DNA from: a virus
Virus record (IMG/VR): IMGVR_UViG_3300042319_001797
Span: 1 to 50,295 of that record
Reading direction: 5' to 3' (one strand)
DNA: 50,295 nt
Shown in pieces: positions 1 through 50,295 of this stretch. The notes beneath the pieces are model-generated. The model had not been told where the DNA came from, did not search any database, and worked only from the letters and a program-made list of their open reading frames with translations. Position 1 is the first letter of the stretch. Each line of letters opens with the position of its first letter. The position numbers and the translations under genes are program-made.

Positions 1-1103
1 AAGAGTCAGATTTTGTTATTTCAAATTATGATATCATTAAAAATTTTCACGACACAAAGGATAAAGAAAATTCACAAATTCTTAAATCTAAATTTGATTT
101 GGTGATTATTGACGAAGCACATTATATAAGTAATGTTCAGGCACAAAGAACTAAATTAATAAATGACATAACTGATAAAGTTAAAAAAATATGGTTGTTA
201 ACGGGGACACCAATTACTTCCCGACCAATTAATTACTATAACCTTTTAAGAATTATTGATAGTCCCGTCGCCCAAAATTGGATGGCCTATGTTATCCGTT
301 ATTGTGAAGGATATCAATTTAGTGTTGGTAAAGGAAGAAAGATTTGGAATGTTCAAGGAGCGTCAAACTTAGAAGAATTGAGAGATAGGATTTCAAAACA
401 AGTTTTACGAAGACTGAAAACTGACGTGTTAGATTTACCCGATAAAATTATTACTCCAATTTATTTAAGACTATACTCCCGATTTTATGAAGAATTAATG
501 GGAGAATATTATGATTGGTATAATAAACAAAATGAATCAAATTCAGTATCTGTTCAGTTTACCAAATTAACTAAAGTTAGACAAGTAATTGCTGAAGAGA
601 AAGTTCCTCACACAATTGAGATTGTCGAAAACATTATTGAACAGGGTAAAAAAGTTATAATATTCAGTAATTTCACTGAACCATTAAGAAAAATTTACGA
701 ACATTTTGGTAAAAAAGCAGTTTATTTAGATGGTACAACAACCAAACCAGCAAGACAAAAAGCAGTTGACGATTTCCAAGAAGATGAAAAAGTTATGGTT
801 TTTTGTGGTAATATAAAAGCAGCAGGTGTCGGGTTAACTTTAACTGCAGGAGAAGCTGTAATTATGAATGACTTGTCATTTTTACCTTCAGACCATTCAC
901 AGGCTGAAGATAGGGCTTACAGATATGGTCAAAAAAATTGTGTATCAGTGTATTACCCAATTTTTGAAAATACAATTGAAGGGATAATTTATGACATTTT
1001 AATTCGTAAGAAAAATATCTTTGAAACAGTCATGGGGGATAATATGGACAAAACCGATATGGCGTATGAAATAATGAATTCAATTAATACATTGAAAAAT
1101 TAA
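1..1103 (+). CDS. SNF2-family DEAH helicase/ATPase, 3' part (truncated by window edge)
   Basis: The reading frame is open from base 3, so the start and the Walker A motif lie outside the window. Motif II (DEAH) is at 111-122, motif III (LLTGTP) at 195-212, and an SNF2-type motif VI, EDRAYRYGQ (compare DRAHRIGQ in SMARCAL1/RapA-type proteins), at 906-932. The second RecA-like lobe contains KVIIFSNFTEP and LTAGEAVIMND, typical of the helicase C domain. It should act as an ATP-driven double-stranded DNA translocase in replication, recombination or repair of phage DNA. T4 UvsW is a functional analogue, but the RYGQ motif points to SNF2 rather than UvsW. The next gene follows 37 nt later with its own late-type promoter. 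Family call is firm; the exact role is inferred. Confidence 0.85.
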   Translation, partial: ESDFVISNYDIIKNFHDTKDKENSQILKSKFDLVIIDEAHYISNVQAQRTKLINDITDKVKKIWLLTGTPITSRPINYYNLLRIIDSPVAQNWMAYVIRYCEGYQFSVGKGRKIWNVQGASNLEELRDRISKQVLRRLKTDVLDLPDKIITPIYLRLYSRFYEELMGEYYDWYNKQNESNSVSVQFTKLTKVRQVIAEEKVPHTIEIVENIIEQGKKVIIFSNFTEPLRKIYEHFGKKAVYLDGTTTKPARQKAVDDFQEDEKVMVFCGNIKAAGVGLTLTAGEAVIMNDLSFLPSDHSQAEDRAYRYGQKNCVSVYYPIFENTIEGIIYDILIRKKNIFETVMGDNMDKTDMAYEIMNSINTLKN

Positions 1104-1113
1104 AAAAAAGGAT

Positions 1114-1121
1114 TATTTATA
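1114..1121 (+). promoter_or_regulatory. Candidate late promoter TATTTATA
   Basis: TATTTATA lies 19 nt before the ATG of the dismutase fusion, in the 37-nt gap after the helicase. The same octamer, or a one-base variant, recurs in nine other gaps in this window, always in this orientation relative to the downstream gene. Late function is inferred from the genes it precedes (fibres, neck, baseplate, packaged proteins). Confidence 0.5.
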
Positions 1122-1140
1122 TAGTATAAATTAGTCCTGT

Positions 1141-2772
1141 ATGAAATCTATTGAAAATAAGATTCAGTTAATAGAATCTCAAATTAAAGAGGAGACTCAA
1201 AATATAAGTGAGAATTTCTTAATGACCGAAATGAAGAAAATTGGAATTGAAAAATTACCATATTCTTATTCATCTTTAAAGTCCTTTATTGACCCCGAAA
1301 CAATGAATGTTCATTATAACAAACATTATAAGGGGTATGTTGACAAATTAAACGCGGCGTTAAGTAAGAAAAAATTTGGTGATTTAGATTTAGAACAAAT
1401 TGTCCAATCAATAACTAAGTTTAGTAAAGATGTTAGAAACAACGCAGGTGGTGCCTACAATCACGCATTGTTTTGGAAAATGTTATCCCCAAAACCACAA
1501 AAACCAAAAAGATTAGTTTCCGCAAGAATTGATAAAGATTTTGGTGACTTTTCATTGTTTAAGAAAAAATTTAATGAGGTAGCTAAAGAAAGATTTGGTT
1601 CAGGATGGGTTTGGTTAGTTGTAACAAGTCAAAATAAATTAAAAATTGTATCAAGTCCAAATCAAGACAATCCATTAATGAACGACTTCAAAGGAGGTGG
1701 GTATCCTATTTTAGGATTGGATTTATGGGAACATGCCTATTATTTGAAATACAAAAATAAAAGAGATGAATATGTTAAAAACTTTTGGAATGTAATTAAT
1801 TGGGATTTTGTTGAGCAATTATACAAAATGAAAGTTGAGACCAAGATAAATGAGTCACTTGTTAGTGAAATGTTATTAGAACAAGATGACTCTTCATTAT
1901 TAGATATTCCTGTTACTGAAGGATGTAGTTCTTCAGAATTAGGGGTAATTAAATCAACAATTTTCCAACATAAGTTAACCCCACAAGAAATTAAGGGTGG
2001 TAAAAAAACTCTTAAATCAATTGTTGTTTCAAACATTAGTAATCTACTTAAAAAACAATTTCCGAACAATTGGCACAATGAGACCAGAACTCATATGAGT
2101 GGTGTGTATCGTAAATCTAAAGGAGAAACTGTCAGGTCTTTACTGAATAACTTAACGTCATCATATACCGCACTTTGTTTATTAGTCAAATATGTTAACA
2201 CATATCTAACTTCGGTTGGTAAAGAGAATATTAAGTTTGGGGGAACCTACGAGGAAAATCTACTGAATTTGGAGACCTTTTTCACGGCTTTAGATTCTTT
2301 AAGACAAACAGTATTCAATCCTAACACTGAAATAAATAAAAAAATTGGGAAAATATTAACTTATTCAGACTGTATTGGAAAACGAAATGAGACCGCAGCT
2401 AAACAAATTATTGATAGAAATCTTGGTGAAAATGTCTGTAAATTAACTTCAGGATTGGGTCTTAAAAAAGATGCATTCGGAACAGATTGTACAATTGATT
2501 TAGAAGATGGAACGAAAGAAGCTCAAGTAAAACCATTTACAAGAATTATTGAAGAGGAAGGCAAAATAAAAATTTTAGGAAGTTCATCAGTTCAACTATA
2601 TAAAGTTCCGTTATTTGTATTTGTAAACGTTGTTGATAAGGTTGTTTTAATTTTTAAAAATACAGGACTAGATGTGTCAAGTGGGACATACGTATTTCCA
2701 TCAGGTTCCCTAATACATAGTTTTTCAACCAATGAATCTCTTGATTTAGAAGATTGTTCAAAATATAAATAA
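1141..2772 (+). CDS. Mn/Fe superoxide dismutase fused to a C-terminal PD-(D/E)XK-like domain; candidate packaged virion protein
   Basis: Residues about 38-230 are a full Fe/Mn superoxide dismutase. All four metal ligands are visible: H58 (MNVHYNKH), H108 (YNHALFW), D194 and H198 (LDLWEHAY). Y66 matches the gateway Tyr. GG before NHALFW together with NQDNPLM (Q175) is the Mn-type pattern. Such enzymes are usually about 200 residues; here about 310 more follow. Around E417, D449 and EAQVK (460-464) the tail resembles a PD-(D/E)XK nuclease core (inference, no close family recognised). The N-terminus reads MKSIENKIQLIE|S, and INE|S (236-239) and VTE|G (258-261) fall just after the dismutase domain. 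All three fit the T4 prohead protease rule (L/I/V)-x-E|(A/S/G), so the protein may be packaged and split in the head. A late-type promoter precedes it. The dismutase call is very firm; the rest is hypothesis. Confidence 0.9.
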   Translation: MKSIENKIQLIESQIKEETQNISENFLMTEMKKIGIEKLPYSYSSLKSFIDPETMNVHYNKHYKGYVDKLNAALSKKKFGDLDLEQIVQSITKFSKDVRNNAGGAYNHALFWKMLSPKPQKPKRLVSARIDKDFGDFSLFKKKFNEVAKERFGSGWVWLVVTSQNKLKIVSSPNQDNPLMNDFKGGGYPILGLDLWEHAYYLKYKNKRDEYVKNFWNVINWDFVEQLYKMKVETKINESLVSEMLLEQDDSSLLDIPVTEGCSSSELGVIKSTIFQHKLTPQEIKGGKKTLKSIVVSNISNLLKKQFPNNWHNETRTHMSGVYRKSKGETVRSLLNNLTSSYTALCLLVKYVNTYLTSVGKENIKFGGTYEENLLNLETFFTALDSLRQTVFNPNTEINKKIGKILTYSDCIGKRNETAAKQIIDRNLGENVCKLTSGLGLKKDAFGTDCTIDLEDGTKEAQVKPFTRIIEEEGKIKILGSSSVQLYKVPLFVFVNVVDKVVLIFKNTGLDVSSGTYVFPSGSLIHSFSTNESLDLEDCSKYK

Positions 2773-2788
2773 TTCAATTAGATATTGA

Positions 2789-2796
2789 TATTTATA
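2789..2796 (+). promoter_or_regulatory. Candidate late promoter TATTTATA
   Basis: A perfect TATTTATA sits 12 nt before the ATG of the neck-like protein, within a 36-nt gap. This is the spacing expected of a -10-type element with a very short leader. It shares the orientation of the other late-type motifs here. Confidence 0.5.
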
Positions 2797-2808
2797 AAAT
2801 AAAAAACA

Positions 2809-3930
2809 ATGTCTAAAATATCACAACCTGAAAGAAATAAGTTATTCACAAAAGTAAAACATTTACTTGGTGCACCTTTAAGAGGTATTGAATTGGAAGA
2901 TGAACAAATGGACTCTCTTTTAGAGTTTTCTATTGATGACTATTCCCAATACATCCAAGATTGGCTAACTGAATCTCAATGGTCGTCATTATATAATTTA
3001 AATTTAGATGAACAATCTTTATCTAGAGCATTTGTTACCAGGACCTTAGATTACGAAACAAGATATACTTACGCATATTCTAAAATTGTTGGTTTACAAA
3101 CTGGAGGTGATTGGGTATTAAAGAAAGATTATATTGAATTAGTTAAAGGTCAACAAATTTATGAAATACCTGCGGGAAGAGAACTCAATGAGTTACTTTG
3201 GTTTACTCCGTCAACACTTACAAATCTTTTATTTGACCCTTGGTCTTTTGGTAGTATGGGAGGACCTGGTATAGGAGGACCTGGAGGATATGCACAATTG
3301 GGTTATAGTGGGTCTTATTTCTTAATGCCGGCATTTGATATGATGTTAAGAATGCAACAAATTAACATCCAAAGGAGAATAATTGCTTCTGAACTTACAT
3401 ATCGTGTTACAGCGTTACCCGATGGTAAAAAAGCAGTTCATTTAATGAATACGCCTGGAGGTAAATTTGACTTTGGTAGTTCAACGTTTGCCGGTGGTAG
3501 AGTTTGGTATTGGTACTATGATGTAGGTCCTGAAGATAAAAATTCTTGTTTAAAGGCAAACCCTGACATTATTAGAACGCCTAATGATGTTCCTTATGAA
3601 GAACTTACATGGGATGATTTAAATAACCCTTCAAAACAATGGGTTAGAAGATGGTTTGTCGCATATTGTAAAGAAACTTTAGCAAGAGTACGAGGAAAAT
3701 ACAGTGGAAACTTGAAAACTCCAGATTCTGAATTAACTTTAGATTATACATCTTTAGCAACTGAAGCAAAAGATGAAAAAACTAAACTAATTGATGAGTT
3801 GATTGGGGCTGATGGTAGACTTACAAGATTAAAACCTGAGAAGGTAATGGAAAGAGAAGCACAAATTGCTGAAAATCTTAATAAGTCTCTTAAATTCAGA
3901 GCAGCACCTCGTCAGATTTATGTAATTTAA
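2809..3930 (+). CDS. gp13-like neck protein (putative)
   Basis: The N-terminus (LLGAPLRGIELEDEQMDSLL, then DDYSQYIQDW) resembles the start of gp13-type neck proteins of T4-like phages, which typically have LGAP...ELTDEQ and an aromatic-rich helix. A segment YIELVKGQQIYEIPAG (about 107-122) is also typical of phage connector and neck proteins. A Gly-rich loop (MGGPGIGGPGG, about 146-156) and aromatic strands (VWYWYYDVG) follow. It would sit between portal and tail, helping to close the filled head. At 373 residues it is somewhat longer than T4 gp13 (309). A late-type promoter precedes it, and the next gene starts 3 nt after its stop. I recognise the pattern rather than a diagnostic motif, so another connector component is possible. 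Confidence 0.5.
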   Translation: MSKISQPERNKLFTKVKHLLGAPLRGIELEDEQMDSLLEFSIDDYSQYIQDWLTESQWSSLYNLNLDEQSLSRAFVTRTLDYETRYTYAYSKIVGLQTGGDWVLKKDYIELVKGQQIYEIPAGRELNELLWFTPSTLTNLLFDPWSFGSMGGPGIGGPGGYAQLGYSGSYFLMPAFDMMLRMQQINIQRRIIASELTYRVTALPDGKKAVHLMNTPGGKFDFGSSTFAGGRVWYWYYDVGPEDKNSCLKANPDIIRTPNDVPYEELTWDDLNNPSKQWVRRWFVAYCKETLARVRGKYSGNLKTPDSELTLDYTSLATEAKDEKTKLIDELIGADGRLTRLKPEKVMEREAQIAENLNKSLKFRAAPRQIYVI

Positions 3931-3933
3931 TTT

Positions 3934-4269
3934 ATGCCAATTATTAAAACAAGACCGATTGACCGAATAATTAATGGTCAAATTATCACAAGTTCTGAAG
4001 TATCATTAGTATCTGAACCATATTATGATTGTTCAGGTGAAAGTGTAATTATTGTTAAAAATATTAATTTTTCAAAAATCAAGTTGAATTCAACAAGGAA
4101 TGACCGTATAACAATAAAAGCACTCACACGAGTACTTTTATTACCTGATTTTGGTAAAATTGATGAACAATTTGACGAAATGGAACTTGAGAATGGGGCA
4201 AGCGTTGAGCTAGTATTTGCTGTAGGTAATTGGTATATCTTGTCGTCAGATGGGTTGAAACAGTCTTAG
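3934..4269 (+). CDS. Small beta-rich protein of unknown function
   Basis: This 111-residue protein is not recognised. It has alternating hydrophobic residues (VIIVKNINFSKIKL, RVLLLPDF, SVELVFAVGNWYILSSDG) suggesting an all-beta fold, and no signal peptide or membrane segment. The C-terminal VGNWYILSSDG resembles ends of trimeric phage fibre or decoration proteins. It starts 3 nt after the neck gene and must share its transcript, which supports a minor virion role. Its last 4 bases overlap the end of the DNA polymerase gene on the other strand, and no terminator is visible between the two. Confidence 0.6.
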   Translation: MPIIKTRPIDRIINGQIITSSEVSLVSEPYYDCSGESVIIVKNINFSKIKLNSTRNDRITIKALTRVLLLPDFGKIDEQFDEMELENGASVELVFAVGNWYILSSDGLKQS

Positions 4270-7061
4270 ACCATCTCTTCCCACCCTTCCTCAGCTAATT
4301 CGTAAATATACTCAGGGTTAATTCCTCGTTTTTCCCAATATATCTTTTCTTGGTCAGTTATTGTTAACAAATCTTCAATACTATCTTGGTCTGCAGGTTC
4401 AAACGGGATACCATTGATTAATTTACATTGGTCTTTAGTAAACAATCCTCTATCTTTAGGGTCAGTAACAATAAGGTTATTTCTTACTTCTTCACCAAAC
4501 ACAATTAACAATGGTTCAATGCGTTTATTAAATGTTACTACGGCTCTTGCTACGTTATATTCACCTGTCATATCAGGATTTGATTCTAATTCAGCAGGAT
4601 TTAATCTATAACAATTAAGTTTTACATACGATTCAACCATTTCATTAGGTATTTTACCATACCCTTCCATCATATTATCCAAATCAGATTGCGACCATCC
4701 CTTCTTAGGTTGGTTAACTTTTTGGACATCCCCGTGTGATGCTTTAACACCATTATTAACATAGAATATTACATCACCCAAACTAACCGCAATACCATCT
4801 CTAATTGCAAGTTCCATATGTGCCATACGTGACATTTCATTACCTGCTTTGGTCTTTTCTTTTGAACGTTTGTTATAATCGTCAATAGATAATTTAACCT
4901 TTGCTCTTTGGGCAATCTTCATAAGTGGAATTTGTTTGTTATAAATCTTTTCTAAGTATTCATAATACCACTCAACAAAATCTTGGCCATTACCTTCTAA
5001 CAACATCTTAATTCCTTTATCCAAGAAATCCTCAATATATAAAGGTAGTTTCTTACTTTTAATAGAGTTACCTGTAAGTTTAATCTTTCCGTTGTGTTCC
5101 ATTGTTGCGTAGTTCTTACGAGCAATGTTCATACAGGATTTCCAAGTACCATCACAGTCAAGTCCCATAGCACCTTTCATAAACATATCGTTAAACTCAG
5201 CAACATCAGCATCATAACCTTTATATTCCTTACCTTCTTTAACCAACCAATTGTTACCCTTACCGATATAAGTTCTACCATCCACACCACCTTCAGGTAA
5301 TGAGAAGTTCATACCATCCGTATCACATACAAGAGGAGTATATCCTCGTTTCATAAAGAAACGTAACATCTGACGTAAGTATTGTCTCCCTGTACAAGTA
5401 ATCTGTTCACCCATATACATATCACCCCAGTGATATACTTGTGGAGCGGACAACGCACCGAACATTGAGTTAATGAAAATCTTAATTGGTAATTGCTTAC
5501 GGTCATAAGATGTTGCTTGTTTTTTGTCAATATCCTGATATTCCTTAGCCAAGTTTTTATACTTGATACGAGTGTTACGGAAGTAATTTAACATTCCTTT
5601 CATCGCCCCTGTGATATCGCAGGTTGGGAATACATCGTGAACCAACTGAATTGACGGATAAAGTGACGAGAAGTCAAGTTTTAATACATCTGTTGAATAC
5701 CCTACTTTTAGTAATCGTGATAAACCCCCGACAAACTCTGTCTTTTCATTTTTAGCAGGAATTGCTAATTTATGTTTGTATGACCAAGCTCTCATTTGGA
5801 TTTCCCATAATGTCGCAGTTCCCATAGTGGAAACTCTTTCATATGTTGTCGGAACCAAAGACGCAAGTAGGAATGAACCTTGATTAAATTCTTCGTCAAC
5901 TGTTAGAGTTTCCTCCAAGTCATCGTCAAGATATCTCTCAACCAAATCATCACCCGTTGTCTTAATATATACGTTTGTGTGTTTTGAACACGCTTCGTCA
6001 ATTGTGGGGTCAATCCCCACTTTCTTATATTTACCATTTTGGATGTTCAACCAATATTCTTCTTTTTTTGCATAAAACGGACCAATGTCTGTATGGTCAA
6101 TATATACACGGTCAGGGGCTTCAGCTTTAATATATTGAGTAATATACTTCAAACCCGCTGATTTAATAGACGAATTGATTGCTTGAGCTCGTCTAACAGC
6201 ATGTAATGTGTCAACAACATTATAACCCCACATTGAGGTTTGGTTAAACCTCTCAACCTCGTTTGCGAGTTTTAACATTGATTCAGATTGTTTGATTGGA
6301 TTCATAGCATTTAAGGTTTTAGCAACCTTTTTAATGTCCAATTTTAACGCTTTCGCTCTTTCAAATATCCAAAACCAGTCAAAGTTAAACCCGTTGTAAG
6401 ATGCAATAATACTTGGTTTGAGTTCATCTATTGTGTTAAAAAATTTGATGATACCTTCTCTTTCTTGTTCTTCAGTTGAACACTCAATTACCTGACTAAA
6501 ACCTTTATTGGTTTTCATCCCTATCATAAAAATACGACCATCCTTTGGTTCTAATGCGGTCGTCTCTAAGTCAAATACAAACCTCGTGATACTATTGTAA
6601 TCGTCAAACCCCTTGAACAATCGTTTCTCTTTTGTAACTAAGAATTGTTCAACAGGAGGGAGGATTAGGATTAACCCTTTTGTTTTTTCTCCCCAGGGGT
6701 CAACACCCCCATCTCTAAAAAATTGAATAAGAGAACGATATCCATTCAATGATTTAACCATGAACGTCAATCCTTTTTCTAATCTTTCATTACCGTCAGT
6801 GCGCAATTTTTCAATAACAATTTTATGTTTTGTCATTGCTTCTTTTTGTAATGCCTTTGATGATTGATAAAAGTTTAATCCACGTAAGTCACCAACCCAA
6901 GCAAATGGGATGAATGTATCTTTTTTAATTTGTTTACCGTGAATTGGGTCTTCAATAATTTTCCAAACACAATCTTTGACGTAATCGTATTCTACCCCGA
7001 TGATGTATTTTTCATCATCATTTCCTTGCAGGAAATTCTCAATTTCTTCGTTTGATATCAT
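4266..7061 (-). CDS. 43: Family B DNA polymerase with 3'-5' exonuclease (T4 gp43-like)
   Basis: The replicative polymerase of the phage. The proofreading domain shows Exo I FVFDLETTAL (D164, E166) and Exo II SYNGFNFDWF (about 221-230). The palm carries motif A KLDFSSLYPSIQL (D463), motif B KIFINSMFGA (K527 to G535) and motif C VCDTDGMNF (D580, D582). Motif C has Gly where most family B enzymes have Ser (DTDS). Its 931 residues compare with 898 for T4 gp43. It is transcribed alone against its flanks, from a host-type promoter in the 86-nt leader (TTTG / 20 nt / TAAATTTG), consistent with early expression before the late sigma factor is made. Its 3' end overlaps the convergent 3934 gene by 4 bases. 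Confidence 0.97.
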   Translation of the reverse strand: MISNEEIENFLQGNDDEKYIIGVEYDYVKDCVWKIIEDPIHGKQIKKDTFIPFAWVGDLRGLNFYQSSKALQKEAMTKHKIVIEKLRTDGNERLEKGLTFMVKSLNGYRSLIQFFRDGGVDPWGEKTKGLILILPPVEQFLVTKEKRLFKGFDDYNSITRFVFDLETTALEPKDGRIFMIGMKTNKGFSQVIECSTEEQEREGIIKFFNTIDELKPSIIASYNGFNFDWFWIFERAKALKLDIKKVAKTLNAMNPIKQSESMLKLANEVERFNQTSMWGYNVVDTLHAVRRAQAINSSIKSAGLKYITQYIKAEAPDRVYIDHTDIGPFYAKKEEYWLNIQNGKYKKVGIDPTIDEACSKHTNVYIKTTGDDLVERYLDDDLEETLTVDEEFNQGSFLLASLVPTTYERVSTMGTATLWEIQMRAWSYKHKLAIPAKNEKTEFVGGLSRLLKVGYSTDVLKLDFSSLYPSIQLVHDVFPTCDITGAMKGMLNYFRNTRIKYKNLAKEYQDIDKKQATSYDRKQLPIKIFINSMFGALSAPQVYHWGDMYMGEQITCTGRQYLRQMLRFFMKRGYTPLVCDTDGMNFSLPEGGVDGRTYIGKGNNWLVKEGKEYKGYDADVAEFNDMFMKGAMGLDCDGTWKSCMNIARKNYATMEHNGKIKLTGNSIKSKKLPLYIEDFLDKGIKMLLEGNGQDFVEWYYEYLEKIYNKQIPLMKIAQRAKVKLSIDDYNKRSKEKTKAGNEMSRMAHMELAIRDGIAVSLGDVIFYVNNGVKASHGDVQKVNQPKKGWSQSDLDNMMEGYGKIPNEMVESYVKLNCYRLNPAELESNPDMTGEYNVARAVVTFNKRIEPLLIVFGEEVRNNLIVTDPKDRGLFTKDQCKLINGIPFEPADQDSIEDLLTITDQEKIYWEKRGINPEYIYELAEEGWEEMV

Positions 7062-7074
7062 AAATTTTAAATTG

Positions 7075-7105
7075 GTATATTGGCTTCCAAACTATCTTGG
7101 AGTTT
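7075..7105 (-). promoter_or_regulatory. Small inverted repeat in the polymerase mRNA leader
   Basis: On the minus strand the leader contains TCCAAGATAGTTTGGA, which can form a 5-bp stem (TCCAA/TTGGA) with a 6-nt loop between the predicted transcription start and the polymerase ATG. T4 gp43 represses its own translation by binding an RNA hairpin in its leader, so an operator is conceivable. The stem is short and could be chance. Boundaries are approximate. Confidence 0.2.
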
Positions 7106-7115
7106 ACCGTTTAAG

Positions 7116-7147
7116 CAAATTTAAGATATTAAATAAAGAATGTCAAA
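7116..7147 (-). promoter_or_regulatory. Host-type (Bacteroidota sigma) promoter of the DNA polymerase gene
   Basis: Read on the minus strand: TTTG (7147-7144), a 20-nt spacer, then TAAATTTG (7123-7116). This matches the Bacteroidota primary sigma consensus TTG / about 20 nt / TAnnTTTG at both elements. It lies about 55 nt before the polymerase ATG and nothing else in the gap competes with it. Confidence 0.6.
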
Positions 7148-7528
7148 TCAACAACAAGCCTTATCTGATATAAAACTATCCTGAATTGTAATGTAAAGTT
7201 TTTCTCTTAATGGAACTATTAGATTTCCCTGTTCATTTTTAAAGAGGAATTCACCTTCATATCTACCAGGTTTATTTGTGTCTTTAGCCGTAAACTGATA
7301 ATAAACATAGTATTCAGTTGAAGCAGCCTCATTTAAAAAATTTTTAGAAACAAAACCTGCAGGTTTAGATAGGAATTTTGGTATTCCCGTATCGGCATCA
7401 ATCATTGAAAATAATATGGTTGAAGTTTCTATCAAATCCATAAATTTATGATAGTCACTTCTACCATCTTTAACAATTTGCATTTTTAATAATGGTAGGG
7501 TAGCTCCTTTTTTAATGTAAAATTCCAT
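7148..7528 (-). CDS. Small baseplate/tail protein with BppU N-terminal-like fold (putative)
   Basis: A 126-residue protein beginning MEFYIKKGATLPLLKMQIVK. The order of features is that of the N-terminal domain of phage upper-baseplate proteins (BppU/DUF2479): a K-G-x-x-LP-L start, TSTILFSMIDADTG, YYQFTAKDTNKPGRYEGEF, and a final strand KLYITIQDS. This suggests a tail or baseplate attachment domain. An alternative TTG start at 7552 would add eight residues (MNFVVFIG); I prefer the ATG at 7528 because the extension does not fit the domain. It ends in CC. It is last in the minus-strand glycan gene run and directly follows the 7553 gene. Confidence 0.5.
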   Translation of the reverse strand: MEFYIKKGATLPLLKMQIVKDGRSDYHKFMDLIETSTILFSMIDADTGIPKFLSKPAGFVSKNFLNEAASTEYYVYYQFTAKDTNKPGRYEGEFLFKNEQGNLIVPLREKLYITIQDSFISDKACC

Positions 7529-7552
7529 ACCAATAAATACTACGAAATTCAA

Positions 7553-9898
7553 TTAAGATTCTTTTCTTAATTCTCTTTCATAGTGGTCAAATCTATTATG
7601 TTCCGTAGGTGTTAATAAAAGTATTCCAGGATTTAATTTACCTTCTTTAGTTAGTTGGTACATATGTGACATCCACGTCTGTTCGTGTGGGTATGCCCAA
7701 GTAGTATCCAAAAACATTTTTTTATTACCTTCACGACTAACCAATTGAGGCCAATTACAATAATATATCTCACCATCAGCATATGGTACATCCTGATAAC
7801 ACATAATATTATTAAATTTTGTTTTAGGAGCGTTTGGGTCTAATCCCATTTTTGGTAACTGCGAATAATTTGGCCAAAATTTTTCCCTTACAGATTGTGG
7901 AACATTATACCACGCCCATTGCGTTGTATTATCTCCATAAAACTCTGAAAAATTTAATTTAAGGAAATCAAAAGAATTCATTGACAAGATATCATTGGAT
8001 TTTATAAATAAATTTTTTACCATTCTACCAAATCCGTTTTTACATTTCTCATTTTCTTTTGGGTAAAAAAACATATCGTCCTCAAAGAAATAATAGGCAT
8101 CTAATTTTGTCTTATCAAAATGTTCGGCAATGTACTGTCTACCACCACAAATACCTAAATTCTCCCCTTTAGATATGTAAGTAAAATTATATTCCTCACA
8201 TAATTTATCATACACAACTTTGGTAGTTTTGTCCGTAGAATTATCCAATAGATACTTTTCAGATTTGTTAATAAAGTCACTATCATATTGTATCATTGAG
8301 TCAATTAAAGTTTTGAATTGTTTCGGACTATTAAAAGTAAGGACGTATAAACCGACTTTCAAATCTTTAGACATTTTTTGTATGGGTGAAAATGTAGTAG
8401 TAGTTTCAGTTTTAACTTCAATTGAGTCATTCTTCAAATCTTCAAAAAACTTATAAATCAATCCGTTTGAATCAATTTCGGAGTACTCAATCAGTTTATT
8501 ATAACGATATATCATAATAGTGAAGATTGATTCTTCAGTTCCCATTAAACCCTCGTTTAACGTTTCAATTAATAATCTATAATAGATTGAATTAACTTCA
8601 TTAATAGTGTCAACATTTCCTCCAAAAAATCCCCCTCTCGCAACTTTATTAACTTTATTTTGAGAATATCTATTTATCGCGTCGTATTTGAACCCGTGTA
8701 TCTCATTAACCGCATCGTAAGGAAAACAAACAAATGAAAATTTTGAGAATTTTTCAGGTAGTTTATTTAGTATTGATTCATCTGTAAAATAATCAATACT
8801 GACAGTATTAGTTATTCCCGCATCAACCCAATAAATGTTTTTAGTATTAAATTTACTTAATAATTTAGCATCATTTAATAAAAACATTTTTGACATGACC
8901 AACGGGTTGTACATTTCAAGTTTAGCTTGAGTTGAGTCCCCGAGCCATCCTGATAAACCAGTCCAATTTTTATCAGTTCTTATTTTTTGTATTTTATCAA
9001 AATAGTCGTTGGTTTTAAACCATTCCAAATCTCGGTAAATAAATTGTGTATTATAATCTTTCCTTAACTCTTTAACAATTTTCTCAAGATTTCTATCCCC
9101 ATAAATTATTAAATTATGTGGAGTTTTAAGTAACTCTCTGAATTTTCTAATGTAATGTTCCTCAAATGGTCTAGCCCATCCTTCAGATAAAGAATCCCGA
9201 TTTAAATCCCACAGACCTGTAACTAATGTAAGAATCTCGTTCTTTGACTTACTATTTTTTAAATCTTCTAAATTCCAAAACCCAAGTGTTTTACGATTAC
9301 CTAAATTATACCCATCAACTACAACATCTTCCTCAATAATTAATTCAGGTTCAGGTAAATTAAACGGCTCACTCATTAAATTTACGGGATAAAATCTACC
9401 GTATTCTACATCACTATTTTCGTGTTTTAAATAATATTTACTGTCTAAAACATTATACCAAGTGGTTGATAATAGGTATTTACACCCTGAATTAATGATT
9501 TTTTCAACTATCTTTTTACCATCCTCAATTGGGTAATGCCCAATAATATCCCTTACTATTAATAAATCGGCTTTAGGTATTTCATCATTAAGAACATCAA
9601 TTACTGAAAATTGGACTTTATTAGTTTTATATTTCTCAATATTTGAAACAATTAATTCGCCCACAATGTCCCCTCCGTGGTACGAGTCAAAAGAATCAAC
9701 AATTTCTTTCATCCAATTAAAATCGCCGCAAGGTAAATCAACGACAGATTTAATTCGTTTATACTTAACTAAATTTTTAATTTTTTCTCGTATTACTTCA
9801 GTTTCCTGTAAAGTACTTCCGGGCCCTGAACGGCTCTCTCCGCCCCCAAATCCCCAAGTTTTATATATTGTGTCAAATATATTTTTATAATTTTTCAT
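7553..9898 (-). CDS. Three-domain glycan enzyme: methyltransferase + HtrL/YibB-like glycosyltransferase + GT2-like glycosyltransferase
   Basis: Residues 1-215 form a class I SAM methyltransferase: YKTWGFGGGESRSGPGS start, VVDLPCGDFNWM (53-63) as motif I, VSNIEKY and LIVRDIIGHYP. Residues about 220-490 resemble HtrL/YibB (WlaTC-type) glycosyltransferases: ALVTGLWD-like start, MYNPLVMSKMFLLNDA (329-344), YWVDAGIT (356-363). A linker TETTTTFSP (about 497-505) leads to a GT-A domain (512-781) with YVLTFNSPKQFKTLIDS, LGICGGRQ and the acidic FFEDDMFFY. It likely assembles and methylates a glycan on a virion protein or another acceptor. It is the fifth gene of the cluster that starts at the late-type promoter at 14969, with 11 nt between it and the upstream gene. 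Domain calls are by motif; substrates are unknown. Confidence 0.75.
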   Translation of the reverse strand: MKNYKNIFDTIYKTWGFGGGESRSGPGSTLQETEVIREKIKNLVKYKRIKSVVDLPCGDFNWMKEIVDSFDSYHGGDIVGELIVSNIEKYKTNKVQFSVIDVLNDEIPKADLLIVRDIIGHYPIEDGKKIVEKIINSGCKYLLSTTWYNVLDSKYYLKHENSDVEYGRFYPVNLMSEPFNLPEPELIIEEDVVVDGYNLGNRKTLGFWNLEDLKNSKSKNEILTLVTGLWDLNRDSLSEGWARPFEEHYIRKFRELLKTPHNLIIYGDRNLEKIVKELRKDYNTQFIYRDLEWFKTNDYFDKIQKIRTDKNWTGLSGWLGDSTQAKLEMYNPLVMSKMFLLNDAKLLSKFNTKNIYWVDAGITNTVSIDYFTDESILNKLPEKFSKFSFVCFPYDAVNEIHGFKYDAINRYSQNKVNKVARGGFFGGNVDTINEVNSIYYRLLIETLNEGLMGTEESIFTIMIYRYNKLIEYSEIDSNGLIYKFFEDLKNDSIEVKTETTTTFSPIQKMSKDLKVGLYVLTFNSPKQFKTLIDSMIQYDSDFINKSEKYLLDNSTDKTTKVVYDKLCEEYNFTYISKGENLGICGGRQYIAEHFDKTKLDAYYFFEDDMFFYPKENEKCKNGFGRMVKNLFIKSNDILSMNSFDFLKLNFSEFYGDNTTQWAWYNVPQSVREKFWPNYSQLPKMGLDPNAPKTKFNNIMCYQDVPYADGEIYYCNWPQLVSREGNKKMFLDTTWAYPHEQTWMSHMYQLTKEGKLNPGILLLTPTEHNRFDHYERELRKES

Positions 9899-9909
9899 CT
9901 TATTATTTT

Positions 9910-10713
9910 TTATCGGTAAAAAATATGTTTATCAATTAGTCTAAAATTATCTTTTTGTAAATTACATAATAAAGCAAATGTTGATAGGTTACTTCTTGTC
10001 ACTAATTTATAATCAGTTAATGACAACAAATAAGAATCTCTTAATGCATCGTAGGCGATTTTTTCAGGACTTACATCGTGTCTGTAATGAACACCACATG
10101 AGCTATCCGACATGGTTGAGTCGGTGGTAATTAATGAGTTACCAAGTTCTTTTTTAAAGAATTCAAACGAACTTAATTGGTCTGTAATTAAAAAAATTTT
10201 ATCGTAATTATTTGTTTTGAATTCTCTATTAATTTCATTTAAGTATGTTATGTCAGACATTAATTGACCATGATGTCCGTGGTCGGTACCCCGTCTGTGA
10301 ATACCTAAAATTTTTTGGTCACCGAAGTAATTTCTATCAAAATTTTTAAAAAATTCACCTTCAAGTAGACCGTAATTATACATTAAAAAATTACCATATG
10401 ATAATGACCGATATATTTCAATTTCACTCACATCTTCATGTAATACATGATTTGCAAATATTGCATTATACCCTGTTAAATTAGTTATAACATTATTGTA
10501 ATTACAGTTTTCATCATTGTGTTGATAAAAATATTTATCATATATGTTCTCATTATTTGATGAGTATAGTGAGGTTCTCCAATCAATATGAAAATCATTA
10601 AATAACTCATTCCTAACATAATAAATGTTGGATAACATAACTAAAAAATCTGAAAAAAAACCACAGTTCCTATGATGTATTCTTATTTGAGTTATAGGTC
10701 TTTTAAATCTCAT
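9910..10713 (-). CDS. Fucosyltransferase-like glycosyltransferase (HxRR-type)
   Basis: The 267-residue protein has LGIHRRGTDHG (about 136-146), matching the H-x-R-R-G-D GDP-binding motif of alpha-1,2 and alpha-1,6 fucosyltransferases (GT11/GT23/NodZ type) and protein O-fucosyltransferases. KIFLITDQLSSFEFF and a C-terminal LVTRSNLSTFALLCNL fit the second Rossmann half, where these enzymes have a T-D-x-x-SxFS-like segment. A GDP-fucose donor is therefore likely but not proven. The start overlaps the end of the GT10 gene by 4 bases, indicating translational coupling. Two different fucosyltransferase-like genes in tandem suggest a branched or repeated fucose decoration. Confidence 0.65.
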   Translation of the reverse strand: MRFKRPITQIRIHHRNCGFFSDFLVMLSNIYYVRNELFNDFHIDWRTSLYSSNNENIYDKYFYQHNDENCNYNNVITNLTGYNAIFANHVLHEDVSEIEIYRSLSYGNFLMYNYGLLEGEFFKNFDRNYFGDQKILGIHRRGTDHGHHGQLMSDITYLNEINREFKTNNYDKIFLITDQLSSFEFFKKELGNSLITTDSTMSDSSCGVHYRHDVSPEKIAYDALRDSYLLSLTDYKLVTRSNLSTFALLCNLQKDNFRLIDKHIFYR

Positions 10714-11627
10714 ATGTTACCGGCAATATCATTTATTTTCTTTAGTAAATTATTTTTATTAAAATACTCTTCTTTGATTTTTTTTAATTCAGGTAACATA
10801 ACATCATAAAGGTAATCGCAATTTGTATGAATGTAATTAAGTATATCTTCAATTTTTTGATAATCGGTAATACTATCTAATAAAATGTACCCGTTGTATG
10901 ACCATATTTCTTTAATATTTTTACAACCAAAATAGATTGGGATGGTATCCGTTAAAATACAATCGTAAAATTTTTCAGATATATAATTTTTTTCATTAGA
11001 GTTTTCAATACATATTGAAAATTTATAATCAACAATTCCTTCTTTTTTTTCGTTTATAAACCCTTTTAAATTTGGTTTATCCCCTTCCCATCCAAAAAAA
11101 TCAATGAAATTACAATTTTCACTTAATCTATAAATTAAATTATATCTATCAATATACAAGCATTCATTTGGATATCCGTGATTATTTTTACCCAATTTAG
11201 AAACAATTGATGATATTTTTTTATTTTTTTTAAACTCCTTACTTGTTAAATTTTTAAAATTCCAAAATTCCCATCCTTCTGATTGAGGTCCTCTACCTCC
11301 ATAAAACATGAGTGATGGGGTTTCAATAACTTCGCTTTCTGAATTATATTTATTTTTATCATGTCCAAAAATTTTTAAATTTTTAAACCCTAAAAAATTT
11401 TTTTGGTGATTTCCAGTCCATGTTGGTTCATGAAAAAATATTACAGCATCTTTATTTTCAATAACATCTTCAGTTATATAATTACTGAATATTATTAAGT
11501 CATAAGAATTATCATAAACAAATTCAATATTAGAAATATCCTCATCTGAGGTTTTGAATTGGTCCAAGAGTCTTTTAGTCATATTTTGGGGAGTATCCCA
11601 ATTAGAACAAATTTTAATTTTTTTCAT
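10710..11627 (-). CDS. GT10-family alpha-1,3/4-fucosyltransferase
   Basis: The C-terminal half carries the GT10 signature: FSICIENSNEKNYISEKFYD followed by TDTIPIYFG (about 210-240), corresponding to the GDP-fucose binding motif of alpha-1,3-fucosyltransferases of Helicobacter, Bacteroides and eukaryotes (FENS...YVTEK...A...VPVVYG). The N-terminal half (KICSNWDTPQNM, YDLIIFSNY, IFFHEPTW) fits the acceptor lobe. Its 305 residues match the family's catalytic core. No membrane anchor is visible, so it should act in the cytoplasm on a phage-made acceptor. It overlaps both neighbours slightly (1 base with 11627, 4 with 9910), so it is part of one operon. Confidence 0.88.
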   Translation of the reverse strand: MKKIKICSNWDTPQNMTKRLLDQFKTSDEDISNIEFVYDNSYDLIIFSNYITEDVIENKDAVIFFHEPTWTGNHQKNFLGFKNLKIFGHDKNKYNSESEVIETPSLMFYGGRGPQSEGWEFWNFKNLTSKEFKKNKKISSIVSKLGKNNHGYPNECLYIDRYNLIYRLSENCNFIDFFGWEGDKPNLKGFINEKKEGIVDYKFSICIENSNEKNYISEKFYDCILTDTIPIYFGCKNIKEIWSYNGYILLDSITDYQKIEDILNYIHTNCDYLYDVMLPELKKIKEEYFNKNNLLKKINDIAGNI

Positions 11628-13675
11628 TAGACTTTAATTTTTTCCCAATTGTTATAGTTAAACCCAACTTTGAATATTTCACATTGTCTTCCCCATGTCA
11701 TTTCATCCATATTAAATCCCGCCAAATGTGCCGACACACCAATCTCAAAGGCTTCCATATCAAAGGTTATAATATTATTTGGCTCTTGGGTTTCAAACCA
11801 TGAACAAAAATTTTCAAAATGGTGTGCCATAACTGGTAATTTTTCATTATTTTTTATTAGTAAAATATGTTCACTGGGTAATTTAGCACCTCTCCATTTG
11901 TCATTAAATCCGTAAAACATAAATTTTTTATTAAACAGTGGGACTGGAAATGACTTTTTATCTTTTGTTGCAATATACTCTCGTTCCGATTCTTCATAGG
12001 TTGCCTGTGTTCTTAATGCGGACATATCAAAATTTATTGAGTCCAAATAAGATAGATAATTGTCAATGTCTGTAACATTAACTTTTTCAGTAAGTCCGGC
12101 GTCACAATCCAAATACAACACCCAATCATATTTTTTATTGATTTCCTTTATTGCGTAAAATTTTAATAATTGATTGAATGCCCCAACATGAGTTTTATGA
12201 TAATATAATGGTTCGTGTTTAATAAAAACCCTATCAATACCACTGTACTCTTCAAAATATTCAGGGGCGTTTGTTGATACCATTATGTCGTATGGGGTTT
12301 TAGTTAAAACATCTTTAATTAACCTTTTTGCAAAGGTTGTGTATATTTCAGACCCTTTCTTAACTGTGTTAACAAAAGATATCGCAGATACTAATATGTT
12401 ATTTTTAACTTTTTTTAATTCTTCTTCATAATCAAATGGAATAATTATTTCTTCAATAATTTCTTCTCTATTATCAATTTCAGATTTTGTTTTCTCAAAT
12501 GACCAAGAATTATGTATAAATTTAATATTTTTTATTCCAAAAAATTCATCAACCGCTGTTTTTACGGGAGGGTGAGTATAACTATGACCTGCAATAATTC
12601 CCCCAATTTTTAATTTTGGAAACCATGATTCAATATCTAATTTAACATTGTCATAATCGTGAGCGCCATCAATATAAATAAAATCTAATGTCCCATCAGA
12701 GTACAATTTTGACGCCTCATGCGATAACATCTTTATGTCATTTATAACGTGAGAAACCGGACTAGTATTCTTTTTAAAAATTTCATATAAATTATTAAAA
12801 CTACTTCTATGGATATCCTTTTGGGTTGGTGTGTATTCCCAAAAATCAACACAATCAAATTTAATTTCTTTTTCAGAGTTAATTATTTCCACCGCCATGT
12901 AACAAGAGCTCATTCCCTTCCAAGAACCAACTTCTACAAAATGACTACCTGATGGAAATTTTTTAACCATGTAACTATATACATTTTGATAGTCAAACCA
13001 AACTTCACTATCTATTGTATTATAAAAATGTTTCATATATTTTTTCTTTATTAATTTTTCATTTACAAAAACATCATCCCACTCAATTTTTTTATATAAA
13101 AAGAATCCTTTAGTTTTTAAAAAATCTTCAATTGTACTTTCTTGGTAATTGTTTTCAATTATAAAAACTTTGATAAATGTTTTATCAAAGTTTATTGACT
13201 TAACAATACTAAGCTCAGAACCTTCAGTATCTATTGAACAAAAATCAACTTCTGTTACATTATATTCATCTAATATACTTTCTAAAGTTCTAACTGGTAC
13301 ATTAATATTATGTATTTTACCCCCATAGTGGTCTACTTCACGTAATATCCTCTCTTTATGATTTTGATTGTACTTATCTGAAATTCCTGAAAGCATGTTT
13401 GAAAATCCTTCAATGTATGTAAAATCAGTTTCCCCATTAAAATCTGATACACATAAATTCAAATTAATTGATGTCCGATTTTTAGTAAGTTTTTCAAATT
13501 CAATAGGTAATGGTTCAATACATATTCCTTTCCAATTTCTATTTTTTTCCAAAAAATAAGTGTTTGAAATTTCAACACCTTCATTTGCACCAATATCAAT
13601 AAAAAAACCGTTTTGTTTTTTTTCAAAAAATTCATCAATAAACTTATCTTGACCTAATTGTGAAATGTATTCCAT
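11627..13675 (-). CDS. Three-domain enzyme: FkbM methyltransferase + class I methyltransferase + glycosyltransferase-like domain
   Basis: Residues 1-205 are an FkbM-family methyltransferase (SQLGQDKFIDEFFE, GFFIDIGANEGVEISNTYFL, CIEPLP, DFCSIDTEGSEL). Residues about 212-400 are a second methyltransferase of the Methyltransf_24 type (HFVEVGSWKGMSSCYMA, LDFIYIDGAHDYDNVKLDI, GGIIAGHSY). Residues about 425-682 resemble a GT-A glycosyltransferase, with WVLYLDCDAGL as the DxD-like metal site and a conserved KYDW. The second domain closely resembles the single-domain protein at 31696, so phage methyltransferases have probably been recombined. Both methylations likely cap sugar hydroxyls on a glycan. 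It follows the 13679 gene by 3 nt. Acceptors are unknown. Confidence 0.78.
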   Translation of the reverse strand: MEYISQLGQDKFIDEFFEKKQNGFFIDIGANEGVEISNTYFLEKNRNWKGICIEPLPIEFEKLTKNRTSINLNLCVSDFNGETDFTYIEGFSNMLSGISDKYNQNHKERILREVDHYGGKIHNINVPVRTLESILDEYNVTEVDFCSIDTEGSELSIVKSINFDKTFIKVFIIENNYQESTIEDFLKTKGFFLYKKIEWDDVFVNEKLIKKKYMKHFYNTIDSEVWFDYQNVYSYMVKKFPSGSHFVEVGSWKGMSSCYMAVEIINSEKEIKFDCVDFWEYTPTQKDIHRSSFNNLYEIFKKNTSPVSHVINDIKMLSHEASKLYSDGTLDFIYIDGAHDYDNVKLDIESWFPKLKIGGIIAGHSYTHPPVKTAVDEFFGIKNIKFIHNSWSFEKTKSEIDNREEIIEEIIIPFDYEEELKKVKNNILVSAISFVNTVKKGSEIYTTFAKRLIKDVLTKTPYDIMVSTNAPEYFEEYSGIDRVFIKHEPLYYHKTHVGAFNQLLKFYAIKEINKKYDWVLYLDCDAGLTEKVNVTDIDNYLSYLDSINFDMSALRTQATYEESEREYIATKDKKSFPVPLFNKKFMFYGFNDKWRGAKLPSEHILLIKNNEKLPVMAHHFENFCSWFETQEPNNIITFDMEAFEIGVSAHLAGFNMDEMTWGRQCEIFKVGFNYNNWEKIKV

Positions 13676-13678
13676 TTT

Positions 13679-14929
13679 TTATAAATTTCCAGTTATCCTA
13701 TCACACCACCCTTTAGATTTTGAGTATGGCCAAACAACCCAATACTTTGGTTGGTCAGCAGTTTGGAATTCTCTCCATACTTTACAATACCCATCTGGGT
13801 CCATTTTCATTCTGTTAATTTCATTGATGTCGGCATCTTTACGGAAAATGGTTTCATTATTTTCATTATGGAATGCAACCACCCAAAAGTCATAATCAGT
13901 TTCAGGTACTTGTGAAAATCCAACATCAATACAATGTTTAAACACTCTACTAAAACTGTTTTCCCACTCTTCTTCAGTTTCATAATTATACGGATTTGGT
14001 GGGTCTTGTTTATTGATTGTGTATTGTTGAATTGCTCTCTTACCGAAACTAATACCTGCATATTTTTCATAGTCCTTTAAGGTTCTTTCAGTTCCAAAAC
14101 CAAAAGTTCCAAATTCTTCAGGATTATAAATTTCACCATCCATTGAGAATAATTGTCTATTTCTTTTATGTGACTTGGTATTTTTTTCTACCCATGCTTT
14201 ATCATCATCCCATTGTTTTGTTCTACCCTTTCTTGTGTATTCGTGCCAACAAACAATTTTATGAGGGTGGAATAAATCATATCCGTGAGTATACGCTCTA
14301 ACCGCAATTGAAATCTCTTCCCCGTGAAAATAGTATAATGGGTCATGTTGGACTTCTTTTGCGAACTCACCTAACGTGAAACAAAAATGTGCGGAATAAA
14401 ATCTTGCATTAACAGGTCTTTTTACATTTCTATGACCAGGTATTACCTCAGGTAAAAAGAAGATTGCTCCTTCAGGAATAAACCTATCAAACACCATTCT
14501 CCAAGGTTCTTTAACACGAGATGATGGGTCGTTATCAGGGTCAAATGATGGAACATATCCCGTTAATAAAGGTTTTTCATGACCTTTAGCCTGTAAGTCG
14601 GTAATCATATTAATACACATCTCATCCCAATTCTTTTCAAATCTCATATGAGAATCAATTTGAAGTGTATATTCTTCTTTTTTATAAAGTTGTTGGATTA
14701 AGTTTCTCGCCCAACAAGCTCCTTGAGATTCATTGTGGGGTATGTCTAAAATTCTGAATCGTCTATCTTTTTTATATTCTGACAAATCATCAAACTTATC
14801 GTCGGGATGAAATTGTCTAGCAATACCGAATCTTAGATTCTTTGGGTTTTTGGCGTTTTCAATAGCAGATTTAATTGTTGGAATAAGTTGCGGGTCACGA
14901 TATGACGCAATCTGTATAAAAATTTTCAT
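13679..14929 (-). CDS. GlcNAc-transferase of the Skp1-hydroxyproline type (GT60/PF11397-like)
   Basis: The protein shows the conserved stretches of this family: MKIFIQIASYRDPQLIPTI at the N-terminus, NESQGACWARNLIQQLY, LQIDSHMRFEKNWDEM (D92-x-H94 as metal site), FYSAHFCFTLGEFAKEV, and GEEISIAVRAYTHGYDLFHP. In Dictyostelium the founding member, Gnt1, adds GlcNAc to a hydroxyproline of Skp1 after a 2OG/Fe(II) oxygenase has hydroxylated it. Such an oxygenase is encoded nearby (18708-19337), as are Pro/Thr-rich fibre repeats and fucosyltransferases. It is first in its operon, with a late-type TATTTATA 39 nt upstream. Family call is strong; acceptor is inferred. Confidence 0.85.
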   Translation of the reverse strand: MKIFIQIASYRDPQLIPTIKSAIENAKNPKNLRFGIARQFHPDDKFDDLSEYKKDRRFRILDIPHNESQGACWARNLIQQLYKKEEYTLQIDSHMRFEKNWDEMCINMITDLQAKGHEKPLLTGYVPSFDPDNDPSSRVKEPWRMVFDRFIPEGAIFFLPEVIPGHRNVKRPVNARFYSAHFCFTLGEFAKEVQHDPLYYFHGEEISIAVRAYTHGYDLFHPHKIVCWHEYTRKGRTKQWDDDKAWVEKNTKSHKRNRQLFSMDGEIYNPEEFGTFGFGTERTLKDYEKYAGISFGKRAIQQYTINKQDPPNPYNYETEEEWENSFSRVFKHCIDVGFSQVPETDYDFWVVAFHNENNETIFRKDADINEINRMKMDPDGYCKVWREFQTADQPKYWVVWPYSKSKGWCDRITGNL

Positions 14930-14968
14930 AACTATAGTTTTTTAAAAACTTAAACTAAAGTAGTAAAA

Positions 14969-14976
14969 TATAAATA
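14969..14976 (-). promoter_or_regulatory. Candidate late promoter TATTTATA for the glycan operon
   Basis: TATTTATA on the minus strand, 39 nt before the ATG of the GlcNAc-transferase-like gene. It would drive the run from 14929 down to 7148. Its leader is the longest of the ten candidate late promoters. Confidence 0.45.
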
Positions 14977-14983
14977 TTATTTT

Positions 14984-15490
14984 TTAATTATTACATTGGG
15001 GACATGCTTCAGAAATTGTCCCATTAACTGATTGTATTTGAGTTTGGTCAACATTAAATGTTGAGTATCCAGGAACTATAATTTCCATTGTTACGTCAAT
15101 AAACATACAACATCCGTCAATTGTTAACAAGATAGGTAATGTAATAGGTTCTGTTGTTATAAAATTAAACATATAACCACCCGTGCTTTGAGATAAAAAT
15201 TGACTACATTCTGTTGGAGTGCAGACCTCACAACTTCTAGCACTGGTGAAATAAGTGAAGGTTGGTGGTTCTGTCGTAGTTGTTGTTGTGGGCTCAATTA
15301 TGAGTTCACAATTTTGGTTTTTATCCAAGAAAAAAAGGTCATAAGTCCCTAAATAATAGTCCGATTCAAAACTATATGGTATTAAATGATTTCCTAAGTT
15401 AACAGAAGTTCCCCCGCTTAAAGGATGGAAAGTAATATTTGCAACATCACCTGAAAAATTTTGACTCTTTAATGTAATTATCGTTCCCAT
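14984..15490 (-). CDS. Short fibre/appendage protein with shared N-terminal module and Thr linker
   Basis: Residues 1-66 are nearly the same module as the N-terminus of the 16893 protein (LKSxNFSGDVANITF, PLxGG, LGNHLIPY, NQNCELII), with a weaker relative in the 15504 protein. A run of six Thr followed by EPP (about 68-77) links it to a C-terminal domain of about 90 residues with six Cys (RSCEVCTPTEC, GCCMF, CPQC), which may bind a metal or be disulfide-rich. The shared module is probably the virion-docking part and the tail the variable part. No function is recognised. It is last of the operon 18680 > 16889 > 15490. Confidence 0.65.
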   Translation of the reverse strand: MGTIITLKSQNFSGDVANITFHPLSGGTSVNLGNHLIPYSFESDYYLGTYDLFFLDKNQNCELIIEPTTTTTTEPPTFTYFTSARSCEVCTPTECSQFLSQSTGGYMFNFITTEPITLPILLTIDGCCMFIDVTMEIIVPGYSTFNVDQTQIQSVNGTISEACPQCNN

Positions 15491-15503
15491 ATTATTATAT
15501 ATT

Positions 15504-16889
15504 TTATTTGGTAGTTATAATTCCGGTAGCAACATAAATTGACCCACCAACTATACTTATAACCCCACTATCTAAAGTTTCAGGGATTCTTCCAGAAGTT
15601 TCATCATATATTAAACTACCGTCTTCATCAAGTTGGGATGTTGCTGAAACCCCATCATTAATTGTTAAAATAATTCTAATGCCATTTTTATCCGAAACTT
15701 TAAATGAACCTGCACCACTACGGTTTGTATTAACGACTGTAGAACCATTCAGCAAGATTACATATGTATTTAATTCAGAACCTGTTTGGTCGTCAAATGA
15801 CCAAGTAAAGTTATCACTTATAGGTATTTCACTTGCTGATGGGGTAGGTGTAGGTGTACTAGTTTCAGTAACTGATGGGGTAGGTGTAGGAGTGGGCGTA
15901 CTAGTTTCAGTAACTGATGGGGTAGGTGTAGGAGTGGGCGTACTAGTTTCAGTAACTGATGGGGTAGGTGTAGGAGTGGGCGTACTAGTTTCAGTAACTG
16001 ATGGGGTAGGTGTAGGTGTACTAGTTTCAGTAACTGATGGGGTAGGTGTAGGTGTACTAGTTTCAGTAACTGATGGAGTAGGTGTAGGAGTACTAGTTTC
16101 AGTAACTGATGGAGTAGGTGTGGGTGTACTAGTTTCAGTAACTGATGGTGTAGGAGTAGGAGTGCTAGTTTCAGTAACTGATGGTGTAGGAGTAGGAGTG
16201 CTAGTTTCAGTAACTGATGGTGTAGGAGTTAAGGTTACTTGGGGAGTAAAAACGGTATCTGAAGAAAATATAAACCCAATATTAATATCTAATGGATTAA
16301 ACAATAAATTAGTAAATTCTGACGTATCGTTTAAATTGTTATAATCATAATCAAGATTTATTAACGTAGTTCCTGTAAGGTTTCCTTTATAAATTGTGAC
16401 AGATGAATTTATTATAATATCATCCCCAATTAACACCCCCAATCTTTGGGTGAATGAAACTTCTAAATCATACTCTAATTCATTATTTGAAGTTAAATTG
16501 TATTCAACGATAACAGAACCTGGACTAACCACTGAGGTTAACTCAACTTCAGTATTTTGTGGGACAAAATTTAATTCATAATCAATATCACAAACAATCG
16601 GTTCTAATGTCGTAGTGGTTGTTACAGGTATTGTTGTAGTAGTTGTGATTGGAATAGTGGTTGTAGTTGTGGTTGGTAAAACACTTATGGAACATGTTTT
16701 ATAGAATCTGACATAATATAAAACATACTCACCATACACCGAAAATCCAGGTGATATTGAATCTCCATAGAATGTAAAAGGAACAACCTGTTCTCCTAAA
16801 TCATAAACTCCCCCCTCTAAGGCATTAAATGTCACTAATGCAGTCTGACCACTATAGTTACTATCGGATATTTCTACGTATTGTGACAT
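15504..16889 (-). CDS. Fibre protein with Thr-run linkers, beta domain and ten TPTPTPSVTETS repeats
   Basis: Order: a diverged copy of the shared N-terminal module (1-75, MSQYVEISDSNYSGQTALVTF), three runs of 5-6 Thr (about 76-98), a beta-rich domain beginning CDIDYELNFVP (about 100-210), ten tandem Pro/Thr/Ser repeats with consensus PTPTPSVTETST, then SASEIP and a C-terminal beta domain of about 100 residues (ISDNFTWSFDDQTGSEL...). The beta domain has a close relative in the 1319-residue fibre (22476-26435), also followed by TPTP repeats and SASE-M-P. The repeat is mucin-like and extended, a plausible stalk and O-glycosylation target for the adjacent glycan genes. It starts 3 nt after the end of the 16893 gene. 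A virion adhesin is inferred. Confidence 0.75.
   Translation of the reverse strand: MSQYVEISDSNYSGQTALVTFNALEGGVYDLGEQVVPFTFYGDSISPGFSVYGEYVLYYVRFYKTCSISVLPTTTTTTIPITTTTTIPVTTTTTLEPIVCDIDYELNFVPQNTEVELTSVVSPGSVIVEYNLTSNNELEYDLEVSFTQRLGVLIGDDIIINSSVTIYKGNLTGTTLINLDYDYNNLNDTSEFTNLLFNPLDINIGFIFSSDTVFTPQVTLTPTPSVTETSTPTPTPSVTETSTPTPTPSVTETSTPTPTPSVTETSTPTPTPSVTETSTPTPTPSVTETSTPTPTPSVTETSTPTPTPTPSVTETSTPTPTPTPSVTETSTPTPTPTPSVTETSTPTPTPSASEIPISDNFTWSFDDQTGSELNTYVILLNGSTVVNTNRSGAGSFKVSDKNGIRIILTINDGVSATSQLDEDGSLIYDETSGRIPETLDSGVISIVGGSIYVATGIITTK
15841..16218 (-). repeat. Ten tandem repeats of 36 or 42 bp encoding PTPT(PT)PSVTETST
   Basis: In plus-strand order the units are 36, 42, 42, 42, 36, 36, 36, 36, 36 and 36 bp (15841-15876, 15877-15918, 15919-15960, 15961-16002, then six of 36 to 16218). 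The three 42-bp units are identical to each other, as are the two units at 16147-16218, while others differ mainly at third codon positions. The reading frame is kept throughout. This looks like recent local expansion by slippage or unequal recombination within a coding stalk. Confidence 0.95.
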
Positions 16890-16892
16890 TTA

Positions 16893-18680
16893 TTAAAATC
16901 TATTTTCCGTGGCCAAACAAATTTCACCACCCATTTTTATTAAAGTGTTCATATCGTTAAAAGATATGTATGCTGAACCATTAGCCCCCCATCTTCTTCC
17001 CCAACTGTTCTTAATTCTAAATAGTTTCTTATTTACATCTACGCCATTAATAACATATGCGTGACCCCCAACTATCGGACCTCCAATTCTAATCAAACCA
17101 TTTCTATCAGGATAAAACATTCTTAAATACCAATAAGTCCCAACAACAACAGGTCCTACATTTAGTACCGTATTAATCAAAGTATTAACATCATACGCCC
17201 AATAGTAGTTACCAATTTTTTTATTTTTTTGTAAATATTTTGCAGCCCCTCTAACAGATGTCCCATCATAGTTTTCACCAATCCACTCATCAAGTTTCTG
17301 AGCCTCTTTATATATTAAAGTTGGGTGTATTATTGGAGCAATACCTCCATGAGTTACAGGACCATCCTCAATCCAATGAGCCCAAGCGTAACCCACACAT
17401 TGTGGTGTGTTTCCTTGGTTTCCCCACCATTCATTATCTGCCCAATATTTTGATGTTATTTTTTTTGGGGATACTATTATCTTATCTTTTATTAAAAAAT
17501 TTCTATCTCTAATATCTACTGATACTTGTCTACCTAACAATAAGGTACTAACAATTGGTTGGATATCCTTAACTTGTTGGTAACCATATATCATATATCC
17601 TGTTAGATTAATACCTTCTTTACCTATAAATGATGAAGATTCAAAAGAAGATAGAACATTGTAGTATGCAGAATCAAATGTGTTATTTACGAAATATGAT
17701 TTCATAAATTCATCCTTACCATTAAATAAAACCACAATATCCATAACTTTGGAATTTGCAGTTGATGCGGTTCCAATCATTGACAATCTATCAACCAAAT
17801 CTAAAAATCCAGCGTCTGTTGTTCCTGTGAAATCATCTGTAGTTAAGTAACAATCAATTAAAATCCTTGTAGTATTCATCACCAAGTTCTCAACAATTTC
17901 AATTGGTGATACCTTTTGATTTAATGGAGGGGTTGGGGGTAAATTTTTACCATCTCTTAATAGCCCCATATAAAAATCAGTTGGGATGTTGTTTGTTTGT
18001 CCGTATGAATAAATTAATTCATTCTCAGATTTCCAATCATCTGATGTTCCGTTATCCCATCTTATTTGTAAATTAGGACCTGGGTTAATGTATGGTGCAT
18101 CACCATTATAATTCCAAAACTCATTTTCAAAATTTAATATATCAAATTTTTGTAAGTCATTATCACACTCATTATTATAAGTAACTCTTGAATTACTCAC
18201 ATTACCGATTAATCTGTTACTACTTCCACCAATACCCGCAATCTTATCAACACCATAAGTTCTAATTGTAGTATTAAATAACTTCATGTTGGTCTTACCT
18301 TGGTTTGTGGATAGTATTGATGATAGGTCATAACAATAAACCTCATTTATTCCCCATCCTGATACCCAATTAAACAATAAATTTTCTTCAATAGAATTAC
18401 CAACAATAGTGTTTAAATCATTTAAATATAATCCCCTAATTAACTCTTGAGGAGGTTCTATTGTTGTTGTAGTAGTAGTTGTGTCAGATATGACTAATTC
18501 ACAAGTTTGATTTTGTTCTGTGAAATTTAAAATATATGTACCTGTATAATAATCTGTAATATAAACATAAGGGATTGTTTGTGTACCAATGTCAATACTA
18601 CCACCCGTTAATGGGTAGAATGTGATATTAGCAACATCACCTGAAAAATTATCACTTTTTAAAATTACTACTGACGGCAT
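16893..18680 (-). CDS. Fibre-module protein with C-terminal papain-like cysteine peptidase
   Basis: Residues 1-65 are the shared docking-like module; Thr67-73 is the linker. Residues about 78-380 form a domain (LIRGLYLNDLN, WGINEVYCYDLSSIL, VDKIAGIGG, ILIDCYLTTDDF, DIVVLFNGKDEF, GYMIYGYQQV) whose strand pattern suggests a TIM-barrel hydrolase-like fold (inference). Residues about 400-595 are a C1-type papain domain with a complete catalytic set: NQGNTPQCVGYAWA gives Q422 and C428 at the papain spacing of six, GGHAYVI gives H540, and KNSWGRRWG gives N558. It could cut host surface proteins or mature fibres. No signal peptide is visible, so surface delivery would be on the virion. A late-type promoter lies just upstream. 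Confidence 0.85.
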   Translation of the reverse strand: MPSVVILKSDNFSGDVANITFYPLTGGSIDIGTQTIPYVYITDYYTGTYILNFTEQNQTCELVISDTTTTTTTIEPPQELIRGLYLNDLNTIVGNSIEENLLFNWVSGWGINEVYCYDLSSILSTNQGKTNMKLFNTTIRTYGVDKIAGIGGSSNRLIGNVSNSRVTYNNECDNDLQKFDILNFENEFWNYNGDAPYINPGPNLQIRWDNGTSDDWKSENELIYSYGQTNNIPTDFYMGLLRDGKNLPPTPPLNQKVSPIEIVENLVMNTTRILIDCYLTTDDFTGTTDAGFLDLVDRLSMIGTASTANSKVMDIVVLFNGKDEFMKSYFVNNTFDSAYYNVLSSFESSSFIGKEGINLTGYMIYGYQQVKDIQPIVSTLLLGRQVSVDIRDRNFLIKDKIIVSPKKITSKYWADNEWWGNQGNTPQCVGYAWAHWIEDGPVTHGGIAPIIHPTLIYKEAQKLDEWIGENYDGTSVRGAAKYLQKNKKIGNYYWAYDVNTLINTVLNVGPVVVGTYWYLRMFYPDRNGLIRIGGPIVGGHAYVINGVDVNKKLFRIKNSWGRRWGANGSAYISFNDMNTLIKMGGEICLATENRF

Positions 18681-18685
18681 TTAAA

Positions 18686-18693
18686 AATAAATA
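18686..18693 (-). promoter_or_regulatory. Candidate late promoter TATTTATT
   Basis: TATTTATT on the minus strand, only 5 nt before the ATG of the papain-fibre gene, in a 27-nt gap. If it acts like a -10 element, the transcript would start at or just after the start codon, so the mRNA would be leaderless or a nearby downstream start used. Confidence 0.4.
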
Positions 18694-18707
18694 TCCAAAC
18701 AAATGAT

Positions 18708-19337
18708 TTATACCTTTTGGAAATACTTATATATTCTTTGACTTAATCTAACTCTTGGGTCGTTTTCATCTCTACCTAAATTCTCATAAGGTAAAATAAA
18801 CCCAAAACTTAAAAATACTCGTCGTGATTTAAATTCATTTGTCCAGTGTTTATATAATGAGGCTTCAAAACAATATAAATCAGTCTCAGAAATATTAAGT
18901 GTGTCTTCACCTATAAAAATTTGATAATCTTCCGACAAAACACTAATGTTACATTTATAATTAATATATCCGTCTATTGATGCGTCATAATGGGGTGTTA
19001 TCTTACCCCCCGAGTTCATATCAACAACTTGTAAAAATATATTGTCCTTCGGAATATTAATAGTATGTGATATTCTGTCAATTATCCTATTAATAAAGTC
19101 AGGAACTTCTATTTTTAGAACCTGACTAACTGATTGAAAATTTGTAATATAGTTTGTGAGACTATTGTTTGAAATATCTATAATAGTAGATTTACCATTT
19201 AAATCTTTTGTAATTTCAGATAAATGATGATTTGGTTTTCCTTTATTTGATACTAGTAGATTTACCCAATCTAAAATTTTTATAACTTCTTCTTTAGTTA
19301 TAAAATTTCGTATCACCTTATGATTTTCAATCCCCAT
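18708..19337 (-). CDS. 2-oxoglutarate/Fe(II)-dependent oxygenase (prolyl-hydroxylase-like)
   Basis: The double-stranded beta-helix motif is complete: ITPHYDAS gives H116 and D118, LYKHWTNEF gives the distal H164, and SRRVFLSFGF gives the 2OG-binding Arg (R172 or R173). Length (209) suits a single-domain hydroxylase. It sits among fibre genes rather than DNA-modification genes, next to proteins rich in TPTPTPS and 4 kb from a GlcNAc-transferase of the hydroxyproline-modifying family. I therefore infer that it hydroxylates Pro (or another residue) in the fibres. Alternatives are hydroxylation of a host protein or small molecule. It begins inside the last 25 bases of the 19313 gene. Confidence 0.8.
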   Translation of the reverse strand: MGIENHKVIRNFITKEEVIKILDWVNLLVSNKGKPNHHLSEITKDLNGKSTIIDISNNSLTNYITNFQSVSQVLKIEVPDFINRIIDRISHTINIPKDNIFLQVVDMNSGGKITPHYDASIDGYINYKCNISVLSEDYQIFIGEDTLNISETDLYCFEASLYKHWTNEFKSRRVFLSFGFILPYENLGRDENDPRVRLSQRIYKYFQKV

Positions 19338-19561
19338 TTGTTAAGAAATTCTTTTGGTCCAATTTCTAACTCCATTATAGATAAATTTTTTTTATTGTAA
19401 ATCTTCATCATTTGTTCCTCAGACCCTGCCATTGTACAAAACCAATGTGTTGCTGGTTTATCTCCTGTTGGGGAGCAGGGTATTTTCATTACATTTTTAT
19501 TTATCCAAGCTTCTCTAACTTGTTCTACCTTATCATTCTCTGTTAAAATATTTATTCTCAT
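19313..19561 (-). CDS. Small hypothetical protein (82 aa)
   Basis: Not recognised. The sequence (MRINILTENDKVEQVREAW, CSPTGDKPATHWFCTMAGSE, ELEIGPKEFLNKWGLKII) is soluble and mixed alpha/beta, with Cys and His residues but no clear motif. It overlaps the start of the 2OG oxygenase by 25 bases, so the two are probably co-translated and may function together. It starts 29 nt after the 19591 gene ends, in the operon driven from 22453. Confidence 0.65.
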   Translation of the reverse strand: MRINILTENDKVEQVREAWINKNVMKIPCSPTGDKPATHWFCTMAGSEEQMMKIYNKKNLSIMELEIGPKEFLNKWGLKIIR

Positions 19562-19590
19562 AATATTATTTAATTGTTTTAAATTAATTA

Positions 19591-20241
19591 TTAGTCCTTA
19601 ATGACTATTTCTATTGGTGTATAAAATAATGAATCTAAAACATTAGTAAAATCAGTCACTCCTTTATTATATAATACAATAAAACTATCAGGATTATTAA
19701 TATTTGCTAATGAAACAAAAGGAATTATAAATTCGTCAATAGGTTCTATATATTTTGATTGTGTATTTACAATTGTATTATTTCTTGGGAATGTGTCTAC
19801 AGATATTGGGTTAGTTCCCCCAGTATAGTAATCTCCAGGAGAAACCTTCCCCCAATTAATTTCAAACCCCAAAGTATTTTCCTGAACTGAAACACAAAGA
19901 TTACCTGACGAAGTAATTTCTGAGAAATCTTCCCAATAACTTGGGGTCTCCCCCGTGGCAATAAACACACATCCAGTTTGATTTATTACACCACTTTGTA
20001 CGTCGGCAATATTACTAAAATCATCATTTGAAACATAGTCTGTAATTGTATAAGTTTCACCTATAATAAATTTTCCATATAAATTATTTATGGTATTTGT
20101 AACTATGATAGGTGTTTGAGTTAATAATGCTTTATAAGTTCTATTATTTGTAATCCCTGTTACGGTCATATTACCATTAATTGTAAGGTTACCAACTATA
20201 GTTTGACCTGATAAATTATCTATTATGTATTTTGTTGCCAT
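19591..20241 (-). CDS. Fibre/appendage protein (216 aa)
   Basis: The N-terminus (MATKYIIDNLSGQTIVGNLT followed by INGNMTVTGIT) is the repetitive NLTINGNMTVTG type seen at the shaft of phage fibre proteins. The middle contains GETYTITDYVSNDDFSN and TGCVFIATGETPSYW, a module common in fibre proteins of uncultured phages. No enzymatic motif is seen. It starts 2 nt after the end of the solenoid fibre gene, so the two are co-expressed and may form one appendage. Function as a virion fibre component is inferred from composition and context. Confidence 0.65.
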   Translation of the reverse strand: MATKYIIDNLSGQTIVGNLTINGNMTVTGITNNRTYKALLTQTPIIVTNTINNLYGKFIIGETYTITDYVSNDDFSNIADVQSGVINQTGCVFIATGETPSYWEDFSEITSSGNLCVSVQENTLGFEINWGKVSPGDYYTGGTNPISVDTFPRNNTIVNTQSKYIEPIDEFIIPFVSLANINNPDSFIVLYNKGVTDFTNVLDSLFYTPIEIVIKD

Positions 20242-20243
20242 TT

Positions 20244-22439
20244 TTATGCTGTTATGTTTGTTATGTTTAGTACGTCACTTGAGTCGTAATATGATAGTCT
20301 TTGTCCACCACCTGACCCTGTAAAGATTTCGCAATTATAAAATCCGTATACGTGAGTTGATTCTGAAAAATCAATAGAGATAACACTATTACATATTCTG
20401 TTCATTTGGAAATAATCTACAATAGTATTATTAGTAAAATTATCTCCAATAGTATTATCGTAAAAATATTCTCCGATGTCATTACTATTGAAATTATTAC
20501 CAATCACATTTCCTCTGTATGTACCTCCACCGAAACCAAAACCATCTTGGACATCATTACTAGAAAAACTAGTCCCTATTGTGTTATATGAAAATGAACC
20601 GTAACAATTATTAGATTCAAAATAATCTCCGATATTGTTACTGATTGTTTGTCCACTCATATTATTTGCAAAAAAACTATAACCGACATTGTTATAACCA
20701 AATTCGGCAAATGTTTGGTTTGCTTTAAAATTTGTTTTAATGTAATTACTCCAAAAGTCTCCCTGTACATTATTACCTTTGAAGGTATTCATAATTTGAT
20801 TGTTTTCAAAGGTTATAGTGTTACCAGAATCTCCGATTGTATTTCCTTCAAACCCATTTAAGACACTATTTTTCCTGAAGACCGAATACAGACTATTATT
20901 ATAAAAATCATTTAAAATGTCGTTACTTACAAAATCATTTTTAATTGTGTTATTATAAAAATCATTACCAATTCTATTTCCTGTAAAATCATAATTCCCG
21001 GAATCTAATAAGGTTGAGATAGTATTATTATTGAAAATTTGACCGATTTCATTTTCGTAAAACTGAGAATATATAGTATTATTATTATAACCATTACCAA
21101 TTAAATTACGATTATAAGTTGAATAACTTTCGTTATTATTATACCCATTACCAATATCATTATTATAAAACTCGTTGTAGATTTTATTATTATTAAATTG
21201 GTTACCTATTTCATTATTTTGGAAATCACCATTAGTCCAAACATTACTATTAAACTCATTTCCAATATTATTTCTATAGAAAGAACCACCAATTAGAATA
21301 TTACTATTAAAATTACTACCGATTCTGTTATTATTAAAATTGGATGTGATATAATTGTTATTAAAATAATCCCCAATTATATTCCCATCAAAATCATCAT
21401 TTGTTGAGTTGTTATAAAAACTATCACCTATTTGATTACTATCGCAATCATCATTAAATGTGTTATTATATGAATCATTACCAATTGTATTATTTATAAA
21501 TGAACCACTAATAAAAACATTGTTTGCTAAGATAAATGGGTTTTCATTCCAAGAATATAAATTTGCATAGTTACCAACATAGTTGTTAATTGATGTAGCA
21601 TCACCAAATGTTGTATATTCAAAAACTTCATTAACTCTTACATTAGGTTTACGATAGCTGATTATACCATCATCAATTACTAAATAGTAAGGTGAGTTAC
21701 TAGTGTTACTTATTGAGACACCTGATATAATTGCTATAGAATTACTCTCAACAGAAATAACCTCAAAAATTGATGGGAATATATTTGTCACTGCAACAAG
21801 TGACCCTGTTGAAAAATTTGAATTAAACGTTGTACCTGTATTACCATATAAAACAGCCGTAGTTCCTGTTATACCACTTATACCAACAAGTCCACTTAAT
21901 GGTTGACTTTCATTATATGAATACCCATTATACCTTTTAAATAATATATTTCTGTGGTCATAATCGGTTCTATTATTAAAGTCATCAATTCTTTCAGTGA
22001 TTCTACCCTTTGCAGGATTACTCGTCATTTCAGTTTGAGTGAATGTTATATCATATGAAATATCATCAAATGGATATTCTAATGAATACGCTTTAGGTGA
22101 TAGAGAGTTAATACTTGTGGCTAAAACAACTATTGGTTCTGTACTACCTGTTTTATAGTTATCACCTATTATTGCAGTACCACTTTGGTTAAAATCAGGT
22201 TGGTCATAACAAGTTTGGAAATCGGTCATTAAATAAAATTGACCAGGTGTTAAAGTTTCACCTGTAAACAATGAATATAATTCACTATAAGTGATTTCAG
22301 TATAAGTTGTAATACCTGATAAGAAATTTTCTCTTGTTATTTTAAAAGTTTCAGTTTGCCCTGAATTATTCAATATTAGCCAAGAATTATCCGTTGACCC
22401 TGTGAATTCAGGAAGTTGAGATATTTTAATGTTTGCCAT
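20244..22439 (-). CDS. Asn-rich beta-solenoid fibre (putative receptor-binding protein)
   Basis: The N-terminus MANIKISQLPEFTGSTDNSW is the attachment-type start of many phage fibres. From about residue 290 to 690 the protein is built from about 11-residue units of the form F-x-x-N-x-I-G-N-x-F/Y-N-N-N (for example NNRIGSNFNSN, NNEIGNQFNNN, NNDIGNGYNNN). The regular hydrophobic-Asn ladder is expected of a parallel beta-helix with stacked Asn. The unit is not a pentapeptide repeat in the strict sense. A C-terminal cap (about 690-731) ends in a Gly-rich turn. It probably binds or degrades a host surface glycan, though no catalytic residues are identifiable. Late-type promoter 13 nt upstream. Confidence 0.75.
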   Translation of the reverse strand: MANIKISQLPEFTGSTDNSWLILNNSGQTETFKITRENFLSGITTYTEITYSELYSLFTGETLTPGQFYLMTDFQTCYDQPDFNQSGTAIIGDNYKTGSTEPIVVLATSINSLSPKAYSLEYPFDDISYDITFTQTEMTSNPAKGRITERIDDFNNRTDYDHRNILFKRYNGYSYNESQPLSGLVGISGITGTTAVLYGNTGTTFNSNFSTGSLVAVTNIFPSIFEVISVESNSIAIISGVSISNTSNSPYYLVIDDGIISYRKPNVRVNEVFEYTTFGDATSINNYVGNYANLYSWNENPFILANNVFISGSFINNTIGNDSYNNTFNDDCDSNQIGDSFYNNSTNDDFDGNIIGDYFNNNYITSNFNNNRIGSNFNSNILIGGSFYRNNIGNEFNSNVWTNGDFQNNEIGNQFNNNKIYNEFYNNDIGNGYNNNESYSTYNRNLIGNGYNNNTIYSQFYENEIGQIFNNNTISTLLDSGNYDFTGNRIGNDFYNNTIKNDFVSNDILNDFYNNSLYSVFRKNSVLNGFEGNTIGDSGNTITFENNQIMNTFKGNNVQGDFWSNYIKTNFKANQTFAEFGYNNVGYSFFANNMSGQTISNNIGDYFESNNCYGSFSYNTIGTSFSSNDVQDGFGFGGGTYRGNVIGNNFNSNDIGEYFYDNTIGDNFTNNTIVDYFQMNRICNSVISIDFSESTHVYGFYNCEIFTGSGGGQRLSYYDSSDVLNITNITA

Positions 22440-22452
22440 TTTTTAGTTTTTA

Positions 22453-22460
22453 TATAAATA
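22453..22460 (-). promoter_or_regulatory. Candidate late promoter TATTTATA
   Basis: TATTTATA on the minus strand, 13 nt before the ATG of the solenoid fibre gene, in a 36-nt gap. It would serve the solenoid fibre, the 19591 and 19313 genes and the 2OG oxygenase. Confidence 0.5.
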
Positions 22461-22475
22461 CTTTTATTTTTTAAT

Positions 22476-25400
22476 TTAACAAGGTCCTGTGAATGTTAAT
22501 GGGAATTGACAATCAAACGCAACCCCACCACCTGCACCTGTAAATACATAAGTATATGTACCATCCGATGAAACAATTCCTACAAAACTAGTTGACCCAT
22601 TATTATCTGTTATAATATCATTTACTTGTATTTGTAAAGTTTCTGAAGTTTGTGTTAGTATAAGTTGATTTGTATTAATAGTTGTACCGCCATTCCATAA
22701 GGTTGGAATCACAATATTACGTTGACAATTTGGTGTTAAAGTTAGTGTTGGTGTGGGGGATGGTGTTGGAGTTGGTGAACTTGGTGGTGCTGATGGCCAA
22801 GATTTTACGTTTGTTAGTAGAACTTGTATTTTTGCGGTCTGCGATGATGATACCGTTTCAAACCAAGAAACTCCATTGTTTGTTGTTGTCCACCCAAAGG
22901 TGTCAGGAACCGCATTTGGGTAAGCGGGTGATAAGAAATTTAAAACTGGATATAAGTTAGTTGACGCTGGAGCGGCTTCAACACCACTAGGTCTTTTTCT
23001 AACGTAGAACATAGTCATACCACCAATAACATTTGGTGAATTTCCCATATAAGTTGGGGTACCGGTATGATAACTCGTTGTATAACCAAGTTGAACCTGT
23101 CCATTTTGATTCCAAGACTCCGCAACAAATCCTACAACATAATAACCTGTAGGTATCGTAAGAGGGGTGCTAGCATCAATTGTTCCAAAAGTTGTAGTAT
23201 CATATCCAGTTGCAACAGCTCTCGTGTTTACTTGTTCATCAGTATTACCAATTTTAACTACACCATCGACATTACCAAAAATATTATTATATTCTTGTTG
23301 TGTAATAATAACCCAATCATTATCTGTGGCATTTTGATAACTCACTAAACTTGTTGTTAGTTGTCCCTCTAAAGCGTCATAATTTGGGTCAACATCGTAT
23401 GATGGGGCTAAATTGGCCCCCGATGTTAATGAGATGGCAACAGTTGTACTTTGACCTGTTGATGAGAATGAACCTCCATAAATGTTCCATCCTACAAACA
23501 TATATCCAGGAATTGGAACTGATTCTATATTATAAAAAGTGTTAAGATAAACATTAACAGTTGTTTCAGCAGTGTAAGTTATCCCATCAAATATAATTGC
23601 CTGACCACCACTTAAAGGTTGTATATACAACGTTAAAGGATACATTGGCATTTCAGATGCACTTGGGGTAATTGTCGGTGTAATTGATGGGGTTGGTGTT
23701 GGTGTTACTGATGATGTTGGAGTAATTGTTGGAGTAATTGTCGGAGTTGGGGTCGGTGTTACTGTTGATGTTGGAGTAATTGTCGGACTTGGGATAGGTA
23801 AACAAGGATTACGTTCCGATGTTAATATATAATTTTCTTCTGTGGTTAAATAATCATCAAATTCAGTTTGAATTAATACAACACAAGGGTCACATAAATC
23901 AATTTCTGTAACTATATATCTTCCATCTTCAGCGACAATGAAATCGTCTCCTTCAGTTGTAAGGTATTGATTACAAGGATTAAGATTGAATATTGTTTCA
24001 GATGAAAATCCAATGACTAAATCTACCCAATATGGTGTCCATACTAAGTTAATAATCTCAGATGTATCATCTAATATGTTATAATCCCCATCAATTATTG
24101 TCGTAGTTTCCGCACTAAATGAACCTCTTGGTATTATGATAGTGTTATCAATATTAATACTATCACCACTAATCGTACCTAAAACTTGAGTAAATGAAAT
24201 TGATAAATCAAAATCTAAAACATTATTTAATTGTAAGTTATAGGCCGCCTCAATTGACCCAGGATACATATTAACAATTAATGTTAATTCGGTACCAGAT
24301 GGAACATTAAATAAGTCATAATTAATATCACAAGGAATACTTGTAGTTGTTGTTGTGGTTGTGGGTATTGTTGTAGTAGTTGTGGTGTATTCATATACGA
24401 TTGCACTTAAATCACATTCAGGGACAAATACATCACAATTTGGACAATCCCAATCAAATAAATTATATCTTGTTTTATTTAATAGATAATTGTGTTTAAC
24501 CTCATCTGCAGTCATTGGTTTAATGTAATAATTAAACTGAGATATACCACCGTCAAAAGTTCCTGCAAAATATTTCTCTAAAACTATATTTGTATTTAAT
24601 CCCGATAAACTTGTTCCACTTAAAACACTATCAGGAAACAACTCAGGGTCTTGTTGGTAAATGTTACCGTAAAATGTTGTGGTAGTTGTTGTTACAACCG
24701 AATTAGTAAATAAAGTAGTGGTTGTGGTTGTGACCGAACTAACAGGACAATCTTTAAATGTTAAGTTTTCTCTTAACCCTTGTGTACCTCCACCCCATGA
24801 CAAGTTAAACGGAACTCCAATTTGTTTTTCTCTTTCCGTATTTAATGCTCTTGGGATAACTTCTTCAAAGTTTTCAAAAGTATGAAACCTTCTACCATTC
24901 ACATATATTTTTAATCTACCTAAACGATAATCTTTTTGTTGTAACCATTTATTATTTAATTCAACAACTTCTCTTCCATATGGGGTGTCAATTGTTGTTG
25001 CGGTATATGTTGTAGTTGTTGACGTATAAGTTACAACATTAAAATGAGTAAATGGGGGTTGAATTAATGTGACTGATTGATTATATGTTGATGCCGTTAA
25101 TTCAAAGTTAGTAATGACTCCTAATCCACCATACCACCAAAGATGACACTCATCCATGTCTCTATATCTTTCAAATACAACGTCAACCTGAACCCAATGT
25201 TCAAATTTAACGTAATCAGTATTTTCACAAAAATAATGTATCCCCTTTGGTGTACAATATTCTTGAACAGTACATCCCGATGTATAAGTCTTTGCACTTG
25301 TACATTGGTCAATAGTACATTCATCGGTTAATCTTAAAACTCTAACACATATTCTTGGGTTACCTGGGTCACCACTAAATTTAACTGCGAAATTATTAGA

Positions 25401-26435
25401 ACATGAATCTCCACTCGGATTTAATTCAGGAGCAGTTATTTGCGTGGTACCACATGGTGTAGTTTCAGTTATATAATTTTGAGGTGGATAAACAGGTAAA
25501 CAATTTGACAGTGTGTTACCACTATTTGAACAACCGCAAGTTAAAAGACAAGTTGTTTCTCCAGTTGAGCCACTTGTGGTCCCTGTTGTTCCCGTAGATA
25601 CTAAACTTTCGGTAACTCTTGTATATGCAGTAAATCCTGATGGTGAGCCTGACGCATAATGATAAAATTTATTCTCAGCTCTAGCTCCCATATAAAAGAA
25701 AATCCCCGCATTATCGGGATATACTTCATTAAGTGTTGTATCACCTGAGGATGGAAAATAATCATCCCATATCCTCGGTCTTAATAAAAATTCTGCAGAC
25801 CACCCGTGATGAGGTCTATCAGGAAGTATTTCATAATCATACCCATATAGTTTATAAAACCCTTGATAAAACCCTCCGTATAATTCGTGATAAACCCCAA
25901 CATCTTTTTGATATGAAACAATAGAATAGTTATCGTTTTTTGGTATCCCCGAAAATCTTATATTAGGTGGTTGTGTATATCCTGTAACCTGAAAGAATTT
26001 CATTCTTCGGTCAAAAGATAACCTATCAAATTTTGTAAAGTCATTAATACCCTTTGTAATATATGCAGTTTCACCTGTCATATTCTTAACAAGTCCATTG
26101 TCAATACCTGTTAATCCAACATCACAAAGAGCACTAAAACCTGAAAAACAAGATAAATCTAAATTATCAGGGTTATAATAATTTGATGAAACTATAATAT
26201 TGAATGGGTTGTAGTTATCATACTCAAGTACAAATAACTCACTATTATCAGGGTTGTTTAAATCAATTTTGACGGGCAAAACGTTACCATCAGTGTTTCC
26301 AATGATATAAGGTGAAAAAATCACTTCTTCTTTATAATCCCGTTCATCTGATGCCAAACAGAAATCCATTATATCAGACCTGTTCAACATATACCATTTT
26401 GGAAAGTTATATTGATTAATATTTTGGTAAGCCAT
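22476..26435 (-). CDS. Large modular adhesin/tail fibre (1319 aa) with lectin-like domains and Thr/Pro linkers
   Basis: The largest gene here. The N-terminal half has segments such as HGWSAEFLLRPRIWDDYF, GIFFYMGARAENKFYHY, RLGRLKIYVNGRRFHTFENF and FDGGISQFNYYIKPM, fitting laminin-G/concanavalin-like beta sandwiches. Several Thr runs follow (TTTTTTL, TTTTTTF, TTTTTTIPTTTTTTTSIP). Then comes a copy of the beta domain shared with the 15504 protein (CDINYDLFNVP...), TPTPTITPTITPT repeats, SASEMP, an InlB-like repeat (PGYMFVGWNIYGGSF) and further beta domains, the last after PTPSPTPT. It is probably a host-range fibre. The Thr and Pro-Thr stretches are possible glycosylation sites for the downstream glycan cluster. 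Transcribed from a late-type promoter 9 nt upstream. Confidence 0.78.
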   Translation of the reverse strand: MAYQNINQYNFPKWYMLNRSDIMDFCLASDERDYKEEVIFSPYIIGNTDGNVLPVKIDLNNPDNSELFVLEYDNYNPFNIIVSSNYYNPDNLDLSCFSGFSALCDVGLTGIDNGLVKNMTGETAYITKGINDFTKFDRLSFDRRMKFFQVTGYTQPPNIRFSGIPKNDNYSIVSYQKDVGVYHELYGGFYQGFYKLYGYDYEILPDRPHHGWSAEFLLRPRIWDDYFPSSGDTTLNEVYPDNAGIFFYMGARAENKFYHYASGSPSGFTAYTRVTESLVSTGTTGTTSGSTGETTCLLTCGCSNSGNTLSNCLPVYPPQNYITETTPCGTTQITAPELNPSGDSCSNNFAVKFSGDPGNPRICVRVLRLTDECTIDQCTSAKTYTSGCTVQEYCTPKGIHYFCENTDYVKFEHWVQVDVVFERYRDMDECHLWWYGGLGVITNFELTASTYNQSVTLIQPPFTHFNVVTYTSTTTTYTATTIDTPYGREVVELNNKWLQQKDYRLGRLKIYVNGRRFHTFENFEEVIPRALNTEREKQIGVPFNLSWGGGTQGLRENLTFKDCPVSSVTTTTTTLFTNSVVTTTTTTFYGNIYQQDPELFPDSVLSGTSLSGLNTNIVLEKYFAGTFDGGISQFNYYIKPMTADEVKHNYLLNKTRYNLFDWDCPNCDVFVPECDLSAIVYEYTTTTTTIPTTTTTTTSIPCDINYDLFNVPSGTELTLIVNMYPGSIEAAYNLQLNNVLDFDLSISFTQVLGTISGDSINIDNTIIIPRGSFSAETTTIIDGDYNILDDTSEIINLVWTPYWVDLVIGFSSETIFNLNPCNQYLTTEGDDFIVAEDGRYIVTEIDLCDPCVVLIQTEFDDYLTTEENYILTSERNPCLPIPSPTITPTSTVTPTPTPTITPTITPTSSVTPTPTPSITPTITPSASEMPMYPLTLYIQPLSGGQAIIFDGITYTAETTVNVYLNTFYNIESVPIPGYMFVGWNIYGGSFSSTGQSTTVAISLTSGANLAPSYDVDPNYDALEGQLTTSLVSYQNATDNDWVIITQQEYNNIFGNVDGVVKIGNTDEQVNTRAVATGYDTTTFGTIDASTPLTIPTGYYVVGFVAESWNQNGQVQLGYTTSYHTGTPTYMGNSPNVIGGMTMFYVRKRPSGVEAAPASTNLYPVLNFLSPAYPNAVPDTFGWTTTNNGVSWFETVSSSQTAKIQVLLTNVKSWPSAPPSSPTPTPSPTPTLTLTPNCQRNIVIPTLWNGGTTINTNQLILTQTSETLQIQVNDIITDNNGSTSFVGIVSSDGTYTYVFTGAGGGVAFDCQFPLTFTGPC
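23650..23795 (-). repeat. Degenerate Thr/Pro-rich coding repeat (TPTPTITPT type)
   Basis: This stretch encodes repeated TPT, TIT and SVTPT units followed by SASEMP, ending in the same SASE(M/I)P cap as the repeat of the 15504 gene. The DNA units are diverged (ggagtaattgt, ggggttggtgtt) and much less regular than the 15841-16218 array. Boundaries are approximate. Confidence 0.7.
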
Positions 26436-26444
26436 ATTTCTTAT

Positions 26445-26452
26445 GATAAATA
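26445..26452 (-). promoter_or_regulatory. Candidate late promoter TATTTATC (adhesin gene)
   Basis: TATTTATC on the minus strand, 9 nt before the ATG of the 1319-residue fibre. It is back to back with the plus-strand motif at 26466-26473, so the 56-nt gap appears to be a divergent late promoter pair. Confidence 0.45.
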
Positions 26453-26465
26453 CATTAAAATGAAG

Positions 26466-26473
26466 TATTTATT
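26466..26473 (+). promoter_or_regulatory. Candidate late promoter TATTTATT (26492 operon)
   Basis: TATTTATT, 18 nt before the ATG at 26492. It would drive the run of tightly packed small genes up to 29115. Confidence 0.45.
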
Positions 26474-26491
26474 GACAAACCATTTATCAAA

Positions 26492-27355
26492 ATGAAATTA
26501 AATAAAGAATACTTCCAATCACCATATTACTTTTTCTTGAAGGAGGATAAGGATGGGGGGACTTTGTATTATTCTATGTCAGAAACAATTGTTGAATCTA
26601 GAGTAAAAAAAGAAAAAATTAAAGTAGATAAAAGTGATTTAGAGGTCGCCAAAAAAGTTATTTCAAAAATTTTAAAAGATAAGTCACTTAAAAATTTGTC
26701 TCAACTTAAAAAAATATTAGGAATAACTTTAGGTCAAAAAAGTGAAAAAGAAGATGGTGAGATATCTGAGCTAGTTGACGCATCAGGAGCATTAAAATCG
26801 TCAAGAATACCACCTATTAACCATACTTTAACTCAATCAAGGACTATGGACCAAATCATTCTTAATAGAATGACTAATAACCCTGTAACCAGAGGTTATA
26901 GAAGATATTATGGTGAAAGTGTTGATAGTGATGTTCCCTTAAATGAAACTGATTTTTCAGACGCATTTGGGTATGAGGAGACAAAAAATATGGATGGTAA
27001 AAAAACATTCAATTATTTTGTGGACAAACTTGAAATGGACCCAATAGAAGCAATTGAAAGAACAAAACAATTTGGTAAGGACCCGACAGGTAAAAAAACA
27101 AAAAAAGCACCAAAGAAGATTAGAAAACAAAAAGGTTTTATTGATAGGATGACTTTAGCGGAAATGGAAAAAGAAAACGCCATTAAGATGATTGAAGATA
27201 TGATATCTAATAAGAAAAATAGTGATGGTGAGATTGTTGAGAAGGGAGACCCAATAAAAAAATTGTTACAGAAGAACATTCAGTCATTAAAAAATATGGC
27301 AGAAAAGAATGGAATTTCTGTTGCGGAGTTATTAAAAATGTTTAAAAGTGAATAA
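26492..27355 (+). CDS. Hypothetical, highly charged protein (probable virion or assembly protein)
   Basis: Not recognised. The 287-residue protein is Lys-rich and largely helical, with a basic patch (TGKKTKKAPKKIRKQKG, about 200-216) and C-terminal helices (KKLLQKNIQSLKNMAEKNG). It contains SETIVE|S and YYGE|S, which loosely fit the prohead protease rule but are not N-terminal. First gene of a late-type operon facing away from the big fibre; its end overlaps the next gene by 8 bases. Confidence 0.65.
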   Translation: MKLNKEYFQSPYYFFLKEDKDGGTLYYSMSETIVESRVKKEKIKVDKSDLEVAKKVISKILKDKSLKNLSQLKKILGITLGQKSEKEDGEISELVDASGALKSSRIPPINHTLTQSRTMDQIILNRMTNNPVTRGYRRYYGESVDSDVPLNETDFSDAFGYEETKNMDGKKTFNYFVDKLEMDPIEAIERTKQFGKDPTGKKTKKAPKKIRKQKGFIDRMTLAEMEKENAIKMIEDMISNKKNSDGEIVEKGDPIKKLLQKNIQSLKNMAEKNGISVAELLKMFKSE

Positions 27356-27818
27356 CACATTATACGGAAATACAATATCTTTACCGTTTGACATTGTGAA
27401 GTCATTGAAATCCGCATATGAAAAACACAAATCCTCATCAAACAATAACCAAGAAGGTTTGACTAGAAACGAAGGGTTAATTGATAAGGGAACCGCAACT
27501 TATCAACAATTAGGAAGAATTAAAAATTGGTTTGACACTTACTCAGGTCCCAAAACAACCAAAGAGTACGAATTAAATGGTGGGGACAAAATGAAAGATT
27601 GGGTAAATGATACTTTAGAAAGAATGAGAAGTGGAGATAGAACTAGCAAAGAATTCAGAAAAGAATATTTAACAGATAAAGAGACAACTAAAGATTTTAA
27701 AACCAATATATCAAACGATAATAGACCATCCCAATCACATAAAACAGGTTTGGGTAAATATGGAATAGATTTAACCGAAGATATACAAAGAATAAACGAC
27801 ATAATATCAAAAATTTAA
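27348..27818 (+). CDS. Hypothetical protein (156 aa), GTG start
   Basis: Not recognised. It begins at a GTG inside the last codons of the previous gene; no in-frame ATG occurs for about 80 codons and the sequence before that looks coding (LPFDIVKSLKSAYEKHKSS, YQQLGRIKNWFDTYSGP). It is hydrophilic and helical, with no membrane segment. Position in a late-type operon suggests a structural or assembly role. Confidence 0.6.
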   Translation: MNNTLYGNTISLPFDIVKSLKSAYEKHKSSSNNNQEGLTRNEGLIDKGTATYQQLGRIKNWFDTYSGPKTTKEYELNGGDKMKDWVNDTLERMRSGDRTSKEFRKEYLTDKETTKDFKTNISNDNRPSQSHKTGLGKYGIDLTEDIQRINDIISKI

Positions 27819-27822
27819 AATT

Positions 27823-28122
27823 ATGCCACAACCAATAATTCCTCAAGATTATTCTCAACCATTAAATGACTTAGGTCAAATTGGTGTTGAGCAAAGAAAA
27901 CAATTAACAGTAGTTAATACGTTAAAAAAGGACGCTAACGAATATTCCAGTACAAACCCTGACGCATTGGCCGATGGTGATGAAATGGGAAGAGGGACGG
28001 GCGGATTTTTGGACGTATATAATTTGGGAGCAGGAACATTTACTGACATCAAAGAAAGACAAATTGAAACAGCGGTGAATGAATTTAAACCTAACAACCC
28101 ATACACAACACCAACCGTATAA
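27823..28122 (+). CDS. Hypothetical protein (99 aa)
   Basis: Not recognised. It is Pro/Asn/Gln-rich (MPQPIIPQDYSQPLNDLGQI, FKPNNPYTTPTV at the end) with a Gly-rich centre (GRGTGGFLDVYNLGAGTF), so probably partly disordered. It lies 4 nt after the previous gene and its stop codon overlaps the next ATG by one base, so it belongs to the same late-type transcript and is likely a minor virion protein. Confidence 0.6.
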   Translation: MPQPIIPQDYSQPLNDLGQIGVEQRKQLTVVNTLKKDANEYSSTNPDALADGDEMGRGTGGFLDVYNLGAGTFTDIKERQIETAVNEFKPNNPYTTPTV

Positions 28123-28535
28123 TGAAACTCACATCAACACTTAAAAGTTTAATAACTGAAGCTGCCGCTTTGGACCAAGTTGTTGATGCTGTTAAAAAAA
28201 GAAAAAAAATCATCATATATTACGATGGGGACGAACCAGGTGGTAAAGGATTAAGAGAGATTGAACCCGTTTGTATTGGTAGAACTAAAAAAAGAAAAAA
28301 CTTGGTAGTTAGAGCTTGGGATTCTGAAGGGGCGTCTCATAGAGGATTTTTAGGTACAAGACCTATGCCAGGTTGGAGATTATTTAGATTAGATAAAATC
28401 TTAACATTTAAAGAGACGGGAGAAAACTTTGACCAACCAAGACCTAATTTTAATTTTAATGGTGACAAAAGTTTAGATGATATTATTATTATTGCTCAAT
28501 TTGACAATAATCCCGAAGAACAAAATTTAGCTTAA
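28122..28535 (+). CDS. WYL-domain-like protein with capsid-targeting-type N-terminus
   Basis: After MKLTSTLKSLITE|AAALD the protein is essentially one domain: VDAVKKRKKIIIYYDG, GLREIEPVCIGRTKKRKNL, VVRAWD, PGWRLFRLDKIL. This follows the order of a WYL domain (basic helix, IxYxG strand, R-x-I-E-P, FRLDRI), a nucleic-acid or nucleotide-sensing fold usually found in bacterial regulators. The usual DNA-binding helix-turn-helix is absent. The first 13 residues match the T4 internal-protein targeting pattern ending L/I-x-E|A, so the protein may be packaged and injected. WYL assignment is moderate; packaging is inferred. Confidence 0.6.
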   Translation: MKLTSTLKSLITEAAALDQVVDAVKKRKKIIIYYDGDEPGGKGLREIEPVCIGRTKKRKNLVVRAWDSEGASHRGFLGTRPMPGWRLFRLDKILTFKETGENFDQPRPNFNFNGDKSLDDIIIIAQFDNNPEEQNLA

Positions 28536-28536
28536 T

Positions 28537-29115
28537 ATGAGTAACAGTTTAATGGAAAAATTAATGATTTCTAAAGCAATTATGCAGAAGTCAGACACGA
28601 TAAAAAGAGGAAATGTATCAGAGTCGTCTTATGATACTCCAAGAGCAATAAACGCACCACAGCTAGAAACATTTCAACCTGTTGCGGGTAACTACAATAT
28701 TCCTCAAGAATTTATACAAGAATCTCAAGTAACTAAGGCTCCACAGGTTGCCACTCAAGACAGAATTGTTAACTCAAAATTACCTGATGAAATTAAAAGA
28801 TTAATGATTGAAAATCCAATAGAACAACCGACATCTATGTATGGTTCTTCAGTAATAAGTGAGGAAATGGTTGAGAGAGCTGCAAAATTAATGGGAACTG
28901 AAAGACCTAAACAAGAACAAAGAAGAGTTGTTTCTGAGTCAACATCAAATGGGGATTTAAAACAAATGTTAAGAGAAGTTGTTGAAGAGGTTTTAAGAGA
29001 AAACGGAGTTATTGCTGAGTCAAGCCAAAAGGCAAATGAAACAATGACCTTTAAAGTTGGTGAACATATTTTTGAAGGTAAGATTACAAAAATCAAAAAA
29101 GTTAGAAAACAATAA
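28537..29115 (+). CDS. Hypothetical virion-type protein (192 aa)
   Basis: Not recognised. A low-complexity, Gln/Ser/Pro-containing N-terminal part carries several possible protease sites (VSE|SS, IQE|SQ, VSE|ST, IAE|SS). A helix LKQMLREVVEEVLRENG (about 140-156) and a short beta domain FKVGEHIFEGKITKIKKVRK form the end. Many (L/I/V)-x-E|S sites in one protein recall prohead core proteins that are cut to small peptides. It is the last gene of the 26492 operon. Confidence 0.6.
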   Translation: MSNSLMEKLMISKAIMQKSDTIKRGNVSESSYDTPRAINAPQLETFQPVAGNYNIPQEFIQESQVTKAPQVATQDRIVNSKLPDEIKRLMIENPIEQPTSMYGSSVISEEMVERAAKLMGTERPKQEQRRVVSESTSNGDLKQMLREVVEEVLRENGVIAESSQKANETMTFKVGEHIFEGKITKIKKVRKQ

Positions 29116-29121
29116 TCGGTA

Positions 29122-29153
29122 TTGATAGTATCCATTTCTGTTATTATATTTTG
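29122..29153 (+). promoter_or_regulatory. Weak host-type promoter candidate before the second glycan cluster
   Basis: TTG at 29122-29124 and TATATTTTG at 29145-29153, one base off the TAnnTTTG consensus, with acceptable spacing. No TATTTAT motif is present in the 51-nt gap, so the run starting at 29167 may be expressed earlier than the fibres. The match is imperfect. Confidence 0.3.
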
Positions 29154-29166
29154 AAAAAAATATATA

Positions 29167-30387
29167 ATGGCAGACAAAATTAATGTTTTAGTATTACCAA
29201 GTGACAAAACAGGTGTTGGTAAATTCAGGTCAGTTGACCCTCACATAGTTCTACAAAGATTATACCCTGACGATTTTCACGTAGATATTCTTTATGATTT
29301 TAATGCAAATGATATTAACTTTTGGAAAAAATATCAGATAGTTCATTTCCATCGTAGTATTGGTCAAAATTATGAGCAGGCAGTCAATTTAATTAAAGGA
29401 CTTAAAAGTTTAGGTATAGTTACAATTATGGACTTGGATGATTATTGGTTACCAACCAAAGAACATCCGATTCACTCATTAATTGTTCAGAATAAAATTA
29501 ATGAAAAAATTGTTAACAATCTAAAAGTTGCCGACTACGTGATGACAACAACCGAAATGTTTGCAAATGAGATTCGCAAAATTAACAAAAACGTTGTCGT
29601 AGTTCCCAATTCAATTGACCCTAGTGAACCTCAGTTTCAGTATGAAAAAACTGAAAGTGATTTATTAAGAATTGGTTGGTTAGGAGGTTCGTCACATTTG
29701 CACGATTTAATGTTATTAGAAGGTTCTTTCAACAAATTACGTGGTGATAGACATAAGTTCCAAACATATTTGGCGGGATTTGATACTCGTGGTGCGGTTA
29801 CAGAAATTAATCGTGATACTGGAGAACAGACACAAAGAGCAATTAAACCTCACGAAACTGTATGGTATCAATATGAAAAAATTATGACTGATAACTATTA
29901 CGGACTTGACCAAAATTATGTTGACTTTTTGATGAAGTTTAAAGAAGAACCATACCCAAATATGGATAATCAACAATACGTTAGAGTTTGGACAAGACCT
30001 GTTAATACGTACGCAGCGAATTATAAAAGATTTGATGTGTCATTAGCACCAATCAAAAATCACATTTTTAATCGTGTTAAATCACAATTGAAAGTTATTG
30101 AAGCGGGGTTCCATAAAAAAGCATTAATCGCATCAAACATAGGTCCTTACACTATTGATTTAAAACATTGTTTGGATAAGGGTAATTTTGTGTCAGGAGG
30201 AAATGCGTTTTTAGTTGATGAAAACAAAAACCATTCGGATTGGTCAAAGTACATAAAAAAATTAATTGACAATCCTAACTTGGTTACTGATTTAGGTGAA
30301 TCACTTTACGAAACAGTTAAAGACAAATACCATATTAATACAACAACAAAATTCAGAAGTGAATTCTACAAATCTTTAGTAAAATGA
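29167..30387 (+). CDS. GT4-like glycosyltransferase (GT-B fold)
   Basis: Residues 1-130 form the acceptor lobe (INVLVLPSDKTGVGKFR, YQIVHFHRSIGQN, GIVTIMDLDDYWLP). The donor lobe has VVVPNSIDP, LLRIGWLGGSSHLHDL and a C-terminal SQLKVIEAGFHKKALIASNI, with VIEAGFHKK in place of the usual E-x7-E motif. This is the typical layout of retaining GT4-type glycosyltransferases. It heads a plus-strand run with about nine genes, several for glycan transfer. The acceptor (DNA base, virion protein or lipid-linked sugar) cannot be told from sequence. Overlaps the exonuclease by 4 bases. Confidence 0.8.
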   Translation: MADKINVLVLPSDKTGVGKFRSVDPHIVLQRLYPDDFHVDILYDFNANDINFWKKYQIVHFHRSIGQNYEQAVNLIKGLKSLGIVTIMDLDDYWLPTKEHPIHSLIVQNKINEKIVNNLKVADYVMTTTEMFANEIRKINKNVVVVPNSIDPSEPQFQYEKTESDLLRIGWLGGSSHLHDLMLLEGSFNKLRGDRHKFQTYLAGFDTRGAVTEINRDTGEQTQRAIKPHETVWYQYEKIMTDNYYGLDQNYVDFLMKFKEEPYPNMDNQQYVRVWTRPVNTYAANYKRFDVSLAPIKNHIFNRVKSQLKVIEAGFHKKALIASNIGPYTIDLKHCLDKGNFVSGGNAFLVDENKNHSDWSKYIKKLIDNPNLVTDLGESLYETVKDKYHINTTTKFRSEFYKSLVK

Positions 30388-31082
30388 TAACAACCGCATT
30401 AGACCATATTTTATTTATTGACATTGAAACGGTGGGAGTTTCAAGTACATATGACCAATTTTGTATTGATTACTCTGAACTTTGTTTTCAGTATAAGAAC
30501 TATTACGATTGGTTTCAGAAAAGATTTGCAGAAGACGCTCATTTAGATTTGGGAGAAATGTTTAATAAACGTTCCGCATTGGTCCCTGAGTTTGCAAAAA
30601 TAATTTGCGTATCAGTTGCCTTTGTTGACCCAAAAGGGGAGTTAAGAAAACAAACTTTCTTCAATTCTGATGAAAAAATTCTTCTAAAAGAAGTTAATAG
30701 TTTGTTGGATAAGGTTAACAAATTAAATTTTATTCTTTGTGGACATAACTTAAAGAATTTTGATATCCCTATGTTAGCAAAACGAATGATTATCAATGGA
30801 ATTCGTCCGTCTCAGATGTTACCATCTCATGATACTAAGCCTTGGGAAATTAAAGCCGTTGATACCAAAGAGTTTTGGCAGTATGGACAGTTCGGAGCAA
30901 TTTCATCTTTGGAATTAATGTGTGTTAGTTTAGGAGTTCCTTCATCAAAGACTATGGAAGTAACTGGAGATTCAGTTCACAAATCATATTGGTTTGATGA
31001 GAAGTATGACCAAATTAAAGAGTATTGTGAAAAAGATGTTGAGTGTTTGGTTGAAGTAATAAAAAAAATTAAAAGTTTATAA
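30384..31082 (+). CDS. DnaQ/PolB-like 3'-5' exonuclease (DEDDy type)
   Basis: Catalytic blocks are in order: ILFIDIETVG (D-x-E, Exo I), LCGHNLKNFDIPML (Exo II, N-x-x-FD), and YDQIKEYCEKDVECL (Exo III, Y-x3-D). The segment AISSLELMCVSLGVPSSK before Exo III matches the predicted PolB-related exonucleases often found in phages and bacteria. It should degrade single-stranded or mismatched 3' ends, for repair or recycling of host DNA. Its start overlaps the previous gene by 4 bases. Confidence 0.88.
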   Translation: MITTALDHILFIDIETVGVSSTYDQFCIDYSELCFQYKNYYDWFQKRFAEDAHLDLGEMFNKRSALVPEFAKIICVSVAFVDPKGELRKQTFFNSDEKILLKEVNSLLDKVNKLNFILCGHNLKNFDIPMLAKRMIINGIRPSQMLPSHDTKPWEIKAVDTKEFWQYGQFGAISSLELMCVSLGVPSSKTMEVTGDSVHKSYWFDEKYDQIKEYCEKDVECLVEVIKKIKSL

Positions 31083-31083
31083 T

Positions 31084-31668
31084 ATGAGTGAGAAACATTA
31101 CAATTTAAAAGATTATCAAAAATATTTTAATGATGACCCTAAAGAAAATTATAAAAATGCAATGAAGTCTCTTGCTGGTCAAATTAAAGAAATTCAAGAA
31201 AATTTTGACATGTCAAATTACGCACCTAAGAAAAGGTTAGAATATAAAATTCTTAGTCCATTGGCAACAACCCCAAAATATAATTATCAAACAGATTCTG
31301 GTTTTGATTTATGTTCAACCGAATCAGTATCAATACCTCCTCTTTCAAGGGCAATAATCGGGACGGGATTATCATTTAATTTACCCGATGGAACGGAACT
31401 TCAAATTAGAAGTCGTAGTGGATTAGCCGCAAAATACGGAATTATGGTTTTAAATTCACCCGGCACGATAGATTGTGGATACACAGGTGAAGTTAAAATT
31501 GTCCTATTTAACTCATCTCAAGAACCATTCCAAGTTGAGCGTGGAATGAGAATCGCTCAAGCGGTTTATGCCCATTGTATGAATGGAAAATGGGTTGAAC
31601 TTGAGGAAATTGATGAGATTGAAAATAAAGACAGAAACGAAAACGGATTCGGAAGTACCGGAATATAA
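31084..31668 (+). CDS. dut: dUTPase with N-terminal extension
   Basis: All five trimeric dUTPase motifs are present: TDSGFDL (1), RSRSGLAAKYGI (2), NSPGTIDCGYTGEV (3), ERGMRIAQAV (4) and NGFGSTG (5). It converts dUTP to dUMP, keeping uracil out of phage DNA and feeding dTMP synthesis. About 55 residues precede the usual start (YKILSP); this charged helix (KDYQKYFNDDPKENYKNAMK) is not part of the family fold. One base separates it from the exonuclease gene, fitting a DNA-metabolism pair within a run otherwise rich in glycosyltransferases. Confidence 0.95.
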   Translation: MSEKHYNLKDYQKYFNDDPKENYKNAMKSLAGQIKEIQENFDMSNYAPKKRLEYKILSPLATTPKYNYQTDSGFDLCSTESVSIPPLSRAIIGTGLSFNLPDGTELQIRSRSGLAAKYGIMVLNSPGTIDCGYTGEVKIVLFNSSQEPFQVERGMRIAQAVYAHCMNGKWVELEEIDEIENKDRNENGFGSTGI

Positions 31669-31695
31669 AAAAAATAAAATAAAATAAATAAAACA

Positions 31696-32241
31696 ATGGA
31701 ACATTTTTTTGAATCTATTAATGGATGGTCATCCATGAATGACCAAGGAAATCTTATTAAATTAATTATTAAAGAGATTGATAAACCCTTTTTAAATATT
31801 GCGGAAATTGGAGTATATATGGGTAGAGGGACATCAATTTGGAATGTTGAGCTAATTAATCATGGAATTGATTATGAATATTTGGCGATTGACCATTTTA
31901 CCGGTTCTACTGAACATGATAATACTATTGATTACCATACTATTACTTTAGAGAATTTAAAACCGATTATTGATAAAATTAAAGTAATTAAAAATGATTC
32001 ATTAAATGAATGTACAAAATACGATAATGAGTATTTTGATGTTGTTTACATCGACGCATCTCACGACTATGAAAGTGTTAAAGAAGATGTTTTAAATTGG
32101 TTACCAAAAGTTAAAAAAGGTGGAATTATCTGTGGTGATGACTACACGCCAGGGTGGCCAGGAGTTGTTAAAGCAGTAAATGAAATTTTTAATAATGAAG
32201 TGAATAAAGTTGGACATCAACAATGGTGGGTAAAAATATAA
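31696..32241 (+). CDS. Class I SAM-dependent methyltransferase (Methyltransf_24 type)
   Basis: Motif I is IAEIGVYMGRGTSIW, followed by YLAIDHFTG, FDVVYIDASHDYESVKEDV and KKGGIICGDDYTPGWPGV. The same order and near-identical motifs occur in the middle domain of the 11627-13675 protein (FIYIDGAHDYDNVKLD, GGIIAGHSY), pointing to a shared ancestor and re-use as a single domain. It probably methylates a sugar. A 27-nt A-rich gap precedes it. Confidence 0.85.
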   Translation: MEHFFESINGWSSMNDQGNLIKLIIKEIDKPFLNIAEIGVYMGRGTSIWNVELINHGIDYEYLAIDHFTGSTEHDNTIDYHTITLENLKPIIDKIKVIKNDSLNECTKYDNEYFDVVYIDASHDYESVKEDVLNWLPKVKKGGIICGDDYTPGWPGVVKAVNEIFNNEVNKVGHQQWWVKI

Positions 32242-32245
32242 TATT

Positions 32246-32971
32246 ATGAGAATTGCGTTAGTATGTGTTGCAAAAAATGAAGATAGGTATATAGATGAAT
32301 GGATTAAATATAATTTTAAATTAGGATTTAATGACATTTACATTTATCACAATGATTGGGAATTTGAATATGAACATCCTAATGTTCATTTAACTCCAAT
32401 TAAAGGTAAAGGAATACAAAGATTTGCATATAATGATTGTTACCAAAAAATTAAATGGGTGTATGATTGGGTTGCGTTTTTTGATATTGATGAATTCTTA
32501 GTTTTACATAAACATGAAACAATTGGTGATTTTTTATCTGAATATAATCATCATCCTGCGGTTGGAATTAATTGGTTATTATTTGGGGATAATAATCTAA
32601 ATGAGGTAAATGATTCTGACTATGGACTAATAGAAAGATTTACTCGTAGACAAAATTCAGTCAATCCTCATGTTAAATCTATAGTAAATACATCATACGC
32701 CCATAATCACATTGATGTACATACTCCAAATTCATCAGTATCGGACACTAATCATAAAGAATTTTCAGGTCCATATAACCATGAAGGTCCTATTGATGTT
32801 GCCCAATTAAATCATTATTTTTGTAAAACGATTGAAGAGTTTCGTGAAAAAGTTGATAGGGGTAGGGCGGACCATCACGCAATGATTAGAAAATTATCAG
32901 AATTTGATGACCATAATTTTAATGATGTTGAGGATTTTACCGCTCGTGACTTTATGTACGATAATAAATAA
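32246..32971 (+). CDS. GT92/Glyco_tranf_2_4-like glycosyltransferase
   Basis: Starts MRIALVCVAKNEDRYIDEWI, the hallmark N-terminus of this group (A-K-N-E-x-x-Y-I-x-E-W-x-x-Y-x-x-x-G). WVAFFDIDEFLVL supplies the DxD metal site and GINWLLFGDNN with the conserved HxxxxR-like region follows. C-terminal LNHYFCKTIEEFREKVDRGR fits as well. A GT-A fold inverting transferase of about 240 residues, complete. It follows the methyltransferase by 4 nt. Confidence 0.85.
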   Translation: MRIALVCVAKNEDRYIDEWIKYNFKLGFNDIYIYHNDWEFEYEHPNVHLTPIKGKGIQRFAYNDCYQKIKWVYDWVAFFDIDEFLVLHKHETIGDFLSEYNHHPAVGINWLLFGDNNLNEVNDSDYGLIERFTRRQNSVNPHVKSIVNTSYAHNHIDVHTPNSSVSDTNHKEFSGPYNHEGPIDVAQLNHYFCKTIEEFREKVDRGRADHHAMIRKLSEFDDHNFNDVEDFTARDFMYDNK

Positions 32972-32979
32972 TTTAAATT

Positions 32980-34521
32980 ATGATAACAATAATATATTCA
33001 ACACATAAAGATGAGAATTATAACAATAATTTTAAATCGCATTTAAAAAAGACAATTGGGGTAAAAGAATATGAAATCTTAGAATATACCAATCACAATC
33101 AATATTCTTTATCCGAACTTTATAATAAAGGAATTCATAAATCAAAATATAATATAATAGTTTGTTGTCATAATGATATTAGATTGGAAACTGGATGGGG
33201 TAAAAAACTAATAAAGGATTTTACCAAAAATCCTGAATTTGGCATAATTGGAAAAGCGGGTTCTTGTTATTTTCCGTCATCAGGTATCTACTGGGAAAGA
33301 ATGAACCAAACAATGGTTGGCCAGGTTTATCATGAACCAAAAGGACAGAAAAAATGGTTAAATAAATACTCAAACAAATTCCCATTTTTAATACCTGTAG
33401 TAACGATTGACGGTTTATTTATTTCATTTGATAAAACAAAAATCAAACACACTTTTGATGAATCAATTGGTAGATTCCACTTTTACGACCATTTATTCTG
33501 TATCCCCAATCACTTAGAGGGTATTAAAATTGGGGTGACAACTTCATTTGAAATTACACACGAGTCTGTTGGTCAACCAAACCAAGAGTTTTATGAGAGT
33601 AAGGATAAATTTTTACAGAAATGGGGAGATAAGTTACCTTTAGATTTAAAACCTGAGTCAGTTCCGTTTGAAAAAACGAGTCCTAAGAAATTAAAAGGTA
33701 AGGATAAAGTTGCAATAATTATTCCAACAAAAGGTAATTTACAACTATTATTTGATTGTATTAATTCATTTTATTCTGAATGTGACTCATCTAATTTTAC
33801 AATATTTGTTGCCGACACCGGCTCAACAGATGAGGAAAAAGAAGAATTAAAGAAATTTTTGTCACTTAAAGATAATGTTAAATTAATTGAGTACAATTAT
33901 TACAATTTTGCAAAAATTAATAATGATGTTGTAAAAAATTATGTAACTGATGAGTTCAATTATTTATTATTTTGTAACAATGATGTTAAAATATTAAATG
34001 ATGTCATTTATAAAATGGTTAATATTTTTAATTCAAACCATAACACCGGAACAGTTGGGGCTAGATTGTATTATGGTGATAACACATTGCAACATAATGG
34101 TATAGTAGTAATGGTATCTCAACCCGATAATAAATTAAGAGTATCTCATGATAATTTAGGAAGTTATTATAAATCTACAACAGGTGTTAAAAAATGTGTT
34201 GGAAGTACGGGAGCATTATTAATGATTAGAAAAAAAATATTTGAAAAAATATCAGGTTTTAATGAAAATTATAATGAATGTTTTGAAGACGTTGAGCTTA
34301 ATATTGTTTGTGAATCAATTGGGTTGAAGAATGTTTTTGACGGTACATCGGTGGCATATCACTATGAATCCAAAACAAGAAATAAAAATAAAGACAAGAT
34401 GGCCAACGAATACTCAGACTGGTTAACTCTTGAAAAAAAAATAAATGAGAATATTATTTTCTTATCGGATAATATTACATACACTATAATTAATGACAAG
34501 AAAAAAAACTACACCAAGTAA
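32980..34521 (+). CDS. Bifunctional glycosyltransferase: two GT-A (GT2-like) domains
   Basis: Domain 1 (about 1-215) has a GT-A start (MITIIYSTHKDENYNNNFKS), IIVCCHNDIRLETGW and GIIGKAGSCYFPSSG. Domain 2 (about 240-500) is a standard GT2: VAIIIPTKGNLQLLFDCINS, FVADTGSTDEEK, NYLLFCNNDVKIL (DxD site), GTVGARLYYGD and CFEDVELNI. Together they could add two sugars alternately, as in chain polymerases. It overlaps the phoH-like gene by 29 bases, so the two are translated from one message. Confidence 0.85.
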   Translation: MITIIYSTHKDENYNNNFKSHLKKTIGVKEYEILEYTNHNQYSLSELYNKGIHKSKYNIIVCCHNDIRLETGWGKKLIKDFTKNPEFGIIGKAGSCYFPSSGIYWERMNQTMVGQVYHEPKGQKKWLNKYSNKFPFLIPVVTIDGLFISFDKTKIKHTFDESIGRFHFYDHLFCIPNHLEGIKIGVTTSFEITHESVGQPNQEFYESKDKFLQKWGDKLPLDLKPESVPFEKTSPKKLKGKDKVAIIIPTKGNLQLLFDCINSFYSECDSSNFTIFVADTGSTDEEKEELKKFLSLKDNVKLIEYNYYNFAKINNDVVKNYVTDEFNYLLFCNNDVKILNDVIYKMVNIFNSNHNTGTVGARLYYGDNTLQHNGIVVMVSQPDNKLRVSHDNLGSYYKSTTGVKKCVGSTGALLMIRKKIFEKISGFNENYNECFEDVELNIVCESIGLKNVFDGTSVAYHYESKTRNKNKDKMANEYSDWLTLEKKINENIIFLSDNITYTIINDKKKNYTK

Positions 34522-35230
34522 AGAGTCGTCTTTTGCGACTTCTGAGACTAATCCAAAAATCTCTAAAAAAGACCAAATACGGTCAATAGTTAAGAGAACT
34601 AAGAATAAATTTCTAACTGAAAGTCAGAAAGAATATTATGATAAATTATATAATAACCAAATCACAATTTGTTCAGGACCTGCGGGTGTTGGTAAAAGTT
34701 ATATCGCAATGAAAGCTGCGGTTGATTTAATTCACGACAACGATAATTCATTTGAAAAGATTATTATTGTTAGACCAGCGGTTGAAGCTGAAGAGAAATT
34801 AGGTTCATTACCTGGTAATTTAGAGGAAAAATTAGACCCATATATTTTTCCATCATATTATCTCTTAAATAAGATTATTGGGAAAGAGGCAAGAGAAAAA
34901 CTAAAACAAATTGAAGTTATTGAAGTTTTTGCATTAGCTTATATGAGAGGTATGAACATTGATAATTCAATCTTAATATTTGAGGAAGCGCAAAACTCAT
35001 CTCCAAGTCAAATGAAACTTCTATTGACAAGAATTGGGTTTAATAGTAAATTTTTTATATCTGGAGATATTGAACAAACTGACAGATATAAAGATAAAAG
35101 ACATTCAGGATTATTTGACGCAATTGAAAAATTTAGTGATGTTCCTGATATTGGAGTTCACAAATTTGGAGATGAAGACGTTGTTAGGAATCCTTTAATT
35201 TCTAAAATATTAAGAAAATACGACGCATGA
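34493..35230 (+). CDS. phoH: PhoH-like ATPase
   Basis: Walker A is CSGPAGVGKSYIAMKA and the acidic Walker B-type motif ILIFEEAQN, with IIIVRPAVEAEEKLGSLPG and SKFFISGDIEQTDRY between and after. These are the signature blocks of PhoH proteins, common in T4-like phages of many hosts. A 55-residue polar N-terminal extension precedes the domain. The family is linked to RNA or nucleotide metabolism, but its phage role is not settled. The 29-base overlap with the preceding gene supports the ATG chosen, though a later start would also be possible. Confidence 0.9.
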   Translation: MTRKKTTPSKESSFATSETNPKISKKDQIRSIVKRTKNKFLTESQKEYYDKLYNNQITICSGPAGVGKSYIAMKAAVDLIHDNDNSFEKIIIVRPAVEAEEKLGSLPGNLEEKLDPYIFPSYYLLNKIIGKEAREKLKQIEVIEVFALAYMRGMNIDNSILIFEEAQNSSPSQMKLLLTRIGFNSKFFISGDIEQTDRYKDKRHSGLFDAIEKFSDVPDIGVHKFGDEDVVRNPLISKILRKYDA

Positions 35231-35829
35231 GGATTGGTATTGAAATTAATGGTGTTCTTCGGGACACCATTGGTAAATTAGAACAAGTTTATCAAAAATA
35301 TTTTATTGATAAATGGGAAGGGTTTGAGGAACACGAATTTAAATATGAAATGACCTTACCTGTTACAAGCTTGAATTTACGAGAGCATTTTACATTCAAA
35401 GATGACGAAGAATTTTTTTCATTTTTATATGAAGAAAACGCAATGGAGATATTTGGTCATGCCGGTTCTACAGAAACATTTACATTTAATGATTTCAATA
35501 ATCTTTATTTGGATTTGAGGAACAATAATGACATTATCATTGTTTCTGATGAAATTGGTAAATCAAAACCAGCAACGTTATTTTTCCTTTCAAAATTCGG
35601 ATGTTTAACTGAAGAAGTAAAATTTTATTCAAATTCTACAATAAATTCAATGTGGGATAGAATAGACGTTTTACTTACGGCAAATCCTGACTTATTATTA
35701 AATCATCCTGAAAATGTAAGGGTGATTAAATTCAACACAAAGTACAATGAAAATATTGAATATGTTGAGTCCATCAATTCCTTAAAAGAATTTTCAGATA
35801 AACTTAAAATTAAAGAATTAAATGATTAA
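35227..35829 (+). CDS. HAD-like protein with altered catalytic motif
   Basis: The start, MRIGIEINGVLRDT, matches the opening of HAD-superfamily nucleotidases (GIDLDGVLxDT), but both Asp of D-x-D are changed (Glu6 and Asn8). The rest has the expected segments: LYLDLRNNNDIIIVSDEIGK as the second motif region, FFLSKFGC, FYSNSTINSMWDRIDVLLTANP and VRVIKFNTKYN. The protein may be a non-catalytic relative or use a different chemistry. It overlaps phoH by 4 bases and the next gene by 8. Confidence 0.6.
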   Translation: MRIGIEINGVLRDTIGKLEQVYQKYFIDKWEGFEEHEFKYEMTLPVTSLNLREHFTFKDDEEFFSFLYEENAMEIFGHAGSTETFTFNDFNNLYLDLRNNNDIIIVSDEIGKSKPATLFFLSKFGCLTEEVKFYSNSTINSMWDRIDVLLTANPDLLLNHPENVRVIKFNTKYNENIEYVESINSLKEFSDKLKIKELND

Positions 35830-36085
35830 AATTTTAAACGAAAACTATTACTTTGATTTGGACGCATTGGATGCTTATGTTCAAATGCCCAAAGTTAGTG
35901 CGGACACTGGTGAAAATCATATCAACATTGTAAAATACGAAATGATTAAATTGATGGTTGAGGTTGTGATGGACTCTCAGGAAGAAGTTGATGAGAAATT
36001 AGGTCCAAGAGCAGATGGAATGTCTATACCTTTTAAACTAGCATTTAACACACTATTAAATAAAAGCATAATTAACAAATACTAA
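35822..36085 (+). CDS. Small hypothetical protein (87 aa)
   Basis: Not recognised. It is compact and mostly helical (NIVKYEMIKLMVEVVMDSQEEVDEKL, then IPFKLAFNTLLNKSII) after a short aromatic start (MIKILNENYYFDLDALDAY). It overlaps the HAD-like gene by 8 bases and lies 1 base before the next gene, so it is part of the same message. No membrane or DNA-binding motif is visible. Confidence 0.7.
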   Translation: MIKILNENYYFDLDALDAYVQMPKVSADTGENHINIVKYEMIKLMVEVVMDSQEEVDEKLGPRADGMSIPFKLAFNTLLNKSIINKY

Positions 36086-36086
36086 T

Positions 36087-37157
36087 ATGGAAGAACAACA
36101 AATTAAAAAATTAGAAGAATCAATTTCACATCTTGAAAGTAAAACTGCAAGAATTTATGTTATGGTTCAAGACACTAAGGGAAACCCTAAAGCCTCAGTA
36201 AGATACATGTATCAATTCGCATTGGCTCTAAATAATTCAGGGTATAACGCAATTATTCTACACGAAAAGAATGACTATATTGGAGTCGGAGAATGGTTAG
36301 GTGAGAAATATATGGAAATCCCTCACAAATCAATTGAATCAAAAAATTTGGAGGTCTCTCCCGAAGATTTTATTATCATTCCTGAAATCTATTCATTTGT
36401 AATGGAACAAATTATTAACCTTCCTTGTGCCAAGATTGTAATGTGTCAAGCTTATGACCATATGCTTGAGACACTTAAGCCAGGTTCTTCTTGGCCACAA
36501 TACGGATTTATTAAATGTATTACAACCTCCGAGTCTCAAAAAAATTATATCGGGCAAGTTATGAGAGGTTTATCATTTGATATTATTGAACCATTCATTT
36601 CAGATACCTTTAAAAATCCTAATGTCCCTCAAAAACCAATTGTATCTGTGGTTTCAAGAGACCAAAGAAAGGCGGTTAATTTTATTAAAGGATTCTATTT
36701 AAAATTCCCACAATACAGATGGGTAACTTTTAGAGACTTGAGAGGTGTGTCTGAAAAAATATTTGCAGAGCAACTTTCCGAATCATTTTTATCAGTATGG
36801 ATTGATGAGACAAGCGGGTATGGAACATTCCCATTAGAATCAATGAAATCAGGAGTTTTGTGTTTGGGTATGAAGCCAAATCTTGTTCCAACATGGATGA
36901 ATGAATCTAACGGTATTTGGATTGATAATGAAAATTTGGTGTTAGATTTTACTGCAGATTTACTACAGAATTGGTTGGAAGATAACATTAGTGAACAAAT
37001 CTATACTGAAATGGAACAAACTGTTAATACATTACCAACTGAAGAGATGTTCAATGACAACGTAACTAAACTATTTGATGGTTATTTTGAAAGTAGAATA
37101 ACAAGCTTTAAATCACAATTAAATAAACTACAAACTGAAGAAGAAAATCAACAATAA
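36087..37157 (+). CDS. Glycosyltransferase-like protein (GT-B fold)
   Basis: An N-terminal coiled-coil-like helix (about 1-20) precedes an acceptor lobe (IYVMVQDTKGNPKASVRYMY, FALALNNSGYNAIILHEKND, EDFIIIPEIYSF). The donor lobe has PIVSVVSRDQRKAVNFIKGF, YRWVTFRDLRG, FLSVWIDETSGYGTFPLESM, the E-S-M segment being at the sugar-nucleotide site of GT4 enzymes, and SGVLCLGMKPNLVPTW. Family is inferred from fold pattern rather than a specific motif. It shares a 1-base overlap with the GT2 gene after it, suggesting the pair act in sequence. Confidence 0.7.
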   Translation: MEEQQIKKLEESISHLESKTARIYVMVQDTKGNPKASVRYMYQFALALNNSGYNAIILHEKNDYIGVGEWLGEKYMEIPHKSIESKNLEVSPEDFIIIPEIYSFVMEQIINLPCAKIVMCQAYDHMLETLKPGSSWPQYGFIKCITTSESQKNYIGQVMRGLSFDIIEPFISDTFKNPNVPQKPIVSVVSRDQRKAVNFIKGFYLKFPQYRWVTFRDLRGVSEKIFAEQLSESFLSVWIDETSGYGTFPLESMKSGVLCLGMKPNLVPTWMNESNGIWIDNENLVLDFTADLLQNWLEDNISEQIYTEMEQTVNTLPTEEMFNDNVTKLFDGYFESRITSFKSQLNKLQTEEENQQ

Positions 37158-37975
37158 TGGAAACAACTGAAATTAAAGATAAAATGGATTTAACCGTAAT
37201 TTTACCAATTAAATCCTCAAGTGCTAAGCGTTTTGATGAATTATTCCACGCAGCAATTACCTCATTACACACTCAAACAGTTTCGTTTGAAGAATTGATT
37301 ATTGTTCAAACTGATGAGACACAATTAACTGAATTTTTAGATTCTTATGATTTTTCAGGGATAAATGTAACTCGTTTAGTTTGGAAGAATGAACCTAATT
37401 TTGGTAGTCAAGTTAACTTTGGTGTTGAAAACACCAAAACAAAATGGGTGTCAATTTTAGAATTTGATGATGAATATTCTAAAATTTGGTTTAAAAACGC
37501 TAAAAAATATTCTGAATCCTATAAAGATGTTGATGCATTTTTATCAATAGTTGTAGATGTTGATGATAAGGGAGTATTTGCCGGATTCACTAATGAAGCA
37601 ACTTTTGCGGCTAACTTTTCACAAGAAATTGGAATTCTTTCAAACGAGACTCTTCATGAGTATCAAAATTTCCAAACATCAGGAATGGTTTTCAAAAAAT
37701 CATTATTTGAAAAATTTGGAGGTTTTAAAAGTACGTTGAAATTAACTTTTGTTTATGAACTTTTATTAAGATTAACATACAACTCTGTTCGTATTATGAC
37801 AATTCCAAAAATTGGGTATAAACATTTGAACATGAGAGAGGGGTCAATTTTTTGGCACCATAAATTCGGAACTGATAGATTGTCTGAAAATGAAGTTAAG
37901 TTTTGGATTCAAACCGCAAAACAAGAATATTTCTTTAAAGAAGAAAGAGTGATAAATGAAGAAATCAATGGATAA
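37157..37975 (+). CDS. GT2-like glycosyltransferase (GT-A fold)
   Basis: Begins after a short leader with DLTVILPIKSSSAKRFDELF, then LIIVQTDE, KTKWVSILEFDDEYS (the acidic metal-binding segment), QNFQTSGMVFKKSLFEKFGG and a C-terminal helix-rich region. This is the GT2 plan, with EFDDE replacing the more common DxD. It overlaps by one base at both ends with its neighbours, the GT-B gene and the late sigma gene. Acceptor is unknown. Confidence 0.78.
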   Translation: METTEIKDKMDLTVILPIKSSSAKRFDELFHAAITSLHTQTVSFEELIIVQTDETQLTEFLDSYDFSGINVTRLVWKNEPNFGSQVNFGVENTKTKWVSILEFDDEYSKIWFKNAKKYSESYKDVDAFLSIVVDVDDKGVFAGFTNEATFAANFSQEIGILSNETLHEYQNFQTSGMVFKKSLFEKFGGFKSTLKLTFVYELLLRLTYNSVRIMTIPKIGYKHLNMREGSIFWHHKFGTDRLSENEVKFWIQTAKQEYFFKEERVINEEING

Positions 37976-38730
37976 TGGTTGTCAATCCAACCGATACTTC
38001 AAATATTAATGAAACGACCGCTCAAAACAAAAAAAGTAGAAAATCAAAAACTGAAAACTACTTTGATGTTAGGGAAGAAAATGCGGTAAGAATGTATCTT
38101 GTGACTGATTGTGAATATGAAAAAAACAAAATTTACAATGAGTTTTTACGGGGTCCATTAGATAAGATGATATCTTCAATAATTAGAAGATATAAATTAT
38201 ATAGAAAAGATATGGACTTTATTGAAATCCATGCTGACACCCATTCTTTTCTGATGACAAAAATTGATAAGTTTAGGCCTTCTGAAAATAAGAAGGCTTA
38301 TTCTTATTTTGGGACAATTTGTAAAAATTATTTGATGGGTCAAATAATTAAGGACCAAAAAGAGACAAATCGTAAAATATCCTATGAAGATATCTCTTCA
38401 GATTTAGAAGAAAGTTATTCATTCTCTTATAGAATTGATGAGGATATTGTTGAAACGGATTATATTATAAATAAATTTATCTCAAGATTGAGAGAATATA
38501 TTGAGGAAGAAAATTTAAACGATACTGAATTAAAACTGGGTATGTCTCTTCTTGAACTATTTGAAAATCATGACGAAATTTTTTCATCGGCGGATAATAA
38601 TAAATTCAATAAGAATATCATTTTATTATCTCTAAGGGAGATGACAAATTTATCTACAAAAGAGATAAGGATTTCTTTAAAAAAATACAAAAAACTTTAT
38701 TTGAGTATTCTTAGTGAAATTCATAAATAA
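37975..38730 (+). CDS. 55: gp55-like sigma factor for late transcription
   Basis: After about 40 polar residues comes a sigma-70 region 2-like core: LRGPLDKMISSIIRRYKLYR, ADTHSFLMTKIDKFRP, and AYSYFGTICKNYLMGQIIKD, where YFGTIxKNYL is the characteristic stretch of T4-type late sigma factors. The C-terminal part (LREMTNLSTKEIRISLKKYKKLY) resembles a helix-turn-helix. T4 gp55 (185 residues) directs host RNA polymerase to TATAAATA; here the candidate target is TATTTATA on the sense strand. At 251 residues it is longer than gp55. It is the last gene of the run that begins at 29167. Confidence 0.85.
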   Translation: MVVNPTDTSNINETTAQNKKSRKSKTENYFDVREENAVRMYLVTDCEYEKNKIYNEFLRGPLDKMISSIIRRYKLYRKDMDFIEIHADTHSFLMTKIDKFRPSENKKAYSYFGTICKNYLMGQIIKDQKETNRKISYEDISSDLEESYSFSYRIDEDIVETDYIINKFISRLREYIEEENLNDTELKLGMSLLELFENHDEIFSSADNNKFNKNIILLSLREMTNLSTKEIRISLKKYKKLYLSILSEIHK

Positions 38731-38739
38731 GTTAATAGG

Positions 38740-38747
38740 TATTTATA
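38740..38747 (+). promoter_or_regulatory. Candidate late promoter TATTTATA
   Basis: TATTTATA only 4 nt before the ATG at 38752, within the 21-nt gap after the sigma factor gene. The short distance implies a leaderless mRNA, a downstream start for the first gene, or that the site mainly serves 39117 onward. Confidence 0.4.
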
Positions 38748-38751
38748 GATT

Positions 38752-39117
38752 ATGAGTAGACCGAAAAAAAAAGAGATTAATTTAACTAAAGATTCCATGC
38801 TCTCCTTGATGCAGGAAATCTACAACGAACTTGTAGAACAAAGAAATACCGCAATTAGAATTCAGAATAAAATGCTTTCAATGATGAAAGAGTCTGAAGA
38901 CATGACAGTATTAGGACCTGTAATTAAAGAACAACAAAAAATTATAAATGATTGTGTTGAAAAAAAACTACAACTTTCAAAACTACAATCAACTATGTGG
39001 GAAAAAACTCAAAACTCTGATGTTGAATTAACTTTAAATGATTTAGATGACACATTAATTAACTCTCTGATAGATAGGGAAATTGAAGAAAATAAAAATT
39101 ACAAACTTAACAAGTAA
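38752..39117 (+). CDS. Small helical protein (121 aa), function unknown
   Basis: Not recognised. It is largely alpha-helical with heptad-like segments (SMLSLMQEIYNELVEQ, MLSMMKES, VIKEQQKIINDCVEKKLQLS), suggesting a coiled coil. Its place right after the late sigma factor recalls T4 gp33, a small late-transcription co-activator, but I see no sequence support. Alternatively it is an assembly chaperone for the baseplate-type gene that follows with a 1-base overlap. Confidence 0.65.
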   Translation: MSRPKKKEINLTKDSMLSLMQEIYNELVEQRNTAIRIQNKMLSMMKESEDMTVLGPVIKEQQKIINDCVEKKLQLSKLQSTMWEKTQNSDVELTLNDLDDTLINSLIDREIEENKNYKLNK

Positions 39118-41018
39118 TGCCTTTACCCCAAGAACAAATTGATAATGTTAATGGTAAAATATCTTCTTTAAAAGGTTATAAGGAGGTTAAATCAGGTATT
39201 AATGACCTGAAGAAAAAGGGTAGTTCTTTTCAGAGTGATGCTAAAGATAAGGTTAAGGGGGCCAGTTCAGCGGCTAAAGACTCTATAAAACAATTTCAGC
39301 AACAGGCACAATCTCAATTAGAACAAATTCTTCAACTTATAACTATTAATACCGGTCAAAGTTCGTCAACTACCAACGCTTTAAAAGACATATTCAATAA
39401 AGTTGTAATTGCAACATATAGAAGAATTCCTGAAATTTTGTTTGAGGAAGCTATTAATGCTGTCGGTTGTTCTCAACAACAAGAATATCAAACTCAAACA
39501 TTATACATTAGAGTTCAGAGTATTGATTTACAAAAAATGTTACTAATTGACCCTGAAGAAACTGTGGGTATAAGTGCGTATGAGAGAGAAAATACTGAGG
39601 TAGGAGTTTATCCATTCTCAATGAATAGAGAATTATATAATCTTTTACAAAATGAGGGAGTCCCACTTGAATCATATTTAGGATTTTCAGGTCAAGATTT
39701 ATTTGATATTGAATATGTCACAACTGATAACAATGGTAATTTTGGAGATTTTTACAAAGTAACATTAAAAAATAGATTGTTTAATGGAGCTCAGGGACCA
39801 AACAGAGTCGGGGATTTCTTAATTGACTATTATAAATCAATTAAGATATTTGAAATTTCAAATGTTTATATGCAAGTTATGGAACAGTTAACCAACTGTT
39901 TATCAATTGATTTAAAATTAGGTTCAGCTCAAATTGGTACTAATTCAAAATTCATGTTAATATTACAAAGAATTCTTGGACTATGTTTTGACAACACCAA
40001 TGAAATTGATGTTGGGGGGACCTCCAAGGTTTCTCCGAGTGACGCAATAGATGATTCATTTTTTTCATTTAATGAAGTTGATTTAAGACAAATAGACCAA
40101 AGAATTAGTAATGTGATTGAAGGTATAGTTGAATTTGAATCTTGTGAAGGAGTTAAGTTACCGGTTGACACTGAGATGATTTTTAATCAACTAAATACAA
40201 TGAGTCAGACAGATGATATAAACGAACAATTAGAAATTGCCAATTCATTAACTGATGACCTCATTGATTCTTGGAAATTTGCATTAAATGTTCCGACACT
40301 AGAAGCATTTAATATTAGTTTAAATTTAGATTTTATTAAGACATTACCGAAAGCGGTTTGTATGGCAATTTTATCTCCAAAAGTTCTTTTACCAATTATG
40401 ATAATGCTTAAAGCTCTTCAGGAAGAATTAGAGGCGGTTGATTTAGAGGACTTTGCAAAAAAATTCAAAAAGTTTATCATTAACTTCATGTCAAAATTAG
40501 GAGCGTTATTTGTTGAAGAATTAATGAAGGTATTGAAAAAGGAGTTGAGGAAGCTTATTGCGTCTATAATCTCTGACATAAACGATGAGAGAGTCAATAA
40601 AGCGTATTTAGTTATAACCTCATTGATTGAGATTTTACAGGCGGTGATTAGTTTAATTAGAGATTATAGAAGTTGTAAATCTATAATTGATGAGATATTC
40701 ACTCTATTAAAAATTGCCGGTAATTTAACCGCAAATCAATTACCATTCCCATTAGTGTTTGGTGCAGAATTAAGAAGTGGAACATCGGCAATTAGGTCAT
40801 TTACAAATACGATTGAGAATCTTCAACAATTAGGAATACCAACAGGGGCTATGCCTGACGGCTCTCCGAATATGGGGATGATATCAATGTTACAACAATT
40901 AAAGGGTGCGGAAAAAGAATCTGCGCAAAATTCTAAACTATCTGTTGGGGTTAAGCCGGCAGTTGTTTTACCTTCGGGTCAAACAATACCTGGACAATCT
41001 TTTGGAGTATCTGAATAA
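39117..41018 (+). CDS. Large structural protein, probably tail/baseplate (633 aa)
   Basis: Not recognised by family. The N-terminal 60 residues are a charged, coiled-coil-like stretch (FQSDAKDKVKGASSAAKDSI). A mixed region with TLYIRVQSIDLQKMLLIDP and FYKVTLKNRLFNGAQGPNRV follows. From about 415 to 545 the protein is strongly helical and hydrophobic (AVCMAILSPKVLLPIMIMLK, LVITSLIEILQAVISLIRDY), possibly a coiled bundle, membrane-interacting or tape-measure-like element. The C-terminus is Gly/Pro/Gln-rich. Position between a late-type promoter and baseplate-like genes suggests a baseplate or tail role. Confidence 0.6.
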   Translation: MPLPQEQIDNVNGKISSLKGYKEVKSGINDLKKKGSSFQSDAKDKVKGASSAAKDSIKQFQQQAQSQLEQILQLITINTGQSSSTTNALKDIFNKVVIATYRRIPEILFEEAINAVGCSQQQEYQTQTLYIRVQSIDLQKMLLIDPEETVGISAYERENTEVGVYPFSMNRELYNLLQNEGVPLESYLGFSGQDLFDIEYVTTDNNGNFGDFYKVTLKNRLFNGAQGPNRVGDFLIDYYKSIKIFEISNVYMQVMEQLTNCLSIDLKLGSAQIGTNSKFMLILQRILGLCFDNTNEIDVGGTSKVSPSDAIDDSFFSFNEVDLRQIDQRISNVIEGIVEFESCEGVKLPVDTEMIFNQLNTMSQTDDINEQLEIANSLTDDLIDSWKFALNVPTLEAFNISLNLDFIKTLPKAVCMAILSPKVLLPIMIMLKALQEELEAVDLEDFAKKFKKFIINFMSKLGALFVEELMKVLKKELRKLIASIISDINDERVNKAYLVITSLIEILQAVISLIRDYRSCKSIIDEIFTLLKIAGNLTANQLPFPLVFGAELRSGTSAIRSFTNTIENLQQLGIPTGAMPDGSPNMGMISMLQQLKGAEKESAQNSKLSVGVKPAVVLPSGQTIPGQSFGVSE

Positions 41019-41022
41019 AATT

Positions 41023-41235
41023 ATGGCAACAGAATTAAGACAAAAAATATTAGAGGTTTCTCAAAATCTATCAGAAAGTACAAATAAAGATTTGATAGGA
41101 TGTATGGAGTTGTTGAAGCAAGATTTTGAACAAACAAAAAGTAACATCATTCACTTGACAAAACATTTGGAAGGTGTAGAATTTGTTTATAATAAAATTT
41201 TAAAAGAATACGAAAGTCGCATAAATGGAAAATAA
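41023..41235 (+). CDS. Small coiled-coil protein (70 aa)
   Basis: ATG at 41023, 4 nt after the previous stop, gives MATELRQKILEVSQNLSEST and then a long helix to ...YNKILKEYESRINGK. A longer reading from 40906 would lie wholly within the upstream gene and is rejected. The whole protein looks like one coiled-coil helix pair. Its end overlaps the next gene by 11 bases, so it is probably co-translated with, and may chaperone, the 41225 protein. Confidence 0.65.
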   Translation: MATELRQKILEVSQNLSESTNKDLIGCMELLKQDFEQTKSNIIHLTKHLEGVEFVYNKILKEYESRINGK

Positions 41236-42754
41236 TAAAATAATATTTCCTGGTAAGGTTATTAGTAATCAAGACCCATTATTAATAGATAGATTAAGGG
41301 TACAAGATAAAACTAAAACTTATGATGCAATATTAAAATTAGTAGACGCTCAGTATTTAAATGCTGAGAAAACTGATTTAAAACCAGAATATAAATGGAA
41401 AAAAGGGGTTGACCCATTTTTATTCCAATCTCTTTTACCTATTGGGGGAAGAACTCCTGCTGAAAAAGAATACGTTAACATCATTTACATGAATAAAGAT
41501 GTTAATTTCCAAGACCAATATTATATACAACCTCCACCCGCACAAATACAACATATAGGACTTGAGGAATATGAAGACATGATTGGTCAAACAGGTCAAG
41601 GGGATAATAACAAACCATCTGATGATTTAAAAAGTCCTGATGGTAAGACAAAACCTGAATGTGAAGGGATATTCCCTGAACCTCAAGATACTTCATTATT
41701 GGGTCGTGGTTCTTCTGATATTATAATTAAAGATAGGATTGAGAAAAATGAATCACATATACTAATTAGAAGCGGTAAATGTGAAATTTTAGAGTCAAAT
41801 AAGGTCCCTGTTCCGTACGATGGAAGGTCGTTTATACAACTATCTGATTTCCCAAGTACGGTTAATGCCCCTGATTTATATTCATACATTTCATTGAGTG
41901 AAGATGAACAATCAATTCGTTATCTAATTGAGTATAACGTTCTAAACTTGGAGAACCAATTTGATAAATTCATTTTCACATTAACTATTTATGAGTTATC
42001 TCCAAAATCAATTTTTACAACAAAACAATTTAATGAGAATACTCAACTAGGTTCAGACGCTAAGTTATTTAAGAGTTACACTTTCTATAACAAAAGTAAA
42101 AATGATATAGTCAAAATAACTAATAAATTATTATCAGGATTTAATAAAGGTAATTGGGATTTACCTGACTTTCCAAGAGAGACAATTACAAACCAATTCC
42201 CTTTTGCGTTTAGAGCAAACCCATTAACTTTCAATGCGTTTAGTGACCCAACCACACCTGAATTTGCAAATTTAAATTTAATTTATCTTAGAATTAAAGT
42301 TAGACCCGCAAGTATTCTTGTTGGTTTTGGGGTAATACCAAATTCAAATGAAGAGGGACAGCCAACAAAATCTACAAATCAGACATCTGAAATAAGTTTA
42401 CCATCAGCCGGAAGAACCACATATAATGTTCAAGCTGCTGACACACTATTTTTGTTATCTCACAAAACATCAATTAACGATAAGGGGGTTATTGATTTTT
42501 CAAACTCAATTTATGGGTTAGACCAAAACAGAATAATGACAGACATCTATCCTAAAACAGAACCAATGGTTAGAGGAGAACAACTTATGAAATTAATTGA
42601 TTTAATTGTGAAATTTATGATTTCCCATGTTCATCCATTTCATGGAGTACAACCAGTTCCTGTTGCAAGTGATGGAACTTCAGTTGCAAGTATTCTAACC
42701 GAACTACAATCCGCTCCAATTAATATTCTAAATCAAAATATCCGAATTAATTGA
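41225..42754 (+). CDS. Baseplate-type structural protein (509 aa)
   Basis: The N-terminus (IIFPGKVISNQDPLLIDRLR) and the following DPFLFQSLLPIGGR, EYVNIIYMN and FQDQYYIQPPP resemble the OB-fold start of gp5-type baseplate or hub proteins, where a short barrel is followed by an insertion. The C-terminal MISHVHPFHGVQPVP and SILTELQSAPINILNQNIRI are typical of proteins that end the baseplate wedge or hub in T4-like phages of uncultured hosts. No lysozyme domain is seen. Assigned to the baseplate on pattern and context; the precise T4 counterpart is unclear. Confidence 0.55.
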   Translation: MENNKIIFPGKVISNQDPLLIDRLRVQDKTKTYDAILKLVDAQYLNAEKTDLKPEYKWKKGVDPFLFQSLLPIGGRTPAEKEYVNIIYMNKDVNFQDQYYIQPPPAQIQHIGLEEYEDMIGQTGQGDNNKPSDDLKSPDGKTKPECEGIFPEPQDTSLLGRGSSDIIIKDRIEKNESHILIRSGKCEILESNKVPVPYDGRSFIQLSDFPSTVNAPDLYSYISLSEDEQSIRYLIEYNVLNLENQFDKFIFTLTIYELSPKSIFTTKQFNENTQLGSDAKLFKSYTFYNKSKNDIVKITNKLLSGFNKGNWDLPDFPRETITNQFPFAFRANPLTFNAFSDPTTPEFANLNLIYLRIKVRPASILVGFGVIPNSNEEGQPTKSTNQTSEISLPSAGRTTYNVQAADTLFLLSHKTSINDKGVIDFSNSIYGLDQNRIMTDIYPKTEPMVRGEQLMKLIDLIVKFMISHVHPFHGVQPVPVASDGTSVASILTELQSAPINILNQNIRIN

Positions 42755-42762
42755 TATTTATC
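42755..42762 (+). promoter_or_regulatory. Candidate late promoter TATTTATC
   Basis: TATTTATC begins right at the stop of the previous gene, 12 nt before the preferred ATG at 42775, which has AAAAAAGG before it. It would drive the tail protein and the two packaged-type genes that follow. Confidence 0.4.
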
Positions 42763-42774
42763 TTAAAAAAGGTA

Positions 42775-44319
42775 ATGTCAATTCATAGGTCATATTTTTC
42801 CAAAAACAATACAATTGTTTCTGATTCTTTAATCAATACAGGTAGAAACCCTGTTGTTGATTTATTTTTCGGTTCCTCAAATGGGACAGTTTCAACACCA
42901 GGATTTACCAGATTTATCTTTGATTTGGATTTAGATTCACTTAAAGAAAAATATAATAATGGGTCGTTAGGTAACAATTGTTGTAATTTATTAACTAATA
43001 ATTCAGTTGTTACAACAACAACTACAATATGCGTTAATAATATAAAACACAATTTAGTGATGTATAACACTATAAAATTTGACGAATCTTTGTTGAATAC
43101 TTATAACTCTGATGAGAGATTAAGAGCGACATCATTTGATTTAATATTATTTAGAATTCCTTTAGACCCTGAAGGATATCCTCAAAATTGGGATGAAGGT
43201 GTTGGATACGATTATTACAATACAAATAAGACATTAATATCTGACAACGGAAATTCTGAAATGTTCCAATCATATGAAGATAAAGCAATTTCAGATAGAC
43301 CTTCAAATTGGTTTCAAACAACAACTATTGATTTTTGGTCAAATCATGGAATTTACGATAATAAAAATTCAGGGACTACGAACTACAACCAACTACATAT
43401 TGTTGATACCCAACATTTTGATTTTGGTAATGAGGATATTAACTTTGACATGACTTCAGAAATTAATGGAATACTTAATGGTACAATTACAGGTGTTACA
43501 GGTTGGGGAATTGCATATGTACCCGCTTTTGAAAATATTACTGGGTTAACATCAAATTATTCTGTATCATTCTTCTCACGATATACTCAAACATTTTATG
43601 AACCATTTTTAATGTCATCATATGATGATGTAGTTTTAGATGATAGAAATTTATTTGTAGAATTTCAAAATAATAAATTATTCTTGTATGTTAATATTGG
43701 AGGTAAACCTCAAAATTTAGATGTAACACCAAGTGTGTCAATTTATGATACGAATGGAGACGCCGTATCAGGAATGACAGGATTAACCACATGTCAAAGA
43801 GCTTTAGGGGTATATGAAGTTGATTTACCCGAATTTGTAGGTTTCATAACTCCATGTACTTTTTCAGATACTTGGTCTAATCTAAAATTCAATGGAATAA
43901 CTTTACCAAATGTTGAGAATGAATTTATTTTACAACCTTTCTCAAAGAAATTTCAAATTGGTACTCAGAGTTTTGACCCTCAAATATATGGGTTTGATTT
44001 TTACGGAATTAAACAAGATGAGAAAATCCTAAATACTGACGTTAGAAAGGTTGGTGTCGTAATTAAAAAGGCATATACATCAAATGCATTATTACCTTAC
44101 GTTAACGCTGAATATAGAATATATGTGAGAGAAGGTAATATTGAAGTACAAGTTCAAGATTGGACCCCTATTAATAGGACACCCAATGAATATTACTTCA
44201 TATTTGACACTAGAGATAAAATACCAAATGAATATTTTATTGATTTAAAAGTGGAAACAAGTGGTCAGGTAGATACTTATAAAAGACAAATTAAATTTCA
44301 AATAGTTAGTAAAAAATGA
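42775..44319 (+). CDS. Tail/baseplate structural protein with Thr run (514 aa)
   Basis: I choose the ATG at 42775 (MSIHRSYFSKNNTIVSDSLI), since an upstream TTG at 42751 adds only MIFILKKV and overlaps the promoter motif. Residues about 85-90 form a run of five Thr (NSVVTTTTTICVNN), as in the fibres. The rest is beta-rich (IHNLVMYNTIKFDESL-like, SVSFFSRYTQTFYEPF, LFLYVNIGGKPQNLD, VYEVDLPEFVG, EYRIYVREGNIEVQVQDW). No enzyme motif. Probably a tail or baseplate protein; family not recognised. Its end overlaps the next gene by 4 bases. Confidence 0.6.
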   Translation: MSIHRSYFSKNNTIVSDSLINTGRNPVVDLFFGSSNGTVSTPGFTRFIFDLDLDSLKEKYNNGSLGNNCCNLLTNNSVVTTTTTICVNNIKHNLVMYNTIKFDESLLNTYNSDERLRATSFDLILFRIPLDPEGYPQNWDEGVGYDYYNTNKTLISDNGNSEMFQSYEDKAISDRPSNWFQTTTIDFWSNHGIYDNKNSGTTNYNQLHIVDTQHFDFGNEDINFDMTSEINGILNGTITGVTGWGIAYVPAFENITGLTSNYSVSFFSRYTQTFYEPFLMSSYDDVVLDDRNLFVEFQNNKLFLYVNIGGKPQNLDVTPSVSIYDTNGDAVSGMTGLTTCQRALGVYEVDLPEFVGFITPCTFSDTWSNLKFNGITLPNVENEFILQPFSKKFQIGTQSFDPQIYGFDFYGIKQDEKILNTDVRKVGVVIKKAYTSNALLPYVNAEYRIYVREGNIEVQVQDWTPINRTPNEYYFIFDTRDKIPNEYFIDLKVETSGQVDTYKRQIKFQIVSKK

Positions 44320-44990
44320 GAAAGGTAAGATTAACGGAATCTGAATTGATTAAATTTATAACTCAGATTATAAAAGAATCATCACATGAGTTCCAAAATT
44401 ATGAGGATACAATTTTAGATAAAATATCATCTGAAGGAATTGAATCATTATCAGATATTGAAAAAAGAATTTTACAAAGTGTTAGTAGTGAGGATTTTGA
44501 TACAAAACCAATAATGTTAATGTTAGCTAAAAAAATTGCAAAACAAGAATCATTAACTGATATTGAACAAATGTTCTATGATGAATATTCTGAGGAACCT
44601 GAAGAGGATGGTAGAACTGCGGATTATGAAAGACAATTAGACCCAGGTGTTATTTACGATGCTGGAGATGATGAGGTTCCTCCTTCTGATGATAGAGACA
44701 ATAGATTTTCATTTGAAGACCCGAAAGGTGAAATACCAACAATGACGTTTGATGCGATGAAAATATATACAACCGACAAATACATAGTATTTCAAGGTCC
44801 TCTTGAGATTGAATATACAACATATTATGGTAAGATATACACTGATTTAGACGGGAAATACTTAGGTTATAGATTTAAAAGTGAGTCAGGAACAAAACCT
44901 GATGAGGACTATGAATCAGATATTATAGAAGTTTTCTTAAAACTAGCATCTGAACAATTAAACCAAGACAATGAACAAGATGAATATTAA
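44316..44990 (+). CDS. Acidic virion-type protein with capsid-targeting-like N-terminus
   Basis: The start MRKVRLTESELIKFITQIIKE|SS has a basic amphipathic helix ending I-x-E|S, fitting prohead protease cleavage at about residue 21. The rest is very acidic (DEYSEEPEEDGRTADYERQL, DAGDDEVPPSDDRDNR) and then beta-rich (KYIVFQGPLEIEYTTYYGKI, YLGYRFKSESG). Not recognised otherwise. It overlaps the next gene by 20 bases, another packaged-type protein, so the two may be partners: one acidic, one basic. Confidence 0.6.
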   Translation: MRKVRLTESELIKFITQIIKESSHEFQNYEDTILDKISSEGIESLSDIEKRILQSVSSEDFDTKPIMLMLAKKIAKQESLTDIEQMFYDEYSEEPEEDGRTADYERQLDPGVIYDAGDDEVPPSDDRDNRFSFEDPKGEIPTMTFDAMKIYTTDKYIVFQGPLEIEYTTYYGKIYTDLDGKYLGYRFKSESGTKPDEDYESDIIEVFLKLASEQLNQDNEQDEY

Positions 44991-45441
44991 ACAACTATTA
45001 AGAAAAGAATTACTAAAAGAGTCTGAAGGTGAAAGATATATGTTCTTTAGTAATTTAGAACAAATGAGAAGACAATGTGATTTATTGTTAGATTTAGACC
45101 ATAACCAAGTTGAGGAGATTCTTAAAAACGGTCACGATTGGGCGCAAGACCATATTGCTGAAGCGAAAAACAATATGGACCAAGTGTTTGATTTTTTAAT
45201 GAATGAAACAAAAAGCACTCATAAGATGCAAGATGAGGTTAGATACCCAACTGAACCTGAGACAATGATGGAAGGTCGTAAAAAAGCGGGAACAAAGTTA
45301 TGTGCTCGTGGTAAATCTGCAGCGAAGTCAAAATTCAAAGTATACCCTTCAGCATATGCGAATGGATATGCGGTTCAAGTGTGTAAAGGTAGAATGCCAG
45401 GGCTTGACGGAAAGAAAAAATGTTCGTCACCATATTGTTAA
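44971..45441 (+). CDS. Basic Cys-containing protein with capsid-targeting-like N-terminus (DUF5872-like)
   Basis: Starts at 44971 or 44980 (both ATG); the second gives MNIKQLLRKELLKE|SEGERY, a 14-residue leader ending L-x-E|S. The C-terminal third (about 100-156) is Lys-rich with four Cys: TKLCARGKSAAKSKFKVYPS, AYANGYAVQVCKGRMPG, KKKCSSPYC. I recall this as a widespread phage tail-end motif (DUF5872 type). A DNA-binding or DNA-compacting protein inside the head is a reasonable inference. Possible cleavage also at IAE|A (about 52-55). Confidence 0.65.
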   Translation: MNKMNIKQLLRKELLKESEGERYMFFSNLEQMRRQCDLLLDLDHNQVEEILKNGHDWAQDHIAEAKNNMDQVFDFLMNETKSTHKMQDEVRYPTEPETMMEGRKKAGTKLCARGKSAAKSKFKVYPSAYANGYAVQVCKGRMPGLDGKKKCSSPYC

Positions 45442-45465
45442 TTCAATAATTTTACCATATCTTTG
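45435..45465 (+). promoter_or_regulatory. Host-type promoter of the 45485 gene
   Basis: TTG at 45435-45437, a 20-nt spacer, then TATCTTTG at 45458-45465: an exact fit to TTG / 20 / TAnnTTTG. The leader to the ATG at 45485 is about 12-15 nt. Part of the -33 element lies within the end of the upstream gene. Confidence 0.6.
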
Positions 45466-45484
45466 TTGAATATTCATCAATGAT

Positions 45485-45892
45485 ATGAGCCCAATAAAAA
45501 GAACTTATTTTAAAGTAAGAATTTTACTTAGAAATTTCCTATCCCCAAAACAAGTTGAGATAGAACAAAAAAAATACGCAGGAATGTGTATCGCAATTGC
45601 CAAGAAATTAATCTGTAAGGAAGATTCTCTATTAGTTTTTACGCCAATAACTCAAAAATATTATATTCATAATGATGAATTAAGTATTTTTATGGTGATA
45701 GATAATGGTGTATTATCAGTAACGAATCATTCGTACTCTTATGAAATCAAACTTACATCTAAAAGTGAAAGGATGTTGACAAATCGGTTTGAGAGGGAAT
45801 TAGAGGTTAGAGCCGATAAAATGGACATACTTATCCTAAATCAAATTAAAGACTCTTTAATCAACGCCTATACAAAGATAGGGGATATGTAA
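45485..45892 (+). CDS. Hypothetical protein (135 aa), probably early
   Basis: Not recognised. It is basic at the N-terminus (SPIKRTYFKVRILLRNFLSP), then mixed beta (DSLLVFTPITQKYYIHND, IFMVIDNGVLSVTNHSYSYE) with a C-terminal helix. It has its own host-type promoter and ends exactly where the convergent minus-strand gene ends (45893). It is therefore transcriptionally isolated and probably early or immediate-early, possibly host-directed. Confidence 0.65.
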   Translation: MSPIKRTYFKVRILLRNFLSPKQVEIEQKKYAGMCIAIAKKLICKEDSLLVFTPITQKYYIHNDELSIFMVIDNGVLSVTNHSYSYEIKLTSKSERMLTNRFERELEVRADKMDILILNQIKDSLINAYTKIGDM

Positions 45893-46780
45893 TTACTTCT
45901 TCTTCTTTGGTTTATATGAAACCATTTTTGGTTTATTTCCAGTGCCTGTTTTAGGATTTGTTTTTTCAGCTCTCCTTTTTTGAGCACATGCAGACTTTTT
46001 TTGAGCGTCGGTCATTTTTGAAGCGACTCCCGCAGCTCTACATTTTGGATACGCCTTATCACTAGCTTCAGGTCTTCCACACGGTGGGTGTCCCCCACCT
46101 TCCTTTTTTTTACAAATATTAACCCAAGGACCCTTTGGTTGACTACTACCCTTTGGTTTCTTTTTTGTTCCAAACCAAACTCCTAAGTCTTCGTTGATAG
46201 TGTGAACATCATGTGTTTCAATATTGTATCCCGAATCTTTGTGTTTTTCCCACATTCCAACTTTCCTTTTAATATTGTCTTTTAAAGTTTTTTGTAAATT
46301 TAATTTATTTGTAGGTATTTTTGAAAATTCAGTAAATGGTCCTCTTTCTTGTTTTCTCCATTTTTTTAATCCAAGTTCAATTGGTCCAGTGTACGGTCCT
46401 GATGACACAAACGAATTAGTTGCTTCACGTAAAACTTGTAAAATTTTATTTTTTAGTAAGTCCATGTCTTCTTTTAAACTATAATCATTATTTAAAACAC
46501 CTCCATCCTCATCATTTTGTTCAGGATGTTTTTTACTATTTAAAGATATTTTTCTTGTCTTTTTTTCTAATTTGTTAACTATTTTTTTGGGTTCGTCCAT
46601 TTCACCGTCGTAACTATCATAGGCCAACAAAGCATTATTATACTTAGACACAGGTTCAGTAAATGGGGTAATATTGTCATTGTCAAACATTCTTGTTCCC
46701 GGTTGTAGGGGAATTTGATATTTCCCAACTGAGGAATTTGTTGACGTTGCCTCATTTATTTTATTTTTTTTGTAATTCAT
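45893..46780 (-). CDS. Basic virion-type protein with capsid-targeting-like N-terminus (DUF6321-like tail)
   Basis: I choose the ATG at 46780, which gives MNYKKNKINE|ATSTNSSVG. The longer start at 46840 would put the late-type motif inside the gene. The 10-residue leader and INE|A are like T4 internal-protein targeting sequences and almost copy the capsid protein site (LINE|ASSTDSS). The C-terminal 90 residues are very basic: WVNICKKKEGGGHPPCGRPE, KAYPKCRAAGVASKMTDAQK, KSACAQKRRAEKTNPKTG and a KPKKKK end, the type seen in phage DUF6321 proteins. Likely a packaged, DNA-associated protein. A late-type promoter is 19 nt upstream. Confidence 0.7.
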   Translation of the reverse strand: MNYKKNKINEATSTNSSVGKYQIPLQPGTRMFDNDNITPFTEPVSKYNNALLAYDSYDGEMDEPKKIVNKLEKKTRKISLNSKKHPEQNDEDGGVLNNDYSLKEDMDLLKNKILQVLREATNSFVSSGPYTGPIELGLKKWRKQERGPFTEFSKIPTNKLNLQKTLKDNIKRKVGMWEKHKDSGYNIETHDVHTINEDLGVWFGTKKKPKGSSQPKGPWVNICKKKEGGGHPPCGRPEASDKAYPKCRAAGVASKMTDAQKKSACAQKRRAEKTNPKTGTGNKPKMVSYKPKKKK

Positions 46781-46799
46781 AAAATTTACCCTATATTTG
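46770..46799 (+). promoter_or_regulatory. Host-type promoter of the 46817 operon
   Basis: TTG at 46770-46772, a 19-nt spacer, then TATATTTG at 46792-46799, 17 nt before the ATG at 46817. Both elements match the Bacteroidota consensus. It directly abuts the minus-strand late motif at 46800-46807. Confidence 0.6.
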
Positions 46800-46807
46800 T
46801 ATAAATA
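46800..46807 (-). promoter_or_regulatory. Candidate late promoter TATTTATA
   Basis: TATTTATA on the minus strand, 19 nt before the preferred ATG (46780) of the basic packaged-type protein. It immediately follows the plus-strand -7 element at 46792-46799, so polymerase at one site would block the other. Confidence 0.45.
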
Positions 46808-46816
46808 TTTCAGAGT

Positions 46817-47056
46817 ATGGAAAACACACCCCCAAAACAACCTATAGGTTCATTATTTGATTCAATTGATTATTACAATCTAAATGATTTAGAACTATTC
46901 ATATCTAATATTAATAATGACCAAGCAACGTATTGTCTAATACAATCCGTTCATAAAGGGTTTCAAAAAGGAATCTTTACAATGCAGGAAATTGAAGTGT
47001 TATCAAAAAGTATCAGAGTTTTAACAACTAAACCAAATAATAATGAAGATAAGTAA
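46817..47056 (+). CDS. Small hypothetical protein (79 aa)
   Basis: Not recognised. It is acidic-helical (IDYYNLNDLELFISNINNDQ, QKGIFTMQEIEVLSKSIRVL) with a short Pro-containing start (MENTPPKQPIGS). It has a host-type promoter and overlaps the CAP-domain gene by 14 bases, so the two form a small operon that is probably expressed earlier than the structural genes. Confidence 0.65.
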   Translation: MENTPPKQPIGSLFDSIDYYNLNDLELFISNINNDQATYCLIQSVHKGFQKGIFTMQEIEVLSKSIRVLTTKPNNNEDK

Positions 47057-47657
47057 TGTTTTATTTTTAATCTTATTGTCCGTATACTCATTTGGACAAA
47101 AAAATTTAGATGTATTATATTCTAACATTTATAATACAAATTCTTCAAATTCATTATTACCCAAATACCCAAGTAATGATTTAAATAGGAGTCAAAGACA
47201 AAGAAATATATCAAAAGTTAATCTTGACTCTATTGATAGGGAGTTTAACAAATGTATTAATGAGTTTAGAAAAAATTATGGATTAAAAAGTCTAATATAT
47301 GATGAGAATTTAACAAAAATCGCATTTGTTCAATTATGTCATATTAGTAGAACGGGAAATGTCACTCATTATAATCCTGATTTTGGGGTAGCTCCGTTAG
47401 ATAGAGCAAAATTTGTAGGCCATACCAATTTTTATTGGATTGCTGAAGTTTGTTTAATGGACCAACGATATATGATGGAATACCCTAATTATAATTCAGT
47501 TAATTTAGAATATACAAGAACAATATTTGATTTATATTGGTCTTCCATTCATCATAGGGAAATCTTACAAGACCCAAAATATAAAAAGTATGGATTTTGT
47601 AATTATTACGATATTAATACTAAGAAATTTTATAATGTAACTATTGTTACCGATTAA
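47043..47657 (+). CDS. Secreted CAP-domain (SCP/YkwD-like) protein
   Basis: Residues 1-18 are a signal peptide (MKISNVLFLILLSVYSFGQ) of flavobacterial style, with cleavage probably near SFGQ; no lipoprotein Cys follows. The mature part has the CAP plan: FNKCINEFRKNYGLKSLIYD, LTKIAFVQLCHISRTGNVTH, then FWIAEV-like and the late block IHHREILQDPKYKKYGF (the H-x-x-x-L-x-x-x-Y-x-x-x-G of the family). CAP proteins are extracellular or periplasmic, with roles from lipid binding to proteolysis; bacterial ones are poorly understood. Export suggests it acts on the infected host's envelope or a neighbouring cell. It ends just before a strong terminator. Confidence 0.82.
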   Translation: MKISNVLFLILLSVYSFGQKNLDVLYSNIYNTNSSNSLLPKYPSNDLNRSQRQRNISKVNLDSIDREFNKCINEFRKNYGLKSLIYDENLTKIAFVQLCHISRTGNVTHYNPDFGVAPLDRAKFVGHTNFYWIAEVCLMDQRYMMEYPNYNSVNLEYTRTIFDLYWSSIHHREILQDPKYKKYGFCNYYDINTKKFYNVTIVTD

Positions 47658-47662
47658 AAATA

Positions 47663-47690
47663 AAAAAGGTCAGATTTCTCTGACCTTTTT
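47663..47690. terminator. Bidirectional intrinsic terminator
   Basis: AAAAAGGTCAGA (47663-47674), loop TTTC, TCTGACCTTTTT (47679-47690): a perfect 12-bp stem with A-tract on one side and T-tract on the other. It sits between the convergent CAP-domain gene and the major capsid protein gene and can serve both strands. Confidence 0.93.
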
Positions 47691-47709
47691 ATATTTGGTT
47701 TAAGATAGA

Positions 47710-49575
47710 TTATCTTAATTCTCTCAAGTCAAATGTACGAACACCGTCAACTTGGATACGTCCGTAGAAACGGTTGTTAACCATTTTCTTAGCGTAACGT
47801 GTCATGATACCCTTGATAGGTGTAAAGTTGAATGGGTTATACATAGTTGGAGTTAATTGAAGTGGTACGTATGGAGCGTAGATGTAACCAGTATCCAACA
47901 AAGATGTTCCTTTGTGACCAATCAACACAGTGTTTGGTGGGAAGTATGGGTCACGGTATACTTGGTAACGACCACTTAAAGTACCAACTCTTTCAATACC
48001 CATGTTGTATTGGTCTTGCTCAGGAGCTGCGTTTGATACGTGGAAGTATTCCAAGTCATCAAAAATTGCACTGATTTCAGAAGATACAACAATCCAGTTA
48101 GCTCCACCTCTTAAAGTAGACTTGTGGATTTGAGCTGAAATTTGGTTGATAGCAGTAATCAACGTTTGGTTCCAATCCTTTTGAGTATATGGAACTGCGT
48201 TGTTACCCAGTCTCTTCCATCCGTTGTAATCCCAACGTAATGTCCAAGCGGCACCTTTACGTAAGTCACGTAAGATTTCACGGTCAATCTCTGCAGCTAC
48301 TTGCTCAGAAAGTAATGCTGTCAATTCAGCTTCTGCGTCAATGTTGTGGAACGCTGCCACGTCTTGAGCCATTTCTGGAGACCATTGTGCTCTTAATTTT
48401 CTTTCAGTTACAGAAACTGTTACAGATTCCAAATCAAAAGAAACTTCACCAATTTTGTCTTCAAACTCTAACTCTTCGTATCTACGGTAAACAGCTGTAA
48501 ATGCTTCGTTCGCACCTGTTAATGTCTCCCAAGCAACTTCCATTCCTTGATATCCATCTAATGTATCCGCAGAACAAGTCAAACATACTGGACATTGTAA
48601 ATCAACTTCAAGATAAATACATCCATTACCTGAACAAATATCCCAGAATTTACCACCTGAACCTGTTGTTGGGAACGTAGTTGAATTCCAAGAACCGTAT
48701 TGAACCATTCCTTTACCATATTGTTGTGTAACAACACGGAAAGGAACAACTGATGAACCATTTAAACAAGATGCCGTCCAAGATTCAGCATCAGTAACGT
48801 CAGATGTTGGAACAATTCTCAAGTCAGATAAGAAAGTTTCAGTATCCATTTCGTTACCGTCAGGACCGATTAATTTACCGTCTCCAACATTAGTGAACCC
48901 ACAAACTTGAATTAACGCCTTTCTGATTGTTGTACCATTATATGCCGCAGTTGCAGTTGCCCCTGTAGCTAATGTTCCGTTTGACCAAGCAACTAAGGTA
49001 GCGTTTGCAGTAACTGCTGACCACTGACCTTTTGAATAGTCAAATAAACCAGCTGGGTCTAAACTAGGTTCGTTACCTTCGTAGAACAAATCATAAAGGT
49101 TCTTAGCGTAGTAATTAGTACCTGCTGTTCCACCACCTTGAGGATATCCATTATCAGGATTTTGTGGGTTCTCATAGTTACCTGGAGAACCTACTGGAGC
49201 CCAATGCTCTCCTGAACGAGTTGCAGTTGCTCCACTGTAACCTTGGATACGTGGTACGAAGTAGAACAATTTACCAATTGGTAAGTTCATAGCTTGTACA
49301 GATACGATATCGTTAGCTAACAATTTAGAGAATACACGTCTTACGATAGGGAATACAACAGTTTCAAAAGAACCTGATGAATCTGTAGACGATGCTTCGT
49401 TAATCAAATGTGACGCTTGGTTTTCATACAATTGTGCAACATTTTCTTTTAGGTGGCCTTTAAGACCTTCTAGGAACCCTAATTTGTCCCATTTGTTAAT
49501 AGTATCTTCTTTGATAACTTTAAGGTGCTTAAGACCGATGTTACCAACAAGACCTGATTCTAATAATGCTCCCAT
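47710..49575 (-). CDS. 23: Major capsid protein (T4 gp23-like)
   Basis: The 621-residue protein has the gp23 plan: a cleavable N-terminal region, then SGSFETVVFPIVRRVFSKLL and AMNLPIGKLFYFVPRIQGYS, a Gly/Ala-rich insertion, and the C-terminal ...LTPTMYNPFNFTPIKGIMTR, YAKKMVNNRFYGRIQVDGV. LINE|ASSTDSS puts the likely prohead protease cut after E60 (E65 in T4). Codon choice appears more GC-rich and uniform than in the fibre genes, as expected of the most abundant protein. It lies 27 nt after the core protein gene, as in T4 (22-23). No late-type motif was found in that gap, so it may be expressed from further upstream outside the window. Confidence 0.95.
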   Translation of the reverse strand: MGALLESGLVGNIGLKHLKVIKEDTINKWDKLGFLEGLKGHLKENVAQLYENQASHLINEASSTDSSGSFETVVFPIVRRVFSKLLANDIVSVQAMNLPIGKLFYFVPRIQGYSGATATRSGEHWAPVGSPGNYENPQNPDNGYPQGGGTAGTNYYAKNLYDLFYEGNEPSLDPAGLFDYSKGQWSAVTANATLVAWSNGTLATGATATAAYNGTTIRKALIQVCGFTNVGDGKLIGPDGNEMDTETFLSDLRIVPTSDVTDAESWTASCLNGSSVVPFRVVTQQYGKGMVQYGSWNSTTFPTTGSGGKFWDICSGNGCIYLEVDLQCPVCLTCSADTLDGYQGMEVAWETLTGANEAFTAVYRRYEELEFEDKIGEVSFDLESVTVSVTERKLRAQWSPEMAQDVAAFHNIDAEAELTALLSEQVAAEIDREILRDLRKGAAWTLRWDYNGWKRLGNNAVPYTQKDWNQTLITAINQISAQIHKSTLRGGANWIVVSSEISAIFDDLEYFHVSNAAPEQDQYNMGIERVGTLSGRYQVYRDPYFPPNTVLIGHKGTSLLDTGYIYAPYVPLQLTPTMYNPFNFTPIKGIMTRYAKKMVNNRFYGRIQVDGVRTFDLRELR

Positions 49576-49602
49576 TTTTTTTGGTTTTTATTATTTTATT
49601 GT

Positions 49603-50295
49603 TTATTTTATTAATTTGTTCATGATATCCTTCATTCTCATGAATTGAGGATTCTCATAAGTTTTTGACTCAATCAAATTAACCGCTCCTGTAGTTGGAG
49701 TTCTATTGATTCTAACTTCAACAGATTCTTTCACAACTTGAGATTCGTTTTTATTTGAAAGTTCATCTTTTATTACTTTATACAAAGTTTTGGATTCTTT
49801 GATAGTTTCAGCTCCGTCAAAACGTCTCAAAATGTTAATTTTTTCTTGCTTAGTAGTTGAATGTTCAGTGAACAATCTTGTGGCGTAAGCCAAGTTTGAG
49901 TTGAATACCGCAACTTCGTTAAGTTTGTCTCTGAACACGTTCAAAGCTTTACGATACTCTTCATTTTTAGTTTTTAACATTTCTAACTCAGAATTAACTG
50001 ATTCAATTGCTAAATGACGTGGCGCAGTTCTTGGTTTATCTAAACCATTTCTACCCCATTTCTTACCATTACCTAATGTTCTAGCAGCTTCTTTAGTTTC
50101 TTCCTTCTTCGCCTTAGCGGGTGCTGGTTCATTCTCCTTGTTAGGATTTCTCATAGGATTACCAGGTTTTTTCTCAGTTTCAGTACCAGGCTTAACTTTT
50201 GGTTTTGCCGGAGCTGTCTTAGTTTCACCTTCTTTAAATTCAAATTTTGGACCTTTTCCCATTCCAACTCCACGAGTTCCTTGTTTCTTGTCTTC
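49603..50295 (-). CDS. 22: Prohead core/scaffold protein (T4 gp22-like), 5' part outside the window
   Basis: The frame remains open to the window edge (EDKKQGTRGVG precedes the first Met at 50262 and looks coding), so the gene is taken as truncated. Diagnostic for gp22 are LNEVAVFNSNLAYATRLFTE, then KQEKINILRRFDGAETIKES and LYKVIKDEL, matching the helical core of T4 and cyanophage gp22. The N-terminal part is Lys/Pro/Glu-rich and disordered. Several (L/I/V)-x-E|S/A sites (AIE|S, TIKE|S, VKE|S, LIE|S) fit its expected breakdown by the prohead protease. It directly precedes the capsid protein gene. Confidence 0.85.
   Translation of the reverse strand, partial: EDKKQGTRGVGMGKGPKFEFKEGETKTAPAKPKVKPGTETEKKPGNPMRNPNKENEPAPAKAKKEETKEAARTLGNGKKWGRNGLDKPRTAPRHLAIESVNSELEMLKTKNEEYRKALNVFRDKLNEVAVFNSNLAYATRLFTEHSTTKQEKINILRRFDGAETIKESKTLYKVIKDELSNKNESQVVKESVEVRINRTPTTGAVNLIESKTYENPQFMRMKDIMNKLIK

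What the first reader, a model, noticed from the sequence alone, without database searches (positions are those of the whole stretch)
1141..2772. Superoxide dismutase fused to a nuclease-like domain, with protease sites on both sides of the dismutase
The sequence shows a complete Mn-type dismutase (H58, H108, D194, H198, Q175) followed by about 310 extra residues with E417, D449 and EAQVK 460-464 in a PD-(D/E)XK-like arrangement. LIE|S at residue 12, INE|S at 238 and VTE|G at 260 all fit the T4 prohead protease rule. The simplest reading is a packaged polyprotein cut in the head into an injected dismutase and a second effector. Packaging a dismutase could blunt an oxidative host defence at DNA entry. 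I know of no described phage system of this kind.
Basis: partly seen in the sequence, partly recalled or inferred. Interest (0 to 1): 0.88.

Follow-up and report, generated by a model that had tools for sequence, protein, structure and literature searches.

The report
Phage polyprotein: dismutase joined to nuclease
A group of T4-like phages carries one gene for a superoxide dismutase joined to a nuclease-like protein, with conserved cut sites which suggest that the phage's own capsid protease separates the two inside the virus head so that both can be injected into the host.

Summary
Window 1141-2772 encodes 543 residues: leader, Mn-type superoxide dismutase (37-229), disordered linker, 282-residue C-terminal domain. 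The fusion is conserved in related phages (90 distinct versions seen) at one locus between an SNF2 helicase and a neck protein. The dismutase ligands are invariant. The C-terminal domain is confidently predicted and matches PD-(D/E)XK nucleases over residues 406-535, with invariant E417, D449, Q462, K464; E460 is not conserved. Relatives carry an S77 prohead protease and the same type of site in their capsid protein. New: 19 distinct versions lack the dismutase; most simply it was lost in frame twice, leaving leader and nuclease domain, and a cut site in 18 of 19. Best reading: a capsid-targeted polyprotein cut during head maturation into an ejected dismutase and an ejected nuclease-like protein. 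Packaging, cleavage and both activities are inferred; the anti-oxidative role is speculative. A new variant of T4-type ejected internal proteins.

The parts
1141..2772 (+). 543-aa fusion gene: leader - Mn-type superoxide dismutase - cut-site linker - PD-(D/E)XK-like domain
1141..1248 (+). N-terminal leader, residues 1-36, predicted helix 2-34; candidate capsid-targeting peptide
   Evidence: a similar leader is kept in versions without the dismutase
1168..1179 (+).
   Evidence: 2 of 36
1222..1233 (+). MTE|M, residues 28-31; the column is [IL]xE in 35 of 36, glutamate in 36 of 36
1249..1827 (+). Mn-type superoxide dismutase domain, residues 37-229
   Evidence: Pfam and PDB matches; VIA Z 19.0, 2.5 A over 175 residues; ligands 45 of 45 and 90 of 90
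1846..1857 (+). INE|S, residues 236-239, conserved prohead-protease-type site
   Evidence: [IL]xE in 33 of 36; lies in the only segment of 3 or more residues with pLDDT below 50, 236-256
1873..1884 (+). LLE|Q, residues 245-248; one residue before the column (248) at which many relatives have their second linker site (LSE|G, ITE|G, LKE|S)
1912..1923 (+).
1924..2769 (+). C-terminal domain, residues 262-543
   Evidence: predicted alone with pLDDT 93.8, pTM 0.88
2356..2745 (+). PD-(D/E)XK-like core, residues 406-535
   Evidence: model residues 145-274 align with nucleases, best Z 7.7
2389..2391 (+). E417, invariant
2485..2487 (+). D449, invariant
2524..2532 (+). Q462-V-K464, invariant Q and K
3..1103 (+). 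SNF2-type helicase, conserved upstream neighbour (cut by the window start)
2809..3930 (+). head-tail adaptor (PHROG 211, E 7.3e-10), conserved downstream neighbour
47710..49575 (-). gp23-type major capsid protein of the same phage
   Evidence: PF07068 E 1.1e-63
49393..49404 (-). INE|A at capsid residues 58-61, the likely propeptide cut; INE|A also in 8 of 8 capsid loci of relatives

Best explanation
It is a virion-cargo polyprotein of T4-like phages. (1) The helical leader takes the protein into the prohead core, as T4 capsid-targeting sequences do (inferred). (2) The S77 prohead protease cuts after [IL]xE at the end of the leader and at one or two sites in the disordered linker (sites shown, cutting inferred). 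(3) The mature head then holds a free Mn-superoxide dismutase and a separate PD-(D/E)XK-like protein of about 282-300 residues, both ejected with the DNA (inferred). (4) The nuclease-like protein is the constant part and the dismutase a removable one: two lineages have it without the dismutase (shown by sequence; that these are losses is the simplest reading of the tree). (5) The nuclease-like protein most likely acts on DNA at entry (host or rival DNA, or phage ends), and the dismutase removes superoxide at entry (both inferred; the dismutase role is the weakest step).
For: Fusion conserved: 90 distinct proteins with the dismutase ligands and E-D-QxK. Sites: 48 canonical motifs in 928 linker residues of 36 sequences against 4.2 in shuffled linkers, although the linker is the fastest-evolving part (median dN/dS 0.144, against 0.038 dismutase and 0.068 C-domain; 14 of 17 close pairs used, 11 for the linker). 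Only residues 236-256 fall below pLDDT 50. S77 protease over cut-off in 7 of 12 relatives' contigs, one of them (G002) with a fusion identical to the window's. Capsid protein with INE|A at residue 60 in the window and in 8 of 8 related loci. Dismutase-less versions: 19 distinct, [IL]xE in the leader in 18, canonical in 15; two separate places of the tree; same neighbours in 7 of 7 sampled; no Sod_Fe_C match in 6 of 6 such contigs. L153 is 203 codons shorter than its close relative L037, in frame, exactly over the dismutase. C-domain model matches PD-(D/E)XK enzymes. T4 precedents: motif L/I-X-E and targeting leaders, and packaging of leader-fused foreign enzymes including EcoRI and staphylococcal nuclease (PMC9026906, passages and one section).
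Against: No virion proteomics or cleavage data. The residue after the cut is E, D, T, Q or M at many sites: 8 of 90 fusions have no canonical [IL]xE[AGS] in the linker, and at residue 30 only 1 of 36 has A, G or S next. One dismutase-less version (L199) has no [IL]xE in its leader and three more only with T next; the divergent fusion L249 lacks the residue-30 site. The gene lies beside a head-tail adaptor, so a structural or head-completion role is open. Best nuclease Z is 7.7, under the tool's own caution line of 8, and residues 262-405 are barely tested by that search. 5 of 12 contigs gave no S77 match, nor did the window (all fragments). A packaged nuclease would have to be kept from cutting the phage's own DNA.
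Confidence: 0.62

Rival explanations
1. Structural or head-completion protein: the C-terminal domain trims or holds DNA ends at the neck during head completion, and the linker sites are maturation cuts; the dismutase is an optional addition that is not ejected.
For: The head-tail adaptor is the next gene in 32 of 33 sampled loci; a paralogue of the domain lies just downstream of the prohead protease in one relative, G009.
Against: The leader, and short leaders on other proteins of these phages, look like cargo tags; a structural part would not obviously need a dismutase released by two cuts. PHROG scan of the domain gave no named head-completion family (at most 2 of 43 members per family, all unnamed).
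Confidence: 0.18
2. Ordinary auxiliary metabolic gene: the whole protein is made during infection and the dismutase protects the infected cell from superoxide; the linker motifs are incidental and the fusion stays intact in the cytoplasm.
For: Dismutase strongly conserved and probably active; [quoted passage not shown]
Against: Motifs in the linker are about eleven-fold over shuffled linkers; leader and, in 18 of 19, a cut site are kept where the dismutase is absent; gene placed beside a head-tail adaptor.
Confidence: 0.12
3. Virion-protective role: packaged and cut as in the best explanation, but the dismutase works inside the head, shielding the packaged DNA, and the C-terminal domain is a catalytically dead DNA-binding fold.
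For: Related phage groups are described from lakes (PMC9723584, PMC4360716, passages); a dead fold would avoid cutting the phage's own DNA. The habitat of the window and of the contigs is not shown by the tools.
Against: E417, D449, Q462 and K464 are invariant even in paralogues at 22-23% identity to the window, which argues for catalysis.
Confidence: 0.08

Closest known systems
T4 internal (ejected) proteins IPI-IPIII and Alt, with capsid-targeting sequence and gp21 processing
   Same: N-terminal leader ending in L/I-X-E; S77-type prohead protease; gp23-type capsid protein with the same type of site
   Different: Here one polypeptide seems to carry two enzymes separated by a linker with cut sites. 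The T4 passages read name no natural dismutase or nuclease cargo, though engineered EcoRI and staphylococcal nuclease fusions were packaged. The leader here is about 30 residues; its similarity to T4's was not tested
Head proteins of giant phage SPN3US cut by its prohead protease, including ejection proteins
   Same: Eight propeptides cut after a motif reminiscent of that of T4 gp21 (PMC7411985, passages)
   Different: The passages mention no dismutase; several propeptides there are long (111-130 residues)
Bacterial Mn-superoxide dismutase (for example Sphingobacterium sp. T2)
   Same: Metal ligands and second-shell residues; best PDB sequence match, E 4.2e-61
   Different: Extra leader and C-terminal nuclease-like domain
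PD-(D/E)XK nucleases (I-Ssp6803I, SPARDA nuclease, Hjc resolvases, DpnI)
   Same: Core fold; glutamate in a helix, aspartate at the start of one strand and QxK within the next
   Different: No convincing sequence-level family match; the first 140 or so residues of the domain were not assigned
UniProt A0A6J5L953 'superoxide dismutase [uncultured Caudovirales phage]', 501 aa
   Same: Its predicted structure contains the same C-terminal domain (E 4.7e-18), so a fusion of this kind is already deposited
   Different: Named only as a dismutase

Membership tests
Fe/Mn superoxide dismutase, Mn type | Both Pfam halves and the ligands His, His, Asp, His | tested here: met
   90 of 90; 45 of 45
Fe/Mn superoxide dismutase, Mn type | Mn-type second shell (glycine pair 103-104, Q175) | tested here: met
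   90 of 90; that these mark the Mn type is recalled, from no call
Fe/Mn superoxide dismutase, Mn type | Enzyme activity and metal bound | not testable with these tools
   needs purified protein
PD-(D/E)XK nuclease superfamily | Core fold | tested here: met
   Of the top 24 VIA rows (Z 3.6-7.7), 20 are enzymes that I recall as PD-(D/E)XK and 4 are NhoI/Eco15I, whose domain I am not sure of; best Z 7.7, so moderate support
PD-(D/E)XK nuclease superfamily | Catalytic E/D..D..(D/E/Q)xK on helix and strands | tested here: met
   E417, D449, Q462, K464 invariant in 43 rows including paralogues; placed on helix and neighbouring strands in the model. The motif rule is recalled; residue-by-residue superposition on a known active site was not done
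PD-(D/E)XK nuclease superfamily | DNA cleavage | not testable with these tools
   needs purified protein
T4-type ejected internal proteins | Leader ending in L/I-X-E | tested here: met
   Residue 30: [IL]xE in 35 of 36 and 86 of 90; the window itself has MTE there
T4-type ejected internal proteins | S77 prohead protease in the same phage | tested here: met
   7 of 12 related contigs over cut-off, one with an identical fusion; none in the window itself, which is a fragment
T4-type ejected internal proteins | Present in the virion, cut there, and ejected | not testable with these tools
   needs proteomics
T4-type ejected internal proteins | Sequence similarity of the leader to the T4 targeting sequence | not tested
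   no T4 leader was fetched
T4-like (Far-T4) phages | gp23-type capsid protein | tested here: met
   PF07068 E 1.1e-63; nearest isolates by capsid include Microcystis phage Mel-JY01, Flavobacterium phage immuto and Rhodothermus phage RM378. Membership in the Far-T4 clade itself was not tested by a tree
bS21-encoding Bacteroidetes phages (PMC9723584) | bS21 gene by the prohead protease, on the opposite strand | tested here: inconclusive
   bS21 in 9 of 12 related contigs, 7 over cut-off, and on the opposite strand within 1 kb of S77 in 6 of 6 contigs where both were found; but no match on G001 and G002, the contigs with the identical fusion, and G002 does hold the S77 gene

The most novel reading that the evidence does not exclude
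These phages ship enzymes as cut-apart polyproteins: one targeting leader delivers two enzymes, which the prohead protease separates, and a dismutase is injected to blunt a superoxide-based host response at DNA entry while a nuclease acts on DNA. The same phages tag dozens of other proteins with short leaders ending in [IL]TE|S, that is, a broad packaged effector arsenal.
Probability: 0.3. Interest if true: 0.88.

Novelty: new variant of a known kind. Interest (0 to 1): 0.7.

Why it matters
If right, it is an antioxidant enzyme delivered by a phage particle and a polyprotein strategy for phage cargo, in a group of uncultured phages with at least 591 matching viral contig stretches. It makes two questions directly testable: whether superoxide limits phage DNA entry, and how many proteins these phages inject. 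Natural versions with and without the dismutase at one locus are a ready-made comparison. The leader rule offers a sequence handle for listing packaged proteins in uncultured T4-like phages.

Tried and rejected
Rejected: chance motifs (shuffle and column ranking; the only other column above 90% [IL]xE is E197, beside the dismutase ligand H198). Not supported: dismutase moved elsewhere in dismutase-less phages (no Sod_Fe_C match in 6 of 6 contigs; contigs may be incomplete). Rejected: E460 as part of the motif.

Led nowhere: Pfam and PHROG on the C-terminal domain (only weak scattered matches; MjaI restriction endonuclease in 1 of 35 members, E 0.002), PDB by sequence (best E 0.081), INPHARED with the window's C-terminal domain (no match up to E 10), GTDB genomes (15 pattern matches, no relative; one degenerate pattern only, so weak), Flavobacterium phage immuto and Microcystis phage Mel-JY01 whole records with the domain profile (no match in 2 of 2). 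Foldseek against PDB gave no match at E 0.001 or better (best I-Ssp6803I, E 3.6e-3). Residues 262-405 had no assignment, but the tool calls such parts barely tested. Literature: full-text searches for dismutase with phage-encoded and virion, with prohead protease, with AMG and T4-like, with virion proteome, with jumbo phage, and with phage defence and NADPH oxidase (lists capped at 10-25 titles) showed no paper on a packaged dismutase in titles, abstract starts and the few passages read; subscription papers and preprints are not held. A text search for one leader string found no paper.

Rows dropped before counts: one search went from 80 loci to 65 distinct sequences and 36 at under 88% identity; one search dropped domain stretches under 200 residues (the L086 paralogue among them) and rows above 95% identity (112 to 81); one search used 14 of 17 pairs; one search left out 18 minus-strand paralogue hits and L086 of 246 hits.

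Full report
What is there. Window 1141-2772 (+) encodes 543 residues. Both halves of the Fe/Mn dismutase family match within residues 37-226, and Mn-dismutases of known structure match, best a Sphingobacterium enzyme, E 4.2e-61. The whole-protein model (mean pLDDT 81.1, pTM 0.53) has a long N-terminal helix, the dismutase fold (VIA Z 19.0, 2.5 A over 175 residues; pLDDT only about 61-68 over residues 31-100), a stretch below pLDDT 50 at 236-256, and a confident C-terminal part.

Relatives. The best 80 were kept: 79 match from residue 1 to 526-543 and one (L011) to 429, where its contig ends, at 43-100% identity. They are 65 distinct sequences (window included), 36 at under 88% identity. Over the loci fetched up to, 90 distinct fusion proteins and 19 distinct dismutase-less proteins were counted. 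No record among 50,697 phage records covers 80% of the protein; 29 match, all within the dismutase part. A fusion is nevertheless in UniProt under the name superoxide dismutase (A0A6J5L953).

Catalytic residues. In 45 relatives aligned without regard to these residues H58, H108, Q175, D194, H198 and E417 are invariant, and D449, Q462, K464 in the 44 that reach so far. In the 90 distinct fusions the same holds, with H62, Y66 and W196; E460 is E in 3 of 90. That larger set was sorted with patterns covering some dismutase residues, but all versions sorted out are at most 309 aa. In 43 C-terminal domains that include paralogues at 22-23% identity, E417, D444, D449, Q462 and K464 remain invariant. 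Median dN/dS over 14 close pairs: dismutase 0.038, C-domain 0.068, leader 0.111, linker 0.144 (11 pairs).

C-terminal fold. Predicted alone with 43 rows: pLDDT 93.8, pTM 0.88; E417 lies in a helix, D449 at the start of one strand, Q462 and K464 within the next. Foldseek against PDB: best I-Ssp6803I, E 3.6e-3, none at 0.001 or better. VIA: the top 24 rows are restriction enzymes, SPARDA nucleases, a homing endonuclease and Holliday junction resolvases, Z 3.6 to 7.7, over residues 406-535. Residues 262-405 remain unassigned and barely tested.

Cut sites. T4 gp21 cuts after L/I-X-E (PMC9026906, section read). In the 36 sequences [IL]xE[AGS] occurs 48 times in 928 linker residues, 10 in 1295 leader residues, 2 in 6980 dismutase residues and 12 in 9504 C-terminal residues; 33 of 36 have at least one in the linker. 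Shuffling each linker gives 4.2. By column, [IL]xE is found at residue 30 in 97%, at 238 in 92% and at 248 in 67%; residue 197 (94%) sits beside a dismutase metal ligand. 32 of 36 have both the 238 site and a second linker site. Against: residue 12 in 2 of 36; residue 30 is followed by A, G or S in 1 of 36; in the larger set 8 of 90 lack a canonical linker site, although 84 of 90 have two or more [IL]xE.

Machinery. The window is a 50,295-base virus record with a gp23 capsid gene at 47710-49575. The capsid protein has INE|A at residue 60, as do 8 of 8 related capsid loci (these come from 8 of 12 contigs searched). The window has no S77 protease match; 7 of 12 related contigs do, among them G002, whose fusion is identical to the window's. 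bS21 is found in 9 of 12 relatives, 7 over cut-off, which fits the Bacteroidetes phages of PMC9723584 (passages), but not in G001 and G002, so the window's own place in that group is open. By capsid the nearest isolates include Microcystis phage Mel-JY01, Flavobacterium phage immuto and RM378, in line with Far-T4 phages (PMC4360716, passages; that text has no mention of dismutase).

Modularity. A search with the C-terminal domain kept 80 loci, 74 of them new; 32 of the 74 encode a version without a dismutase: leader, then for example LSE|S, then the domain. Of 19 distinct ones 18 keep [IL]xE and 15 a canonical site. In a tree of 81 domains they fall in two places, a 13-row clade and L153 inside a fusion clade; each is nested among fusions, so loss is the simplest reading, though the root is uncertain and the tool flags long branches. 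L153 and its close relative L037 (flanking DNA 83% and 90% identical) differ by 203 codons in frame: the dismutase and the 238 site are gone, while INE|M, ISE|G and the domain stay. Gene order is the same with and without the dismutase: the helicase directly upstream in 32 of 33 sampled loci and the adaptor directly downstream in 32 of 33, including 7 of 7 dismutase-less ones. None of 6 dismutase-less contigs (54-318 kb) has a Sod_Fe_C match; 6 of 6 fusion contigs have exactly one.

The domain elsewhere. Paralogues with other N-terminal parts occur in the same phages: a protein of 471-501 aa on the opposite strand 2.4-3.4 kb upstream, and a 318-aa protein just downstream of the S77 protease in G009. 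They start with short leaders such as MKIVITE and MKITISE. In half of contig G009, 29 of 230 ORFs start with such a leader against 2.8 expected after shuffling; the pattern was written after seeing examples. Over 117 representative ORFs of the loci, [IL]xE[AGS] is only about twice as dense in the first 30 residues as after residue 60 (4.3 against 1.9 per 1000).

Mechanism. The reading that fits best is a capsid-targeted polyprotein cut in the head. T4 heads accept leader-fused foreign enzymes, EcoRI and staphylococcal nuclease among them (PMC9026906, passage), and the latter digests DNA in the particle on addition of calcium (PMC3012670, passage), so a packaged, restrained nuclease is feasible. 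What the two enzymes do after entry is not shown. That the dismutase is missing in two lineages while the rest is kept suggests that it is useful in some settings only, and that the nuclease-like domain is the constant function.

Noticed in passing
L264-L271 (half of contig G009); window 44316-44990 and 44971-45441: Many otherwise dissimilar-looking ORFs start with leaders such as MKFLITES or MKKVIRLTESDL, 29 of 230 against 2.8 expected after shuffling (pattern written after seeing examples; for the window ORFs); possibly a packaging tag with [IL]TE|S cut sites.
   Followed up: partly
L038:2121-3623 (-), L019:2160-3638 (-), L041:2140-3624 (-): Paralogous C-terminal nuclease-like domain fused to a different N-terminal part (a CxxC zinc-ribbon-like stretch, by eye, and a MVYYNLHKHTFSV domain); that N-terminal part also exists alone, about 182 aa, at the same place in L010 and L004.
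   Followed up: partly
L086:2360-3313 (+) / L260:1477-2430 (+): 318-aa paralogue with leader MKITISE|GQ directly downstream of the S77 prohead protease gene.
   Followed up: partly
window 28122-28535, 45893-46780 (-), 41023-41235: Further window ORFs with [IL]xE[AGS] in the first 20 residues, candidates for processed head proteins.
   Followed up: no
L083:86-790 (+): 235-aa ORF close to the S77 gene on the contig with the identical fusion, with LIE|S at residue 16; a possible core or cargo protein.
   Followed up: no
window 26492-45892: PHROG names a glycosyltransferase (29167-30387), 3'-5' exonuclease, dUTPase, DNA methyltransferase and PhoH; 7 of the 10 ORFs scanned in 36087-45892 had no PHROG match at E 0.01.
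   Followed up: no
UniProt A0A8D9CCA0 (BFVD): 1113-aa protein of an uncultured marine phage whose predicted structure contains the same C-terminal domain (E 1.9e-13); a possible larger polyprotein.
   Followed up: no
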